A stretch of 44,536 nt of DNA from Chthonomonadales bacterium (GTDB lineage: Bacteria > Armatimonadota > Chthonomonadetes > Chthonomonadales > CAJBBX01), in the NCBI GenBank assembly GCA_020849275.1, contig JADLGO010000045.1, positions 1 to 44,536 of the forward strand, in the 5' to 3' direction. Position numbers and translations under genes: made by a program. The notes beneath the pieces were generated by a model. It was not told where the DNA came from. It saw nothing but the letters and a program-made list of their open reading frames with translations, and did no database searches. Position 1 is the first letter of the stretch. Each line of letters begins with the position of its first letter. Positions 1 through 44,536 of this stretch are shown here, in pieces.

Positions 1-74
1 AAGCTTGCCCAAAACCTCCAAACGCCGCTGTTGTCTGACGCTCAATGTGATTGTCCCCATACCCATTAGCATGC

Positions 75-126
75 GGACAAAGTCCCTGAGCAATAACACC
101 GGACATATTCCCTGAGCAGTTACACC
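75..126. repeat. Two-copy 26-bp tandem repeat, possible insertion-sequence end
   Basis: Two adjacent 26-bp units (75-100 and 101-126) both begin GGACA, share the core TCCCTGAGCA and end in ACACC, with four mismatches. The surrounding first ~170 bases are clearly less GC-rich than the rest of the window. Short multiple repeats of this kind are typical of the ends of some insertion sequences, for example IS21-type. No transposase is visible because the window starts here, so the identity is a guess. Confidence 0.45.
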
Positions 127-141
127 CCGCTCACGGAACCC

Positions 142-170
142 TTGACAGCCGCCCGATTCGGTACTACAAT
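142..170 (+). promoter_or_regulatory. Sigma-70 promoter, TTGACA-17-TACAAT
   Basis: A perfect -35 TTGACA (142-147) is followed after exactly 17 bases by TACAAT (165-170), so transcription should start near 177. It lies just downstream of the tandem repeat and points at the exported-protein gene at 416, leaving a leader of about 240 nt. Confidence 0.7.
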
Positions 171-415
171 GCGAGTCACCGCTTGCGTTCCCCCCGCGCG
201 CGAGGAGTGTGGCGATGACGCGCCTCCTGCCGCATTGGCCTGACGTTCGCCGCGCCTCCACGACCGGCTGCCCGGGCGGCCCTGGTGTGCGTCTACCCCC
301 CCGTGCTCGCGCTCCTCCTCTCTGCTTGCCGCGCCTGACTGCGCGCGCCCACATGCGGGCGCGCCCCGTGGCATGGCCGGGACACCGCCCGGCCGCGAAG
401 GAGAGGGGGATCGTC

Positions 416-952
416 ATGTCTCTTTGTCGCTCGATCGGCCTGCTCGCGCTCGTCGCGGCGGCCACCCCATGCGCGACGAGCGCCCACGCCGACTGGGTCT
501 CACAGGGGTACTCGTATGTGCGGACGGTCTGGAAGAGGACCCCTCAGCCAGGCACCGGCGTGACGTGGTCCGCCGGCGCCTCCGGCGCCACCGTCACGGC
601 GGACACCGACGCCGACAGCACCTGTGGCGCCGAGATCGCGTTCATGACCTCCTGGTACTGGAACGGGCAGGGCCAGTATTACCAGCCCTACACCCAGCTC
701 ACCGCCAACAAACTGGAAGGGTCGGCCGAGTCGGGTGCATGGGCGGAGGCGGGCTTCTCCATCGATCCGGTCATGCGCATCGGCAAGGACACCGACGCCG
801 ACGGCAACCCGTTCTCGATCATGGTCGTCGACCAACGTCGCTACTGCTTCCATCAGGGCAGCGGCTTCGGATTCACAGCCTGGGCGGATACCGACGGCCG
901 CAACAGCGGCTCGGCGCAGGCGACCTCCCACGTCTATTGCACGGCTCCTTGA
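416..952 (+). CDS. Exported protein of unknown function, 178 aa
   Basis: I do not recognise a family. The start at 416 was chosen because it opens with a typical Sec signal peptide (basic MSLCR, then a hydrophobic stretch ending near A-H-A-D around residue 27) and has AAGGAGAGGGGG upstream at 398-409. The frame stays open back to a GTG at 209 and an ATG at 215, the latter with GAGGAG at 202-207. That 67-residue extension is Arg/Pro-rich with no domain character, so it is more likely untranslated leader. The mature part is rich in Thr, Ser, Ala, Gly, Trp and Tyr and has three cysteines, the last four residues from the end (YCTAP). This fits a small extracytoplasmic, possibly disulfide-bonded protein. 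It is followed after 56 bp by another exported protein. Confidence 0.7.
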   Translation: MSLCRSIGLLALVAAATPCATSAHADWVSQGYSYVRTVWKRTPQPGTGVTWSAGASGATVTADTDADSTCGAEIAFMTSWYWNGQGQYYQPYTQLTANKLEGSAESGAWAEAGFSIDPVMRIGKDTDADGNPFSIMVVDQRRYCFHQGSGFGFTAWADTDGRNSGSAQATSHVYCTAP

Positions 953-1008
953 CCGGGCCGAATCAGGGGCCGACCGCCAGGGCGGCCCCGTTCAACGGAG
1001 GGAACACC

Positions 1009-2574
1009 ATGAACCCCACGCAGGGCGCGCGCGGCTCGCGGCTCGTGCGTCGCGCCGCGCTGGCCGCCCTCCTCGTGGCCGCCGCCTGGCCCCCGGCGGC
1101 AAGGGCGCAGATCCAATGGGACGCCGAGCTCCGGACTGAGACCCTTCCCGCCGACCCGCCGCAGCTCGCCCTGGTCATCGACCACGCCAGCACCTACCCT
1201 CGCGGCCGCGCCAAGGTCGCGGGCGACAGCAGGCGCGACCTCCTCGCGCAACTCGCCACGAAGCTCGATTACACCCTCGAATGGCCGCGGCCCAACGTGG
1301 CGCTGCTGCGCAAGCGCTTCGACGACCGGCGCGAGCGACCCCAGTTCGCCCTCTCCGAGATGCGCGGCATGGCGCGCCGCGCCCTGCGGCTCCTGGGCGC
1401 CACGAACCTGCAGTGGGCCGGCAAGATGGCCGCGGGAAAGGAGTGGGGCGATCGACTGCGCGAGCTGGCCGCCTCTCTCTCGGCCGAGCAGGTGGAGGCG
1501 CTGAGGCTGGGCCGTCAGCTCACGCCCGCCGACCTGACCTCCGAGCAGCGCTCCCTGCTGGAGGTGGCGCTCGTGGCGCGGGTCCGTGGCTATCCCGCCA
1601 GCTTCTGGGCGGGCCTGCGCGACCTGCTTGCGCGCGTGGAGGACGCCTACCTCACCGTGGACCCGGGCCACGCCGGCCAGGCCGAGGCGCGCCTCGTGGT
1701 GCCCGGCAGCCCCCGGGCCGCGCCGTTCTTCAGCCTGGGCTCCTGGAGCCCGGCCGGCCCCGAGCCGGAGCCGGACCCGCCGCCCCCTCCCGCGGAGGCG
1801 CTGCGGCCCGGCCAGGCGCCGGAGCGGCCCAGATACCTCCCGGACCCATCCGGTGACCCGCTCCTGCAGTCGGTCTACCCGAGCCGGGGCCGGAGGACTC
1901 TTGGCGCGCTGCTGCGGGAGGTGAGCGAGTCGGCCGTCGGCGGGCTGCGGCTGGAGGCGTCGCCGGAACTGGAGGACCACGCCCTGACGGTGGAGGTCGC
2001 GGGCCTGCGCGCGGGCACCCTGATGCAGGTGCTGGCCCTGGTGGGCAACTGGGAATGGGCGAGGCGGGAGGATGGCTCGCGGGTGCTGCGGGTGGTCGAA
2101 CCCAGGTCTCCGGGCTCGCTGAGCCCGGACGTGGCGGTGGAGCGCAGCCTCCCTCGCGACCTGTGGAGCTACCTGACCGCGAGCGAACGCGGGCGGGCCG
2201 GCCGCTCGCCCAACGCATCGCAGATCCGGAGCCGCGCCGACCGGTGCGCGGATGATGCGATCGCCGAGCTTCTGGAGGTGTGCCGGCGCAAGCTGCGACC
2301 GGGTGAGCGTTACGACTGGGCCAGGCTCCGCCCGGCGGACCGTGAGAACGTGTTGGCGGTGCTGGTCGGGCGGATGCTGGGGGAGGCGGTGAGCGACGCG
2401 GCGCGGATGCGATGGGAGTCCGTCGCGGATGCCTCTCGCATCCAGATCCGTCTGGAGAACGAGGGGCTGACGGTCTACCTGCCGCAGAAGGGCGGCGACT
2501 TCATGGGCTTCGGCCAGAACGTGCTGCGAGACGAGATGACGGGACAGCCTGTGCGCCCGGGCCCCGGCTGGTAA
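1009..2574 (+). CDS. Secreted protein with possible STN/secretin-like short domains, 521 aa
   Basis: The ATG at 1009 follows CGGAGGG (994-1000) and starts a clear signal peptide (RLVRRAALAALLVAAAW, cleavage near ARA-Q around residue 32). The frame is open much further upstream but that part is a shadow of the previous gene. Two stretches, about residues 40-105 and 290-365, have the amphipathic beta-alpha-beta look of the short domains of secretins and TonB-dependent receptors (a run like TLGALLREVSES, then LTVEVAGLRAGTLMQVL). A Pro/Glu-rich linker (PEPEPDPPPPP) separates an alpha-helical middle from the second stretch. No beta-barrel or secretin domain is present. The STN resemblance is by eye only. 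It probably shares the promoter of the preceding gene. Confidence 0.65.
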   Translation: MNPTQGARGSRLVRRAALAALLVAAAWPPAARAQIQWDAELRTETLPADPPQLALVIDHASTYPRGRAKVAGDSRRDLLAQLATKLDYTLEWPRPNVALLRKRFDDRRERPQFALSEMRGMARRALRLLGATNLQWAGKMAAGKEWGDRLRELAASLSAEQVEALRLGRQLTPADLTSEQRSLLEVALVARVRGYPASFWAGLRDLLARVEDAYLTVDPGHAGQAEARLVVPGSPRAAPFFSLGSWSPAGPEPEPDPPPPPAEALRPGQAPERPRYLPDPSGDPLLQSVYPSRGRRTLGALLREVSESAVGGLRLEASPELEDHALTVEVAGLRAGTLMQVLALVGNWEWARREDGSRVLRVVEPRSPGSLSPDVAVERSLPRDLWSYLTASERGRAGRSPNASQIRSRADRCADDAIAELLEVCRRKLRPGERYDWARLRPADRENVLAVLVGRMLGEAVSDAARMRWESVADASRIQIRLENEGLTVYLPQKGGDFMGFGQNVLRDEMTGQPVRPGPGW

Positions 2575-2605
2575 CCACCGCTCACCCTCCGGAGGGGCGG
2601 CGCGC

Positions 2606-2633
2606 CGTCGCGCTTCCGGGGGGCGGAGCGACG
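2606..2633. terminator. Possible stem-loop terminator after the 1009-2574 gene
   Basis: CGTCGC (2606-2611) pairs with GCGACG (2628-2633) and the inner CTTCCG/CGGAG extends the stem with one bulge. There is no T-run. It lies between the upstream stop codon and the next promoter, where a terminator is expected. A 12-bp palindrome CCCTCCGGAGGG lies at 2585-2596. Confidence 0.3.
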
Positions 2634-2657
2634 CGCGCCTCGCGGCCGGAGACGCGT

Positions 2658-2686
2658 TTGACGCTGCCGGCGCCCCCCGGTATAAT
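2658..2686 (+). promoter_or_regulatory. Sigma-70 promoter, TTGACG-17-TATAAT, placing +1 on the start codon
   Basis: The -35 TTGACG (2658-2663) and consensus -10 TATAAT (2681-2686) are 17 bases apart. A start site seven bases past the -10 is 2693, the first base of the GTG start codon of the next gene. Confidence 0.8.
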
Positions 2687-2692
2687 GCGCGC

Positions 2693-3388
2693 GTGGAGAC
2701 CCCCTTCGTCGGCGCCCGAGCGGCCCTGTTCGACCTCGACGGCACGCTGATCGAGACGCACATCGACTTCGGCCAGATGAAGCACGAGGTGCTGCGCTTG
2801 GCGGAGGCGCACGGCGTCGATCGCGCGCCTCTGGAGCCGCTCGACATCCTCTCGGCGGTTGAGGCGGGGCGCGAGGCGCGCAAGGTTGCGGCCGGCGAGT
2901 GGGCTGCGCGGGCGTTCCGCATGGAGGCGTTCGCGCTTCTTGAACGAATCGAGGCGGCGCAGTGCGCCTCTCCGATCCCCATCGCCGGGGCGGGCGAGTT
3001 GCTCCACCATCTGCGGCTGCGCGGCGTGGCGGTCGGGATCGTGACTCGGAACTGTGCGCGTGTGTCGCGCCGACTGCTCGAGGCCGGCGGCCTCGCCTGC
3101 GACGTGCTCGTGACGCGCGACGACGTCGAGCGCCCCAAGCCGGACCCGGGCCATCTGCGCGCCGCACTCCGCGCGATGGGGTTCGGCGGCGAGGGCGACG
3201 CGCGCACGGCCAGCGTCATGGTAGGCGACCACTGGATGGACGTGGCGGCGGGCCGCGCGGCCGGGCTCTGGACGGTGGGCATCCTGCGCGGCCGCGAGCC
3301 CGCCGCCTTCGCGCCCGCCGCGCCCGACCTGCTGGTGCCAAGCATGGCGGCCCTCGCCGAGCGCGTGTGCGGCCGGGCGGGGGCATGA
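2693..3388 (+). CDS. HAD-superfamily phosphatase, phosphoglycolate-phosphatase type
   Basis: This 231-aa protein carries all four HAD motifs: the nucleophile motif LFDLDGTL near residue 11, the threonine of VGIVTRN, the lysine of RPKPDPG, and VGDHWMDVAAG with two metal-site aspartates. A helical cap (about residues 20-95) sits between motifs I and II, as in phosphoglycolate phosphatase/Gph-like C1-cap enzymes. The substrate is not predictable. The start must be GTG 2693: the next in-frame ATG, at 2777, would remove the nucleophile, and upstream in-frame codons lie inside the promoter. There is no ribosome-binding site, since the predicted transcript begins at the start codon. The next gene follows after 25 bp and is probably co-transcribed. 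Confidence 0.88.
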   Translation: METPFVGARAALFDLDGTLIETHIDFGQMKHEVLRLAEAHGVDRAPLEPLDILSAVEAGREARKVAAGEWAARAFRMEAFALLERIEAAQCASPIPIAGAGELLHHLRLRGVAVGIVTRNCARVSRRLLEAGGLACDVLVTRDDVERPKPDPGHLRAALRAMGFGGEGDARTASVMVGDHWMDVAAGRAAGLWTVGILRGREPAAFAPAAPDLLVPSMAALAERVCGRAGA

Positions 3389-3413
3389 GGCTGCCGGCGC
3401 CTGGAGCATCCAC

Positions 3414-4739
3414 ATGAGCCACGATGCCGAGGGGCCGCACCCGGGCCGCCTGCGCCTGCCGCCGGGATCGCCCCCCGTTTCCGACATTGCGAGCTTTTGC
3501 TCCCACGAGCACTGGGGCAGCATCGCGTCGATCGGCATGGCCGCCGAGGGTTTCCGCGCCGACACGGAGGCGGGCGCACTGCCCTTCCGGCGCACGGGCC
3601 TGCGCGATCTTCTGCTGGATCCCTACCTCGGCGGCTGGGCCGCCGCCGCGCGCCCGCCCGGATCGGGCCCTCCGGCCGACGACGCGCCGCTCACGGCCGT
3701 GCTTGCCGACCTCGCCCCCCATCGACTCACCGGCGCCTTCCGGTGCCTGCGCCGCGGCATCGCCGCCCTGCACGGCCACGACATCATCGCCGCAGATGCC
3801 GGCGCACTCGAGCGTCTCGACGCGGCGATTGCCATGCGCTACGATCGTCTCTTCGATTGGCACCGCCATGCCATGGCGGTGGCGCGCCTCGCCCATCCCG
3901 TGCGGCCGGTGCACCCCGAGTACTATCTGCGCCGGCCGTCCGAGGCGCCGGCCGACGACGAGGCGCGGCTGATCCATACCGTCATGCGCGTGGACGGTCT
4001 CATGTCGTTCTGGCAACCCGCCTCGCCCCGGCGTGAGGCACTGGCGCGCGCCGTCGGCGTGGACCCCGCCGATGCGCCGAGCTGGAGCGAGTTCGTCGGT
4101 CGGTTGCTGGAACTGGCCGCGCGCGGCGGCGCCGTGGGCATCAAGCAGCTTCAGGCCTACACGCGCCCGCTTGCCTTCGAGCCGCGCGACGACTCCGCCA
4201 TCCGCTGGCGGGGCGACCTGGACGGCACGGAGGCGCGCGCCTTCGAGGACTGGGTGATGCACGCCTGCTGCCGCCACGCGCACGACCGGGGGTGGCCGCA
4301 CCAGGTCCATGTCGGAACGCATAACCTGGCCCAGTCCTCGCCGCTCCCTCTCGCGGCGCTCGCGAGGCGCTACCCGCGCATGAAGATCGTGCTGCTGCAC
4401 TGCTGGCCCTTCCTGTCCGAAGCGGGCTGGCTCGCGAAGCACCACGCCAACGTGCATCTGGACACCTGCTGGCAGGCCGTCCTGAACCCGGCGTTCCTTG
4501 GAGACGCTCTGCGACAGTGGCTCGGCTACGTGCCGCTGCACAAGGTAACGTGCGGCCACGACGCCACGTCCATCGAGATGGCGGCCGGATCGGCGCTCTT
4601 CACGCGGGAGGCGGTCGCCGCCGCGGTGTCCGGCGGCGCGCTCGGCTGCGCGCGCGACGACGCCGGGCGGGCGGCGACCGCCCTCCTGCACGACAACGCG
4701 GCGCGCCTCTACGGCGTGGGCGAGCCCGCATCCGCATGA
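3414..4739 (+). CDS. Metal-dependent amidohydrolase-superfamily protein, 441 aa
   Basis: The protein shows the spaced metal-ligand pattern of TIM-barrel amidohydrolases (Amidohydro_2 type): H31-x-H33 in SHEHWGS, K244 in GIKQLQAY (possible carboxylated lysine or Schiff-type position), H299 and H303 in HVGTHN, H329 in LLHCWPF and D383 in CGHDATS. The CGHDATSIEM segment resembles proteins related to uronate isomerase and 2-pyrone-type hydrolases. The substrate is unknown. ATG 3414 has GGAG at 3403-3406. The stop overlaps the start of the downstream glycosyltransferase by ATGA, so it is coupled to the glycan genes and may act on a sugar acid or derivative, which is inference. Confidence 0.8.
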   Translation: MSHDAEGPHPGRLRLPPGSPPVSDIASFCSHEHWGSIASIGMAAEGFRADTEAGALPFRRTGLRDLLLDPYLGGWAAAARPPGSGPPADDAPLTAVLADLAPHRLTGAFRCLRRGIAALHGHDIIAADAGALERLDAAIAMRYDRLFDWHRHAMAVARLAHPVRPVHPEYYLRRPSEAPADDEARLIHTVMRVDGLMSFWQPASPRREALARAVGVDPADAPSWSEFVGRLLELAARGGAVGIKQLQAYTRPLAFEPRDDSAIRWRGDLDGTEARAFEDWVMHACCRHAHDRGWPHQVHVGTHNLAQSSPLPLAALARRYPRMKIVLLHCWPFLSEAGWLAKHHANVHLDTCWQAVLNPAFLGDALRQWLGYVPLHKVTCGHDATSIEMAAGSALFTREAVAAAVSGGALGCARDDAGRAATALLHDNAARLYGVGEPASA

Positions 4740-5596
4740 CGCTCTCCATCGTGATCGTGAACTGGAACACGCGCGAGTACCTCCTCGGCGCGCTCGCGTC
4801 CATCTACGCGCACCCGCCCCCCTTCCCGTTCGAGGTGGTGGTGGTGGACAACGCCTCGCAGGATGGCAGCGCGGAGGCTGTCCGCGAGCGCTACCCGCGG
4901 GCGCGCCTGCTGGCGAACGCCGACAACGCGGGCTATGCGCGGGGCAACAACCAGGGGTTGGCGGAGGCGCGTGGACGGTACGTGCTGCTGCTGAACCCGG
5001 ATGTGGTGGTGCCCGCTGACGCGCTGGAGAGGGCCGTGCGATGCGCCGATAGCGCGCCGGACGTGGGGGCCGTCGCGGTGCGGCTCGCGAGCCCCGACGG
5101 CACCGTTCAGCCGTCCGTGCGCGGCTTCCCCACTCCGGAGGCCCTGCTGTGGGAGGTAACTGGACTCAGCCGGCTATTCCCGCAGTGCCGCCGCCTTGGC
5201 GCCTACCGCATGGCGTGGTTCGGGTACGATCGAGAGGCGAACGTGGACCAGCCGATGGGCACCTTCCTGTTGATTACCCGGGAGGCGCTTTCGGACGTTG
5301 GTCCTCTGGACGAGCGGTTCCCGATCTTCTTCAACGAGGTGGACTGGTGCTACCGCGCGAGGCGCCGGGGATGGCGAATCCGGTTCACGCCGCAGGCCAC
5401 GGTGACCCACTTCGGCGGCGGGAGCACGCGGCAGGTGAGCGCGGAGATGGCCTGGGAGTCGCGCCGTGGCCTGCTCGGCTTTTATCGCAAGCATTACGCG
5501 TCGCCCGTCTTCGCCCCCGTATACTGGATCGCGGCCGCCTCGTCATGGCTGCACGCCTGGTGGACGGCTCGAGGGCGGACCGTGCGCGCCGCATGA
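4736..5596 (+). CDS. Family 2 glycosyltransferase, rhamnosyltransferase-like
   Basis: This is a 286-aa GT-A fold enzyme. It opens with LSIVIVNWNT, followed by VVVVDNASQDGS (nucleotide-sugar binding), ANADNAGYARGNNQG, the DxD-equivalent LNPDVVV near residue 84, and the acceptor-side motif NEVDWCYRARRRGW near residue 200. This motif order is that of WbbL/RfbF-type GT2 enzymes that transfer rhamnose or related sugars to a lipid-linked glycan on the cytoplasmic face. The ATG overlaps the previous stop by 4 bp (ATGA), and I see no separate ribosome-binding site, consistent with translational coupling. A short hydrophobic C-terminal segment (PVYWIAAASSWLHAWW) may touch the membrane. Confidence 0.9.
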   Translation: MTLSIVIVNWNTREYLLGALASIYAHPPPFPFEVVVVDNASQDGSAEAVRERYPRARLLANADNAGYARGNNQGLAEARGRYVLLLNPDVVVPADALERAVRCADSAPDVGAVAVRLASPDGTVQPSVRGFPTPEALLWEVTGLSRLFPQCRRLGAYRMAWFGYDREANVDQPMGTFLLITREALSDVGPLDERFPIFFNEVDWCYRARRRGWRIRFTPQATVTHFGGGSTRQVSAEMAWESRRGLLGFYRKHYASPVFAPVYWIAAASSWLHAWWTARGRTVRAA

Positions 5597-5624
5597 GCGC
5601 GGCGAGCGGACAGGAGCGCTGAGC

Positions 5625-6527
5625 TTGACGGAAGCCCGCGGCGACGTGGACCTTACGATCATCATCATCAACTGGAACACGCGAGACGAGTTACGGGACA
5701 GCCTGGCCTCGATCCGCGCGCGACCGCACCGGCACACCGTGGAAGTGGTGGTCTCCGACAACGCCTCCTCGGACGGCAGTCGCGCGATGCTCGCCGAGGA
5801 GTTCGCCGACGTTCGGCTGATCGTCAGTCCAAGCAACGCGGGCTTCGGCGCCGGCAACAACCGCGCCATCCCGGCGGCGCGCGGGCGCTTCGTTATGTTC
5901 CTGAACTCCGACACCATCGTCACGCCGGGCGCCCTGGATTCCCTCGTCGAGTTCGCCGACGCGCACCCGGACATCGGCATCGTGGGGCCCAGGCTCCTGA
6001 ACAGGGACGGCAGCCTTCAGTACTCGTGCCGGCACTTCCCGAACCTGGGCACGGGCTTCTTCCGCAACACGCCACTGGGTCGCCTCTTCCCGCGCAACCG
6101 CTTCAACCAGGACTACCTGCTCACCGACTGGGACCACGCCACCGAGCGCGACGTGGACTGGGTTTCGGGCGCGGCGCTGATGATCCGCCGGGAGGCGCTC
6201 GATCGGCTCGGGGGCTTCGACGAGGGCTTCTTCATGTACTGCGAGGACGTTGACCTCTGCTACCGCGCGCACGAGGCCGGCTGGCGGGTGGTGTACCAGC
6301 CGAACGCGGTGATCTACCATATCATCGGGAGGAGCACCGACAAGGTGCCGACGCGCATGACCTACCACTTCCACAAGAGCATGTACCGCTTCTATCAGAA
6401 GCACTATCGGGAGCGCACGCCGATCCTCGTCCGGCCGCTCATCGTTCCTGGCCTCGTCGCGCGCGCAACCGGACAGATCGTGCGCTATCGGTGGCGCCAC
6501 CTGCGGCGGCGTCTCCGAGGAGCCTGA
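5625..6527 (+). CDS. Family 2 glycosyltransferase, rhamnosyltransferase-like paralogue
   Basis: This 300-aa protein is built like its upstream neighbour: LTIIIINWNTRDEL, VVSDNASSDGS, PSNAGFGAGNNR, FLNSDTIV as the DxD-equivalent, and YCEDVDLCYRAHEAGW. The two are probably an old tandem duplication working on successive sugars of one repeat unit. The TTG at 5625 was chosen because AGGAG sits at 5612-5616 with 8-base spacing. The alternative GTG at 5646 has no such site. The C-terminus is basic and amphipathic (RYRWRHLRRRLRGA), consistent with peripheral membrane association. It lies 28 bp after the first transferase and 3 bp before the polymerase/ligase gene, so one operon is likely. Confidence 0.88.
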   Translation: MTEARGDVDLTIIIINWNTRDELRDSLASIRARPHRHTVEVVVSDNASSDGSRAMLAEEFADVRLIVSPSNAGFGAGNNRAIPAARGRFVMFLNSDTIVTPGALDSLVEFADAHPDIGIVGPRLLNRDGSLQYSCRHFPNLGTGFFRNTPLGRLFPRNRFNQDYLLTDWDHATERDVDWVSGAALMIRREALDRLGGFDEGFFMYCEDVDLCYRAHEAGWRVVYQPNAVIYHIIGRSTDKVPTRMTYHFHKSMYRFYQKHYRERTPILVRPLIVPGLVARATGQIVRYRWRHLRRRLRGA

Positions 6528-6530
6528 GCC

Positions 6531-8759
6531 GTGCCAGGGCCGAGAGGCGAGTCGCGCGCGGCGCGCCGCGCCCGCGAACGGCGGTCGGCCGCCGCTCGGC
6601 CGTCGGCGCTGGCGTCCGCGCGCCCGCGACCCCTTCGCGCAGCCGACGCCTCGCTCGTCTGCGCCGTCCTCGCGCTCCTGCTGGCCGCGCTCGGCGGCGG
6701 GATGCTGAGCGACCGACCCGCATCGCTCGCGCCGGACATCACCGGTCCCTTCGCGCTCATCGCCGTGCCGCTCGCGCTCCTCCTCGCGGGCGCCTCGCTG
6801 GTCCTCGCCTTCCTCGGGCCGCCGCCCGCTAGCGCGCCCGCGCCATGTCGGCCGCGCAGCAGCGCGACCGCGGCGTTCGCCCTCCTCGCCGCGCTCGGCG
6901 TCGCCTCGGCCGTCGCGTCGCGGTACCCGCACATGAGCGCCACCACGCTCGCGCTCCTCGTCGGCCCGATCGCGCTCGGCTGGGCCGTGGCGCGCGCGGC
7001 GCGCACGCCGGGAGGGCTGACCGCGATCTTGCTGGCGGTCGCCGCCGCCGCCGCGATCGTCGCGGTGATCGGGCTTAACGAGTACATGCGATCATGGCGC
7101 GCGCAGAACAGCATCTGGCGCGTGTTCGCCACCTTCGCAGTCCCGAACTTCCTGGCGGGCTACCTGCTGCTTGCGCTGCCGGTCACGCTCGCCTTGTTCC
7201 TCTCGCTCCGCGAGCGCAACCTGGTGGTGTTAAGCGGGACGGCGCTCGTGCTGCAGCTTCTCTGCCTGCTGCTCACCCAGAGTCGCCTGGGCGTGGCCGC
7301 GCTCGCCGCCGGGATGGCGGTGTTCGCCGGCCTGGCGCTGTGGAGCCGGGCCATCGCCGGGCACGCGCGGCGGCGGGCGCTCGTGATCGCCGTCCTGGTG
7401 GTGCTCGCCGGCCTCGCCGGCGCGAGGCCGCTCCTGGCGCGCCTGCGCGCGTCCGGTGACCAGGCCTACTCGGCGCGCTTCCGCGTTCTGACCTGGGAGG
7501 GGGCCGTGCGCATGGCGGGGGCCCACCCGCTACTGGGCGCCGGCCTCGGCACCTTCGAGGCCACCTATCCGCCCTACGCGGTGGTCGGCTTCACCCGCCA
7601 CGCTCACAACAGCTACCTCCAGCTCGCCGCCGAGGCGGGCATGCCGGCCGCGGCGCTCCTCGGCCTCGGCCTGCTCGCCGTTGCCCTCGCGGGGGTGTTC
7701 GCGCTGCGCGCGGAGCGCCGCTCCGACGGCCCGCCGCTTCCCGCCGCCGCCGTCGACCGCCGCCTTGCGTTGGTCGGGCTCGTGTCGGCCGTGGCCGCGG
7801 CCGGCATACACAGCCTGTTCGACTCCGACCTCTACGTGCCGGCGATCGGGCTCACACTGGGCGCGCTGTGCGGCGCCGTGATGGCGGCGTCGGGGCCGCC
7901 TGCCGGCGCCGTCTCCGAGGCCCACGCCGCGCCGGGCCGGCGCTTTGGGCGCGGAGCCGCGTTCGCCGCCGCGGTCTACCTGGTCGCCATCGCCTGGATC
8001 GTCGCCGCCGGGCGGATGCAGGCCCACCAGGCCGAGGCGGCGATTCGCGCTGGCGACCTCGAGGGCGCGATTCGGGACTACCGGTCGGCCACGTCATCCG
8101 ACTCCGCCAACGCGGAGTACCACATGAGCCTGGCATCCCTCTACGCAGCGGCCGGACGGCCCGCCGAGGCTCGCGCCGAGCAGCGTGAGGCGGTCCGCCT
8201 GTCGCCGAGCGGCAAGGCGCTCTACCGGATGGGCAAGCTCCTCGCGGAGCAGGGCGACCATGGGGGCGCGATCACCTGGTACGAGCGTGCGCGAGCCGCG
8301 GACCCGCACAACCTGCGCACGCTTCTTGCGCTGGCCGATTCGCTGTCCGCCCTCGGACGCCACGAGGGCGCGCTGCAGGTGTACCGCGATATGGCCGCGC
8401 TCTACCGCGGACCGGTCGGCCGCATCCGGGCGGTGCCCGAGATCGTCGAGTGGGAGTACTCCGAGGCGTTCCTGGGCCTGGCGGAGGCCGAGTTGGCACG
8501 AGGAGACCGGCCGGGCGCGGAGAAGGACCTGCGCGAGGGGATCGCGATCCTCTCGGAGTACTGGCGCACGCGCGACTCCGAGATGGCGCAGGTGGCTCCC
8601 GGCGGCCCCGCCGGGGAGAAGACGGCGGAGCGCTACGCCTGGGCGCTGGAGCAGTGGGAGCGCGTGCTGCGGACGCTGGGCCGGCCGGCCGAGGCGGACG
8701 CCGCCGCCGAGAGGCTGCGCGAGCTGCGCGCCGAGATGGCCGCGGGGGCCTCGCCCTGA
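6531..8759 (+). CDS. O-antigen ligase/polymerase-like membrane protein with C-terminal TPR repeats
   Basis: The 742-aa protein has about ten to twelve hydrophobic segments up to roughly residue 500. The Wzy_C signature lies around residues 325-370 (GAHPLLGAGLGTFE, then HAHNSYLQLAAEAGM), including the periplasmic histidine/asparagine loop of O-antigen ligases and polymerases. The rest is a soluble tetratricopeptide array (GDLEGAIRDYRSATS, YHMSLASLYAAAGR, GDHGGAITWYERAR), a common extension in this family. It should polymerise or attach surface glycan in the cytoplasmic membrane. GTG 6531 has GAGGAG at 6517-6522. The Arg/Ala-rich first 35 residues are low complexity. Ligase versus polymerase cannot be decided from sequence. 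It converges on the next gene with only four bases between stops. Confidence 0.85.
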   Translation: MPGPRGESRAARRARERRSAAARPSALASARPRPLRAADASLVCAVLALLLAALGGGMLSDRPASLAPDITGPFALIAVPLALLLAGASLVLAFLGPPPASAPAPCRPRSSATAAFALLAALGVASAVASRYPHMSATTLALLVGPIALGWAVARAARTPGGLTAILLAVAAAAAIVAVIGLNEYMRSWRAQNSIWRVFATFAVPNFLAGYLLLALPVTLALFLSLRERNLVVLSGTALVLQLLCLLLTQSRLGVAALAAGMAVFAGLALWSRAIAGHARRRALVIAVLVVLAGLAGARPLLARLRASGDQAYSARFRVLTWEGAVRMAGAHPLLGAGLGTFEATYPPYAVVGFTRHAHNSYLQLAAEAGMPAAALLGLGLLAVALAGVFALRAERRSDGPPLPAAAVDRRLALVGLVSAVAAAGIHSLFDSDLYVPAIGLTLGALCGAVMAASGPPAGAVSEAHAAPGRRFGRGAAFAAAVYLVAIAWIVAAGRMQAHQAEAAIRAGDLEGAIRDYRSATSSDSANAEYHMSLASLYAAAGRPAEARAEQREAVRLSPSGKALYRMGKLLAEQGDHGGAITWYERARAADPHNLRTLLALADSLSALGRHEGALQVYRDMAALYRGPVGRIRAVPEIVEWEYSEAFLGLAEAELARGDRPGAEKDLREGIAILSEYWRTRDSEMAQVAPGGPAGEKTAERYAWALEQWERVLRTLGRPAEADAAAERLRELRAEMAAGASP

Positions 8760-8763
8760 CGGC

Positions 8764-9954
8764 CTACGCCGCCGGAGGCGTGAGCGTGGCGGCCTCGTAG
8801 GGGCTGCGCGCCGGCGGGGCCGCGCGTCGATGGGTCTTGAGCCAGTACCGCCGTACGATGACGCGCACCAGCGCCGCGACCGGGGCCGCGAAAAACATGC
8901 CGAGCAGCCCACCAAACTCCTGGCCGATCAGCAGCACGACGATGATCACCACCGGGTGCAGGCTCATTCGCTCGCCGATCACGTAGGGCATCAGAAACTT
9001 GCTCTCGGCGAAGTGCAGGAAGGTGAAGAACGCCAACACGCCGAGCGCCACGCCCATCCCCTTGGTCACGAGCACGAGCAGCACGATCGGAATGCCTCCG
9101 ATGATCGGCCCGATCACCGGGATGGCACGCGTGAGCCCGGCTAGAATACCGAGAGTGAGAGGGTATTTGACGTTCAACGCGGCGAGCCCGAGCCCCACCA
9201 CGATTCCAGCGACCGCACACAGGATGGCCTGGCCGACGACGAAGCTGTACATGATCAGGTTGAACTCCCTGACCATGCGCAGCACCTCGCGGCGGCTGCG
9301 CGCGGGCAGCGCGCCCACGAACTCGTGCTTGAGCCGCTTGCTGTCCAACGCGAAGTAGAAGGCCAGGACGGGCAGGAGCAGGATCTCGATGATGTAATGC
9401 GCGGCGTCGCTGACGTGGCGCACAACAGCCGTGAACCACTGGCCCGCCTGGCGCTGGAAGTCGATGGCCTTGCTGCGCTCGGCCTGCTCCGCGAGCCACG
9501 CGCGCCACTCGGGCTTCACATGCTCGGAGTACCACGCCTGCACGTCCTGGCCGTAGCTGTCCAGGTCGGCGCGATACTCGTCCCAGTTCTCAGCGGCGTT
9601 GCGGACTTCGGTGATGAACGGGTTCACCATGAATCGCCCCGCGTACCATGCCGCCACACCGAGGAGAACGAGGACGTAGAACGTCGCCAACGCGCGGCGC
9701 ACGTGGTTCGGAAGCCGCGCGGCGCCGCCATGCATCGCCACGAACCAGGTCTGCTGCATCAGCCACTCGGCCATCGGGCGCATCACGTAGGCGATGGTGG
9801 CGGCGATGAAGAGGGAGATGATCACCACCCGCAGCCGGCCGATCACGTAGACGGCCAGCACGATGGCCCCGCCGTAGAGCGCGTTGCGCCAGAGCGCCTT
9901 CACCACGGCCGTCACCCAGACGTCGGCCGCCTGAGGCGCTCCCCTCGGGGTCAT
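8764..9954 (-). CDS. AI-2E family transporter (PF01594-type membrane protein)
   Basis: This 396-aa protein has the family layout: two or three N-terminal membrane helices (YGGAIVLAVYVIGRLRVVIISLFIAATIAYVM), a soluble helical region at about 100-190, and C-terminal helices including the conserved glycine/proline stretch LTRAIPVIGPIIGGIPIVLL. The family includes TqsA-like exporters, but most members have no known substrate and the name should not be read as quorum sensing. The start codon overlaps the stop of the upstream UDP-GlcNAc epimerase gene (ATGA, 9951-9954), so it is the last gene of the minus-strand operon. In Firmicutes, atpI and the ATP synthase genes often follow wecB at this position. 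Here this protein does. Confidence 0.85.
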   Translation of the reverse strand: MTPRGAPQAADVWVTAVVKALWRNALYGGAIVLAVYVIGRLRVVIISLFIAATIAYVMRPMAEWLMQQTWFVAMHGGAARLPNHVRRALATFYVLVLLGVAAWYAGRFMVNPFITEVRNAAENWDEYRADLDSYGQDVQAWYSEHVKPEWRAWLAEQAERSKAIDFQRQAGQWFTAVVRHVSDAAHYIIEILLLPVLAFYFALDSKRLKHEFVGALPARSRREVLRMVREFNLIMYSFVVGQAILCAVAGIVVGLGLAALNVKYPLTLGILAGLTRAIPVIGPIIGGIPIVLLVLVTKGMGVALGVLAFFTFLHFAESKFLMPYVIGERMSLHPVVIIVVLLIGQEFGGLLGMFFAAPVAALVRVIVRRYWLKTHRRAAPPARSPYEAATLTPPAA

Positions 9955-11078
9955 CGGGGCATCTCCTCCTCGAGCGCCGTGCGGATCGCCGCGGCGGCAT
10001 GGCCATCGCCGTAAGGGTTGGAGGCGCGCGCCATGCGCGCGCGCGCGCCGGCGTCCGTCAGCAGCAGCCGCGCCTCGGCGACGACGCGCTCGCGCCGGGT
10101 GCCGACCAGGCGCGCGACGCCCGCGGCGACGCCCTCGGGTCGCTCCGTCGTCTCGCGGAGCACGAGCACCGGGACGCCCAGACTGGGCGCTTCCTCCTGG
10201 ATCCCGCCGGAATCGGACAGGATCAGCGCGGCCCGCTGCATCAGCTTGACGAACGGCGCGTAGTCCGGCGGCTCCACCAGGCGCACGCGCGGTCGCCCCT
10301 CCAGGATGGGCCGAACCTGCTCTCGCACGAGGGGGTTGCGGTGCATGGCGAAGACGAACTCGCAGTCGTCGAGCTCCGCGGCCAGGCAGGCTACCGCCTC
10401 GCAGATCCGCCCCAGGGGCTCCCCCAGGTTCTCGCGACGATGCGCCGTCACCAGCACGAGCCGCGCCGGCCCCTCCACGACCTGGCGGAGCACGGGGTCT
10501 TCGAATGCGTGCGGTTGCGCCGCGACCGAGAGCAGCGCATCGATGCCCGTGTTCCCCGTCACGCGGATGTGCTCGGCGGGGACGCCCTCGCGCAGCAGAT
10601 TTCCGCGCGCGCGCTCGGTGGGAGCGAAATGGAAGCGCGCGATGGCTCCCGCCAGGCGGCGGTTCATCTCCTCCGGGAACGGGTCGTAGATGTCTTGCGT
10701 GCGCAGACCGGCCTCCACATGCCCGAATGGCACCTTGCGGTAGAACGCGGCCAGCGCGGCGACGAAGGTGGTCGTCGTGTCGCCCTGGGCAAGCACCACG
10801 GCCGGCTCCTCGCGTGCCACGACGGCTTCCAGACCCTCCAGCGCGCGCGTGGTGATCTGCGCAAGCGTCTGGCCGTGGCGCATCAGGTCCAGGTCCACGT
10901 CGGGCACGATGCCGAAGACGCGCAGGACCTGATCGAGCTGCTCGCGATGCTGGCCGGTGACGGCCACGCGGACCTCAAACGAGCCCGAATGGGCCTGCAG
11001 TTCCCGGACGACGGGCGCCATCTTGATGGCGTCGGGGCGCGTGCCGAACACGCAGAGCGCGCGGATGCGGTGGCTCAA
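9951..11078 (-). CDS. wecB: UDP-N-acetylglucosamine 2-epimerase (non-hydrolysing)
   Basis: The 375-aa length and motifs match WecB/MnaA: VFGTRPDAIKMAPVV at the N-terminus, VTGQHREQ, QGDTTTTFVAALAAF, FGHVEAGLRT, TAHRRENLG, SDSGGIQEEAPSLG and RETTERPEG. It interconverts UDP-GlcNAc and UDP-ManNAc in the cytosol for surface polysaccharide or linkage-unit synthesis. I place the start at TTG 11078, which overlaps the stop of the upstream transferase as TTGA and begins directly before the conserved HRIRALCVFGTRP. The ATG at 11123 would add 15 residues overlapping the neighbour's coding end. It is coupled on both sides, with a TTGA overlap upstream and an ATGA overlap downstream. Confidence 0.93.
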   Translation of the reverse strand: MSHRIRALCVFGTRPDAIKMAPVVRELQAHSGSFEVRVAVTGQHREQLDQVLRVFGIVPDVDLDLMRHGQTLAQITTRALEGLEAVVAREEPAVVLAQGDTTTTFVAALAAFYRKVPFGHVEAGLRTQDIYDPFPEEMNRRLAGAIARFHFAPTERARGNLLREGVPAEHIRVTGNTGIDALLSVAAQPHAFEDPVLRQVVEGPARLVLVTAHRRENLGEPLGRICEAVACLAAELDDCEFVFAMHRNPLVREQVRPILEGRPRVRLVEPPDYAPFVKLMQRAALILSDSGGIQEEAPSLGVPVLVLRETTERPEGVAAGVARLVGTRRERVVAEARLLLTDAGARARMARASNPYGDGHAAAAIRTALEEEMPR

Positions 11079-12088
11079 GGGGCCTGCCTCGAGAGCTCGA
11101 AGACAAAGAGAGCGGCCAGGCACAGCGCGGCAGTGCAGCCGTAGATGACCCAGACGGCCTGGCGGTGCGAGAGGCCGCGGTCCAGCAGCCGATGGTGTAG
11201 GTGGCGGCGATCGGCGGCGGTCAGCGGGGCGCGCTGGGCCAGCCGCTTAAGCAACACGATGCCGTAGTCGACGATGGGCACTCCCAGCACCAGCACCGGG
11301 ATGAAGACGGAGGCCGCCGCCGCGAGCTTGTAGGTGCCGAGGATGGAGAGGGCTGCGAGCAGGAAGCCCAGGAACTGGGCGCCCACCGTGCTCATGAAGA
11401 TGCGCGCGGGATTGTAGTTGTGGCGCAGGAAGCCGATGCACCCGCCGGCCACCGCTGCCGCCACCAGCGCGAGCGAGGGGCCCTCCGGCTGGCGCGATGC
11501 GGCGGCGACGAGCGCCAGCGTCGCGGCCGAGATCGCGCAGACCCCCGCCGCCAGGCCGTCCAGGCCGTCAATCGCATCAACGGTCTTCGTCACGAGGAAG
11601 ACCCAGAAGAGCGTGGCGGCGACGCTGACGATGGGCGAGAGCGCGATCCACTGTGCCGGGTTGTATGCTCCCGGCGGCGCGGCGACGAGCGGATTGGTGA
11701 CCCCTTCGATGCGCACGCCGAACGCCACCAGGATGGCGCCGGCCGCCAGGATGCCGAGGGCCTGCCAGGCCGCCCTAAGGTCGCGCAGGTCATCAACGAG
11801 GCCGACGAGCGCGATGAAGGTAGCGGCGACCATCACACCGGCGAGGTGCCAGTTCCAGCCGCTATCGCCGCCGGTGCGCCAATGGCGGTAGGTGAGCGCC
11901 AGGCAAGAGGCGGCGACGACGCCGGCGTAGATGGCGATGCCACCCCAGCGCGGCACCGGCTTGTCGTGCACGTCACGGGCTCGCGGCACCGCGACGGCGC
12001 CGGCGCGCAGCGCCAGGCGCAGCACCCACGGCGTCGCCGCCCACGTGATCGAGAGCGCAACCACGAAGGCGACGGCCATCCCGATCAC
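11075..12088 (-). CDS. WecA/TagO/MraY-like polyprenyl-phosphate sugar-1-phosphate transferase with altered active-site motifs
   Basis: This 337-aa polytopic membrane protein has the glycosyltransferase-4 layout: DKPVPRWGG near residue 42, DDLRDL with D99-D100, VDAIDGLDGLAAG (D171, D174, D177), NYNPARIF near 224, and LHHRLLDRGLSHRQAV near 297. Enzymes of this family move a sugar-1-phosphate from a UDP-sugar to undecaprenyl phosphate, starting cell-surface glycans. Two normally conserved positions differ: the F-M-G-D-x-G-S motif reads FMSTVGA (S233-T234), and the usual Asn of V-N-L-x-D-G is Asp171. It may be a variant subfamily or an altered enzyme. GTG 12088 overlaps the upstream stop as GTGA, with GGGGAGAAG about 8 bases upstream. 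Confidence 0.87.
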   Translation of the reverse strand: MIGMAVAFVVALSITWAATPWVLRLALRAGAVAVPRARDVHDKPVPRWGGIAIYAGVVAASCLALTYRHWRTGGDSGWNWHLAGVMVAATFIALVGLVDDLRDLRAAWQALGILAAGAILVAFGVRIEGVTNPLVAAPPGAYNPAQWIALSPIVSVAATLFWVFLVTKTVDAIDGLDGLAAGVCAISAATLALVAAASRQPEGPSLALVAAAVAGGCIGFLRHNYNPARIFMSTVGAQFLGFLLAALSILGTYKLAAAASVFIPVLVLGVPIVDYGIVLLKRLAQRAPLTAADRRHLHHRLLDRGLSHRQAVWVIYGCTAALCLAALFVFELSRQAP

Positions 12089-12558
12089 AGTAGCTTCTCC
12101 CCGACGCCGGCTGCATCGCTCCGGAGCCGGATGACCTCCAGGCCGGCCTCCCGGAACATCTCCATCGCAAACGCGTCCGGGTAGTCGCCGTCGAAGACCA
12201 CCTTGAGGATGCCGGCGTTGATGATCATCTTGGCGCACCCGTTACAGGGCTGGCAGGTGACATAGAGGGTGGAGTCGCGAGTGGATACGCCGTTGAGCGC
12301 GGCCTGCACGATGGCGTTCGTCTCGGCGTGAACCGCGCGCACGCAGTGGCCGGACTGCATACATCCGTTGGGCCACTCGTGCTCTGGCCCGCCGGGCGGG
12401 CAGTGCTCCAGGCCGCGCGGCGCGCCGTTGTAGCCCGTCGTCAGTATGCGCCGGTCCAGCGCGATCACGGCTCCGACCGACCGCCGAGGACAGGTGGCGC
12501 GCGTCGCGACGTCACGCGCGATCTGCATGAAGTACTCGTCCCAGCTCGGGCGCTCCAA
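12085..12558 (-). CDS. comEB: dCMP deaminase / ComEB-type zinc deaminase
   Basis: The 157-aa protein has the zinc-binding and catalytic motifs of the cytidine/deoxycytidylate deaminase fold: VHAETNAI (His ligand plus catalytic Glu) and TCQPCNGCAK (two Cys ligands). It also has the dCMP-deaminase features SVGAVIALDRRILTTGYNG and an additional His/Cys region (EHCPPGGPEHEWPNGC). The predicted reaction is dCMP to dUMP for thymidylate synthesis. TTG 12558 was chosen because GGAGG precedes it by 6 bases, the protein then starts ERPSWDEYFMQIA like known family members, and all longer versions are Arg/Pro-rich shadow. It sits 142 bp after rpiB and overlaps the WecA-like gene (GTGA). Confidence 0.9.
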   Translation of the reverse strand: MERPSWDEYFMQIARDVATRATCPRRSVGAVIALDRRILTTGYNGAPRGLEHCPPGGPEHEWPNGCMQSGHCVRAVHAETNAIVQAALNGVSTRDSTLYVTCQPCNGCAKMIINAGILKVVFDGDYPDAFAMEMFREAGLEVIRLRSDAAGVGEKLL

Positions 12559-12700
12559 AGCAGACCTCCACGTGCGGCCGTGCCGGCTGGCGCCGGCGAA
12601 GCGGCCGCGTCGAAGCGGGCAGTCTCCCGGCAGGGGGGAGAGCAGCCGAGGAAGCGGGACGCGAGCGACATGCCCGCCAGAACGCGTGGCCGGCGGCCCG

Positions 12701-13153
12701 TCAGGAGCCGCAGGCGGTCTCGAGGGCGCCGATCTTGCCCACGCGGCGCGCGTGGCGCTCCCCATGCGAGAACGCCGTGCGGAGGAACACGCGCACGATG
12801 TCGTCCGCCACCTCGGGGCCGACAATACGCTCGCCGATGCACACGACGTTCGCGTTGTTGTGCTCGCGAGACAGGCGCGCGGACACGGTCTCCGATACGG
12901 CAGCGGCGCGCACGCCCGGCACCTTGTTGGCGGCGATCGCCATGCCGACGCCCGTGCCACACACGAGCACGCCCCGCTCCGCCTCGGCGGCGGCGACGGC
13001 ACGGCCTACGGCGGCGGCATAGTCCGGGTAGTCGCTGGGCTCGGCGCTCGTTGCGCCAAGGTCGTGCACCTCGTACCCATCCGCCAGCAGGAGGTCGCGA
13101 AGGCGGTTCTTCACGTGGAATCCCGCGTGGTCCGAGCCGATCGCTACGATCAT
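12701..13153 (-). CDS. rpiB: Ribose-5-phosphate isomerase B
   Basis: The 150-aa length and the RpiB/LacAB signature are clear: IGSDHAGFHVKN at the N-terminus, DYPDYA, LVCGTGVGMAIAANKVPGVRAA (catalytic Cys and the phosphate loop), and SREHNNANVVCIGERIVG. It interconverts ribose 5-phosphate and ribulose 5-phosphate in the pentose phosphate pathway. ATG 13153 is preceded by the ribosome-binding run GGGGGG. The ATG at 13168 is part of that run, so the shorter start is preferred. It lies 51 bp downstream of the ABC-F gene. Confidence 0.94.
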   Translation of the reverse strand: MIVAIGSDHAGFHVKNRLRDLLLADGYEVHDLGATSAEPSDYPDYAAAVGRAVAAAEAERGVLVCGTGVGMAIAANKVPGVRAAAVSETVSARLSREHNNANVVCIGERIVGPEVADDIVRVFLRTAFSHGERHARRVGKIGALETACGS

Positions 13154-13204
13154 GGTGTGGCCCCCCATCTAGCGCCTATTCTACACCACCCGGAGCGCCG
13201 TTGG

Positions 13205-14752
13205 CTAGTCCGTACCCGGCATGTCCGGTGCGCCTGGCGCGCGCCGCGCGGCCCATTCCGAGAAGGGGCCGGGATAGTCCTCCAGCCGGCCACCGCCCAC
13301 CACGAGCGTGCGCGAGGTGAGCCGATCGAGGAGATAGCGATCGTGCGACACGACAACGAGGGTGCCCGGGTGAGCGTCCAGCGCATCCTCGAGCCGCTCG
13401 CGCGTGTGCAGGTCGAGGCGATCGGTCGGTTCGTCCAGCACGAGCAGGTTGGCGCCGGAGACGACGGCGCCGGCGATGGCGGCGCGCACACGCTCGCCGC
13501 CCGATAGGTCGCCGATCCGCTTGAACACGTCCTGGTCGCGAAACAGAAAGCACGCCAGCAGCGTGCGGGCCTCCGTGGCGGAGAGCGCCCCCATGGCCTG
13601 CACGGCGTCGAGCACGGTGCCGGCGTCGTCCAGCGCGGACTGCTCCTGGTCGAGGAGGAAAGGCTCGATGCCCTCCCCCGCCCGCGCCACGCCCTCGCAC
13701 GGCGCCTCCTGGCCGAGAAGCAAACGAAGGAGCGTGCTCTTGCCCGCGCCGTTCGGCCCGATGACCCCGATGCGCTCCCCGCGGCCCACCGAAAGGTCGA
13801 CGCCGCGGAAGAGCCAGCGTTCGCCGTAGGCGTGACCCAGACCGCGCGCCTCCAGGACGATCTGGCCGCCACGCTTCCTGGGGGCGAAGGCCGCGCTGAG
13901 GCTGTGCGCGCCGAGAGCCACCTCGACGGGCATGAGGCGCTCAGCGCGGCTCTCCGCGCCCCGGGCCCGGCGCGCCATCTTGGCGGCGATCCGCCCGCGC
14001 TGGTCGCGGCCGCGCTTTGGCCCGTCCTGAGCTCGGGCGGCCCATGCGCGCTGGCGTGACGCGAACTCGCGCAGCGCGCGCACCTGCCGGTCGCGCAGCA
14101 CGGCGTCCTCACGGCGGCGGACGAGGGCCTGCTCGCGGGCCTCGCGGTAGGCCGTGTAGCCGCCCGCGTACTCCGTCAGCCCCCCGTCATCGAGCTCCAG
14201 GATGCGCCGCACGGTCGCGTCCAGGAAGCGGCGATCGTGAGAGGCAACGAGGAAGGTGCCGCGCCGGCCGCGCAGGTGCTCCTCGAGCCACGCGATGCCG
14301 GCCACGTCCAGGTGGCTGGTCGGCTCGTCCAGCAGCAGCAGGTCGTGGCGGCCGAGCAGCAGCGCGGCCAGCAGCATGCGCGTCTTCTCGCCGCCGGAGA
14401 GGGCGGCCGCCGGCTGATCGAGCTGGGTGGCGCCCAGCCCGAGCCCGCGGAGCGCCCGCCGCGCCTCCCACGCTTGCGCTCCGGACGCCGCCGCCACGTG
14501 CTCCGCCGCGGTCTCGTTGCGATCACAGACGGCAACCTGCGGAAGGTAGCCTACCGAGACGCCGCGCGCCACCGCGATCGCGCCGGCGCGGTCGGGCGCC
14601 TCGACGCCGGCCAGGACGCGCAGCAGCGTCGTCTTGCCGCAGCCATTGCGGCCCACCAGTCCCACGCGATCGCCGTCGCCGATCGCCAGCCCGACCCGAT
14701 CCAGGATCGCCCGGGCGCCGTAGCGCTTCTCGATCCCACGTACGATGAGCAT
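13205..14752 (-). CDS. ABC-F family ATPase (EttA/Uup/antibiotic-resistance type)
   Basis: This 515-aa protein has two ABC domains in one chain and no membrane segments, as in ABC-F. Domain 1 has GRNGCGKTTLL, then LSGGEKTRMLLAALL and LLLLDEPTSHLD. Domain 2 has GPNGAGKSTLL, LSGGERVRAAIAG and LLVLDEPTDRLD. The region between them is the charged, Arg-rich linker (about residues 210-290, EQALVRRREDAVLRDRQVRAL) that reaches the ribosomal P-site in studied members. ABC-F proteins act on the ribosome, regulating translation or displacing antibiotics. ATG 14752 is 6 bases from GGGAG; ATG 14755 is an alternative. A strong promoter lies 270 bp upstream, leaving an unusually long leader. Confidence 0.9.
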   Translation of the reverse strand: MLIVRGIEKRYGARAILDRVGLAIGDGDRVGLVGRNGCGKTTLLRVLAGVEAPDRAGAIAVARGVSVGYLPQVAVCDRNETAAEHVAAASGAQAWEARRALRGLGLGATQLDQPAAALSGGEKTRMLLAALLLGRHDLLLLDEPTSHLDVAGIAWLEEHLRGRRGTFLVASHDRRFLDATVRRILELDDGGLTEYAGGYTAYREAREQALVRRREDAVLRDRQVRALREFASRQRAWAARAQDGPKRGRDQRGRIAAKMARRARGAESRAERLMPVEVALGAHSLSAAFAPRKRGGQIVLEARGLGHAYGERWLFRGVDLSVGRGERIGVIGPNGAGKSTLLRLLLGQEAPCEGVARAGEGIEPFLLDQEQSALDDAGTVLDAVQAMGALSATEARTLLACFLFRDQDVFKRIGDLSGGERVRAAIAGAVVSGANLLVLDEPTDRLDLHTRERLEDALDAHPGTLVVVSHDRYLLDRLTSRTLVVGGGRLEDYPGPFSEWAARRAPGAPDMPGTD

Positions 14753-15025
14753 CATCCGCTCCCTTGCTCGTCTCGCGCCTGCGCGGCGCGCGCGCCAACA
14801 TGTACCAGACCAGGGCGAGGGGCGGAGGACGCACGCGAGACCGGGCTGCGCGACGGCGCCGGCGGCGCGGAATCGCGCCGGCAACTGGCAAGAGGGCTAC
14901 CCGGGAGACGCGAACGCGCCCGCGCTCCGGCCGACGCCGGGCACGCCTGGCGGTTCGTGATGTCTCAGCGAGCGAGTATCATGGATGCTCCAGGGCGCGA
15001 GCGGGGCGCCCCATGAGAGGGGTTG
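14753..15025 (-). promoter_or_regulatory. Long 5' leader of the ABC-F gene, possible attenuator
   Basis: About 270 nt separate the predicted start site (~15025) from the ABC-F start. Near the 5' end of the leader an 11-codon frame (15012 down to 14977) ends in an ATGA overlap with a 5-codon frame, MILAR. The first frame begins inside a GGGGCGCCCC palindrome. I see no good ribosome-binding site for either frame. Antibiotic-responsive ABC-F genes are known to be controlled by leader-peptide attenuation, but nothing here proves that. Confidence 0.3.
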
Positions 15026-15031
15026 CGCCCC

Positions 15032-15060
15032 ATTATCCCCCGGCCCGGCGATCCTGTCAA
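15032..15060 (-). promoter_or_regulatory. Sigma-70 promoter for the minus-strand operon, TTGACA-17-GATAAT
   Basis: Read on the minus strand, TTGACA (15060-15055) is followed after 17 bases by GATAAT (15037-15032). It is the only strong candidate upstream of the ABC-F, rpiB, comEB, wecA-like, wecB series. It sits back to back with the plus-strand promoter at 15200. Bases 15061-15199 between them show no other structure. Confidence 0.7.
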
Positions 15061-15199
15061 GCCGCGCTGTCCGCCGGAAGGCTGACCAGCGGCCAACCTG
15101 GCCCAAGCGCGCGACGACGCAGCGGCCCGTCGCGACGTATGTAGAGTGGTGGAGGCCCGGCGCAGGCATGGTCGCCATCGCCGCCGATGCGACGCTTCG

Positions 15200-15236
15200 T
15201 TGACACCCCACATGCGCGATGGTATGATGGTATAAT
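15200..15236 (+). promoter_or_regulatory. Sigma-70 promoter TTGACA-17-TATGAT with a second -10-like TATAAT
   Basis: TTGACA (15200-15205) is followed at the ideal 17-base distance by TATGAT (15223-15228). Eight bases further lies a perfect TATAAT (15231-15236), giving the near-repeat GGTATGATGGTATAAT. With the TTGACA the second box would be 25 bases away, so it cannot share that -35. Start sites near 15235 or 15243 are possible. The S41 gene begins 50-60 nt downstream. Confidence 0.75.
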
Positions 15237-15292
15237 GCCGTGACCCGGTGTCTACGGCCGGGTTCGTTTGCTTGCGGCACGGAGGAACTGGA

Positions 15293-16666
15293 GTGACTCG
15301 ATCCCTCAGATACACGATCCTTTGCCTGTGGCTCGGCCTGGTCGTCTGCGCATCGTTCGCGGGGGGCCGCCACATCCGCAGGATCGCGGACGCGACGATC
15401 GTCTCCCCCTCGCGCTTCACCGCGCTGCCCGCCGCGGCGATCGGGGCGAGCGACTACCGCCCTAGCGCCGACGACGACTCCGCGATCGACCCCTCCGAGA
15501 CCTTCCGCGACGTGCTGCGTTACGTGCGGACCGAATACGTCGATCGCGTTACGGATGACGGCAAACTGAGCGCCGGCGCCGTCAAGACGATGCTGATGTC
15601 GCTGGATGACCCGAGGACGCGGTTCCTCGACCCGTCGCAGCGCGAGCGTCTGGAGGCCCAGGTGAACGGCAAGTTCACGGGCATCGGCGCCGTGCTGACG
15701 GTGGTCAAGAGGAAGCGCAACGCGATCGAGCAGCGCCGCCTGGCCGTGGTGGCACCGGTTCCCGGCGGGCCCGCCGACAAGGCCGGGCTGCGCGCCGGCG
15801 ACGTGATCACGGAGATCGGCGGCCGCTGGGTGATCGCCTACGACCCCCGCCTTGACCTCGACCAGCTTCGCGTACGCGATATGGATGAGCAGTCCTACCG
15901 CAACGCGTTCAAGCAGGCCACCCAGAGGCTGACGGACGGCGTGACGCTGCCCAAGGCGCTCGATACGCTCGCCACCAACGCCGAGAAGCCGCTCGAGATC
16001 ACGGTGGAGCGGGCGGGCTCCGAGAAGCCGCTCAAGCTCACGGTGTTGCCCGCCGGCGTCGAGGTCGTGCCGGTGGAGTACCGCACGCTGCCACGGGGCG
16101 GCGCTTACCTGCGCGTGACGCAGTTTGGCGACCGGGCGACCAGGGAGTTCACGCAGGCGCTCTCCGGCGGCTCGCCTCGCGCGCTCGTGGTGGACCTGCG
16201 CGACAACGTGGGCGGTCCCGTGACGGGCGCGCGCGCCGGCGTCTACGGCAGCGCCCTGCAGCTCCTCTCGCGTCTGACACCGGGCGGATCGGTCGGCGCC
16301 GTGGTGCGCAAGGGCGACCGGAAGCAGGCGGTAACGGTCGAGACCGAGGGCGCAAGGCATCCGAAGCTCGCGGTCCTGGTCAACAGCGGCACGGCGAACA
16401 TCGCCGAGTGGGTCGCCGCCGCCCTGCGTGACCGTGGCGGCGCCGTCATCGTGGGAGCCCGCACGTTTGGCGACGCCACGCTCCAGAAGCTCGTGCCCCT
16501 GGGAGGCGGCAGCGCGATGACGCTGACCACGGGGAAGCTCCTGACGGCGCGTGGCGTGGACTTCGCCGGTACCGGCATCAAGCCCGACCGCGCGGTCGCC
16601 ACGGGCGGCCCACGCGCTGACGACCCCGTGGTGACGCAAGCGCTCGGTTGGCTGGCCAGGGCCTGA
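15293..16666 (+). CDS. S41-family C-terminal-processing protease homologue, predicted catalytically dead
   Basis: The 457-aa protein has an N-terminal membrane anchor/signal (YTILCLWLGLVVCASFAGG), a PDZ-type domain near residues 120-260 and an S41 core. Aligned to the active neighbour, the catalytic serine position is Asn369 (GTANIAEWVAA, codon 16397-16399) and the catalytic lysine position is Asp394 (TFGDATLQ, codon 16472-16474). The 25-residue spacing between the two sites is kept. It is therefore probably not a protease but a binding or regulatory partner outside the membrane. GTG 15293 has GGAGGA at 15281-15286. An upstream in-frame GTG at 15248 would add 15 residues without a site. Sixteen bases separate it from the active paralogue. 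Confidence 0.87.
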   Translation: MTRSLRYTILCLWLGLVVCASFAGGRHIRRIADATIVSPSRFTALPAAAIGASDYRPSADDDSAIDPSETFRDVLRYVRTEYVDRVTDDGKLSAGAVKTMLMSLDDPRTRFLDPSQRERLEAQVNGKFTGIGAVLTVVKRKRNAIEQRRLAVVAPVPGGPADKAGLRAGDVITEIGGRWVIAYDPRLDLDQLRVRDMDEQSYRNAFKQATQRLTDGVTLPKALDTLATNAEKPLEITVERAGSEKPLKLTVLPAGVEVVPVEYRTLPRGGAYLRVTQFGDRATREFTQALSGGSPRALVVDLRDNVGGPVTGARAGVYGSALQLLSRLTPGGSVGAVVRKGDRKQAVTVETEGARHPKLAVLVNSGTANIAEWVAAALRDRGGAVIVGARTFGDATLQKLVPLGGGSAMTLTTGKLLTARGVDFAGTGIKPDRAVATGGPRADDPVVTQALGWLARA

Positions 16667-16681
16667 GGGAGGACGACGCAC

Positions 16682-18043
16682 GTGATGACCAAGCGGAGCC
16701 TGATGTTCCCCGCCGTGTTCGCCCTGGTGGCCGTGCCCGCGATCCTGGGATTCGCGGGCGTGGACGATCGCGCCCACGACCTCGATCGGATCGGTCGGCG
16801 GGGGCAGCGCGCCGTCATGGCCCTGTTCGGCCTGCGGCGCGCCAGCGCCCAGGAGGACGCGGGCCCCTACGCCGCATACCGCGAGGCCCTCGCGGTGCTG
16901 AAGCGCGACTACTACCCGACCGCGATCGGCGAGAAGAAGACGCGCGACCTGACCTACGCCGCCATCGAGGGCATGCTGAACAGCCTCAACGACCCGTTCA
17001 CCAGCTTCCTCGATCCCGATGAATGGCTGCAGATGCAGCAGAACACGCAGGGTTCCTTCGAGGGCATCGGCGCCGTGCTTGAGCCGATCGTGCGGGACGT
17101 GCGCGTGGTGCGCCCGATCCCGGACAGCCCGGCGTTCCGCGCTGGCCTCCGGTCCGGCGACATCATCCTGAGCGTCGGCACACACAACACCACGACCGGT
17201 GCGCTGATCAAGACCACACCGACGCTCGGCAAGAGGATCGACGAGGTGGTGAAGCTGATCAAGGGCCCCCGGGGCACCAAGGTCACCATCACCGTGATGC
17301 GCAAGGGGGTCAACAAGCCGCTGAGCTTCGTGCTCACCCGAGCGCACATCGAGCCGCCCACGGTGCGCTACTGGATGGAGGACACGACCAACCACATCGG
17401 CCACATCGTGCTGAGCGAGTTCAACGAGAAGAGCGATCAGCAGTTCGACAGCGCGGTCAACAACCTGCTGCGCCAGGGCATGAAGGCGCTGGTCTTCGAC
17501 CTGCGCTACAACCCGGGCGGTCTGCTCAACGTCGCCGTCGACATTGGCAGCCGGTTCGTCGATCGCGGCGCGGTCGTCATCGTGCAGGAGAAGAACGGGC
17601 AGCAGCACAAACTGATGGCCCGCTCCAGCCAGCGGCGCCTGAAGGGCATCCCGCTCGTCGTGCTTGTGAATGAGAACAGCGCCAGCGCCTCCGAAATCGT
17701 GGCCGGCGCCATCAAGGACCACGGCCTGGGCACCCTGGTCGGCGAACACACCTTCGGCAAGGGGTTGGTCCAGACGCTCTTCCCCCTGGGCGATCGATCC
17801 GCCCTGCGGCTGACGACGGCCAAGTACTTTACGCCGAGCGGCCGCGACATCAACAACCGCTACGATGACGAGCACCGCACGATCTTCGGCACCGGCGGCA
17901 TCAAGCCAGACATGGTGGTGGAGCAATCGAAGGACTGGGTGGAGCAGGACTTCGACGACAAGGCGCATGACGTCCAGCTCAAGGCGGCGCTCGATCTTTT
18001 GCGCTCACGCTTGGCCTCGGCGCAGGCGCGCGCGGCGCGCTGA
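16682..18043 (+). CDS. S41-family C-terminal-processing serine protease (CtpA-like)
   Basis: This 453-aa protease has a signal/anchor (MFPAVFALVAVPAILGF), a helical region, a PDZ domain (about 115-215, FEGIGAVLEPIV then AGLRSGDIILSVG) and the S41 core. The catalytic dyad is intact: Ser335 in ENSASASEIVAGA and Lys360 in HTFGKGLVQT, 25 residues apart as in CtpA/Tsp. It cleaves proteins from their C-termini in the extracytoplasmic space. GTG 16682 is 8 bases from GAGGGAGGA (16665-16673); ATG 16685 is the alternative. It is co-transcribed with the dead homologue just upstream, suggesting a working pair. Confidence 0.93.
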   Translation: MMTKRSLMFPAVFALVAVPAILGFAGVDDRAHDLDRIGRRGQRAVMALFGLRRASAQEDAGPYAAYREALAVLKRDYYPTAIGEKKTRDLTYAAIEGMLNSLNDPFTSFLDPDEWLQMQQNTQGSFEGIGAVLEPIVRDVRVVRPIPDSPAFRAGLRSGDIILSVGTHNTTTGALIKTTPTLGKRIDEVVKLIKGPRGTKVTITVMRKGVNKPLSFVLTRAHIEPPTVRYWMEDTTNHIGHIVLSEFNEKSDQQFDSAVNNLLRQGMKALVFDLRYNPGGLLNVAVDIGSRFVDRGAVVIVQEKNGQQHKLMARSSQRRLKGIPLVVLVNENSASASEIVAGAIKDHGLGTLVGEHTFGKGLVQTLFPLGDRSALRLTTAKYFTPSGRDINNRYDDEHRTIFGTGGIKPDMVVEQSKDWVEQDFDDKAHDVQLKAALDLLRSRLASAQARAAR

Positions 18044-18097
18044 CGCCGCGCCGGCGGCGGCGTGCGCGGTGCGGGGGGCGGCGGCCAGCCGTCCCCC
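18043..18097 (+). terminator. Two GC stem-loops after the S41 pair
   Basis: ACGCCGC (18043-18049) pairs perfectly with GCGGCGT (18057-18063). A second stem pairs GGGGG (18074-18078) with CCCCC (18093-18097), with an inner GGC/GCC, and is followed by GTTTG. Neither has a long T-run, but the position directly after the stop codon fits a terminator. Confidence 0.45.
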
Positions 18098-18182
18098 GTT
18101 TGCCTGTGCGGCGGCAGGAAGCCGGGCCGGCCGCTGCGAATGGAGAGCGCAGCACCATCACCCATTCGTGCGAGGAGAGCCC

Positions 18183-19220
18183 ATGAGTGCCAACACACGC
18201 CTGGCGTTCGTCGGCAGCGGCGGTATGGCGAGCGCCCATCTGAAGGCCATCGCGCCCATAGCCGAAGTCGATATCGTGGCGTTCTGCGACCCGGCCGCCG
18301 ACAAGACGGAGGCGCGCATCGCCGAGCTCCGGAGCCTGCGCCCGGACGCCGACCCGGGGCGCTTCACTGACGTGGACGAGATGCTCGCCACCACCGATCC
18401 CGACGCCGTCTACCTCCTCCTCCCGCCGTTCGCCCACGGTCGCGCCGAGCGCGCGTGCCTGGAGCTCGGCATCCCGTTCTTCGTCGAGAAACCGATCAGC
18501 AAGGACCTGGGCTTCTCACGAGAGGTCGCCGCCGAGGTCGAGCGGCTCGGCCTCATCACCAGCGCCGGCTACATGAACCGCTACCGCGCCGGCATCCAGG
18601 CAGCGCGAGGGATCCTCGAGTCGGACCCGGCCGTGCTCGCTTATGGTGGGTGGATCGGCGGTTCGCCGAACCCCAAACCCGGCGACACGAGCATCGGCTC
18701 CTGGTGGGTGCAGATGGACAAGAGCGGCGGGCAAATCGTGGAGCAGTGCACGCACACCTTCGACGTGCTACGCTATCTCTGCGGCGAGGCGGTCGAGGTG
18801 TTCGCCTACGGCGCGCGCGGCTTCAACGTGGGTCTCTACAACTACAGCATCGACGACGCCAGCACCGTAACGCTGAAGATGGCCTCGGGGGCCGTGGCGA
18901 ACCTGATGTCCTCGTGCGCGGCCAACGGCGGCGGAGGGGGCGTCACCCTCAACGTCTACGCTCACGACACCACGTTCCTGTTCACGGGCTGGGAACACTC
19001 GGTGAAGATCCTTCGCCACGGCCACGACCCGGAGGAGATCGCCGGCGAGCCCGACATCTTCCAGGTGGAGGACCAGGCGTTCATAGACGCGGTGCGCTCG
19101 GGCGACGGCTCGGTGATCCGCTCGACCTACCCCGACGCCACGCGAACGCTCGAGTTGACTCTGGCGGCCAACGAGTCGATCCGCACTGGCGCGCCGGTGG
19201 CGGTCGGCCCGGCGGCCTGA
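18183..19220 (+). CDS. Gfo/Idh/MocA-family oxidoreductase, cytoplasmic
   Basis: The 345-aa protein has an N-terminal Rossmann fold (FVGSGGMASAHLKA, then VAFCDPAADK) and the family motif VEKPISKD near residue 102. Its C-terminal alpha/beta domain carries the catalytic-side segment SGGQIVEQCTHTFDVLRYL (H-x-x-D). Members oxidise or reduce sugar hydroxyls or inositols with NAD(P). The exact substrate is unknown. ATG 18183 has GAGGAGAG just upstream. There is no signal peptide, unlike the second family member at 20969. Stem-loops before and after the gene suggest its own transcript. I see no convincing promoter in the 139-bp gap. Confidence 0.9.
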   Translation: MSANTRLAFVGSGGMASAHLKAIAPIAEVDIVAFCDPAADKTEARIAELRSLRPDADPGRFTDVDEMLATTDPDAVYLLLPPFAHGRAERACLELGIPFFVEKPISKDLGFSREVAAEVERLGLITSAGYMNRYRAGIQAARGILESDPAVLAYGGWIGGSPNPKPGDTSIGSWWVQMDKSGGQIVEQCTHTFDVLRYLCGEAVEVFAYGARGFNVGLYNYSIDDASTVTLKMASGAVANLMSSCAANGGGGGVTLNVYAHDTTFLFTGWEHSVKILRHGHDPEEIAGEPDIFQVEDQAFIDAVRSGDGSVIRSTYPDATRTLELTLAANESIRTGAPVAVGPAA

Positions 19221-19246
19221 GCACGGCCTCGCGGCCCGGCGACGCG

Positions 19247-19271
19247 ATGGGCGGCTCCAGCGGCCGCCCAT
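19247..19271 (+). terminator. Perfect 9-bp stem-loop downstream of the oxidoreductase gene
   Basis: ATGGGCGGC (19247-19255) is exactly complementary to GCCGCCCAT (19263-19271) with a 7-base loop. No T-run follows, so it is a terminator-like hairpin only. The rest of the 167-bp gap to the next gene shows nothing else clear. Confidence 0.4.
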
Positions 19272-19387
19272 CCGTCTCCGGCGCTGAGGTATGCTGATCA
19301 GCGGCGCGGCCCCGGCGGGCCGATGCTCCGGCGCCTCCCGCGCACACTCCTCGCCCGCGCCGCCGCGGGCCTACTGGACAGCACGTC

Positions 19388-20848
19388 ATGCCGTCGAAAG
19401 TCGCCCTCATCGGCCTGGATTGCGCCACCCCCGAGCTCGTCTTCGACCGGTTCCTCCCCGACCTCCCCAACCTCCGCCGCCTCGTCTCCTCGGGCGTGCA
19501 TGGCCCGCTGGAGAGCACGATCCCGCCGATCACGGTGCCCGCGTGGATGTGCATGATGACCGGGCGCGACCCCGGCACGCTCGGCATTTACGGCTTTCGC
19601 AACCGCAAGGACCACAGCTACAACGGCCTGACGATCGCCTCAAGCCGCATGGTGCGCGAGGACGCCGTCTGGGACGCGCTCGCGCGCCGCGGTCTGCGCA
19701 GCATCATGGTCGGCATACCGCTCACCTACCCACCGCGGCCCGTCAACGGACTGATGGTGTCCGGATTCCCCATGCCGGGGCCGGATGCGGAGTACACCTA
19801 TCCGCCAGGGCTTCGGGCCGAGATCCGCGAACGCTTCGGCGAGTACATCGCCGACGTCCGGCAGTTTCGGACGGACGACAAGGCCCGTCTGCTCGACGAC
19901 ATCCATGCCATGACGCGCCAGCGATTCGCCCTGGCCCGGCACCTCGTCACCACGCACCCGTGGGACTTCCTCGCGATGGTCGAGATGGGCCCGGACCGGA
20001 TGCACCACGGCTTCTGGCGCTACTGGGACCGCGACCATCCGCTGCACGAGCCCGGCAACCCGCTCGAGAGCGCGCTGCATGACTACTATGTGGCGCTCGA
20101 CGCCGAGATCGGGCGCACCCTGGAGGTGCTGCCCCCGGATACGCTGGTGCTCGTTGTGTCCGACCACGGCGCGAAGCGAATGGACGGCGGCGTCTGCCTC
20201 AACGAGTGGCTCCTGCGAGAGGGTTACCTTGCCCTGCGCGAGCCCGTGAGCAAGCTGACGCCCTTCTCCCCCGACCTGGTGGACTGGGAGCGGACGCGCG
20301 CGTGGGGTGACGGCGGCTATTACGGCCGGGTGTTCCTCAACGTGGCGGGCCGCGAGCCTCGGGGCATGGTGCCGGCGAAGGGCTACGAAGCGCTGCGCGA
20401 CGAGCTCACCCGGCGGCTGGAGGCGCTCCCCGGCCCCGACGGGCAGGCGATCGGAACGCGCGTGTTCCGGCCGGAGCATGTCTACCGCGCGGTGACGAAC
20501 GTGGCCCCCGACCTGATCGCCTACTTCGGCGACCTGCACTGGCGGTCGGTGGGCAGCCTGGGCCACGCGAGCGTGTGGACGCCCGACAACGACACGGGCC
20601 CGGACGACGCCAACCACGCCCAGCAGGGCATCGCCGTGCTCTGGGAGGGCGGCGGCGCCGGCGGCGGGACGCGCCGCGAGGGCATGAGCATCTACGACGT
20701 GGCGCCCACGATCCTGCGTGCCTTCGGCATCGAGCCGCCGCCCGGCATGGGGCGCAATGCCCTCGCCAGCGAGGCCGGCCCAGCCGGCTACACGGACGAG
20801 GAGGAGGCCGAGATCGCCCGCCGGCTCGAGGACCTGGGCTATCTCTGA
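19388..20848 (+). CDS. Alkaline-phosphatase-superfamily hydrolase (type I phosphodiesterase/nucleotide pyrophosphatase)
   Basis: This 486-aa protein has the fold's metal and nucleophile pattern: LIGLDCATPE (Asp11), the nucleophile threonine in PPITVPAWMCMMTG (Thr49), MGPDRMHHGFWRYW (Asp and His ligands near residue 200) and VVSDHGAKRMDGG (Asp-His, near residue 258). Closest in style to PF01663 enzymes, which cut phosphodiester or pyrophosphate bonds. Archaeal and bacterial relatives often sit in glycan or lipid loci. No signal peptide is visible. The ribosome-binding site before ATG 19388 is weak. The C-terminus ends with an acidic helix typical of this family (DEEEAEIARRLEDLGYL). The natural substrate is unknown. 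Confidence 0.87.
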   Translation: MPSKVALIGLDCATPELVFDRFLPDLPNLRRLVSSGVHGPLESTIPPITVPAWMCMMTGRDPGTLGIYGFRNRKDHSYNGLTIASSRMVREDAVWDALARRGLRSIMVGIPLTYPPRPVNGLMVSGFPMPGPDAEYTYPPGLRAEIRERFGEYIADVRQFRTDDKARLLDDIHAMTRQRFALARHLVTTHPWDFLAMVEMGPDRMHHGFWRYWDRDHPLHEPGNPLESALHDYYVALDAEIGRTLEVLPPDTLVLVVSDHGAKRMDGGVCLNEWLLREGYLALREPVSKLTPFSPDLVDWERTRAWGDGGYYGRVFLNVAGREPRGMVPAKGYEALRDELTRRLEALPGPDGQAIGTRVFRPEHVYRAVTNVAPDLIAYFGDLHWRSVGSLGHASVWTPDNDTGPDDANHAQQGIAVLWEGGGAGGGTRREGMSIYDVAPTILRAFGIEPPPGMGRNALASEAGPAGYTDEEEAEIARRLEDLGYL

Positions 20849-20968
20849 GCGGCCGCCAGTCTGCCCGCTCGCGCGCTGAAGGAACGCCGCGAGCCGCCGC
20901 GGAACATAGCGATCGGGCCGTTTGGCCCACGCCAGACCGGTCCGGCAACCACGGGAGGTTTATCGCCA

Positions 20969-22300
20969 ATGCATCATCCCACTGATTCGGAGATCTCGCG
21001 CCGCTCCTTCATGATGGCCTCGCTGGCCGGAGCCGCCCTCGCCGGCCTTCCGGAGTGGTTCGCGAGTGAGGCGCGCGCGGCGGGATCTGCGGCGACGGCC
21101 GGGATCCGTCGCCAACCCGGCGCCAACGACCGGATCAACATCGGCGTGATCGGGCCTGGCGGCAGCAAGGGCGGCTTCCGCCAGGGCCTCAATGACACGC
21201 GGTGGGCCGCCAGCAAGCCCGGCGTCAAGGTCGTGGCCGCGTGCGACGTCGACCGTACCCATCGGGATGAGGCCGCCGCCGCGTTCGGCCCGGACTGCGC
21301 CCCGTACGACGACTTCCGCGAGCTTCTTGCGCGCAAGGACATCGATGCCGTCGTGATCGGCACGCCCGACCACTGGCACGCCGCCATCGCCGCCGCCGCG
21401 GTCCGCGCCGGCAAGGATGTCTACTGCGAGAAGCCACTCACGCTCACCATCGACCAGGGCAAGCAGCTCGTACGCATCGTGCGACAGCGCAACGCCGTGT
21501 TCCAGGTGGGCAGCCAGCAGCGCTCCGACGCCCGCTTCCGCCTGGCCTGCGAGCTCGTCCGAAACGGGCGCGTCGGCAAACTCCGCAAGGTGACCGCGCA
21601 CCTGCCAACGGGGCCCACCGGCGGCCCGTTCGCCGTGAAGCCGGTGCCCTCCGACTTCAACTTCGACATGTGGCTCGGGCCCGCCCCGGCGGCCGACTAC
21701 CTGCCGGAGCGCACGCACGGCAGCTTCCGCTGGTGGCTCGACTACTCGGGCGGCATGCTCACCGACTGGGGCGCTCACCACAACGACATCGCGCAATGGG
21801 GCATCGGGGCCGACGGCTCCGGCCCGGCGAGCGTGCAGGCTAACGGGCACGGACCGATCATCGGCGTCAACTGTTACAGCACCTTCCCCGAGTTCGACGT
21901 GACCTACGAGTACCCTGACGGAGTGACGCTCCTCACCACGAACAAGGGTGAGAACGGGGTGGACTTCGAGGGCGACGGCGGTTCCATCTTCGTGAGCCGC
22001 GACACGATCCGCGCCAGTGACCCGCGGCTGATCGAGGACCCGCTGCCCTCCAACGCCACGCGGCTCTACGTCTCCGACGATCACATGGCCGACTTCCTGT
22101 CCTGCATGAGGTCGCGTAAGCGGCCCATCTGCGACGTGGAGATCGGCCATCGGTCCGTCACCACCTGCCACCTCGCCAACATCTCGCTGCGGCTGGGCGG
22201 ACGCCGCCTGCAATGGGACCCGGAGCGCGAGGAGTTCGGCGGCGACGCCGAGGCCAACGCCATGCTGGCGCGCCCCGTGCGCCACGGTTGGAAGGTCTAG
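20969..22300 (+). CDS. Tat-exported Gfo/Idh/MocA-family oxidoreductase
   Basis: The 443-aa protein begins with a twin-arginine signal (SRRSFMMASLAGAALAGL, residues 10-27), so it is exported folded with its cofactor. The Rossmann domain follows (IGVIGPGGSKGG, then VVAACDVDR), then the motif YCEKPLTLTIDQG near residue 152, and the catalytic-side segment SGGMLTDWGAHHNDIAQWG near residue 265. Tat-exported members like this are abundant in Planctomycetota, Bacteroidota and Armatimonadota, where they are linked to sugar oxidation. ATG 20969 has GGGAGG about 10 bases upstream. It precedes the hydrolase-toroid fusion gene by 80 bp on the same strand, so a shared polysaccharide role is likely. Confidence 0.92.
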   Translation: MHHPTDSEISRRSFMMASLAGAALAGLPEWFASEARAAGSAATAGIRRQPGANDRINIGVIGPGGSKGGFRQGLNDTRWAASKPGVKVVAACDVDRTHRDEAAAAFGPDCAPYDDFRELLARKDIDAVVIGTPDHWHAAIAAAAVRAGKDVYCEKPLTLTIDQGKQLVRIVRQRNAVFQVGSQQRSDARFRLACELVRNGRVGKLRKVTAHLPTGPTGGPFAVKPVPSDFNFDMWLGPAPAADYLPERTHGSFRWWLDYSGGMLTDWGAHHNDIAQWGIGADGSGPASVQANGHGPIIGVNCYSTFPEFDVTYEYPDGVTLLTTNKGENGVDFEGDGGSIFVSRDTIRASDPRLIEDPLPSNATRLYVSDDHMADFLSCMRSRKRPICDVEIGHRSVTTCHLANISLRLGGRRLQWDPEREEFGGDAEANAMLARPVRHGWKV

Positions 22301-22380
22301 GCTCTTCCGCGGGCGCCCGCCATCGGCGCGGGGGCGGGCGCTGCCGCATGTGACCGTCCGCGCGCCAGAGGAGCCAGCCC

Positions 22381-24927
22381 ATGCAGTGGATCGCGTTCGC
22401 CGCCCTTGCGGCCCTCCCCGTAGCGGTCTGCGCAAGCGCCGCCGGCCAGCCGCCCGCTCCCGCCCGCGCGCTCCGCTTCGCCGCCGCCAGCAAGGGCGAC
22501 GCGCTGGCATGGCAGCGGGCCTGCCGCCGCAAGCTCTTCGAGACGATGATGGGCGGCTCGCAGCCTCGCCGGGTCCCGCTCGCTCCCCAGACCCTGCGCC
22601 GCGTCGAGGTGCCGGCAGGCGGTTACGCGCTTGAGGAGGTGACCATCCAGACGCTCCCAGACCGGCGCGCGCACCTCTGGCTGGCTGTGCCGCTCTCGCC
22701 GCGCCGCCGCGGCCCCGCCGTCCTCGCGCTCCATGGTCACGGCGGAACGGGCGAGCAGATCGTGCGCGGCCAGGGCCTCTACTGGTATGGCCGCGCCCTC
22801 GCCGAGATGGGCTACGTGGTGGCCGCGCCGGACATCGGCTCCCACGACCTTCAGCACCCCGGGTGGTCACTGATGGGCGAGCGCGTGTGGGATGCCCTGC
22901 GCGTCGTGGACTACCTGGCGTCGCGCCCCGAGGTCGACGCCGGGCGCATGGCCGTAGGCGGGCTCTCGCTCGGCGGCGAGACGACGATGTACGTGGCCGC
23001 GCTCGACGAGCGGCTGAAGGCGGCCGACAGCTCGGGATGGCTCACGACCGTGGCGAACATGCGTAACGGCCACTGCACCTGCTACGACTTCCCCGGTCTG
23101 GCGCCCAACTTCGACTTCTCCGACATCTTCGGGTGCATCGCGCCGCGGCCGCTGATATGTGAGATCGGGGAGCGTGAGCGCGCGCCGGGCGGCTTCCCGG
23201 TCGGTGTTGCCCGCGAAGCATGGAGCGGCGTTCAGGCCGCATACCGCGCCTTCGGCGCCGAGGATCGCGCTTCGCTCGCGATCCACCCGGGCGGCCATGT
23301 GTTCGTCGGCACGGCCTTCTGGCGGCCGCTGCGCGCGGCCATCGGCACGCCGACGCCGTGGGCGCCCGAGGCCGGCTCGCCAACCGCGGAGGCGCTGCGC
23401 CGTGGCGAGATCGCCCGCCGTGCCTTCTGCCGAGCCCGCGCCCTCCTCGACGGCTGGTGGGCCTACCGTGACCCCGCGACCGACATGACGCCCCGCACGC
23501 TCGACCAGCCGGTGTGGGCGCCGAACGACAACGCGGCCGACATGTTCCCCTTCCTCTTCATGACCGCGCGCTACCTGCGGCCCGAGCGCGAGCCCGACCT
23601 GCTACGCCTCCTGGAGACGGAGCGCCGGATCACCAACCGCGTGGGCGCGCTGCCGGACTGGCTGGACCTCAACACGAAGCGGTGGGTGCACGCCGAGCCC
23701 GACACGCGACGCCTCGTCTTCAACGCCGCCGAGTACTGCAAGGACGGCCTGCTGCCCATGACGGAGTCGCTCGGCCAGGGGCCGTGGACGGTGCGCATGG
23801 TCGAGATGCTCGACGACATCTTCGAGGCCGCTCCCGTGCAGAGCGAGTTCGGCTCGCTGCCCGCCGACGACACCGAGGTGAACGGCGACCTGTTGCAGGC
23901 CCTGACTCGAATGCACGCGATGACGCGCGAACCACGCTACCTGAAGTGGGCCGAGCGCATCGCCGACGCCTATTTCCTAGAGGTGCTGCCCCGCTCCGGC
24001 GGCCTACCCGCCCGGCGCTGGGACTTCGCTCGCCACGCTCCCATCGACACCGCGCTGAGCCTGAACGACCACGGCAACGAAATCGTCGGCGGTCTCTCCG
24101 AGGCCTACGTGGCGGCGACCACCTTCGACCCGCCGGCCGCGGCGCGCTACCGCGCCCCGTTCATCGCCATGCTGCGCCGCCTGCTCGAGGTCGCCCGTAA
24201 CCCCGATGGCCTCTGGGTGGGTGCGGTACGCACGACCACCGGCGAGGTGACCGTCAGGGCAACGCCGGATACCTGGGGCTACGCCCTCACGGCGGTCGCG
24301 ACGGGCGCGATGGTCACCCGCGACCGCACGATCGAGGACGCCGTGCTGCGGGCGCTGCGGGCCATCGACAAGCCGGCATACCTGGAGTGGAACGGGGCGG
24401 ACTCCTATGCCGACAGCATCGAGGGCGGCCTGCTCCTGCTCAACCGCTACCCGGAGCCGGCGGTTGCCCGCTGGCTCGACGCCATCCTGCCCGTCTTCCT
24501 CGGCAAGCAGCAGGACTCCGGCGTCGTGGAGGGCTGGTACGGCGACGGCAACTACGCCCGAACCGCGCTGATGGCGGCGTTCTACTTCACGCGCGGAGCG
24601 ACATGCCATCCGTGGCGCGACGACCTGCGCTTCGGCGCGGTCACGGAGGGCAAAGGCGTCCGGCTTGCGCTGCGGGCGGATCGCGCATGGGAGGGCCGGG
24701 TGCGTTTTGACACGCCCCGCCACCGTCTGCACATGCGCCTGCCGCTGAACTACCCGAGGCTCAACGAGTTCCCCGAGTGGTTCACCGCCGACCCGGACGC
24801 GACGTACCGCGTGCGCGTCGACGGCGGCGCCTGGCGCACCGTCGGCGGCGCGGAGCTTGCGCGCGGATTGGCGCTCACGGCATCGCCCGGCGCGACATGC
24901 GAGGTCGAGGTGCAGCCGGCCGCGTGA
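22381..24927 (+). CDS. Secreted alpha/beta-hydrolase fused to an alpha/alpha-barrel carbohydrate domain, 848 aa
   Basis: After a Sec signal (FAALAALPVAVCASAAGQ), residues ~75-325 form an alpha/beta-hydrolase like acetyl-xylan esterases: LALHGHGGTGEQ for the oxyanion side, nucleophile Ser196 in GGLSLGGE, and His306 in IHPGGHVFVG. Residues ~350-740 look like an alpha/alpha toroid of the kind found in many glycoside hydrolases and lyases (repeated aromatic-rich helices such as DNAADMFPFLFMTARYL and DTEVNGDLLQALTRMHA). The last ~100 residues are a beta-rich domain. A plausible job is removing ester groups and then processing the same glycan, which is inference. Substrate and toroid family are unrecognised. 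The TGA overlaps the next start (GTGA). Confidence 0.82.
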   Translation: MQWIAFAALAALPVAVCASAAGQPPAPARALRFAAASKGDALAWQRACRRKLFETMMGGSQPRRVPLAPQTLRRVEVPAGGYALEEVTIQTLPDRRAHLWLAVPLSPRRRGPAVLALHGHGGTGEQIVRGQGLYWYGRALAEMGYVVAAPDIGSHDLQHPGWSLMGERVWDALRVVDYLASRPEVDAGRMAVGGLSLGGETTMYVAALDERLKAADSSGWLTTVANMRNGHCTCYDFPGLAPNFDFSDIFGCIAPRPLICEIGERERAPGGFPVGVAREAWSGVQAAYRAFGAEDRASLAIHPGGHVFVGTAFWRPLRAAIGTPTPWAPEAGSPTAEALRRGEIARRAFCRARALLDGWWAYRDPATDMTPRTLDQPVWAPNDNAADMFPFLFMTARYLRPEREPDLLRLLETERRITNRVGALPDWLDLNTKRWVHAEPDTRRLVFNAAEYCKDGLLPMTESLGQGPWTVRMVEMLDDIFEAAPVQSEFGSLPADDTEVNGDLLQALTRMHAMTREPRYLKWAERIADAYFLEVLPRSGGLPARRWDFARHAPIDTALSLNDHGNEIVGGLSEAYVAATTFDPPAAARYRAPFIAMLRRLLEVARNPDGLWVGAVRTTTGEVTVRATPDTWGYALTAVATGAMVTRDRTIEDAVLRALRAIDKPAYLEWNGADSYADSIEGGLLLLNRYPEPAVARWLDAILPVFLGKQQDSGVVEGWYGDGNYARTALMAAFYFTRGATCHPWRDDLRFGAVTEGKGVRLALRADRAWEGRVRFDTPRHRLHMRLPLNYPRLNEFPEWFTADPDATYRVRVDGGAWRTVGGAELARGLALTASPGATCEVEVQPAA

Positions 24928-27125
24928 GGAGCGGCGCCCGGCGCGTGAGGAACGCGCCAACGGCCGGGCCGATCGCGTGCACGGCGGGCGATGCTGGCCT
25001 CGGCGCCACGCTAGGCAATCCCGACTGCTGCGCCCGCACGGACACCCTGGCGGGCCTGGACCACCTCTGGGTCGCGGCGACGGGTCGGTGGCGCTTCGGC
25101 GCGGCGGAGGTCGCCTGCGCTGGCCCGGCCGGGCCGCTCGCCGCCACGCGGGAGGTCTTCGAGCCCACGGCGATGCGCGTGGACCGAGAGGCCGGGCCCC
25201 TCTCGGCCCTCCAGCGCCTGCTCGTCGCTCCCGAGGGCGCGGCCGTCTACCTCTGGCTGCGCGTCCGCAACCGCGGCGCGGCCCCGGCGCTCGTCACCTT
25301 CGAGGGCCGCGGCGCCATGCACGCCATGCCCTCGCCCATGCACCGGCAACAGCCGCCCCCGGCCGACGTGCGCGCCCGCTTCACGCCCATCGCGACGAGC
25401 GCCCGCGCGCTCCGCGCCGCGGGACCGGACGGCGAGGTGCTCGAGATCGCCTCCTCGTCGGGCGTGGTGCACGGTGGCGAGCGCACGTGGCTCTGGCGCG
25501 ACGAGCGCGTCGTGGAGGCGGGCGGGCGCGTCGATGCGTGGGTTCGCCTGGCGGTGCTCGGGTCGGGCGATCACATTCGGCCCCTCGGCGCCCCCCGCGT
25601 CCACGCGGAACTCCGGCGTCGGGCCCGCGCGCTCGACTCGACGGCCGCGGTCTCCACCCCCAGCGCCCTCGTGGACGCCAGTGTGGCGTGGGGCAAACGC
25701 GGCGCCCACCGCGTGAGCCACCGGTTCCGGCACGGGTCCGGCTTCACCAATGACCCTCCGGGGACGATCATCGTAACGCGTGACGCGGTCTGGTTCGCGC
25801 TCGGCGCCGATCACTTCGACCCGGGCTTCGTTCGCGCCATGCTGGAGGCCGTGCTCGCCCACGCCCGCTATCCCAGCGGCAAGATCGCCGAGTACGTCGA
25901 CCTCGGCTCGACGCCGGTGCATCGAGCCGACTACGGCCTGAACATCGCCGACCCCACCCCGCTGCTTCTCCTTGCGATGCACCACCACGCGGCGGCCACC
26001 GGCGACCTCGCATGGCTTGGCCGACACTACGGCGCCGTCCGCGGCGCGGCCGACTACCTGCTCTCCCAGACTCGCGGCGATCTCGTCTACTGCACGACGC
26101 ACCGCGCGGAGGCCAACGTGGGCCAGTGCGGGTGGCGCAACGTGGTAGATGGCATACGCATCGCCGGGGCGGTGACGGAGCTTCAGGCGGAGAGCTCCGC
26201 CGCGCTCTCCGCCGCGGCCGCGATCGCGCGGGAGGTGGGCGAGGAGCCGGACGCCACGCGGTTCGCGGCGGCGGCCGAGCGGCTGGCCGCCGCGCTCAGC
26301 GACCGGCTCGTGGACCCGCGCACGGGCCGCTATCGGCTTGCACTCGATGCCGACGACCCGGACCCCGCGTACGGGTCCGACGACACCGTGGACCAGGTGT
26401 TTCCGGCGCTCCTCGGCCTGGCGCCGGCCGCCCTGGAGGAGCGGACGGCCCGCCGTCTGCTCGGCGCGGGCTACCGAAGCCGCCACGGCATCCGGACCGC
26501 GCCGCGGGGAAGCCCGGGCTACCATCCCCGCGCGCAGTGGGGGCTCGTCGGCGGCATCTGGCCCAACGCGAGCGCCTGGGCCGCGTCGGCGGTCGCGCGG
26601 GTCGACCCGACTGCGGCCTTCCGGTTGGCAGAGACAGCGGCGCGGCCGCTGTTCGACCGCGCGCCCAGGCCCAGGGGCGCGCTGGCGCCCGGCGAGTTCC
26701 CCGAGTGGCTGGACGGCGACACGGGCGTCAGCCTGGGGATGGCGATGAGTCCGTGGATGCCGCCAACCTTCGTGTGGCTCGTGGTGGAGCGGCTGATCGG
26801 CGTGCGGCCGACGCTGAGCGGCCTGGCGGTGTTGCCGTGCCTGCCTCCCGGCTGGAGCGCGGCGGTACGCGGCGCGCGCCACGGCGGCGCCCCGCTCTCC
26901 GTGCTCGTGACGCCGCAGGCCATCTACTCCACGCAGCCGGTTGCCATCAGCGACCGGCCCGTGCGCCTGGCGGAGGACCGCACGCCGGCCGCGTGGCGGC
27001 GAGGAATCGTGATGGGCAGCGGCACCGCCGAGACGCGCTACCGGCCGTCGGCGGAGCTGCGCGTGAGCGGCGCCTGGGAGGACTCGCCGGCCCCTGCGGC
27101 CGCCTCCTCGATGATGCCGTGGTAG
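24924..27125 (+). CDS. Glycoside-hydrolase-like protein with alpha/alpha-toroid, 733 aa
   Basis: The N-terminal ~230 residues are a beta-sandwich (like the galactose-mutarotase-type domains before glycosidase toroids). It is followed by an (alpha/alpha) barrel: YGLNIADPTPLLLLAMHHHAA, YGSDDTVDQVFPALLGL, WGLVGGIWPNASAWAASAV. The architecture resembles GH15/GH37/GH63 or glycogen-debranching families, and I cannot pick one. The start is uncertain. GTG 24924 overlaps the upstream stop as GTGA and is used here; GTG 24945 is the alternative. No clear signal peptide follows either, which is odd beside a secreted partner. Its last 88 bases overlap the convergent gene on the other strand. Confidence 0.75.
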   Translation: MRSGARRVRNAPTAGPIACTAGDAGLGATLGNPDCCARTDTLAGLDHLWVAATGRWRFGAAEVACAGPAGPLAATREVFEPTAMRVDREAGPLSALQRLLVAPEGAAVYLWLRVRNRGAAPALVTFEGRGAMHAMPSPMHRQQPPPADVRARFTPIATSARALRAAGPDGEVLEIASSSGVVHGGERTWLWRDERVVEAGGRVDAWVRLAVLGSGDHIRPLGAPRVHAELRRRARALDSTAAVSTPSALVDASVAWGKRGAHRVSHRFRHGSGFTNDPPGTIIVTRDAVWFALGADHFDPGFVRAMLEAVLAHARYPSGKIAEYVDLGSTPVHRADYGLNIADPTPLLLLAMHHHAAATGDLAWLGRHYGAVRGAADYLLSQTRGDLVYCTTHRAEANVGQCGWRNVVDGIRIAGAVTELQAESSAALSAAAAIAREVGEEPDATRFAAAAERLAAALSDRLVDPRTGRYRLALDADDPDPAYGSDDTVDQVFPALLGLAPAALEERTARRLLGAGYRSRHGIRTAPRGSPGYHPRAQWGLVGGIWPNASAWAASAVARVDPTAAFRLAETAARPLFDRAPRPRGALAPGEFPEWLDGDTGVSLGMAMSPWMPPTFVWLVVERLIGVRPTLSGLAVLPCLPPGWSAAVRGARHGGAPLSVLVTPQAIYSTQPVAISDRPVRLAEDRTPAAWRRGIVMGSGTAETRYRPSAELRVSGAWEDSPAPAAASSMMPW

Positions 27126-29119
27126 CGCCCAAGCCAATAGGGGAGCAGCCAGAAAGCGCCGTCCATCTCCGAGCGCCCGCCGCTGCCGGCGTCCAGCGCG
27201 TACGGATTGGCGTTCCAGCGCGTCACGGCGCGCTCGCTGTTCGGTAGAACGCGCGTTGACTGCGGGCGGCCGAAGCGGTCCGGGCGCGTGTCGACCTCGA
27301 CGTCGGACCGGTGGCTGTTGGTCATCGTCCAGTCCACCAGGTCCCACGGCGCGTTGCGAAGCCACTCCACCCCGGCCTCGGCTCCACACGGGAAGCCGGC
27401 GAACGCTCCGTGAAGGAAGTTGTAGAAGGGTGACCCTTCGGGTTCCAGTATGCGCTGTGTTCGGGCGAGGCTCTCCAGGTAGAGCCGGCGCAGGGCCGGG
27501 TCCTTCTCCAGCGAGAGGAGCGGATAGTAGGCGCACCAGGCGAGCTCGTCGTCGGAGTGGTTGTTGGAGCCGCGCGGCGGCAGTACCTTCTGATCGACCG
27601 TGTTGATCGCGTAGTGGTGGTCGCGAACGAGCGCGTCGTAGGCCTCGCGGAACCGGGCGTCACCGCAGAGATGGTACGCGACCCGAAGGTGCGAGAGGAT
27701 CTCGAGCGCGTTGAGGCCATGCTCGCCGGTCCATTCCGGGTCGTCGTTGAGCTTCTCCGGCGCCCACACCCCCCAGGTCGTCGGCTTGCCGCTCGGCCCC
27801 ACCAGGTAGAAGCCGTGGTCGATGATGTGGTTGGCGACGGCGCGACAGGCCGCCTCGATGCGCCGCTTCTCCGCCGCGTCGGCCACCAGCGTATGGTAGA
27901 CGTACCAGGCCAGGAAGTGCCCGTCCACCTCGTCCGACGACGTGTCACCCTTCCAGAACAGATCCGGGTCGCGCGGGCTGATGTGCTGCCAGTTCGGCTC
28001 GTCCGGCGAGTAGCCGACCACCTCCTCGTCACTGCGCTTGACCGCCCGCGCCATGAAGCCGGGGATGCCGGTGACCTCGACGAGGTCGAGGAGCGCGCCC
28101 ATGCTCTTGCCGGCGAGCGCGCGGGCTTGCGGGTCGCGCGTCACTGCGTAGCGGAACGACTCGGCCACTACATAGAGAGCGGTCCAGAGGCCATCGTTGT
28201 CTGAGGCATGATGCACGTAGGAGGTGAGATCGCCGGGACGGCGCAGGTGGCAGTCGGTCACGTAGCCACGCCGATTGTGGCGCGCGGCCGTGATGGCCTC
28301 GTAGTGCGCGGCCTTCTCGGCGAAGCGCATCGCGCGGAACTCGATGTGCGCCACCCCACCATCGGTGCCGATCCAGGCGTCGCCACCGGGCGCGAGGGCG
28401 ATGGTGTTCACGCGGTCATCAGGCAGCCAGCGTCGGCCGGCGTAGTAGCGCCAGCGGCCGCGGAGCAGGCGCGCGGCGCCGTGGGGCGTGCCGAACCACG
28501 CGGCGCCGTCATCGCCGAGAGCGATGGCGCGCACGTCGAGTACCGGCAGGCCGACGCGGCCGTCGATCGCCTGCCACGCCCCGCCCTGGTAGACGGCGGC
28601 TCCGCCGTCGGTGCCCGCCCAGAGCACCCCCGCGCGGTCCGCGGCCAGGCACCGCAGGCGCGCGCCCGGCAGTCCCGGCGTCGCGCCCATCGTGCCGATC
28701 TGCTCGGCGCGGCCCGCCTCCACACGATAGACCGCGCGGGCGGTCGTCACCCAGCGAGCGCCGCCCTCCCCCTCGCATGATGCGATGACGGGCTCGTCGA
28801 TGCCCTTCGGCGGGGCAACGGCCGGGCGCGCGGCGGCGCCGGCGCCAACCGGTGGGGCGCACCCAACCCACCTCGCGCCATCCAGCCGGGCCCACCCGCC
28901 CACGGTGCGCACAGTTGGCACGTTTTGTGCTAGGTGGACGTTGAGCACGGGCTCGGCCGCCAGGCCGTTGGCCACCGTGTAGAGGTGGGCGATGTCCTGT
29001 GGGAAGGGACCGACGCGGACCGATGCGCCGTACGCAGGGTATTGCCCGCGAGCCGGGCGCACGGCGAGCAGGAGAACGAGGGCGAGGCTAAGCGACAGCC
29101 AGGGGCCAGGGGAATCCAT
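27038..29119 (-). CDS. Secreted protein with two-component-type propeller repeats and a C-terminal alpha/alpha domain
   Basis: ATG 29119 has AAGGAGAGG upstream and begins a signal peptide (WLSLSLALVLLLAVRPARG); the ATG at 29152 is rejected because it lies before the ribosome-binding site. Residues ~60-265 contain at least three regulator-propeller repeats (LAADRAGVLWAGTDGGAAVY, IALGDDGAAWFGTPHGAARL, IALAPGGDAWIGTDGGVAHI). The last ~420 residues are helical and aromatic-rich (HHASDNDGLWTALYVVAESF, SSDEVDGHFLAWYVYHTL), suggesting a toroid binding carbohydrate. The 693-aa chain is therefore a propeller-toroid fusion without kinase or membrane domains. Function unknown; a periplasmic glycan sensor or enzyme is a guess. 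Its 3' end overlaps the convergent gene. Confidence 0.78.
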   Translation of the reverse strand: MDSPGPWLSLSLALVLLLAVRPARGQYPAYGASVRVGPFPQDIAHLYTVANGLAAEPVLNVHLAQNVPTVRTVGGWARLDGARWVGCAPPVGAGAAARPAVAPPKGIDEPVIASCEGEGGARWVTTARAVYRVEAGRAEQIGTMGATPGLPGARLRCLAADRAGVLWAGTDGGAAVYQGGAWQAIDGRVGLPVLDVRAIALGDDGAAWFGTPHGAARLLRGRWRYYAGRRWLPDDRVNTIALAPGGDAWIGTDGGVAHIEFRAMRFAEKAAHYEAITAARHNRRGYVTDCHLRRPGDLTSYVHHASDNDGLWTALYVVAESFRYAVTRDPQARALAGKSMGALLDLVEVTGIPGFMARAVKRSDEEVVGYSPDEPNWQHISPRDPDLFWKGDTSSDEVDGHFLAWYVYHTLVADAAEKRRIEAACRAVANHIIDHGFYLVGPSGKPTTWGVWAPEKLNDDPEWTGEHGLNALEILSHLRVAYHLCGDARFREAYDALVRDHHYAINTVDQKVLPPRGSNNHSDDELAWCAYYPLLSLEKDPALRRLYLESLARTQRILEPEGSPFYNFLHGAFAGFPCGAEAGVEWLRNAPWDLVDWTMTNSHRSDVEVDTRPDRFGRPQSTRVLPNSERAVTRWNANPYALDAGSGGRSEMDGAFWLLPYWLGRYHGIIEEAAAGAGESSQAPLTRSSADGR

Positions 29120-29244
29120 CGGTAACCTCTCCTTCGCGGGTTCCCGGCGCAACCGATCCGGTGGCCGGTGATCTGGCGGGTTCTGGTGGCCGCGGACGGC
29201 CGTGAGGGCGCGATATGGAAGAATGTCTGCGGTCTCGCGGCCCC

Positions 29245-29273
29245 ATTATAGCCTGACGGGACGCCGGACGCAA
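29245..29273 (-). promoter_or_regulatory. Promoter for the propeller-toroid gene, TTGCGT-17-TATAAT
   Basis: On the minus strand a perfect TATAAT (29250-29245) lies 17 bases after TTGCGT (29273-29268). The start site would be near 29238, with a 119-nt leader. The weak -35 resembles the one before the sigma-H-like gene (TTGCGC). The rest of the 255-bp gap (29120-29374) shows no clear plus-strand promoter for the sigma factor. Confidence 0.55.
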
Positions 29274-29374
29274 GGGGAACCGCGCCCGAGGCAGTCACGT
29301 CAGACAGGTGCGGGTCGAGCCGATCGCAAGTTGATCGGCGGGTTGCCTGCGAAGCGTGCGGAGCGCGATCTGCA

Positions 29375-30271
29375 ATGACCGGTAAGAAAGCGAAGGCCCG
29401 CCACGAGGACGCCGCCGTGGCCGAGGCCGCTGGCGTACTTCGGTTTGCGTCCGAGCCGACCTCCTGCATCCACCTGCTCACTCGCGAGCGCCTGCTCACG
29501 CCAGACGAGGAGGCACTGCTGGCCACGGCCGCGCGCCAGGGTGACCGACGCGCCAGGAACCGCCTGATCGAGGCCAACATGCGGCTCGTGATCAACATCG
29601 CCAAGCACTACCACTGCCCCGTGGTTCCTTTCGAGGACCTGGTGCAGGAGGGCGCCATCGGCCTGATGACGGCCTGCGAGCGCTACGACCCGCTGAAGGG
29701 CTACCGCTTCAGCACCTACGCCACGCACTGGATCCGGCAGGCGATCAGCCGATCCATCGACAACAAGGCTCACGCGATCCGCGTGCCGGCGCACGTCTCC
29801 GAGACGCTCCGCAAGATCGAGCGCGCTCGCGCCACGCTGCTGCGCGAGGCAGGCGAGGAGCCGAGCGTCGAGCAGGTCGCCGAGCGCGTCGGCATGCCGC
29901 CGCCCAAGGTCGCCGCATACCTCCAGGCCGCCCAGGACCCGCTCTCCCTCGACATGCTCGTGGGCGAAGAGGAGAGCACCTCGCTCGGCGCGCTGATCAA
30001 CGATCGGGCCGCCCCCGACCCGCAGGCCGACCTGATGTCCCTCGAGGTGCGGCGCGAGCTCCAGAGCATCCTGGAAACGCTCAGCGAGCGGGAGCGAATG
30101 GTGATGCGCCGTCGCCTGGGATTCGACGACGACGAGGCGCACGTGCTGCAGGACATCGGGGATGAGCTGAAGATCTCGCGCGAGCGCGTGCGGCAGATCG
30201 AGGCGCAGGCGCTCCGGCGGCTGCGCGCGGCGGCCAGGCGCCGCCGCCTCGGCGACTTCCTGCTCGGTTAG
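29375..30271 (+). CDS. RpoD-like sigma-70 factor (group 2/3), 298 aa
   Basis: Sigma region 2 is complete: ARNRLIEANMRLVINIAKHY (2.1), VPFEDLVQEGAIGLMTACERYDP (2.2) and YRFSTYATHWIRQAISRSI (2.3-2.4). Region 3 follows (AIRVPAHVSETLRKI onward) and region 4 ends with LSERERMVMRRRLG and the helix-turn-helix ISRERVRQIEAQALRRLR. Region 1.1 of housekeeping sigma factors is absent and the chain is short, so it is probably an alternative RpoD-like factor directing RNA polymerase to a subset of promoters. ATG 29375 has only a distant GGAG (29360-29363). It is divergent from the propeller gene and converges on murJ. The anti-sigma-like gene at 33772 is not adjacent, so partnership is unproven. Confidence 0.92.
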   Translation: MTGKKAKARHEDAAVAEAAGVLRFASEPTSCIHLLTRERLLTPDEEALLATAARQGDRRARNRLIEANMRLVINIAKHYHCPVVPFEDLVQEGAIGLMTACERYDPLKGYRFSTYATHWIRQAISRSIDNKAHAIRVPAHVSETLRKIERARATLLREAGEEPSVEQVAERVGMPPPKVAAYLQAAQDPLSLDMLVGEEESTSLGALINDRAAPDPQADLMSLEVRRELQSILETLSERERMVMRRRLGFDDDEAHVLQDIGDELKISRERVRQIEAQALRRLRAAARRRRLGDFLLG

Positions 30272-30305
30272 CGGCCGGCCGCGGACCGGTTTCGGTGCGC
30301 CTGCC

Positions 30306-31922
30306 CTATGCCGCGCGAGCCCGACGCCGCGCGAGCAGCCGCAGAGCGTGCCTCAGCTCGCCGCTTCCCAACGCCAGCGCGCACAGTCCGTAGACCATCG
30401 TGCCCGCGGCGGAGGCCGCGCCCAGCGTCAGCAGAGCGTGGACCTTCACCTCGCGCACGCCGTGCGCCGGCCCCAGCAGGCTTCCCGCCCCCTCCCGTAC
30501 CGCCCAGCAGACCACCCCCGCCGCGGCGCCGGCCAGCACGATGCGCCCCACCGACATGGCCAGGTGCCGGCCGCCGAGCCCGCGGAGCCGAGCGCGCAGC
30601 ACCACCAGCATGGCCGCCATGTGCAGCGTGGCCGCCACCGTGGTGGCCAGCGCCAGACCCGCGTAGCCCAACCCGAGCGTGTTCATGAACAACAGGTTCA
30701 TCGGGATGAACACGAGCGTCACCAGCGTTCCGATCACGACGGGCGTGACGGTATCCTGCATCGCGTAGAAGCCGCGCGCCAGCACGGCCTGCGCCGACCA
30801 CGCGAAGATGCCCAGGCTGTAGCAGGTCAGCGCGGTAGCCGTCATGGTGGTGTCGGCCGAACTGAACCGGCCGTGCTGGAGGATCACGGCGATCACCGGC
30901 CGCGCGAGAAGAATGAGGAGGACCGAGGAGGGCACGGTCAGGAAGAGGATGAACCGAATGCCCGTGTTGACCGATGCGCGAAGCTGCGCCCAGTCGCGCC
31001 GGGCGGCGTGCGCGGCCAGCGTCGGGAAGATGGCGACGGAGAGCGCCTGCCCGAAGATGGCGAGCGGGGCCTGCATCAGCATGTTGGCGCGCGTGAGGGC
31101 GGAGAGCGGGCCGGGCCCCAGGCTCGTGGCGAAGATCCGGTTGAAGAGGATGCTCACCTGCGGCAGCGCCAACCCGAGGATGACCGGCAGCATCAGCTTC
31201 CACACGCGCATCGCGTCCGGGTCGCGCCAGTTGAACGTGGGGCGATAGCGCATGCCCAGGCGCGAGAGCGCCCAGCCCTGCAGGGCGAAGTTGCCAACGA
31301 TGGCGCCCAGGAGCGCGCCCCAGCAGAGCCCGGCCACGCCGACGAACGCGGTGAGCACCAGGCCGCCGAAGATGATCCCCAGGTTGTAAAGGTTCGGTCC
31401 CAGCGACGGCACCAGGAACCTGCCCTTCGCCTGCTGCGCGCCCATCATCAGGCCGCCCAGGAAGAAGCAGAGTTGCGCCGGCAGCACGATGCGGGTGAGC
31501 GGGACGGTCGCCGCCACCTCCGCCGGGGTGAACCCGTAGCTCGTCAGGCGCACGAGCGGCGCCGTCAGCGCCTCGCCCACCACGACGAAGGCCGTGACCA
31601 CGACGAGCATCACGCTCGCCACGATGCTGAACACACGCCACGCCTCGTCCTCGCGGCCCAGGGTGATCTTCTCCGTGAACACCGGGATGAAGGCAGAGGA
31701 GAGCGCGCCTCCGGCGATCAGGAAGAAGAGCAGATCGGGCACGACAAAGGCGGCGTAGTAAACGTCGGAGATCGATCCCTGGCCGAACTTCCCGGAGATG
31801 ATGGCGTCGCGAACGAGACCGAGGAGGCGGCTAGCGAAGATCGACACCACCATGATGACGGCGGCGCCGGCAACGCCACGCCCGGGGTCCGGCCGAGCCG
31901 CCGCGGGGGAGGCTGTGGTCAT
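30306..31922 (-). CDS. murJ: Lipid II flippase MurJ
   Basis: This 538-aa protein has fourteen or so hydrophobic segments and MurJ/MVF-family motifs: SIFASRLLGLVRDAIIS near the N-terminus, SDVYYAAFVVPDLLFF, LLIAGGALSSAFIPVF-like stretch, and RANMLMQAPLAIFGQALSVAIFPTLA in the middle. MurJ moves lipid-linked peptidoglycan precursor across the cytoplasmic membrane. The start at 31922 overlaps the stop of the upstream anmK as ATGA, giving MTTASPA; an ATG at 31961 would run into anmK coding sequence. Translational coupling to anmK links peptidoglycan recycling to precursor export. Confidence 0.92.
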   Translation of the reverse strand: MTTASPAAARPDPGRGVAGAAVIMVVSIFASRLLGLVRDAIISGKFGQGSISDVYYAAFVVPDLLFFLIAGGALSSAFIPVFTEKITLGREDEAWRVFSIVASVMLVVVTAFVVVGEALTAPLVRLTSYGFTPAEVAATVPLTRIVLPAQLCFFLGGLMMGAQQAKGRFLVPSLGPNLYNLGIIFGGLVLTAFVGVAGLCWGALLGAIVGNFALQGWALSRLGMRYRPTFNWRDPDAMRVWKLMLPVILGLALPQVSILFNRIFATSLGPGPLSALTRANMLMQAPLAIFGQALSVAIFPTLAAHAARRDWAQLRASVNTGIRFILFLTVPSSVLLILLARPVIAVILQHGRFSSADTTMTATALTCYSLGIFAWSAQAVLARGFYAMQDTVTPVVIGTLVTLVFIPMNLLFMNTLGLGYAGLALATTVAATLHMAAMLVVLRARLRGLGGRHLAMSVGRIVLAGAAAGVVCWAVREGAGSLLGPAHGVREVKVHALLTLGAASAAGTMVYGLCALALGSGELRHALRLLARRRARAA

Positions 31923-33130
31923 GGGCTTGTTGTACCCGATCCCGAGGCGCCCGGCAGCCACCGTGTGCGCCGGGTGCCTGGAGTGACACTGCCGAGGATG
32001 GCGGCATGGCGCGCGCCGGTCGCCGACGGCACGTTCGACGGCCGGCCATGCAGCGTCTCGTAGGCCAGCAGGGCGAAGGCGACGGCCTCCTTCGCGTCGC
32101 CGTTCATCCCGAACGCGGCGTGAGTTGTCACGCGCGCCGGCGCCAAGCGCTCGGCAAGCATGGCCATCAGCGTGGCGTTGTGGACCCCGCCGCCGCCCAC
32201 GATCACGGTGCCGGGCGCGCCGCGCGGGGCCAGGTGCTCGCGATAGGCTGTGGCGATGCTCTCGGCGGTGAGCGCCGTTGCGGTGGCGAGCACGTCGGGA
32301 TGTGAGAGGCCGAGCGCCGTCCCGCGCGCGAAAAGCGCGCGCGCGAAGGGCTCACCGAAGACCTCGCGCCCGGTGGTGCGCGGCGGAGCTTGGCGGAAGA
32401 ACGGGTGGTTGAGAAGCTCGGCCAGCAGGCCGGGGTGCACCCGGCCCGACGCGGCAATGCACCCGCCCTCGTCGCGGCGGCGTGCGCCGCCGGTCTCCAT
32501 GCCGACGAGTGCGTCGATGACCATGCTGCCGGGCCCCGTGTCGAACGCCACCACCCCGTCGCGCCGGGCGTCGCGGGGCAGATAGGTGACGTTGGCGATC
32601 CCACCGATGTTCTGCACCGCGCGGGCCTCGTCCGCGCTCGCGAGCAGAAGCCAGTCGGCATAGGCCACGAGCGGTGCGCCGTGCCCGCCGGCCGCCATGT
32701 CGGCCGAGCGGAAGTCGGAGACGACGGCGCAACCGGTCCGCGCGGCGAGCGCCGCGGCCGAGCCGATCTGCAGCGTGCCGCGCACGCTGGCGCCGGCCAC
32801 ATCTCGGGGCTCGGGCTGATGCCACACGGTCTGTCCGTGGCAGGCCAGGGCATCCACCTCGCGCAGCGCCACGCCGGCGTCGCGGGCGACCGCCGCGGAC
32901 GCCGCGGCGAACCGTTCGGACAGGAGCGCGTGCACCGCGCACAACTCCGGCAGGCGCGCGCGCTCGGCGTCGCAGCAGCGCAGGATGGCCTCGCGAAGCG
33001 GCGGCTCGTAGGACAAGCAGCGGAAGCCGAGCAACCGTATGTGCGTTCGGCGGCCGTGCCCGCGGATCTCGACGAGCGCCGCGTCCACGCCGTCCGCGGA
33101 GGTGCCCGACATCAGTCCGATGATGTGCAC
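31919..33130 (-). CDS. anmK: Anhydro-N-acetylmuramic acid kinase
   Basis: The 403-aa protein shows the family motifs: IIGLMSGTSADGVDAALVE (ATP-binding start), DALACHGQTVWHQP, GTLQIGSAAALAARTGC with VVSDFRSADMAAGG, QNIGGIANVTYLP, FDTGPGSMVIDALV and VGGGGVHNATLM. It phosphorylates and opens 1,6-anhydro-MurNAc to MurNAc-6-phosphate during cell-wall recycling. GTG 33130 was chosen because GGGAG precedes it by 7 bases and the conserved HIIGLMSGTS follows at once. Upstream in-frame codons overlap the divergent promoter region. It overlaps murJ (ATGA) and is divergent from the FmdB-like gene. I see no convincing promoter of its own in the 92-bp gap. Confidence 0.93.
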   Translation of the reverse strand: MHIIGLMSGTSADGVDAALVEIRGHGRRTHIRLLGFRCLSYEPPLREAILRCCDAERARLPELCAVHALLSERFAAASAAVARDAGVALREVDALACHGQTVWHQPEPRDVAGASVRGTLQIGSAAALAARTGCAVVSDFRSADMAAGGHGAPLVAYADWLLLASADEARAVQNIGGIANVTYLPRDARRDGVVAFDTGPGSMVIDALVGMETGGARRRDEGGCIAASGRVHPGLLAELLNHPFFRQAPPRTTGREVFGEPFARALFARGTALGLSHPDVLATATALTAESIATAYREHLAPRGAPGTVIVGGGGVHNATLMAMLAERLAPARVTTHAAFGMNGDAKEAVAFALLAYETLHGRPSNVPSATGARHAAILGSVTPGTRRTRWLPGASGSGTTSP

Positions 33131-33154
33131 GGGGAGCTCCCAGCGAGCCAGGGA

Positions 33155-33184
33155 TTGGCACTCCTGGCAGTCGTTTGCTATAAT
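33155..33184 (+). promoter_or_regulatory. Sigma-70 promoter, TTGGCA-18-TATAAT
   Basis: TTGGCA (33155-33160) and a perfect TATAAT (33179-33184) are 18 bases apart, giving a start site near 33191 and a 32-nt leader for the zinc-ribbon gene. TTGCT just inside the -10 (33175-33179) and AGCAA (33194-33198) are inverted around the predicted start, a possible but short operator. Confidence 0.7.
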
Positions 33185-33222
33185 AAGCACCCGAGCAAGT
33201 CTTGCGAGCGAGGTGAGTGCGT

Positions 33223-33549
33223 ATGCCCACGTATGGGTACGAATGCGTCCGATGCAAGGAGCGGTTCGAGGTCCTCCAGAGGATCTCGGACCCGCCACTG
33301 GTCGAGCACGAGGGCTGCGGCGGGGAGCTTCGCCGTCTGCTCTACCCGATCGGCATCGTGTTCAAGGGTTCGGGCTTCCACGTGAATGACTACGGACCGA
33401 CCGGCCGCAACGGTGTCGGCAAGAGCGAAGCGAAGGTCGATTCCGGCCAGGATGGCACGGCGGCGAAGCCCACTGCCGAGGGCAAGGGCGACGCGAAGCC
33501 GGCGAAGGTCGAGTCGAGCGCGTCGTCGAAGCCGGCCTCGACCGACTGA
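33223..33549 (+). CDS. FmdB-family zinc-ribbon protein with low-complexity tail
   Basis: The first ~45 residues are the FmdB/CxxC_CXXC_SSSS type: MPTYGYECVRCKERFEV, ISDPPL, then GCGGELRRLLYP. In this family two Cys pairs normally hold zinc. Here the second pair is H29-x-x-C32, so the site is Cys3-His. The tail after residue 65 is rich in Lys, Ala, Ser and Glu (KSEAKVDSGQDG). Start 33223 is preferred over GTG 33217 because MPTYxYxC is the family start and GAGGTGAG lies at the right distance. Members are linked to regulation or to amidase loci, but the role is unknown. 108 aa. Confidence 0.88.
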   Translation: MPTYGYECVRCKERFEVLQRISDPPLVEHEGCGGELRRLLYPIGIVFKGSGFHVNDYGPTGRNGVGKSEAKVDSGQDGTAAKPTAEGKGDAKPAKVESSASSKPASTD

Positions 33550-33771
33550 CCGCGGCTGCCGCAGGAGCGCTCCTTGCCGGCGGTGGACGCCCCGGGCGAC
33601 GCGCACCGCCGGAGGCGCCAGGAGGAACTCGCCGGGAACTGGCCGAAACGCAGATCGCGCCGCGCACATCGTATAGTGTATGGAGGCCCTGGCCTGGCCG
33701 GGCGCGGCCAACGGCCCACGGCCACTTCGCCAGGGCGGTCCCGGGGCGCCAGCGCCCCACGAGCGCATACG
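33550..33771. other. 222-bp gap between the zinc-ribbon and anti-sigma-like genes
   Basis: No gene or strong terminator is visible. A -10-like TATAGT lies at 33672-33677 but no -35 is at the proper distance, so I do not call a promoter. Confidence 0.5.
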
Positions 33772-34779
33772 ATGCAAGAGCAGCTTTCGACCTGCGACGT
33801 TATCTGGGACCTCCTGTCGGCCTATGCCGATCAGGAGGCCTCGCCCGACGAAGCCGCCCGCGTGGAGCGGCACGTGGCCGCGTGCCGCGACTGCGCACGC
33901 GGCCTCGCCTTCCTGCGCTCGACCTCTCTGGAACTGGGGGCCCTTCCTTCCCTTGAGCCGCCGCCCGGCCTGCGCGACGCGATCCTGGCCGCCACGGTGC
34001 TGCGCCCCACGCCGGGTTCGCGCGTCCGCGCCGCCCTCAGCTCGCTGGCGACGGCGCTCTCGCCGCGCGCCGGCTACCTGGCCGGCGCGGCCGCCTCCGC
34101 CCTTCTCCTTGCGGCGCTCTTCGCCCACCGGCCGCCGGAGCCCGCCCCGCAGATCGCCACGCGCCGCGTGCTGGCGCGCGTGGCCGCCGTACCGCGCCAA
34201 GCTCCCGCTCCCGAGCCGACGCCGCACGCGCCGAGGGTCGCGGCGCGGAGCCAGGCGGAGCCGACGCCATCCGCACGGCCCGAGTCGGCGCCGCGACAGG
34301 TCGCCATGGCCGTGAGCCATCCCGGGTTGCGCCGCCGCGACGCGCCCCACGCCATGAGGTCCGCGCCACACGCGCCGCCACACCGCGCCGAGCATCTGGC
34401 GCTCGGCGGCGCTGACCGCCTCGAGCCCCGCCCCTCTGGCTCAGCCGCCGGCCTGGCACGCGCGCCGGCGCCCGCCGAGCCGGACCTGCCCGCGCCCGAT
34501 GCCAACATGGCTCCCGCGCCGTCCCCACGCATCGAGATCGCCGGGCGGCCCGCGGACGAGCCACCCACTGCGGCGTCGGACCGAGACGACGCAGGCTCAG
34601 AGCACCTGCACCTGCGGGTCGCTTCGGCGCGCACGGTGGAGCCCGGAGCCATCTCAACGCTCGCCGACCTGCGGGCATCGCTGCGCAGGAAGGCCGGCAT
34701 GCCCCGCGCGCGTACCGCCGCGCTCGACCCTGACGAGCCGCGCGAGGTGATGGTCGAGCTGATTCAGACGCGGTTCTGA
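33772..34779 (+). CDS. Zinc-finger anti-sigma-factor-like membrane protein, 335 aa
   Basis: Residues 8-41 carry the ZAS motif H34-x3-C38-x2-C41 (ERHVAACRDCA) after helical DLLSAYADQEASPDEAARVE, typical of anti-sigma factors that hold ECF sigma factors at the membrane. One transmembrane helix follows near residues 95-115 (YLAGAAASALLLAALFA). The outer part of ~200 residues is Pro/Ala/Arg-rich and disordered-looking, ending in a short ordered segment (AALDPDEPREVMVELIQTRF). No ECF sigma gene is adjacent, which is unusual, so the target is unknown. ATG 33772 has only a weak GAGCG upstream. Confidence 0.72.
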   Translation: MQEQLSTCDVIWDLLSAYADQEASPDEAARVERHVAACRDCARGLAFLRSTSLELGALPSLEPPPGLRDAILAATVLRPTPGSRVRAALSSLATALSPRAGYLAGAAASALLLAALFAHRPPEPAPQIATRRVLARVAAVPRQAPAPEPTPHAPRVAARSQAEPTPSARPESAPRQVAMAVSHPGLRRRDAPHAMRSAPHAPPHRAEHLALGGADRLEPRPSGSAAGLARAPAPAEPDLPAPDANMAPAPSPRIEIAGRPADEPPTAASDRDDAGSEHLHLRVASARTVEPGAISTLADLRASLRRKAGMPRARTAALDPDEPREVMVELIQTRF

Positions 34780-35040
34780 GGCCCGAGGCCACAGGCTCCC
34801 GGCCGCTTCGCCTCCCGGCCCCGCAGACCAGGCCGCAACTCTCCGCGCACTCACGGGCCTGGCTACGCTGCTGGGCCTTTCGCCGACCCTCGCCTCTCAC
34901 CGCTCCCATCGTCACCTTGCCGCTCCGCCGCGCTGTGCGAGCGCATGCGCTCTCACGCGGCGAGGAAGTTCGGTACCCGCCATCGAAACGTTCGCCCGAG
35001 CAGTGGCCGTGCCACGGCGCGGCCGGAGGAGGCCTGTGCC
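34780..35040. other. 261-bp regulatory gap before the secreted CBM9-like gene
   Basis: No coding sequence is convincing. It holds the near-perfect 22-bp palindrome at 34935-34956 and a CGAAACGTTCG inverted element at 34984-34994. No consensus sigma-70 promoter was found. Confidence 0.5.
34935..34956. promoter_or_regulatory. 22-bp palindrome, candidate operator
   Basis: A 14-bp perfect palindrome GAGCGCATGCGCTC (34939-34952) is extended by GTG/CAC arms with one mismatch on each side (positions 34938 and 34953). It lies 85 bases upstream of the secreted CBM9-like gene. A second short inverted element, CGAAACGTTCG (34984-34994), resembles a shortened LacI-family operator. The regulator is unknown. 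Confidence 0.45.
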
Positions 35041-36849
35041 ATGCGATCCGTAACCACGGCGGGCGCGGCGGCGCTCGCACTGGCGCTGGCGGTGGCCGCG
35101 GCCGCGCCTGCCGCGGCCCTGGCGCCGGAGAGCCGCAAGAAGCTCATCGAGTACGGGTGGGATGTGCCCTACCCCGACGACGTGCGGCGCAACATACGCC
35201 TGATGGAGCGTAAGCCGTTCGACGGTATCGTGATCCGGCTCAAGCCCTCCAGCCAAGTCTTCCTCCACAAGCGCCACGACGCGGCGAAGTTCGCGCCCGA
35301 CCTGGAGGACTTAAGGCGCACCGCATTCGGCAAGTTCACCGACAACCTGATCCTCGTCTGGGCGACGGGCGACGAGGGATGGGACTGGTTCAGCGACGCG
35401 GACTGGTCGGCGGCCCAGCACAACGCGCGCCTCTTCGCCCGCGCCGCCCGCGCCGGCGGCTGCCGCGGCCTTTGCTTCGACCCCGAGCCCTACGGCTCCA
35501 ACGTGTGGAAGTACGAGGCGCAGCCGCGGGCCGGCAAGCGCTCGTTCGACGAGTGCCGGGCGCAGGTGCGCAAGCGCGGCGCGCAGTTCATGCGCGCGGT
35601 GCAGCGCGAGTTGCGGGACCCCCTCGTGCTCACCTTCTTCCACAACAGTCTGTTCGGCGGCATCCTGGACATCTCGGACCCCGAGAGCCGCCTGAAGCGA
35701 CTCTCCGCCGAAGGCTACGCCCTGCTGCCCGCCTTCCTCGACGGCATGCTCGACGCGGCCTCACCCGGCGCGCGCATCGTGGACGGCAACGAGATCGCAT
35801 ACTACTACACCGCGAGTGAACCGTTCTTTCGGGCCTATCACACCATGCGTCAGCGTTCCCTGGCCCTGGTGGACCCGCGCAACCACGCGCGCTACCGCAG
35901 CCAAGTGCAGGCCGGCCAGGCGATCTACATGGACCAGTTGCTGGCGACCCGGCCGCCCGAGGGCGGCTACATCAGCTACTTCATGACACCGGAGCAGCGC
36001 GCCCGCTTTCTGGAGCACAATGCCTATTACGCCCTCTACACCGCCGACGAGTACGTGTGGTGCTACAGCGAGCGTATGAGCTGGTGGAAGAACGAGTTGC
36101 CTCCCGGCGCCGAAGAGGCGATCCGCGCCGCGCGCGGCAAGGTGGAGCGTGGGGAGCCGCTGGGCTACAGCATCGACGCCATCGTGGGCGAGGCCCAGCG
36201 ACGCATGCGCGAGAAGGCTCAGGCCGACCTGACCCATCGCACCGCGCGCGTGCCGCGCCTGCCGACGGGCGTGCCGGCGCCCGCCATCGACGGCCTGCTG
36301 GACGACCCGACATGGCGCGCGGTCGCCCCGCTGGAGCCTCTGCTGCCCACGCGCGCTTCAGGCGCGGCCGCCGCCGACGCGGCTACCACCGTGCGCGTCA
36401 CCTGGGACGACCGCTGCCTCTACCTGGGCGCTCGGTGCGATGAGCCGCTGGCCGACCGCATCCGGACCTTCGGGCGGGAGCGAGACGATGCGCTGTGGGA
36501 GGGCGACACCCTCGAGCTGTTTCTCTGCCCGGGCGAAGCCGCGGGCCCATTCTGGCAGTTCGCGACCAACCCGGCCGGCGTGACCTTCGATCAGCGCGTC
36601 GATGGTGACGCCTACGACGTGGGGTTCAGCCCCGGTTGGCTCTGTCGCGCCGGACGCGACGCGGCCGGTTGGACCGCTGAGATAGCGATCCCCTGGAGCG
36701 CCGTGGGCGGCACGCCGCGCGTCGGCGAGCGGCGCCGCGCCAACGTCGGCCGGGAGCGCAAGCCGCGCGAGGAGCTGAGCACCTGGTCACAGGTGCTCTC
36801 CATGTTCCTTGAGCCCACGCAGTTCGGCGTATGGGAGTTCCGGAACTGA
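35041..36849 (+). CDS. Secreted protein with a CBM9/DOMON-like C-terminal domain, 602 aa
   Basis: The start at 35041 has GGAGGAGG about 10 bases upstream and opens a classical signal peptide (MRSVTTAGAAALALALAVA, cleavage near AAA-L). Residues ~35-400 have a barrel-like beta/alpha look (LIEYGWDVPYPDDVRRNIRLM, IVIRLKPSSQVFL, GLCFDPEPYG, LTFFHNSLFGG) and may be a glycosidase family I do not recognise. The segment CFDPEPYG contains acidic residues suited to catalysis. From ~430 the sequence matches the CBM9-like pattern: AIDGLLDDPTWRAVAPL, TTVRVTWDDRCLYLGARCDEP, ALWEGDTLELFLCPG, TAEIAIPWSAVGG. Such domains bind sugars, often at chain ends. It overlaps the following btpA frame by 19 bases. Confidence 0.8.
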   Translation: MRSVTTAGAAALALALAVAAAAPAAALAPESRKKLIEYGWDVPYPDDVRRNIRLMERKPFDGIVIRLKPSSQVFLHKRHDAAKFAPDLEDLRRTAFGKFTDNLILVWATGDEGWDWFSDADWSAAQHNARLFARAARAGGCRGLCFDPEPYGSNVWKYEAQPRAGKRSFDECRAQVRKRGAQFMRAVQRELRDPLVLTFFHNSLFGGILDISDPESRLKRLSAEGYALLPAFLDGMLDAASPGARIVDGNEIAYYYTASEPFFRAYHTMRQRSLALVDPRNHARYRSQVQAGQAIYMDQLLATRPPEGGYISYFMTPEQRARFLEHNAYYALYTADEYVWCYSERMSWWKNELPPGAEEAIRAARGKVERGEPLGYSIDAIVGEAQRRMREKAQADLTHRTARVPRLPTGVPAPAIDGLLDDPTWRAVAPLEPLLPTRASGAAAADAATTVRVTWDDRCLYLGARCDEPLADRIRTFGRERDDALWEGDTLELFLCPGEAAGPFWQFATNPAGVTFDQRVDGDAYDVGFSPGWLCRAGRDAAGWTAEIAIPWSAVGGTPRVGERRRANVGRERKPREELSTWSQVLSMFLEPTQFGVWEFRN

Positions 36850-37725
36850 GCGCCGCGGCCGCCCCGCCGGGCGCGGCCGCGAGCGCGGAGGCGTTCTTCG
36901 CCGGAACGCCGATCGTGGGCATGGTGCACCTGGGTCCGCTGCCCGGCAGCGCGCGCGACGCGGGGCGCCTCGACGAGGTGATCGCCCGCGCCGAGGCGGA
37001 CGCGGCGGCGCTCCAGGCCGGCGGCGTCGATGCCGTCATGGTTGAGAACTATTCCGACGCCCCCTTCCATCGCGCCGGCGTGCCACCGCACACGGTGGCC
37101 GCGATCACGGCTGCCGTGAGCGCCGTCCGGCGCACCGTGAACCTCCCCGTGGGCGTCAACGTGCTGCGCAACGACGTGTGCGCGGCCATCGCGATCGCGC
37201 ACGTCTGCGGCTGCCGCTTCGTCCGCTGCAATGTGTACGTCGGTGCCGCGGTCACTGACCCGGGGGATCATCGAGGGCGCGGCGCGCGAGGCGCAGGAGT
37301 ACCGTCGGCGCCTGCGCGCCGACGTCTGGATCTGGGCGGATGTCGGCGTCAAGCACGCCTCGTCGCTCGGCAACGTATCGGTGGAGGCTGAGGCGCGCGA
37401 CGCCGTGGAGCGCGGCCTGGCCGATGCTCTGATCGTCACCGGACCGGCGACCGGAGCCGACACGTCGCCGGAGCGCCTACGGGCTGTGCGCGCCGCTGGC
37501 GGCGGATGCCCGGTGCTGGTGGGGAGCGGGCTTCGCGAGGAGACCGTGGCGGCGCTCCTGGCGAGCGCCGATGGGGCGATCGTGGGGACCAGCCTGAAGC
37601 GAGGCGGGCGCATCGCCGGGCCCATCGACGTCGATCGCGTGGAGGCCCTGATGGCGCGCGTGCGTTCGGCCCGGGCCGCGCGCGCGAGCGCACCCGCGTC
37701 ACAAACCGACCCGAGCGGGGTATGA
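36831..37725 (+). pseudogene. btpA: BtpA-family TIM-barrel protein, interrupted by a one-base frameshift
   Basis: The N-terminal half (to codon ~145) has BtpA motifs TPIVGMVHLGPLPGS, GGVDAVMVENYSDAPF and VGVNVLRND. It stops making sense after the run VGAAVTDPG. The rest continues in the next frame as GIIEGAAREAQEYRR, WADVGVKHASSLG and GAIVGTSLKRGG. The break is at the five-G run 37262-37266; four Gs would restore one reading frame of the usual length. A sequencing or assembly error is therefore possible, as is a real mutation. BtpA-like proteins are TIM-barrel proteins, first studied for photosystem I accumulation in cyanobacteria; elsewhere the role is unknown. The start at 36831 overlaps the previous gene, and a later start is possible. 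Confidence 0.8.
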
Positions 37726-37726
37726 T
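37698..37726 (+). promoter_or_regulatory. Promoter candidate GTCACA-17-TATGAT inside the end of btpA
   Basis: A 4-of-6 -35 match (37698-37703) and a 5-of-6 -10 match (TATGAT, 37721-37726) are exactly 17 bases apart. The -10 overlaps the stop codon of the btpA frame. The start near 37733 would serve the small membrane protein at 37787. Confidence 0.45.
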
Positions 37727-37786
37727 CCTGTTGACCGGCCGCCGCGAGGCGGTCATCGCTCCTGGAAGGGAGGCTGCGAGAGCGAA

Positions 37787-38098
37787 ATGGCGGCCCCAAC
37801 GCGCGGCGATCTCCCGGCACGAGTTGTGGGCGCGCTCGTGTTCCTGGCAGGGGTGCTCGTGATCTTCGTCGTGCTGGTCCTGGCCTTCCGCATGTTCCAG
37901 GACCCCAACCTGGGCGTTCGCGCAGGTGCCGCCTCGCCCACGGCCACCGACATCGGCGTTGGGTTTCTGCGCCTCCTGCTGCGGATTGGCCTGCTGTTCC
38001 TGGGAAGCGTCTCCGGCTCGCTGATCGCCAACAAGGGGATCCGCCTCTACTTCGCCGGCCTCCCCGGCCGCGCACAGCCCGCCGAGCGCGAGGGCTGA
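37787..38098 (+). CDS. Small membrane protein of unknown function, 103 aa
   Basis: Two hydrophobic segments are clear: VVGALVFLAGVLVIFVVLVLAF (about 13-34) and FLRLLLRIGLLFLGSVSGSLIA (about 60-81), joined by a short loop, with a polar C-terminal tail (GRAQPAEREG). No family is recognised. Purine-rich GGGAGG (37768-37773) and GAGAG (37778-37782) lie before ATG 37787. It converges on gpsA with 5 bp between stops. Confidence 0.72.
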   Translation: MAAPTRGDLPARVVGALVFLAGVLVIFVVLVLAFRMFQDPNLGVRAGAASPTATDIGVGFLRLLLRIGLLFLGSVSGSLIANKGIRLYFAGLPGRAQPAEREG

Positions 38099-38103
38099 AC
38101 GGT

Positions 38104-39114
38104 CTAGAACTCGGCCTCGTCCCGCGGCGGCCGCGTCATCAGCTCCGCGATGGTCTGCGCTACCGGCGCGCCGCCGAACACTACCGCGTGCAGTGCCTCC
38201 GAGATGGGCATCTCGACCCCCGCGCGCGCCGCCAGCGCGCGAACCGCCCGCAGCGTCGGAACGCCCTCCGCCACCTGGCCGAGCTCCGCCAGGACGGAGG
38301 CGAGCGGTCGCCCGCCGCCGAGCCCGACGCCGACGCGGTAGTTGCGCGAGAGGCGACTGCCTCCCGTGGCGATCAGGTCGCCCACCCCGGCCAGGCCGAG
38401 GAACGTGTTCGGCCGCGCGCCGAGCGCGGTTCCCAGGCGTGTGATCTCCGCCAGCCCGCGAGTCATCAACGCGGCGCGGGTGTTGTCGCCGTAACCCATT
38501 CCCTCGCACACGCCCGCGCCGATCGCCACCACGTTCTTCGTCGCGCCCGCCAACTCCACGCCGACCAGGTCGGTGCTCGTGTAGACCCGAAACGTTGGCC
38601 CCATCCAGAGGGCCTGGCAGCGCCGTGCCGTCTCCGCACTCTCCGCGGCGGCGACGCTCGCCGTCGGGATGCCACGCGCCACCTCCACCGCCAGGTTGGG
38701 GCCCGAGAGCGCGGCAACGTCGGGTCGGTCGGCGCCGACGCCGGCGAACCCGGCCGCGATCACCTCCGACAGCCTCGCGCCGGTGTGCTCGTCGATGCCC
38801 TTGGCCGCGCTGACGATCAACGCGCCCGGAGCGACGAGTGGGGCGGCCGCCGCGGCAACGGTGGCCATGCCGGCCGAGGGCACGGCGAACACCACGCGTG
38901 CCGCACCGGAGAGCGCGGACGCGAGGTCGCTCGTAACGTGGATGCCTGGGCCCAGGCGCACGCCCGGCAGGTAGCGCTGGTTCTGGCGGGCGGCCTCGAC
39001 GGCCCTGGCAAGCGCGTCGTCGCGCGCCCAGAGGGCGACCGGGCACCGCCCCGCAAGCAGAGTAGCGAGCGCGGTACCCCAGCTACCGGCGCCCAAGATC
39101 GCCGTCTTCTCCAC
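38104..39114 (-). CDS. gpsA: Glycerol-3-phosphate dehydrogenase [NAD(P)+]
   Basis: This 336-aa protein has the dinucleotide motif ILGAGSWGTALATLLA at its N-terminus, VSAAKGIDEHTG, LSGPNLAVEVARGIPT, and the catalytic-lysine region GATKNVVAIGAGVCEGMGYGDNTRAALMTRGLAE. It reduces dihydroxyacetone phosphate to sn-glycerol-3-phosphate for phospholipids. GTG 39114 is 4 bases from GGAGG, and the product VEKTAILG starts just before the binding motif; longer versions are Arg-rich shadow. It is 37 bp downstream of the M42 gene on the same strand. Confidence 0.95.
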   Translation of the reverse strand: MEKTAILGAGSWGTALATLLAGRCPVALWARDDALARAVEAARQNQRYLPGVRLGPGIHVTSDLASALSGAARVVFAVPSAGMATVAAAAAPLVAPGALIVSAAKGIDEHTGARLSEVIAAGFAGVGADRPDVAALSGPNLAVEVARGIPTASVAAAESAETARRCQALWMGPTFRVYTSTDLVGVELAGATKNVVAIGAGVCEGMGYGDNTRAALMTRGLAEITRLGTALGARPNTFLGLAGVGDLIATGGSRLSRNYRVGVGLGGGRPLASVLAELGQVAEGVPTLRAVRALAARAGVEMPISEALHAVVFGGAPVAQTIAELMTRPPRDEAEF

Positions 39115-39151
39115 CCGGCCTCCAATCGATGCGCGCGCGCCGCGCCGCGGC

Positions 39152-40219
39152 CTAGCTGCCGAGCTCGTCGGCGTACCCGTAAGAGCGGGTATGCGCATCC
39201 TCCAGGTAGCGCGCCAGCAACTGGACCGCCCCCTCGATGTCGGACACGGACGCCGTCTCATTCACCGTGTGCACGTAGCGGCAAGGCACCGAGAGGGTGA
39301 AGCTGGCCACGCCGCCGCGTGAGCGCTGGATGCCGCCGGCATCCGTGCCACCGCGCGCCAACAGCTCGAGCTGGTAGGGGATCTGGTGCCTCTCCGCGAG
39401 GTCGCGAAAGTGGCGCACGAGCTTCGGGTGGCAGAGCAGCGACGAGTCCATCACCTTGATAGCGACGCCCGCGCCAAGCCTGCTCACCTGGTCCTGGTCG
39501 GCCGCGCCGGGGAAGTCGTTGGCCAGGGTCACGTCCACGGCCAGGCCGACCTCGGGCTCCAGGGCGTAGGCCGCCGTGGTGGCGCCGCGCAGTCCGACCT
39601 CCTCCTGCGTGGTGGCCACCGCCACGATGTCGCAGGCGTGGCTGCCAACGGCGCGCAGCGCCTCGATGGTGACGAACAGGGCGATGCGGTTGTCGAGCGC
39701 CAGGCTCATCACGTTGCCGCCGACCCGTTCGGCCGTGCGCGCCATCGTCACCATGTCGCCGATCTCGACGCGCTTCCTCACCTCGTCGCCGGCCAGGCCG
39801 AGGTCGACGAACATCTCCTCGATCCTGGGCGCCTTGCCGGCCTCCTCGGGCGTCAGCATGTGAACCGGCTTGGCCGCCGGCATCAGCGCCCCGAGCAGCG
39901 TCTCGCCGGCGAAGCCATGCACGTGGACACGTTGGGCCACCATGTTGCGCGGGTCCCAACCGCCGATCGGCTGAAGGCGCAGAAAGCCCTTGTCGTCGAT
40001 GTGCTTCACCAGGAAGCCGATCTGGTCCATGTGTGCCGCGACCATCACGCGCGGCCCACCTCCGGCGCCGCGCTTGGTCGCGACCACGTTGCCCATCACG
40101 TCGACGCGCACCTCGGAGACCAGCGGCCGCAGCTCCTCCACCACGACGGCCCGGATCCGCTCCTCGCGGCCCGAAACGCCCGGGGTCTCACAGAGCCGCT
40201 TCAACAGGTCGAAGTTCAC
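39152..40219 (-). CDS. M42-family metallo-aminopeptidase / endoglucanase-type peptidase
   Basis: This 355-aa protein carries the dinuclear metal ligands of M42: H63 in AAHMDQIGF, D176 in ALDNR, E206-E207 in TTQEEVGLRG, D229 in AVDVTLAND, and H317 in RYVHTVNE. The order and the 355-aa length match FrvX/YsdC-type tetrahedral aminopeptidases, which trim peptides in the cytosol. Some members were first named endoglucanases, and no cellulase activity should be assumed. GTG 40219 lies 8 bases after GGAGG. It sits between a sulfotransferase gene (59 bp upstream) and gpsA. Confidence 0.93.
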   Translation of the reverse strand: MNFDLLKRLCETPGVSGREERIRAVVVEELRPLVSEVRVDVMGNVVATKRGAGGGPRVMVAAHMDQIGFLVKHIDDKGFLRLQPIGGWDPRNMVAQRVHVHGFAGETLLGALMPAAKPVHMLTPEEAGKAPRIEEMFVDLGLAGDEVRKRVEIGDMVTMARTAERVGGNVMSLALDNRIALFVTIEALRAVGSHACDIVAVATTQEEVGLRGATTAAYALEPEVGLAVDVTLANDFPGAADQDQVSRLGAGVAIKVMDSSLLCHPKLVRHFRDLAERHQIPYQLELLARGGTDAGGIQRSRGGVASFTLSVPCRYVHTVNETASVSDIEGAVQLLARYLEDAHTRSYGYADELGS

Positions 40220-40278
40220 CTACCACACCTCCGGTCGGCGACCCTCCGGGCCACCGTGAATGGACGCCAGGGACGCCT

Positions 40279-41184
40279 CTACTGTACCCTCCATCCCTCC
40301 ACGCGGTCGCCGAAGCGCCGGTGGAGCGCCTCGATGTCCTGGGCGTACATCTCCTCCAGCACCCGCCGGACGCCCCGCGGCATCGGCGGTGACGGGACAC
40401 CTTCCATGAAACGCTCCCGCAACGGGAAGGTCTCCATCGGCAGGTCTGCGTTGACGCCGAGGTGGCGCAGCACGTCGGTCAGGAGACGCTCGGGGCAGCG
40501 CTTGATCTCGTCAAACACACCCACGTAGAGCGAGTCGGGGCCATAGACAGACGTCCAGTTGTCGATGTCGCGCAGGTACATGGTGTAGTGCCGGTTATTG
40601 CGCAGGCGAACGCGGCGCACGAACTCCCACTCACGCACGTCCTCGAACGAGCGGTGCGTACGGAACATGAGCTCCTGCTTGGCGTGGGACCACGCGCGAT
40701 CGATGGGGTTTCGCATCATGTAGACGAGCTTGAGGTCGGGCATGATCTTCTTGAGAAACCGAATGCGCCGCGTACGGATGCCCCCGTAATCCACCGTGAT
40801 GTCGCCGATGCGCTTGCCGCGCCCCGGCTCAAGGTATGTGGAGTAGTGCTTCAGGCTGCGATGGAAGCTCCACGACAGGTAGTGGACCTCCTTGACCTCC
40901 GGCATGAAGATGTCGGGATGCCGGCTAAGCTGGCCCCAGAGCCAGGTAGTGCCGGACTTCATCGCGCCGAGCCCCAGGAAGTCGGGCAGCGCCAGGCCGG
41001 CGGTCGAGAGCGTCCCGGTAGCGTAGAGGTGCTTCTCGACGGCGCTGAAAGGCGTGTAGAGGACTCGCTCCAGCAGCGGAGGCGGGTAGTGATGCTCCCG
41101 CGCGAGCTGGCGGAGGCACCAGCGAAAGGACTCGTACGCCACGGAGCGTCGCAGTCGGCGGGCGAAGGGGTTCTCGGCGGCCAC
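40279..41184 (-). CDS. PAPS-dependent sulfotransferase
   Basis: The 301-aa protein has both cofactor motifs: the 5'-phosphosulfate loop LGAMKSGTTWLWG (K76-S77-G78-T79-T80) and the 3'-phosphate motif VYMMRNPIDRAWSHAK (R158 and S166). It should transfer sulfate from PAPS to a hydroxyl of a sugar or other acceptor. GTG 41184 follows AAGGAGAG by 5 bases and is preferred to GTG 41226, which has no site. It lies 51 bp after the next paralogue and probably shares its transcript with the PAP phosphatase. The acceptor is unknown; a surface glycan is the leading idea. Confidence 0.9.
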   Translation of the reverse strand: MAAENPFARRLRRSVAYESFRWCLRQLAREHHYPPPLLERVLYTPFSAVEKHLYATGTLSTAGLALPDFLGLGAMKSGTTWLWGQLSRHPDIFMPEVKEVHYLSWSFHRSLKHYSTYLEPGRGKRIGDITVDYGGIRTRRIRFLKKIMPDLKLVYMMRNPIDRAWSHAKQELMFRTHRSFEDVREWEFVRRVRLRNNRHYTMYLRDIDNWTSVYGPDSLYVGVFDEIKRCPERLLTDVLRHLGVNADLPMETFPLRERFMEGVPSPPMPRGVRRVLEEMYAQDIEALHRRFGDRVEGWRVQ

Positions 41185-41235
41185 GGCTCTCTCCTTGCCG
41201 GCCCCGCGGCCGGCTACGGACGCCACCCTGCGATG

Positions 41236-42183
41236 CTAGACGCTGGGACGCCGGACTCGCCACGCGGCAACGGCGTCGCCAAAGCGAGCGTAGAGCGCCT
41301 CGATGGGGTCCGCGTACATCTCCTCAAGCAGGCATCGGTACCCGGCAGGGATCGGGGCGGCGAAGTGGTCGGACCATCGGCCGCGATCCTGCGGGTCGGG
41401 CTCGAGGTCCGCGCGCGCGCCAGGGTCCCGCGCGCCCGACACCGGCCCGAGCACCGCCAGATCCTCGGAGGCGCCGATGTGGCGCAGGATCTCGCGCAGC
41501 ATCGGCTCCGGCCGGCGGGCGATGTCGTCGAAGAAGCCGATGTAGAGCCGGTCCGCCGAAAAGACGCGCAGCCACGTGTCGATGCCGCGCAGATACTCGG
41601 CGCCCTCGCGTGACGCGCGTGAGCGGAAGTGACGCACGAACTCGGCCGGGCGCACGTCCGCGAAGCGGCGCCCGGGGCGGAACATGAGCGACTGGCGCGC
41701 GTGGGTCCAGGCGCGATCAACCGGGTTACGCAGCAGCACAACGAGCCGCGAGTCCGGCGCCAGCAGGCGCACCCAGGCGATGCGCGCCTCCGGCAGCGCC
41801 AGGTACTCGGTGGTGATCTCGCCCCGGATCCGGTCGGCGCCCGGAGCCAACCGTCGCGCGTAGTGCCGGACGCTTCGTTGGAAGTTCCAGGAGAAGTAGT
41901 GGAGCTCCTTCGTGGGGGGGATGTAGACCTCCGGGTGGCGGTCGAGGTGCTCGAAGAGCCACGCCGTGCCGCTGTGCATCGCTCCCAGGCCGAGGTAGCA
42001 GGGCATGGACAGTCCGCGCGCCGTCAGCCGCCCGCTGGCGTAGAGGCGCTTCTCCACGGCGCTGACCGGGGCCAGCGCGAGCCGCTGGAGAAGGGGCGGT
42101 GGGTAGAAGGGGTCTGGAACCGCCTGCCGGTAGAGGAAGCGCAGGGCCTCGTAGGCGGCGGTGCGCTTCAGGTAGGCGCGCAT
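41236..42183 (-). CDS. Sulfotransferase paralogue with altered PAPS-binding residues
   Basis: This 315-aa protein is similar along its whole length to its neighbour (AVSAVEKRLYASGRLTARGL, LHYFSWNFQRSVRHYARRL, ADPIEALYARFGD). At the 5'-phosphosulfate loop it reads GAMHSGTAW, so the PAPS lysine is H70 and the second Thr is A74. In the 3'-phosphate motif Thr160 replaces Ser (LLRNPVDRAWTHARQ). A second, diverged function or weak activity is possible. ATG 42183 is used. GTG 42189 directly after the upstream stop (TGAGTG) is an alternative. Neither has a strong ribosome-binding site, so coupling to the PAP phosphatase gene is likely. Confidence 0.85.
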   Translation of the reverse strand: MRAYLKRTAAYEALRFLYRQAVPDPFYPPPLLQRLALAPVSAVEKRLYASGRLTARGLSMPCYLGLGAMHSGTAWLFEHLDRHPEVYIPPTKELHYFSWNFQRSVRHYARRLAPGADRIRGEITTEYLALPEARIAWVRLLAPDSRLVVLLRNPVDRAWTHARQSLMFRPGRRFADVRPAEFVRHFRSRASREGAEYLRGIDTWLRVFSADRLYIGFFDDIARRPEPMLREILRHIGASEDLAVLGPVSGARDPGARADLEPDPQDRGRWSDHFAAPIPAGYRCLLEEMYADPIEALYARFGDAVAAWRVRRPSV

Positions 42184-42189
42184 GGCCAC

Positions 42190-43182
42190 TCAGTCGGCCG
42201 CAAGCACGCGCGACACGGCCCGCCCCACCGGCTCACGCAGCGCCCCGTTCGTCGCCACCACGCCCCGGTTGGCGCGGAGCGTGCGGCCCTGCGCGAAGTC
42301 CAGCGGACGCCCATACGCGTCGCTCACGTGACCGCCCGCTTCCGCCACCAGCAGGGCGCCGGCGGCGTGGTCCCACGCCTTCTCTTCGTAATCCGCCCGG
42401 GTGGGCAGGCGCAGGTAGATGTCGGCGTCTCCACGCGCCACGGCCGCGTACTTTGCCTGGCTGTCCATCCGCAGCGGGGCGGCGCGCACGCCGAGGACCT
42501 CGGCTATGCGAGCGGCCTCGCCCTGCGAGGAGTGGGCCGCCTCCACGGACTCGCACAGCACGGCCTCGGTCGGGTTGCCCTGCCGCGACACGCTCAGTGC
42601 CTCCTCCGGCCCTCCGCCGGGGCCGAGGGCGCGTGCGCCCTGACCCCGTGCGGCATAGAACAGCCCGCCCGGGGGCGCCTCGGACGGCCCGGGCGCTGCC
42701 GGAAGGCGCGGGCACCCGAGCACGCCGAGCACAACCCGGCCTTCCTCGATAAGGGCGATCGCGACGGCGTACTGCTCGCCGCGTAGAAAGCCCTTCGTAC
42801 CGTCCACGGGGTCGATCACCCAGAAGCGCCCTGCCGGCTCCGCGCGACCGCGGCCAAGCATGAGCGCGTCCAGCAGATCGGCCTCGCTGAGAGAGGGCTC
42901 GACCATGCGAGCGTACTCAAGCACGCGCCTCCGCGTGGCCGAGGTCCCGGCGCCGCGCAGGTCGTCGGCGTCCTCCTCGGCCACGATCGCCGTTCCGGGG
43001 AAGGCGGCGAGCAACCGGCGGCATATGAGCGCCTGCGAGCAGAAGTCGGCCACCGTCACCGGCGAGCGGTCGCCCTTCCAGAGGGTCTCGGCGGAGACCA
43101 GTCCCTCGCGCACAGCCTCGCATACGCGACACGCCTCGCGAGCGGCGTCGAGAGCCGCACCGCGCTCCTCCTGCCACGCCAT
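42190..43182 (-). CDS. 3'(2'),5'-bisphosphate nucleotidase (PAP phosphatase), HAL2/CysQ-like
   Basis: The 330-aa inositol-monophosphatase-fold enzyme has the metal-site motifs IVAEEDADD (about 66-74) and WVIDPVDGTKGFLRGEQYAV (D124, D127, G-T), plus the C-terminal EEKAWDHAAGALLVAEAGG. The DGTKGFLRG form is typical of HAL2/Met22/SAL1 enzymes that remove the 3'-phosphate of PAP, rather than of inositol phosphatases. PAP is the product of sulfotransferases, and this gene is 6 bp upstream of one, a strong functional fit. ATG 43182 lies 6 bases after AAGGAG; the ATG at 43188 is inside that spacing. Confidence 0.9.
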   Translation of the reverse strand: MAWQEERGAALDAAREACRVCEAVREGLVSAETLWKGDRSPVTVADFCSQALICRRLLAAFPGTAIVAEEDADDLRGAGTSATRRRVLEYARMVEPSLSEADLLDALMLGRGRAEPAGRFWVIDPVDGTKGFLRGEQYAVAIALIEEGRVVLGVLGCPRLPAAPGPSEAPPGGLFYAARGQGARALGPGGGPEEALSVSRQGNPTEAVLCESVEAAHSSQGEAARIAEVLGVRAAPLRMDSQAKYAAVARGDADIYLRLPTRADYEEKAWDHAAGALLVAEAGGHVSDAYGRPLDFAQGRTLRANRGVVATNGALREPVGRAVSRVLAAD

Positions 43183-43229
43183 GGGCATCTCCTTCTGCTC
43201 GCGGGCGCCGCGCCGGCGCGGCCTGGAAT

Positions 43230-43266
43230 CGCCGCGCCCCGCTCGCGTAACGAGCGGGGCGCGGCG
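43230..43266. terminator. Perfect 16-bp stem-loop between the small membrane gene and the PAP phosphatase gene
   Basis: CGCCGCGCCCCGCTCG (43230-43245) is exactly complementary to CGAGCGGGGCGCGGCG (43251-43266) with a 5-base loop CGTAA. There is no T-run on either strand. A second self-complementary 16-mer GCCGCGCCGGCGCGGC lies just beside it (43207-43222). Either a U-less terminator or a regulatory RNA structure that separates the two genes. Confidence 0.5.
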
Positions 43267-43290
43267 GCAAACGGGGCCGGAATCGGCTGC

Positions 43291-43458
43291 CTACCGACGG
43301 CGACTCCGGCGGCGGAACCCGGGCTCGGCCCGTCGCAGCGGGACGGGGGTCCTGGCCGGCCGGGTCCGCGCGCGCAAGGCCAGCCAGGCAGCCCAGGCGC
43401 CGCCGAACATCGTGAGCGCGGTCAGCGCCACAGCCAGGCTCTGCGGTACGAAACTCAT
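43291..43458 (-). CDS. Small single-span membrane protein, 55 aa
   Basis: ATG 43458 is preceded by the strong site AGGAGGGG about 9 bases upstream. The first ~25 residues are hydrophobic (SLAVALTALTMFGGAWAAWLAL) and the rest is very basic (PARTPVPLRRAEPGFRRRSRRR), so it should sit in the inner membrane with its tail in the cytosol. No family is recognised. It lies between the sigma-H-like gene and the sulfation module, separated from the latter by the long stem-loop. Confidence 0.55.
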   Translation of the reverse strand: MSFVPQSLAVALTALTMFGGAWAAWLALRARTRPARTPVPLRRAEPGFRRRSRRR

Positions 43459-43579
43459 CCTGTTCAACCCCTCCTGAACCATCGGGCCGAGAACGATCAC
43501 TCTCCTCATTCCATAAGGATGAGCACCCCGCGGAGTTCCCGCGCGGCACACAAGCCGGCCGAAACGGCCCGTGGAGCGG

Positions 43580-44272
43580 CTACTGGCGCACGTGGGCCGA
43601 GCTCACCAGCAGCTCGCTGAGGTTGGCGAGCCCCAGTGGCACGGCCGACACTTTGCGCTTGATGCGCGCCAGGGCGTTGTCCACCGACTTCGTTTTGCAG
43701 CGCAACTCGGTGGCGATCTCCCGGTACGATTTGCCCACCTGGTAGCCGGCAAGCACGCGCCACTCGAAATCGGAGAGCATCTGCTGCAGCATCTCGTGCA
43801 GCCGCCGCGTGTCCTCGCTCTGAAGCACGAGGCCCTCCGGGTCCTGCATCTCCGTCGATGGAATGATGTCCGACAGGTTCCACTCGGGGCCGCCGTCGTC
43901 GGCGGGAGACTCCAGGGAGAGCGAGGTGTTCAGAGGCATCTGCTTCTGGCGGGTTGCCGTCTTGATCGCGGTGATGATGTGGCGCTGGATGCAGACCTTG
44001 GCGAAGGCGGGGAACGAGATGGCCCGCTCACAACGGAAATCGACGATCGCCTGCCAGAGGCCGATCATGCCGACCTGCAGGAGGTCTTCCTTCTCCGCTC
44101 CGACCAGGAAGTACGACTTCACCTTCGTGCGCACGAGGTTACGGTACTTGTACAGAAGGAACTCAGCCGCCAGCTCTTCTCCCTCCTGCGCTCGCGACAC
44201 GACCTCGCGATCGGCCATCTCGAGGTAGCGGGCATGGGTGGGCTTCAGATGGTGCTGCACTTCGCTATCCAC
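43580..44272 (-). CDS. sigH: Sigma-70 factor of the sporulation sigma-H (Spo0H) type
   Basis: This 230-aa protein closely follows the sigma-H pattern: EFLLYKYRNLVRTKVKSYFL (2.1), GAEKEDLLQVGMIGLWQAI (2.2), ISFPAFAKVCIQRHIITAIK (2.3-2.4), TATRQKQMPLNTSLSL, and region 4 LSDFEWRVLAGYQVGKSYREI with SVDNALARIKRK. It should guide RNA polymerase to a special promoter set, in Bacillus at the start of stationary phase and sporulation. Its role here is unknown, since no sporulation gene is in view. GTG 44272 was chosen because GGGAGA precedes it by 5 bases; the ATG at 44377 overlaps the -10 box of its promoter and is rejected. It heads the minus-strand set that ends at gpsA. Confidence 0.9.
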   Translation of the reverse strand: MDSEVQHHLKPTHARYLEMADREVVSRAQEGEELAAEFLLYKYRNLVRTKVKSYFLVGAEKEDLLQVGMIGLWQAIVDFRCERAISFPAFAKVCIQRHIITAIKTATRQKQMPLNTSLSLESPADDGGPEWNLSDIIPSTEMQDPEGLVLQSEDTRRLHEMLQQMLSDFEWRVLAGYQVGKSYREIATELRCKTKSVDNALARIKRKVSAVPLGLANLSELLVSSAHVRQ

Positions 44273-44345
44273 TCTGGTCTCCCAGTAGTCAGGATTTTGA
44301 GTTTCAGGGCAACAGCCGGGACGGTACGTTGGGCCGCGGGGGCCC

Positions 44346-44475
44346 GAGGCAACGCGGTGGTGTCTTCTGTGCCTCATTATACATTACAGGATCCGGCGCG
44401 CGCAACCCCGCGCGTTGCCTCACCAAATACCTGACCGAAGCGGTTTCGTTGCCTCACGTAAGAACCTAACCGAAG
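44346..44475. repeat. Clustered GTTGCCTC elements and a 34-bp-period imperfect direct repeat around the sigH promoter
   Basis: The ~28-bp stretch CGTTGCCTCAC...ACCTGACCGAAG at 44413-44440 recurs at 44447-44475 with small changes. An inverted GAGGCAACGC is at 44346-44355, between the promoter and the gene, and a partial GAGGCGAC at 44512-44519. This could be a regulator-binding array. Confidence 0.45.
44376..44405 (-). promoter_or_regulatory. Promoter for the sigma-H-like gene, TTGCGC-18-TATAAT
   Basis: On the minus strand TATAAT (44381-44376) is 18 bases after TTGCGC (44405-44400), a weak -35. A start near 44369 gives a 97-nt leader. The repeated GTTGCCTC/GAGGCAAC elements flank it on both sides. 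Confidence 0.5.
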
Positions 44476-44499
44476 GCCGGCCGAGCTGAAGGGCCTTCG
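44471..44499. other. 8-bp inverted repeat before the right edge
   Basis: CGAAGGCC (44471-44478) is complementary to GGCCTTCG (44492-44499) with a 13-base loop. It overlaps the end of the second direct repeat and precedes a possible start codon at 44509. Confidence 0.35.
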
Positions 44500-44508
44500 G
44501 GAGGGGTC

Positions 44509-44536
44509 ATGAGGCGACAGATGAGCAAGCGTGCAC
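44509..44536 (+). CDS. Possible start of a plus-strand gene cut by the window edge
   Basis: ATG 44509 follows GGGAGGGG (44499-44506) and reads MRRQMSKRA to the end of the window; ATG 44521 is a second candidate. Only nine codons are visible, so neither the gene nor its function can be confirmed. It would be divergent from the sigma-H-like gene. Confidence 0.25.

Follow-up and report, generated by a model that had tools for sequence, protein, structure and literature searches.

A predicted pseudoprotease encoded directly upstream of an intact C-terminal-processing peptidase in Armatimonadota

The window (the whole stretch of 44,536 nucleotides that was analysed) contains two adjoining genes for proteins of the S41 peptidase family. 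The first protein, P1, is a homologue of the C-terminal-processing peptidases (CTPs) that has lost both residues of the catalytic Ser-Lys dyad, whereas the second, P2, is an intact CTP. Judged by its sequence and by those of its relatives, P1 is probably an ancient pseudoprotease that has been retained beside an active CTP. P1 is maintained and not decaying, because the dead-then-live pair is kept in at least 20 families of the phylum. We infer that the two proteins form a hetero-oligomer, in which P1 has the roles of a resting subunit and of a gate for substrates. P1 could reveal how the CTP family is controlled.

The two genes and their catalytic positions

The genes lie on the same strand and their products have similar domain orders (Table 1). 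Both proteins exceed the Pfam cut-offs for the Peptidase_S41 and PDZ domains, the scores of P1 being 94.5 bits for PF03572 and 36.6 bits for PF17820. P1 and P2 are 29% identical across 415 aligned residues (E 4e-42), and N369 and D394 of P1 face S335 and K360 of P2 in the alignment. The two positions are separated by 25 residues in both proteins, and Gln364 of P2 follows four residues after the Lys. With TIGR00225, the NCBIfam model of the C-terminal-processing peptidases, which has a cut-off of 218.6 bits, P2 scores 318.6 bits and passes, while P1 scores 170 bits and falls below. A CtpB_N-like model gives a weak match in both proteins, below its cut-off. At the position aligned to His85 of the CtpA subclass, P2 has Phe instead.

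Table 1. Features of the P1-P2 pair, in positions of the window
Feature	Position	Strand	Description
Promoter	15200..15228	+	Sigma-70-like with extended -10, TTGACA-17 bp-TATGAT, upstream of P1
P1	15293..16666	+	457 aa, GTG start; S41/CTP homologue, predicted catalytically dead; order: N-terminal membrane/signal segment, N-terminal dimerisation-like helices, PDZ with family-specific insert, S41
P1-specific PDZ insert	15827..15937	+	Residues about 179-215, begins WVIAYDP
Asn369 codon (P1)	16397..16399	+	Catalytic Ser position; from P1/P2 alignment and relatives
Asp394 codon (P1)	16472..16474	+	Catalytic Lys position; from P1/P2 alignment and relatives
P2	16682..18043	+	453 aa, GTG start (ATG 16685 alternative); intact C-terminal-processing peptidase; order: N-terminal membrane/signal segment, PDZ, S41
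Ser335 codon (P2)	17684..17686	+	Catalytic; from alignment and relatives
Lys360 codon (P2)	17759..17761	+	Catalytic; from alignment and relatives
Gln364 codon (P2)	17771..17773	+	Third residue of the S-K-Q triad; conserved in relatives

An earlier note on this DNA had named the same four residues and their 25-residue spacing, and its numbering is exact by translation and alignment. The distance between the genes, given there as 16 bp, is 15 bp if P2 starts at GTG 16682 and 18 bp if it starts at ATG 16685. The single promoter placed there in front of the pair corresponds to a strong sigma-70-like promoter, which matches the consensus at 11 of 12 positions; the shuffled region is expected to contain 0.2 promoter-like sites of any kind. 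The promoter is directly followed by a weak terminator-like stem (15242-15264). We infer that P1 and P2 are made from a shared transcript and reside in the same compartment.

The catalytic positions were compared in 85 P1 sequences. The Ser position is occupied by N in 32, G in 29, R in 12, S in nine, K in two and A in one, the Ser thus being replaced in 76. The Lys position is occupied by D in 64, E in six, N in four, L in four and K in two, with Q, M, H, S and T found once each. Ser occurs without Lys nine times and Lys without Ser twice, but the two never occur together. Ser and Lys are both kept by every one of the 84 P2 sequences that are readable at these positions, and the Gln is likewise present in 84 of 84. 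The co-occurrence of N/D in one protein with S/K in the other, suggested in the earlier note as a check, is therefore borne out for the intact dyad of P2 and for its absence from P1, but not for the letters themselves: N/D is found in 29 of the 85 and is one of 18 different dyad states. What all P1 sequences share is that Ser, Lys or both are missing; the exact N/D residues are not universal. The two most diverged P1 sequences of the class (L055 in G017 and L056 in G016) have Gly at the Ser position and keep the Lys, the reverse of the usual arrangement.

The same note had also named a second fitting Ser/Lys pair in P1 as evidence that would count against a dead protease. No alternative pair is conserved among the P1 relatives, in which the commonest Ser columns reach 62-67% and K163 reaches 63%. 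These Ser columns and K163 are also common in P2, and no candidate for another Ser/Lys active site in P1 emerges.

The altered pocket might have been remodelled for a new, non-proteolytic catalysis or for the binding of a ligand, comparable to the carriage of retinoids by IRBP/RBP3. The prevalence of Asp at the old Lys site would agree with this, as would T367, which is invariant in P1 and sits where the first, non-catalytic Ser of SASAS lies, and the presence of RBP3 among the PDB relatives of P1. However, the combination of N, G, R, S, K or A at one position with D, E, N, L, K, Q, M, H, S or T at the other is variation unlike that of a catalytic site, and we regard a remodelled pocket as very improbable. 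IRBP/RBP3 shares the S41-type fold with P1; it is eukaryotic and is not known to have an active S41 protein encoded next to it.

Distribution and descent of the pair

A search with P1 gives matches in 10 of the 12 genomes of the window's family and in 28 of the 31 genomes of its class. A P1 profile that was run against 291 genomes from the phylum matched about 108 of them strongly (E of 1e-60 or better). Sixty further loci from other families were added to the relatives and read. At all 83 other loci that have both genes, P1 immediately precedes P2 and is read in the same direction, and these loci represent 20 families of Armatimonadota. Each locus has two adjoining S41 genes, the first of which is always nearer to P1 and the second always nearer to P2. 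At many loci the stop codon of P1 and the start codon of P2 overlap or nearly touch. The 83 other pairs rule out a local sequencing error or a recent mutation, and a recurrence of this extent far exceeds what chance would give. A lack of conservation among relatives, which the earlier note had put forward as grounds for dropping its proposal, was not observed, the dead/live order being present in about 20 families. The pair-bearing relatives almost certainly include a cultured species, Chthonomonas calidirosea. One further locus, in G026, is cut by the end of its contig.

In several other families of the phylum an intact CTP stands alone; the pair is widespread in Armatimonadota and not universal there, and this type of protease can therefore work without P1. 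Two candidates for a live P2 without P1 in pair-bearing lineages, G132 and G134, proved to have an upstream P1 when the P1 profile was broadened. In the window's own family, G005 (94% complete) and G011 (97% complete) show neither gene, which suggests joint loss of P1 and P2, as far as incomplete assemblies can indicate. Outside the phylum, a scan of named genomes, which reaches close relatives only, gave just an ordinary Paenibacillus CTP with Ser and Lys intact. The matches found on plasmids are S41 peptidases of less than 60% identity.

In a tree of 69 P1, 70 P2 and three outside CTP sequences, P1 forms one clade with an SH-aLRT support of 100 and P2 forms one clade with a support of 92, although this tree comes from a quick search and its root branch is weakly supported (77). 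As P1 is a single clade, independent duplications are ruled out. Both subtrees track the family groups. The pairwise distances in P1 and P2 have a correlation of 0.83 (null maximum 0.11), but co-inheritance by itself would produce such agreement between the trees.

P1 evolves faster than P2, the mean p-distances being 0.72 and 0.61, respectively. Together with the lost catalytic residues, this greater divergence is what a functionless, decaying duplicate would display. Decay is nevertheless already contradicted by the full-length reading frames in 20 families and by the low dN/dS values, which in close species pairs are 0.03-0.19 for P1 and 0.03-0.10 for P2 and indicate strong purifying selection. 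We consider this explanation hardly credible.

The P1-then-P2 order, which is fixed at every locus read, and the frequent overlap of start and stop codons could also mean that P1 is an inhibitor or chaperone, which by its dead active site and PDZ domain holds P2 in a resting state until a signal is received, or stops it from cleaving itself during export. Such a function would explain why P1 is always encoded first. However, gene order cannot separate inhibition from assembly, and the CTPs that stand alone in other families of the phylum do without a partner of this kind. An inhibitor or chaperone is, in our estimation, quite unlikely.

The PDZ domain and possible assembly with P2

The PDZ domain of P1 contains an insert of about 35 residues. 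The segment from G176 to A222 has 42-54 residues in 81 of 85 P1 sequences, while its equivalent in P2 has 13 residues in 73 of 86 and no more than 24 in the others. P1 keeps the D-L-R...GG framework as well as the GIG loop of the PDZ domain and the hinge aromatic residue, which is F or Y in 74 of 85. The position equivalent to Arg168 of Bacillus subtilis CtpB (BsCtpB) is R or K in 82 of 86 P2 sequences; in P1 other residues, Thr and Ser among them, prevail, the alignment being less certain here owing to the insert. This arginine corresponds to Arg162 of Helicobacter pylori CtpA (HpCtpA), where it is required for activity (PMC12749690).

The N-terminal segments are conserved in both families and are predicted to be helical in the P1 model. 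This AF2 model, built with P2 and four CTPs and from a shallow alignment, is of moderate quality (pLDDT 61, pTM 0.51). The folds found closest to it by Foldseek are those of HpCtpA and of CtpA from Pseudomonas aeruginosa (PaCtpA), and CtpB was also matched. HpCtpA and PaCtpA, which belong to S41A, have a fold and a domain order like those of P1 and P2 and form dimers through their N-terminal helices. In HpCtpA at least one subunit per dimer is resting, and its PDZ domain shuts one entrance of the active partner (PMC12749690). CtpB of B. subtilis is a PDZ-gated Ser-Lys CTP that also dimerises through its N-terminal region, to be compared with the weak CtpB_N-like match in P1 and P2. Since a BsCtpB dimer can have two active subunits (PMC12749690), a resting subunit is not required in every CTP. 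These systems differ from the present one in that a single gene encodes all subunits of HpCtpA or PaCtpA, each with Ser-Lys-Gln, and CtpB is likewise a single gene without a dead paralogue, whereas here one of two paralogues is predicted to be dead.

P1 and P2 stem from a single duplication early in the phylum. The first copy has lost the catalytic base, mostly by a change from Lys to Asp, with the nucleophile replaced variously, and its PDZ domain has acquired the extra element and given up the residue by which ligand binding is linked to catalysis. The resulting protein would be an exported, membrane-anchored pseudoprotease, cotranscribed with the active P2 and assembling with it via the N-terminal helices through which CTPs form dimers. 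P1 would then be a permanent resting subunit, the PDZ domain of which captures or gates tails for the active site of P2, a gene duplicate having taken over the resting role of the CTP dimer for good. P1 bears the traits to be expected of such a subunit: it lacks the catalytic and the ligand-coupling residues, it retains the dimerisation-like region and an elaborated PDZ domain, and it shares a gene cluster with P2. The core of this proposal, namely that P1 joins P2 as a non-cutting subunit whose PDZ domain captures or gates substrate tails, is in our view the likeliest reading, with about an even chance. A bolder form of it is tentative and somewhat doubtful: the lineage may have made the half-of-the-sites behaviour of CtpA genetic, as an obligatory dead:live hetero-oligomer of the envelope with a pseudo-subunit having a PDZ specificity of its own.

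Segment-wise partial correlations between P1 and P2, a crude test, gave a value of 0.04 for the two N-terminal regions, where no coupling was seen. The largest value between the proteins (0.21) was found for the PDZ domain of P1 with part 1 of the P2 core, and the test gave no clear sign of an interface. The proposal of the earlier note, a pseudo-protease that scaffolds, recruits substrates for or inhibits its active partner, is supported in part: the lost dyad of P1 and its coupling to an intact CTP are borne out, while the three suggested roles are putative.

The intact PDZ domain and its conserved insert would also suit a free-standing adaptor or decoy, situated outside the P2 oligomer, that delivers tails to P2 or shields them, and known CTPs do employ separate adaptors (PMC12749690). 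However, a PDZ adaptor would not need the complete S41 fold and the dimerisation-like helices that P1 retains. An adaptor or decoy is unlikely, if still deserving of serious attention. NlpI and LbcA are TPR proteins and not homologues of S41. In the Prc-NlpI and CtpA-LbcA systems, as proposed for P1 and P2, a partner protein controls the access of substrates to the CTP (PMC12749690). The CTP regulators described are unrelated adaptor proteins.

Pairs of a pseudoprotease and a protease are familiar from a few other families. The alpha and beta subunits of the mitochondrial processing peptidase (MPP, family M16) are, like the present pair, an inactive homologue and an active enzyme, and the inactive subunit is needed (PMC11266112). 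MPP differs in being a metallopeptidase of unrelated fold, and its heterodimer is proven, whereas that of P1 and P2 is proposed. No report of a pseudoprotease or pseudoenzyme partner in the CTP family was found in the literature covered, which is largely open-access. To our knowledge, a dead:live CTP hetero-oligomer would, if true, be the first pseudoprotease partner known in the S41/CTP family. The P1-P2 pair is a natural experiment on two points: whether CTP dimers require a resting subunit, and what such a subunit contributes.

Neighbouring genes and other S41 tandems

No universal partner gene was found beside the pair across the compared loci, although two genes recur in some families. 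An RpiB-like gene, at 12701-13168 on the reverse strand of the window, lies no more than a few kb from the pair in seven of 21 compared loci, including some from distant families. A polysaccharide deacetylase gene is found closely 3' of P2 in four families (L160, L168, L169 and L170), hinting at a role in the envelope or cell wall. In two families (L161-L165) a fixed run of genes 5' of P1 encodes a periplasmic binding protein, a phosphorylase-superfamily protein and a HEAT-repeat protein, at some loci with RpiB as well. A gene for an ABC-F-type ATPase (13205-14884, reverse strand) is divergent from the pair in the window, and three other loci have a similar gene close to the pair. Several of the antisense frames that recur near the pair are shadows of the S41 genes.

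The genome from which the window is taken also has a tandem of two large S41 genes, of more than 1100 codons, elsewhere (G000:C24:64106-67806; L002 and L003). G005:C1 and G011:C458 appear to have similar tandems.

What the first reader, a model, noticed from the sequence alone, without database searches (positions are those of the whole stretch)
40279..43182. Compact sulfation module with its own PAP removal
Two sulfotransferases lie directly behind a HAL2-type PAP phosphatase. PAP inhibits sulfotransferases, so the gene order makes biochemical sense. No PAPS synthesis gene is in view. The acceptor may be a surface glycan or a secreted compound.
Basis: partly seen in the sequence, partly recalled or inferred. 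Interest (0 to 1): 0.6.

Follow-up and report, generated by a model that had tools for sequence, protein, structure and literature searches.

The report
Sulfotransferase pair with PAP phosphatase
A bacterium carries, in one short gene run, an enzyme that clears the inhibitory by-product of sulfation and two enzymes that probably attach sulfate to a cell-made molecule; each part is of a known type, and the arrangement is rare but not a new kind of system.

Summary
On the minus strand lie HAL2 (42190-43182, 330 aa) and two tandem sulfotransferases, ST-A (41236-42189) and ST-B (40279-41184), which are 49% identical. HAL2 passes NCBIfam's cut-off for the HAL2 type of PAP phosphatase. ST-A and ST-B have the sulfotransferase fold and resemble glycan sulfotransferases. 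The missing PAPS synthesis genes are elsewhere in the same genome: sat on contig C18 and cysC on C17. No member of the PAPS/APS-reductase/CysD family (PF01507) was found, so PAPS made here probably serves sulfation only. The trio was found in 1 of 291 genomes of the phylum. Relatives more often place a sulfotransferase beside APS kinase. ST-A has His where ST-B has the PAPS-loop Lys. His occurs at this position in a whole related family, so ST-A is not shown to be dead. Against a tight link: one relative has HAL2 without APS kinase or sulfotransferase hits, and among 14 genomes with APS kinase but no PF01507 only 4 have a PF13469 sulfotransferase. Acceptor unknown. It is a new member of a known kind.

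The parts
42190..43182 (-). HAL2-type 3'(2'),5'-bisphosphate nucleotidase (PAP phosphatase), 330 aa
   Evidence: TIGR01330 325.7 bits, cut-off 267.05; PF00459; closest solved chains SAL1 phosphatase 8f9y, nucleotidase 4hxv and yeast HAL2; start chosen by AAGGAG at 43194-43189
41236..42189 (-). ST-A, PAPS-dependent-type sulfotransferase with GAMHSGTAW in place of GAMKSGTTW; start GTG 42189 or ATG 42183
   Evidence: PF13469 40.8 bits and PF00685 24.4 bits, both over cut-off; alignment with ST-B, 49% identity; predicted fold matches 3rnl and heparan sulfotransferases
40279..41184 (-). ST-B, sulfotransferase with intact PAPS loop GAMKSGTTW, catalytic-type Glu in KEVHYLSW and RNPIDRAWS, 301 aa from GTG 41184
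   Evidence: PF13469 50.2 bits and PF00685 42.8 bits; predicted fold matches 3rnl and heparan sulfotransferases; AAGGAG at 41196-41191
43230..43266 (.). perfect 16-bp hairpin with 5-nt loop between the upstream small ORF and HAL2; possible transcription-unit boundary, no T run
   Evidence: not flagged by the terminator scan
39152..40219 (-). M42 aminopeptidase-like gene, 59 bp downstream, same strand; possibly co-transcribed, no obvious link to sulfation
   Evidence: PF05343 302.5 bits

Best explanation
The three genes form a small co-directional unit for cytoplasmic sulfation. Sat and CysC, encoded elsewhere in the genome, make PAPS. ST-B, and probably ST-A, move the sulfuryl group from PAPS to a hydroxyl or amino group of an intracellular acceptor, most likely a glycan or glycolipid precursor. 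HAL2 hydrolyses the released PAP to AMP and phosphate, which relieves product inhibition. Gene identities and order are shown. Co-transcription, enzyme activities and the acceptor are inferred.
For: HAL2 passes the equivalog cut-off and scores far above CysQ and inositol-phosphatase models. Its metal-ligand motifs (VADF, AEED, DPVDGTKGFLRGEQ, WDHAAG) align with yeast HAL2 (residue roles recalled). Both STs match Pfam sulfotransferase families and the folds of 3rnl, NDST1 and 3-OST. The catalytic-type Glu and the His two residues on (Glu184/His186 of 3-OST-3 in PMC8341778) align as KEVHY and KELHY. HAL2 and ST-A abut (TGA-GTG), and ST-B follows with its own ribosome site. The genome has sat (NF003166 537 bits, TIGR00339 424 bits) and cysC (NF002059 267 bits, TIGR00455 227 bits), all over their cut-offs. 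It has no PF01507 member (control found in 14 of 14). In 101 relatives APS kinase and PF13469 go together: 38 of 42 ST genomes have APS kinase (not corrected for kinship). A HAL2-type gene also sits inside an exopolysaccharide region of an Isosphaera pallida plasmid.
Against: The trio is in one genome only, so conservation cannot be used. The relative G003 has HAL2 with no APS kinase or PF13469 hit. There HAL2 would serve another PAP source, such as 4'-phosphopantetheinyl transfer. Of 14 relatives with APS kinase and no PF01507, only 4 have a PF13469 ST, so the rule 'no reductase means sulfation' is not supported across the phylum. PF00685-only STs were not counted there. No acceptor gene adjoins the trio. 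The neighbours are an M42 peptidase, GpsA and a SigH-like sigma factor.
Confidence: 0.72

Rival explanations
1. HAL2 is a housekeeping PAP phosphatase that clears PAP from carrier-protein phosphopantetheinylation (and any other source). Its position beside two sulfotransferases is incidental or only mildly useful.
For: G003, same family, has HAL2 but no APS kinase or PF13469 hit. No ST match was found near the G003 gene, and it is followed by nusA/miaB/mutS/mutL-like genes (names from my reading of the gene calls).
Against: HAL2 is in only 2 of 291 genomes of the phylum, so most relatives do without it. Chance adjacency to one of 3 STs is roughly 0.001 (my estimate). HAL2 stop and ST-A start abut.
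Confidence: 0.2
2. ST-A is a catalytically weak or dead paralogue kept as a partner or scaffold of ST-B, because its PAPS-loop Lys is His and the next Thr is Ala.
For: Lys to His and Thr to Ala in the PAPS loop. Lys is present in the other 11 of 12 aligned homologues (10 of these were found partly by a pattern allowing K or H).
Against: His stands at this position in a separate ST family of the phylum (RGH[SG]GTR, mostly beside APS kinase). 15 of the 45 STs assigned, from 65 read, have His, ST-A included. ST-A keeps the Glu, the 3' site Arg and an intact frame. Its model is as good as that of ST-B.
Confidence: 0.2
3. The phosphatase acts mainly on inositol or other sugar phosphates and the neighbours are unrelated.
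For: Arabidopsis FRY1/SAL1, the same family, has both activities in vitro (PMC3197580, passages).
Against: Best solved relative is a SAL1 phosphatase, followed by a 3'(2'),5'-bisphosphate nucleotidase and yeast HAL2. In PMC3197580 yeast MET22 is said to have virtually no IP3 activity. Scores for inositol-phosphatase models are far below cut-off. A second, non-HAL2 IMPase-family gene is on C9.
Confidence: 0.06

Closest known systems
Capsule sulfation region of Cobetia marina KMM 1449 (PMC11766843; abstract and passages read)
   Same: PAP phosphatase gene (cysQ) held with sulfation genes; the authors assign PAP removal after sulfotransferase action
   Different: There cysN/C, cysD, cysQ and a sulfate permease form one operon in a capsule cluster; here HAL2, not CysQ, adjoins two STs and PAPS synthesis is on other contigs
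Mycobacterium tuberculosis sulfation branch: CysNC, CysQ (Rv2131c), Stf sulfotransferases (PMC3141025, passages read)
   Same: PAPS synthesis, sulfotransferases and a PAP(S) phosphatase thought to promote sulfation
   Different: CysQ type, and the organism also keeps the reductive branch (APS reductase)
HAL2/SAL1 nucleotidases (TIGR01330; PDB 8f9y, 4hxv, 1k9y)
   Same: Full-length match and conserved catalytic motifs
   Different: Best-known members are eukaryotic (recalled); here it is bacterial and next to STs
Heparan sulfate 3-O- and N-sulfotransferases; 3rnl of Alicyclobacillus
   Same: Fold, PAPS loop, catalytic-type Glu
   Different: 15-27% identity; the 3-OST Arg after the PAPS loop (Arg166 of 3-OST-3) is Thr or Ala here; acceptor unknown
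HAL2-type nucleotidase on Isosphaera pallida plasmid pISOP01
   Same: 43% identical, lies among glycosyltransferase, nucleotide-sugar dehydrogenase and exosortase genes
   Different: No gene annotated as sulfotransferase in the 49,999 of 56,340 bases viewed (the gene table is incomplete by the tool's statement)

Membership tests
HAL2-type PAP phosphatase (TIGR01330) | score above the curated equivalog cut-off | tested here: met
   325.7 against 267.05 bits; CysQ model 111.4 against 228.8
HAL2-type PAP phosphatase (TIGR01330) | metal-binding Asp/Glu motifs and HAL2-type GTKGFLRGEQ | tested here: met
   aligned with yeast HAL2 and SAL1; residue roles recalled
HAL2-type PAP phosphatase (TIGR01330) | hydrolysis of PAP, Li+/Na+ inhibition | not testable with these tools
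   needs purified enzyme
PAPS-dependent sulfotransferase (PF13469/PF00685) | Pfam cut-off and sulfotransferase fold | tested here: met
   both proteins, both families; fold matches
PAPS-dependent sulfotransferase (PF13469/PF00685) | basic residue (Lys/Arg) in the 5'-phosphosulfate loop | tested here: inconclusive
   ST-B Lys: met. ST-A His: differs, but His is natural in 15 of 45 assigned phylum STs (ST-A included)
PAPS-dependent sulfotransferase (PF13469/PF00685) | transfer of sulfate from PAPS | not testable with these tools
   needs assay
Heparan sulfate 3-O-sulfotransferase | residues important for activity listed in PMC8341778 (Lys162, Arg166, Glu184, His186, Asp189, Lys215 and others) | tested here: not met
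   Glu and His kept in both; Lys only in ST-B; Arg166 site Thr/Ala; Asp189 site Ser (site mapping is my reading of the alignments). Not filed as a member
Complete sulfation pathway in the genome | ATP sulfurylase and APS kinase present | tested here: met
   sat C18, cysC C17
Complete sulfation pathway in the genome | the trio conserved as a unit in relatives | tested here: not met
   trio in 1 of 291 genomes

The most novel reading that the evidence does not exclude
This lineage has dropped the reductive sulfur branch and keeps sulfate activation solely for decorating a molecule with sulfate. A eukaryote-like HAL2 is translationally coupled to a heterodimeric sulfotransferase in which the His-variant ST-A tunes or directs ST-B.
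Probability: 0.12. Interest if true: 0.5.

Novelty: new member of a known kind. Interest (0 to 1): 0.3.

Why it matters
If right, this genome, 99.9% complete by the tool's figure, is a clean case in which PAPS is made but never reduced, so any PAP formed from PAPS must come from sulfation. That would make a simple test of how far PAP removal limits bacterial sulfation. The comparison with relatives also shows a second, more common layout, a His-loop sulfotransferase beside APS kinase, which is worth annotating.

Tried and rejected
ST-A as an obvious pseudoenzyme: lowered after finding His at the same loop position in a whole ST family. 'APS kinase without PF01507 implies sulfotransferase' as a phylum rule: not supported, 4 of 14. 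Recent transfer by composition: not seen. GC, GC3 and codon score of the three genes lie within about 1.7 sd of the window's genes. Trio in named genomes: the genome-contig scan gave 13 distant ST loci, none with a HAL2, CysC or Sat match in the DNA held. HAL2 in viral contigs: none. Promoter and terminator scans: nothing useful. tRNA: none.

From APS kinase I dropped 5 of 73 genomes with weak matches (G039, G060, G080, G089, G099). From PF01507 I dropped 4 of 70 (G043, G074, G091, G094). PF13469 was taken as listed (42, one of them under the family cut-off). In one search, 65 of 69 listed ST places were read, the other 4 being second pieces of the same gene. 20 of 65 could not be assigned by the pattern. 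The single 'T' is a mis-assignment, since that protein's loop has R.

Full report
Observation. The window is the whole of contig C45 of a 4.8 Mb genome in 73 contigs. On its minus strand three genes run HAL2, ST-A, ST-B without a gap of more than about 50 bases. I prefer GTG 41184 as the ST-B start, because AAGGAG stands 6 nt before it.

HAL2. The protein scores 325.7 bits with TIGR01330 (cut-off 267.05), and 111.4 with the CysQ model (cut-off 228.8). The best solved relatives are a SAL1 phosphatase (8f9y, 263 bits), a 3'(2'),5'-bisphosphate nucleotidase (4hxv, 229 bits) and yeast HAL2 (187 bits). The motifs that hold the metals in yeast HAL2 (roles recalled) are all aligned. Arabidopsis FRY1/SAL1 also has inositol polyphosphatase activity in vitro, while yeast MET22 has virtually none on IP3 (PMC3197580, passages read). 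Sequence therefore supports PAP phosphatase but cannot exclude a second substrate.

Sulfotransferases. ST-A and ST-B are 49% identical over their length. Both pass PF13469 and PF00685. AlphaFold2 models with a 12-row alignment reach mean pLDDT 77.8 (ST-B) and 79.5 (ST-A). Foldseek ranks 3rnl, NDST1 and heparan 3-O-sulfotransferases first for both; cytosolic SULTs and tyrosylprotein sulfotransferases come later. The Glu-x-His of 3-OST (Glu184, His186 in PMC8341778, passages read) is kept in both. ST-B has GAMKSGTTW; ST-A has GAMHSGTAW. To see whether His is fatal I read 65 of the 69 sulfotransferase places listed. Of 45 that a pattern could assign, 27 have R, 15 H (ST-A included), 2 K and one is a mis-assignment. 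Most H cases are a family with RGH[SG]GTR. So His is a natural state, though in a different subfamily with an Arg nearby.

Supply and fate of PAPS. The genome has one APS kinase (C17) and one ATP sulfurylase (C18), both over curated cut-offs. PF01507, which holds PAPS reductase, APS reductase and CysD (recalled), has no match, while all 14 control genomes do. A third PF13469 sulfotransferase is on C7. The simplest reading is sulfate to APS to PAPS to sulfated product plus PAP, then PAP to AMP by HAL2. This is inference from gene content.

Relatives. In 291 genomes of the phylum, HAL2 at E <= 1e-25 is in 2 (own and G003). The ST-pair profile at E <= 1e-12 matches in 5, only the own genome having the close pair. 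In G003 the gene lies across two contig ends that overlap by 109 identical bases. No ST match lies in the fetched 9.0 and 3.8 kb around it, and that genome has no APS kinase or PF13469 hit. This counts against a strict link. Over 101 genomes (own and 100 relatives), strong APS kinase hits are in 68, PF01507 in 66 and PF13469 in 42. 38 of 42 ST genomes have APS kinase (Fisher p 2.8e-5, kinship ignored). Of 14 genomes with APS kinase and no PF01507, the own one included, 4 have PF13469. Nine genomes (G004, G005, G007, G008, G010, G045, G057, G097, G098) have an ST within 1 kb of APS kinase (positions). Linking the ST to donor synthesis is therefore the more usual layout, and linking it to PAP removal is the exception.

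Elsewhere. A scan of 84,980 named species genomes with strict peptide patterns gave 13 distant ST loci and no HAL2 beside them. In 72,556 plasmids HAL2 has one match at E <= 1e-20, in Isosphaera pallida pISOP01, 43% identical, amid glycosyltransferase, nucleotide-sugar dehydrogenase and exosortase genes. Published precedents for PAP phosphatase held with sulfation are Cobetia marina (PMC11766843, abstract and passages) and M. tuberculosis (PMC3141025, passages). Paper searches listed nothing that, by title and start of abstract, describes a HAL2-ST-ST unit; most subscription journals are not in that library.

Acceptor. None of the adjoining genes names it. The window holds glycosyltransferases, a Wzy-type ligase/polymerase domain, WecB and a WecA/MraY-type transferase at 4.7-12.1 kb, about 28 kb away. 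With the glycan-ST fold this mildly favours a surface glycan. No signal or membrane segment was looked for by a program; by eye the STs have none.

Verdict. Real, sensible and probably functional, but built from known parts in a known logic. The organism is probably Armatimonadota by prepilin-like sequences seen in the fetched loci (recalled resemblance, not tested).

Noticed in passing
L092, L093, L097, L098, L099, L102, L106 (unnamed relatives): A sulfotransferase family with RGH[SG]GTR in the PAPS loop lies within 1 kb of APS kinase genes in seven relatives; it looks like a recurrent donor-linked sulfation unit of this phylum.
   Followed up: partly
window 36831-37725 (+): A BtpA/SgcQ-family gene appears split over two frames (PF03437 positions 4-121 in one ORF, TIGR00259 119-254 in another): a frameshift or a sequencing error.
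   Followed up: no
window 43230-43266: Perfect 16-bp inverted repeat with 5-nt loop just upstream of HAL2, without a T run; its arm occurs nowhere else in the window.
   Followed up: partly
window 43580-44377 (-): Sigma factor scoring above the NCBIfam cut-off for sporulation SigH (235.6 against 208), followed by a 69-codon one-helix-like ORF.
   Followed up: no
G006, G009, G011 and others: Ten relatives have APS kinase but neither PF01507 nor PF13469; what uses their PAPS is unclear.
   Followed up: partly
L136/L137, Isosphaera pallida pISOP01 22418-23557: HAL2-type nucleotidase inside an exopolysaccharide and exosortase region on a plasmid.
   Followed up: partly
window 4736-12088: Two GT2 genes, a Wzy_C/TPR protein, WecB and a WecA/MraY-type transferase: a possible surface-glycan region.
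   Followed up: no
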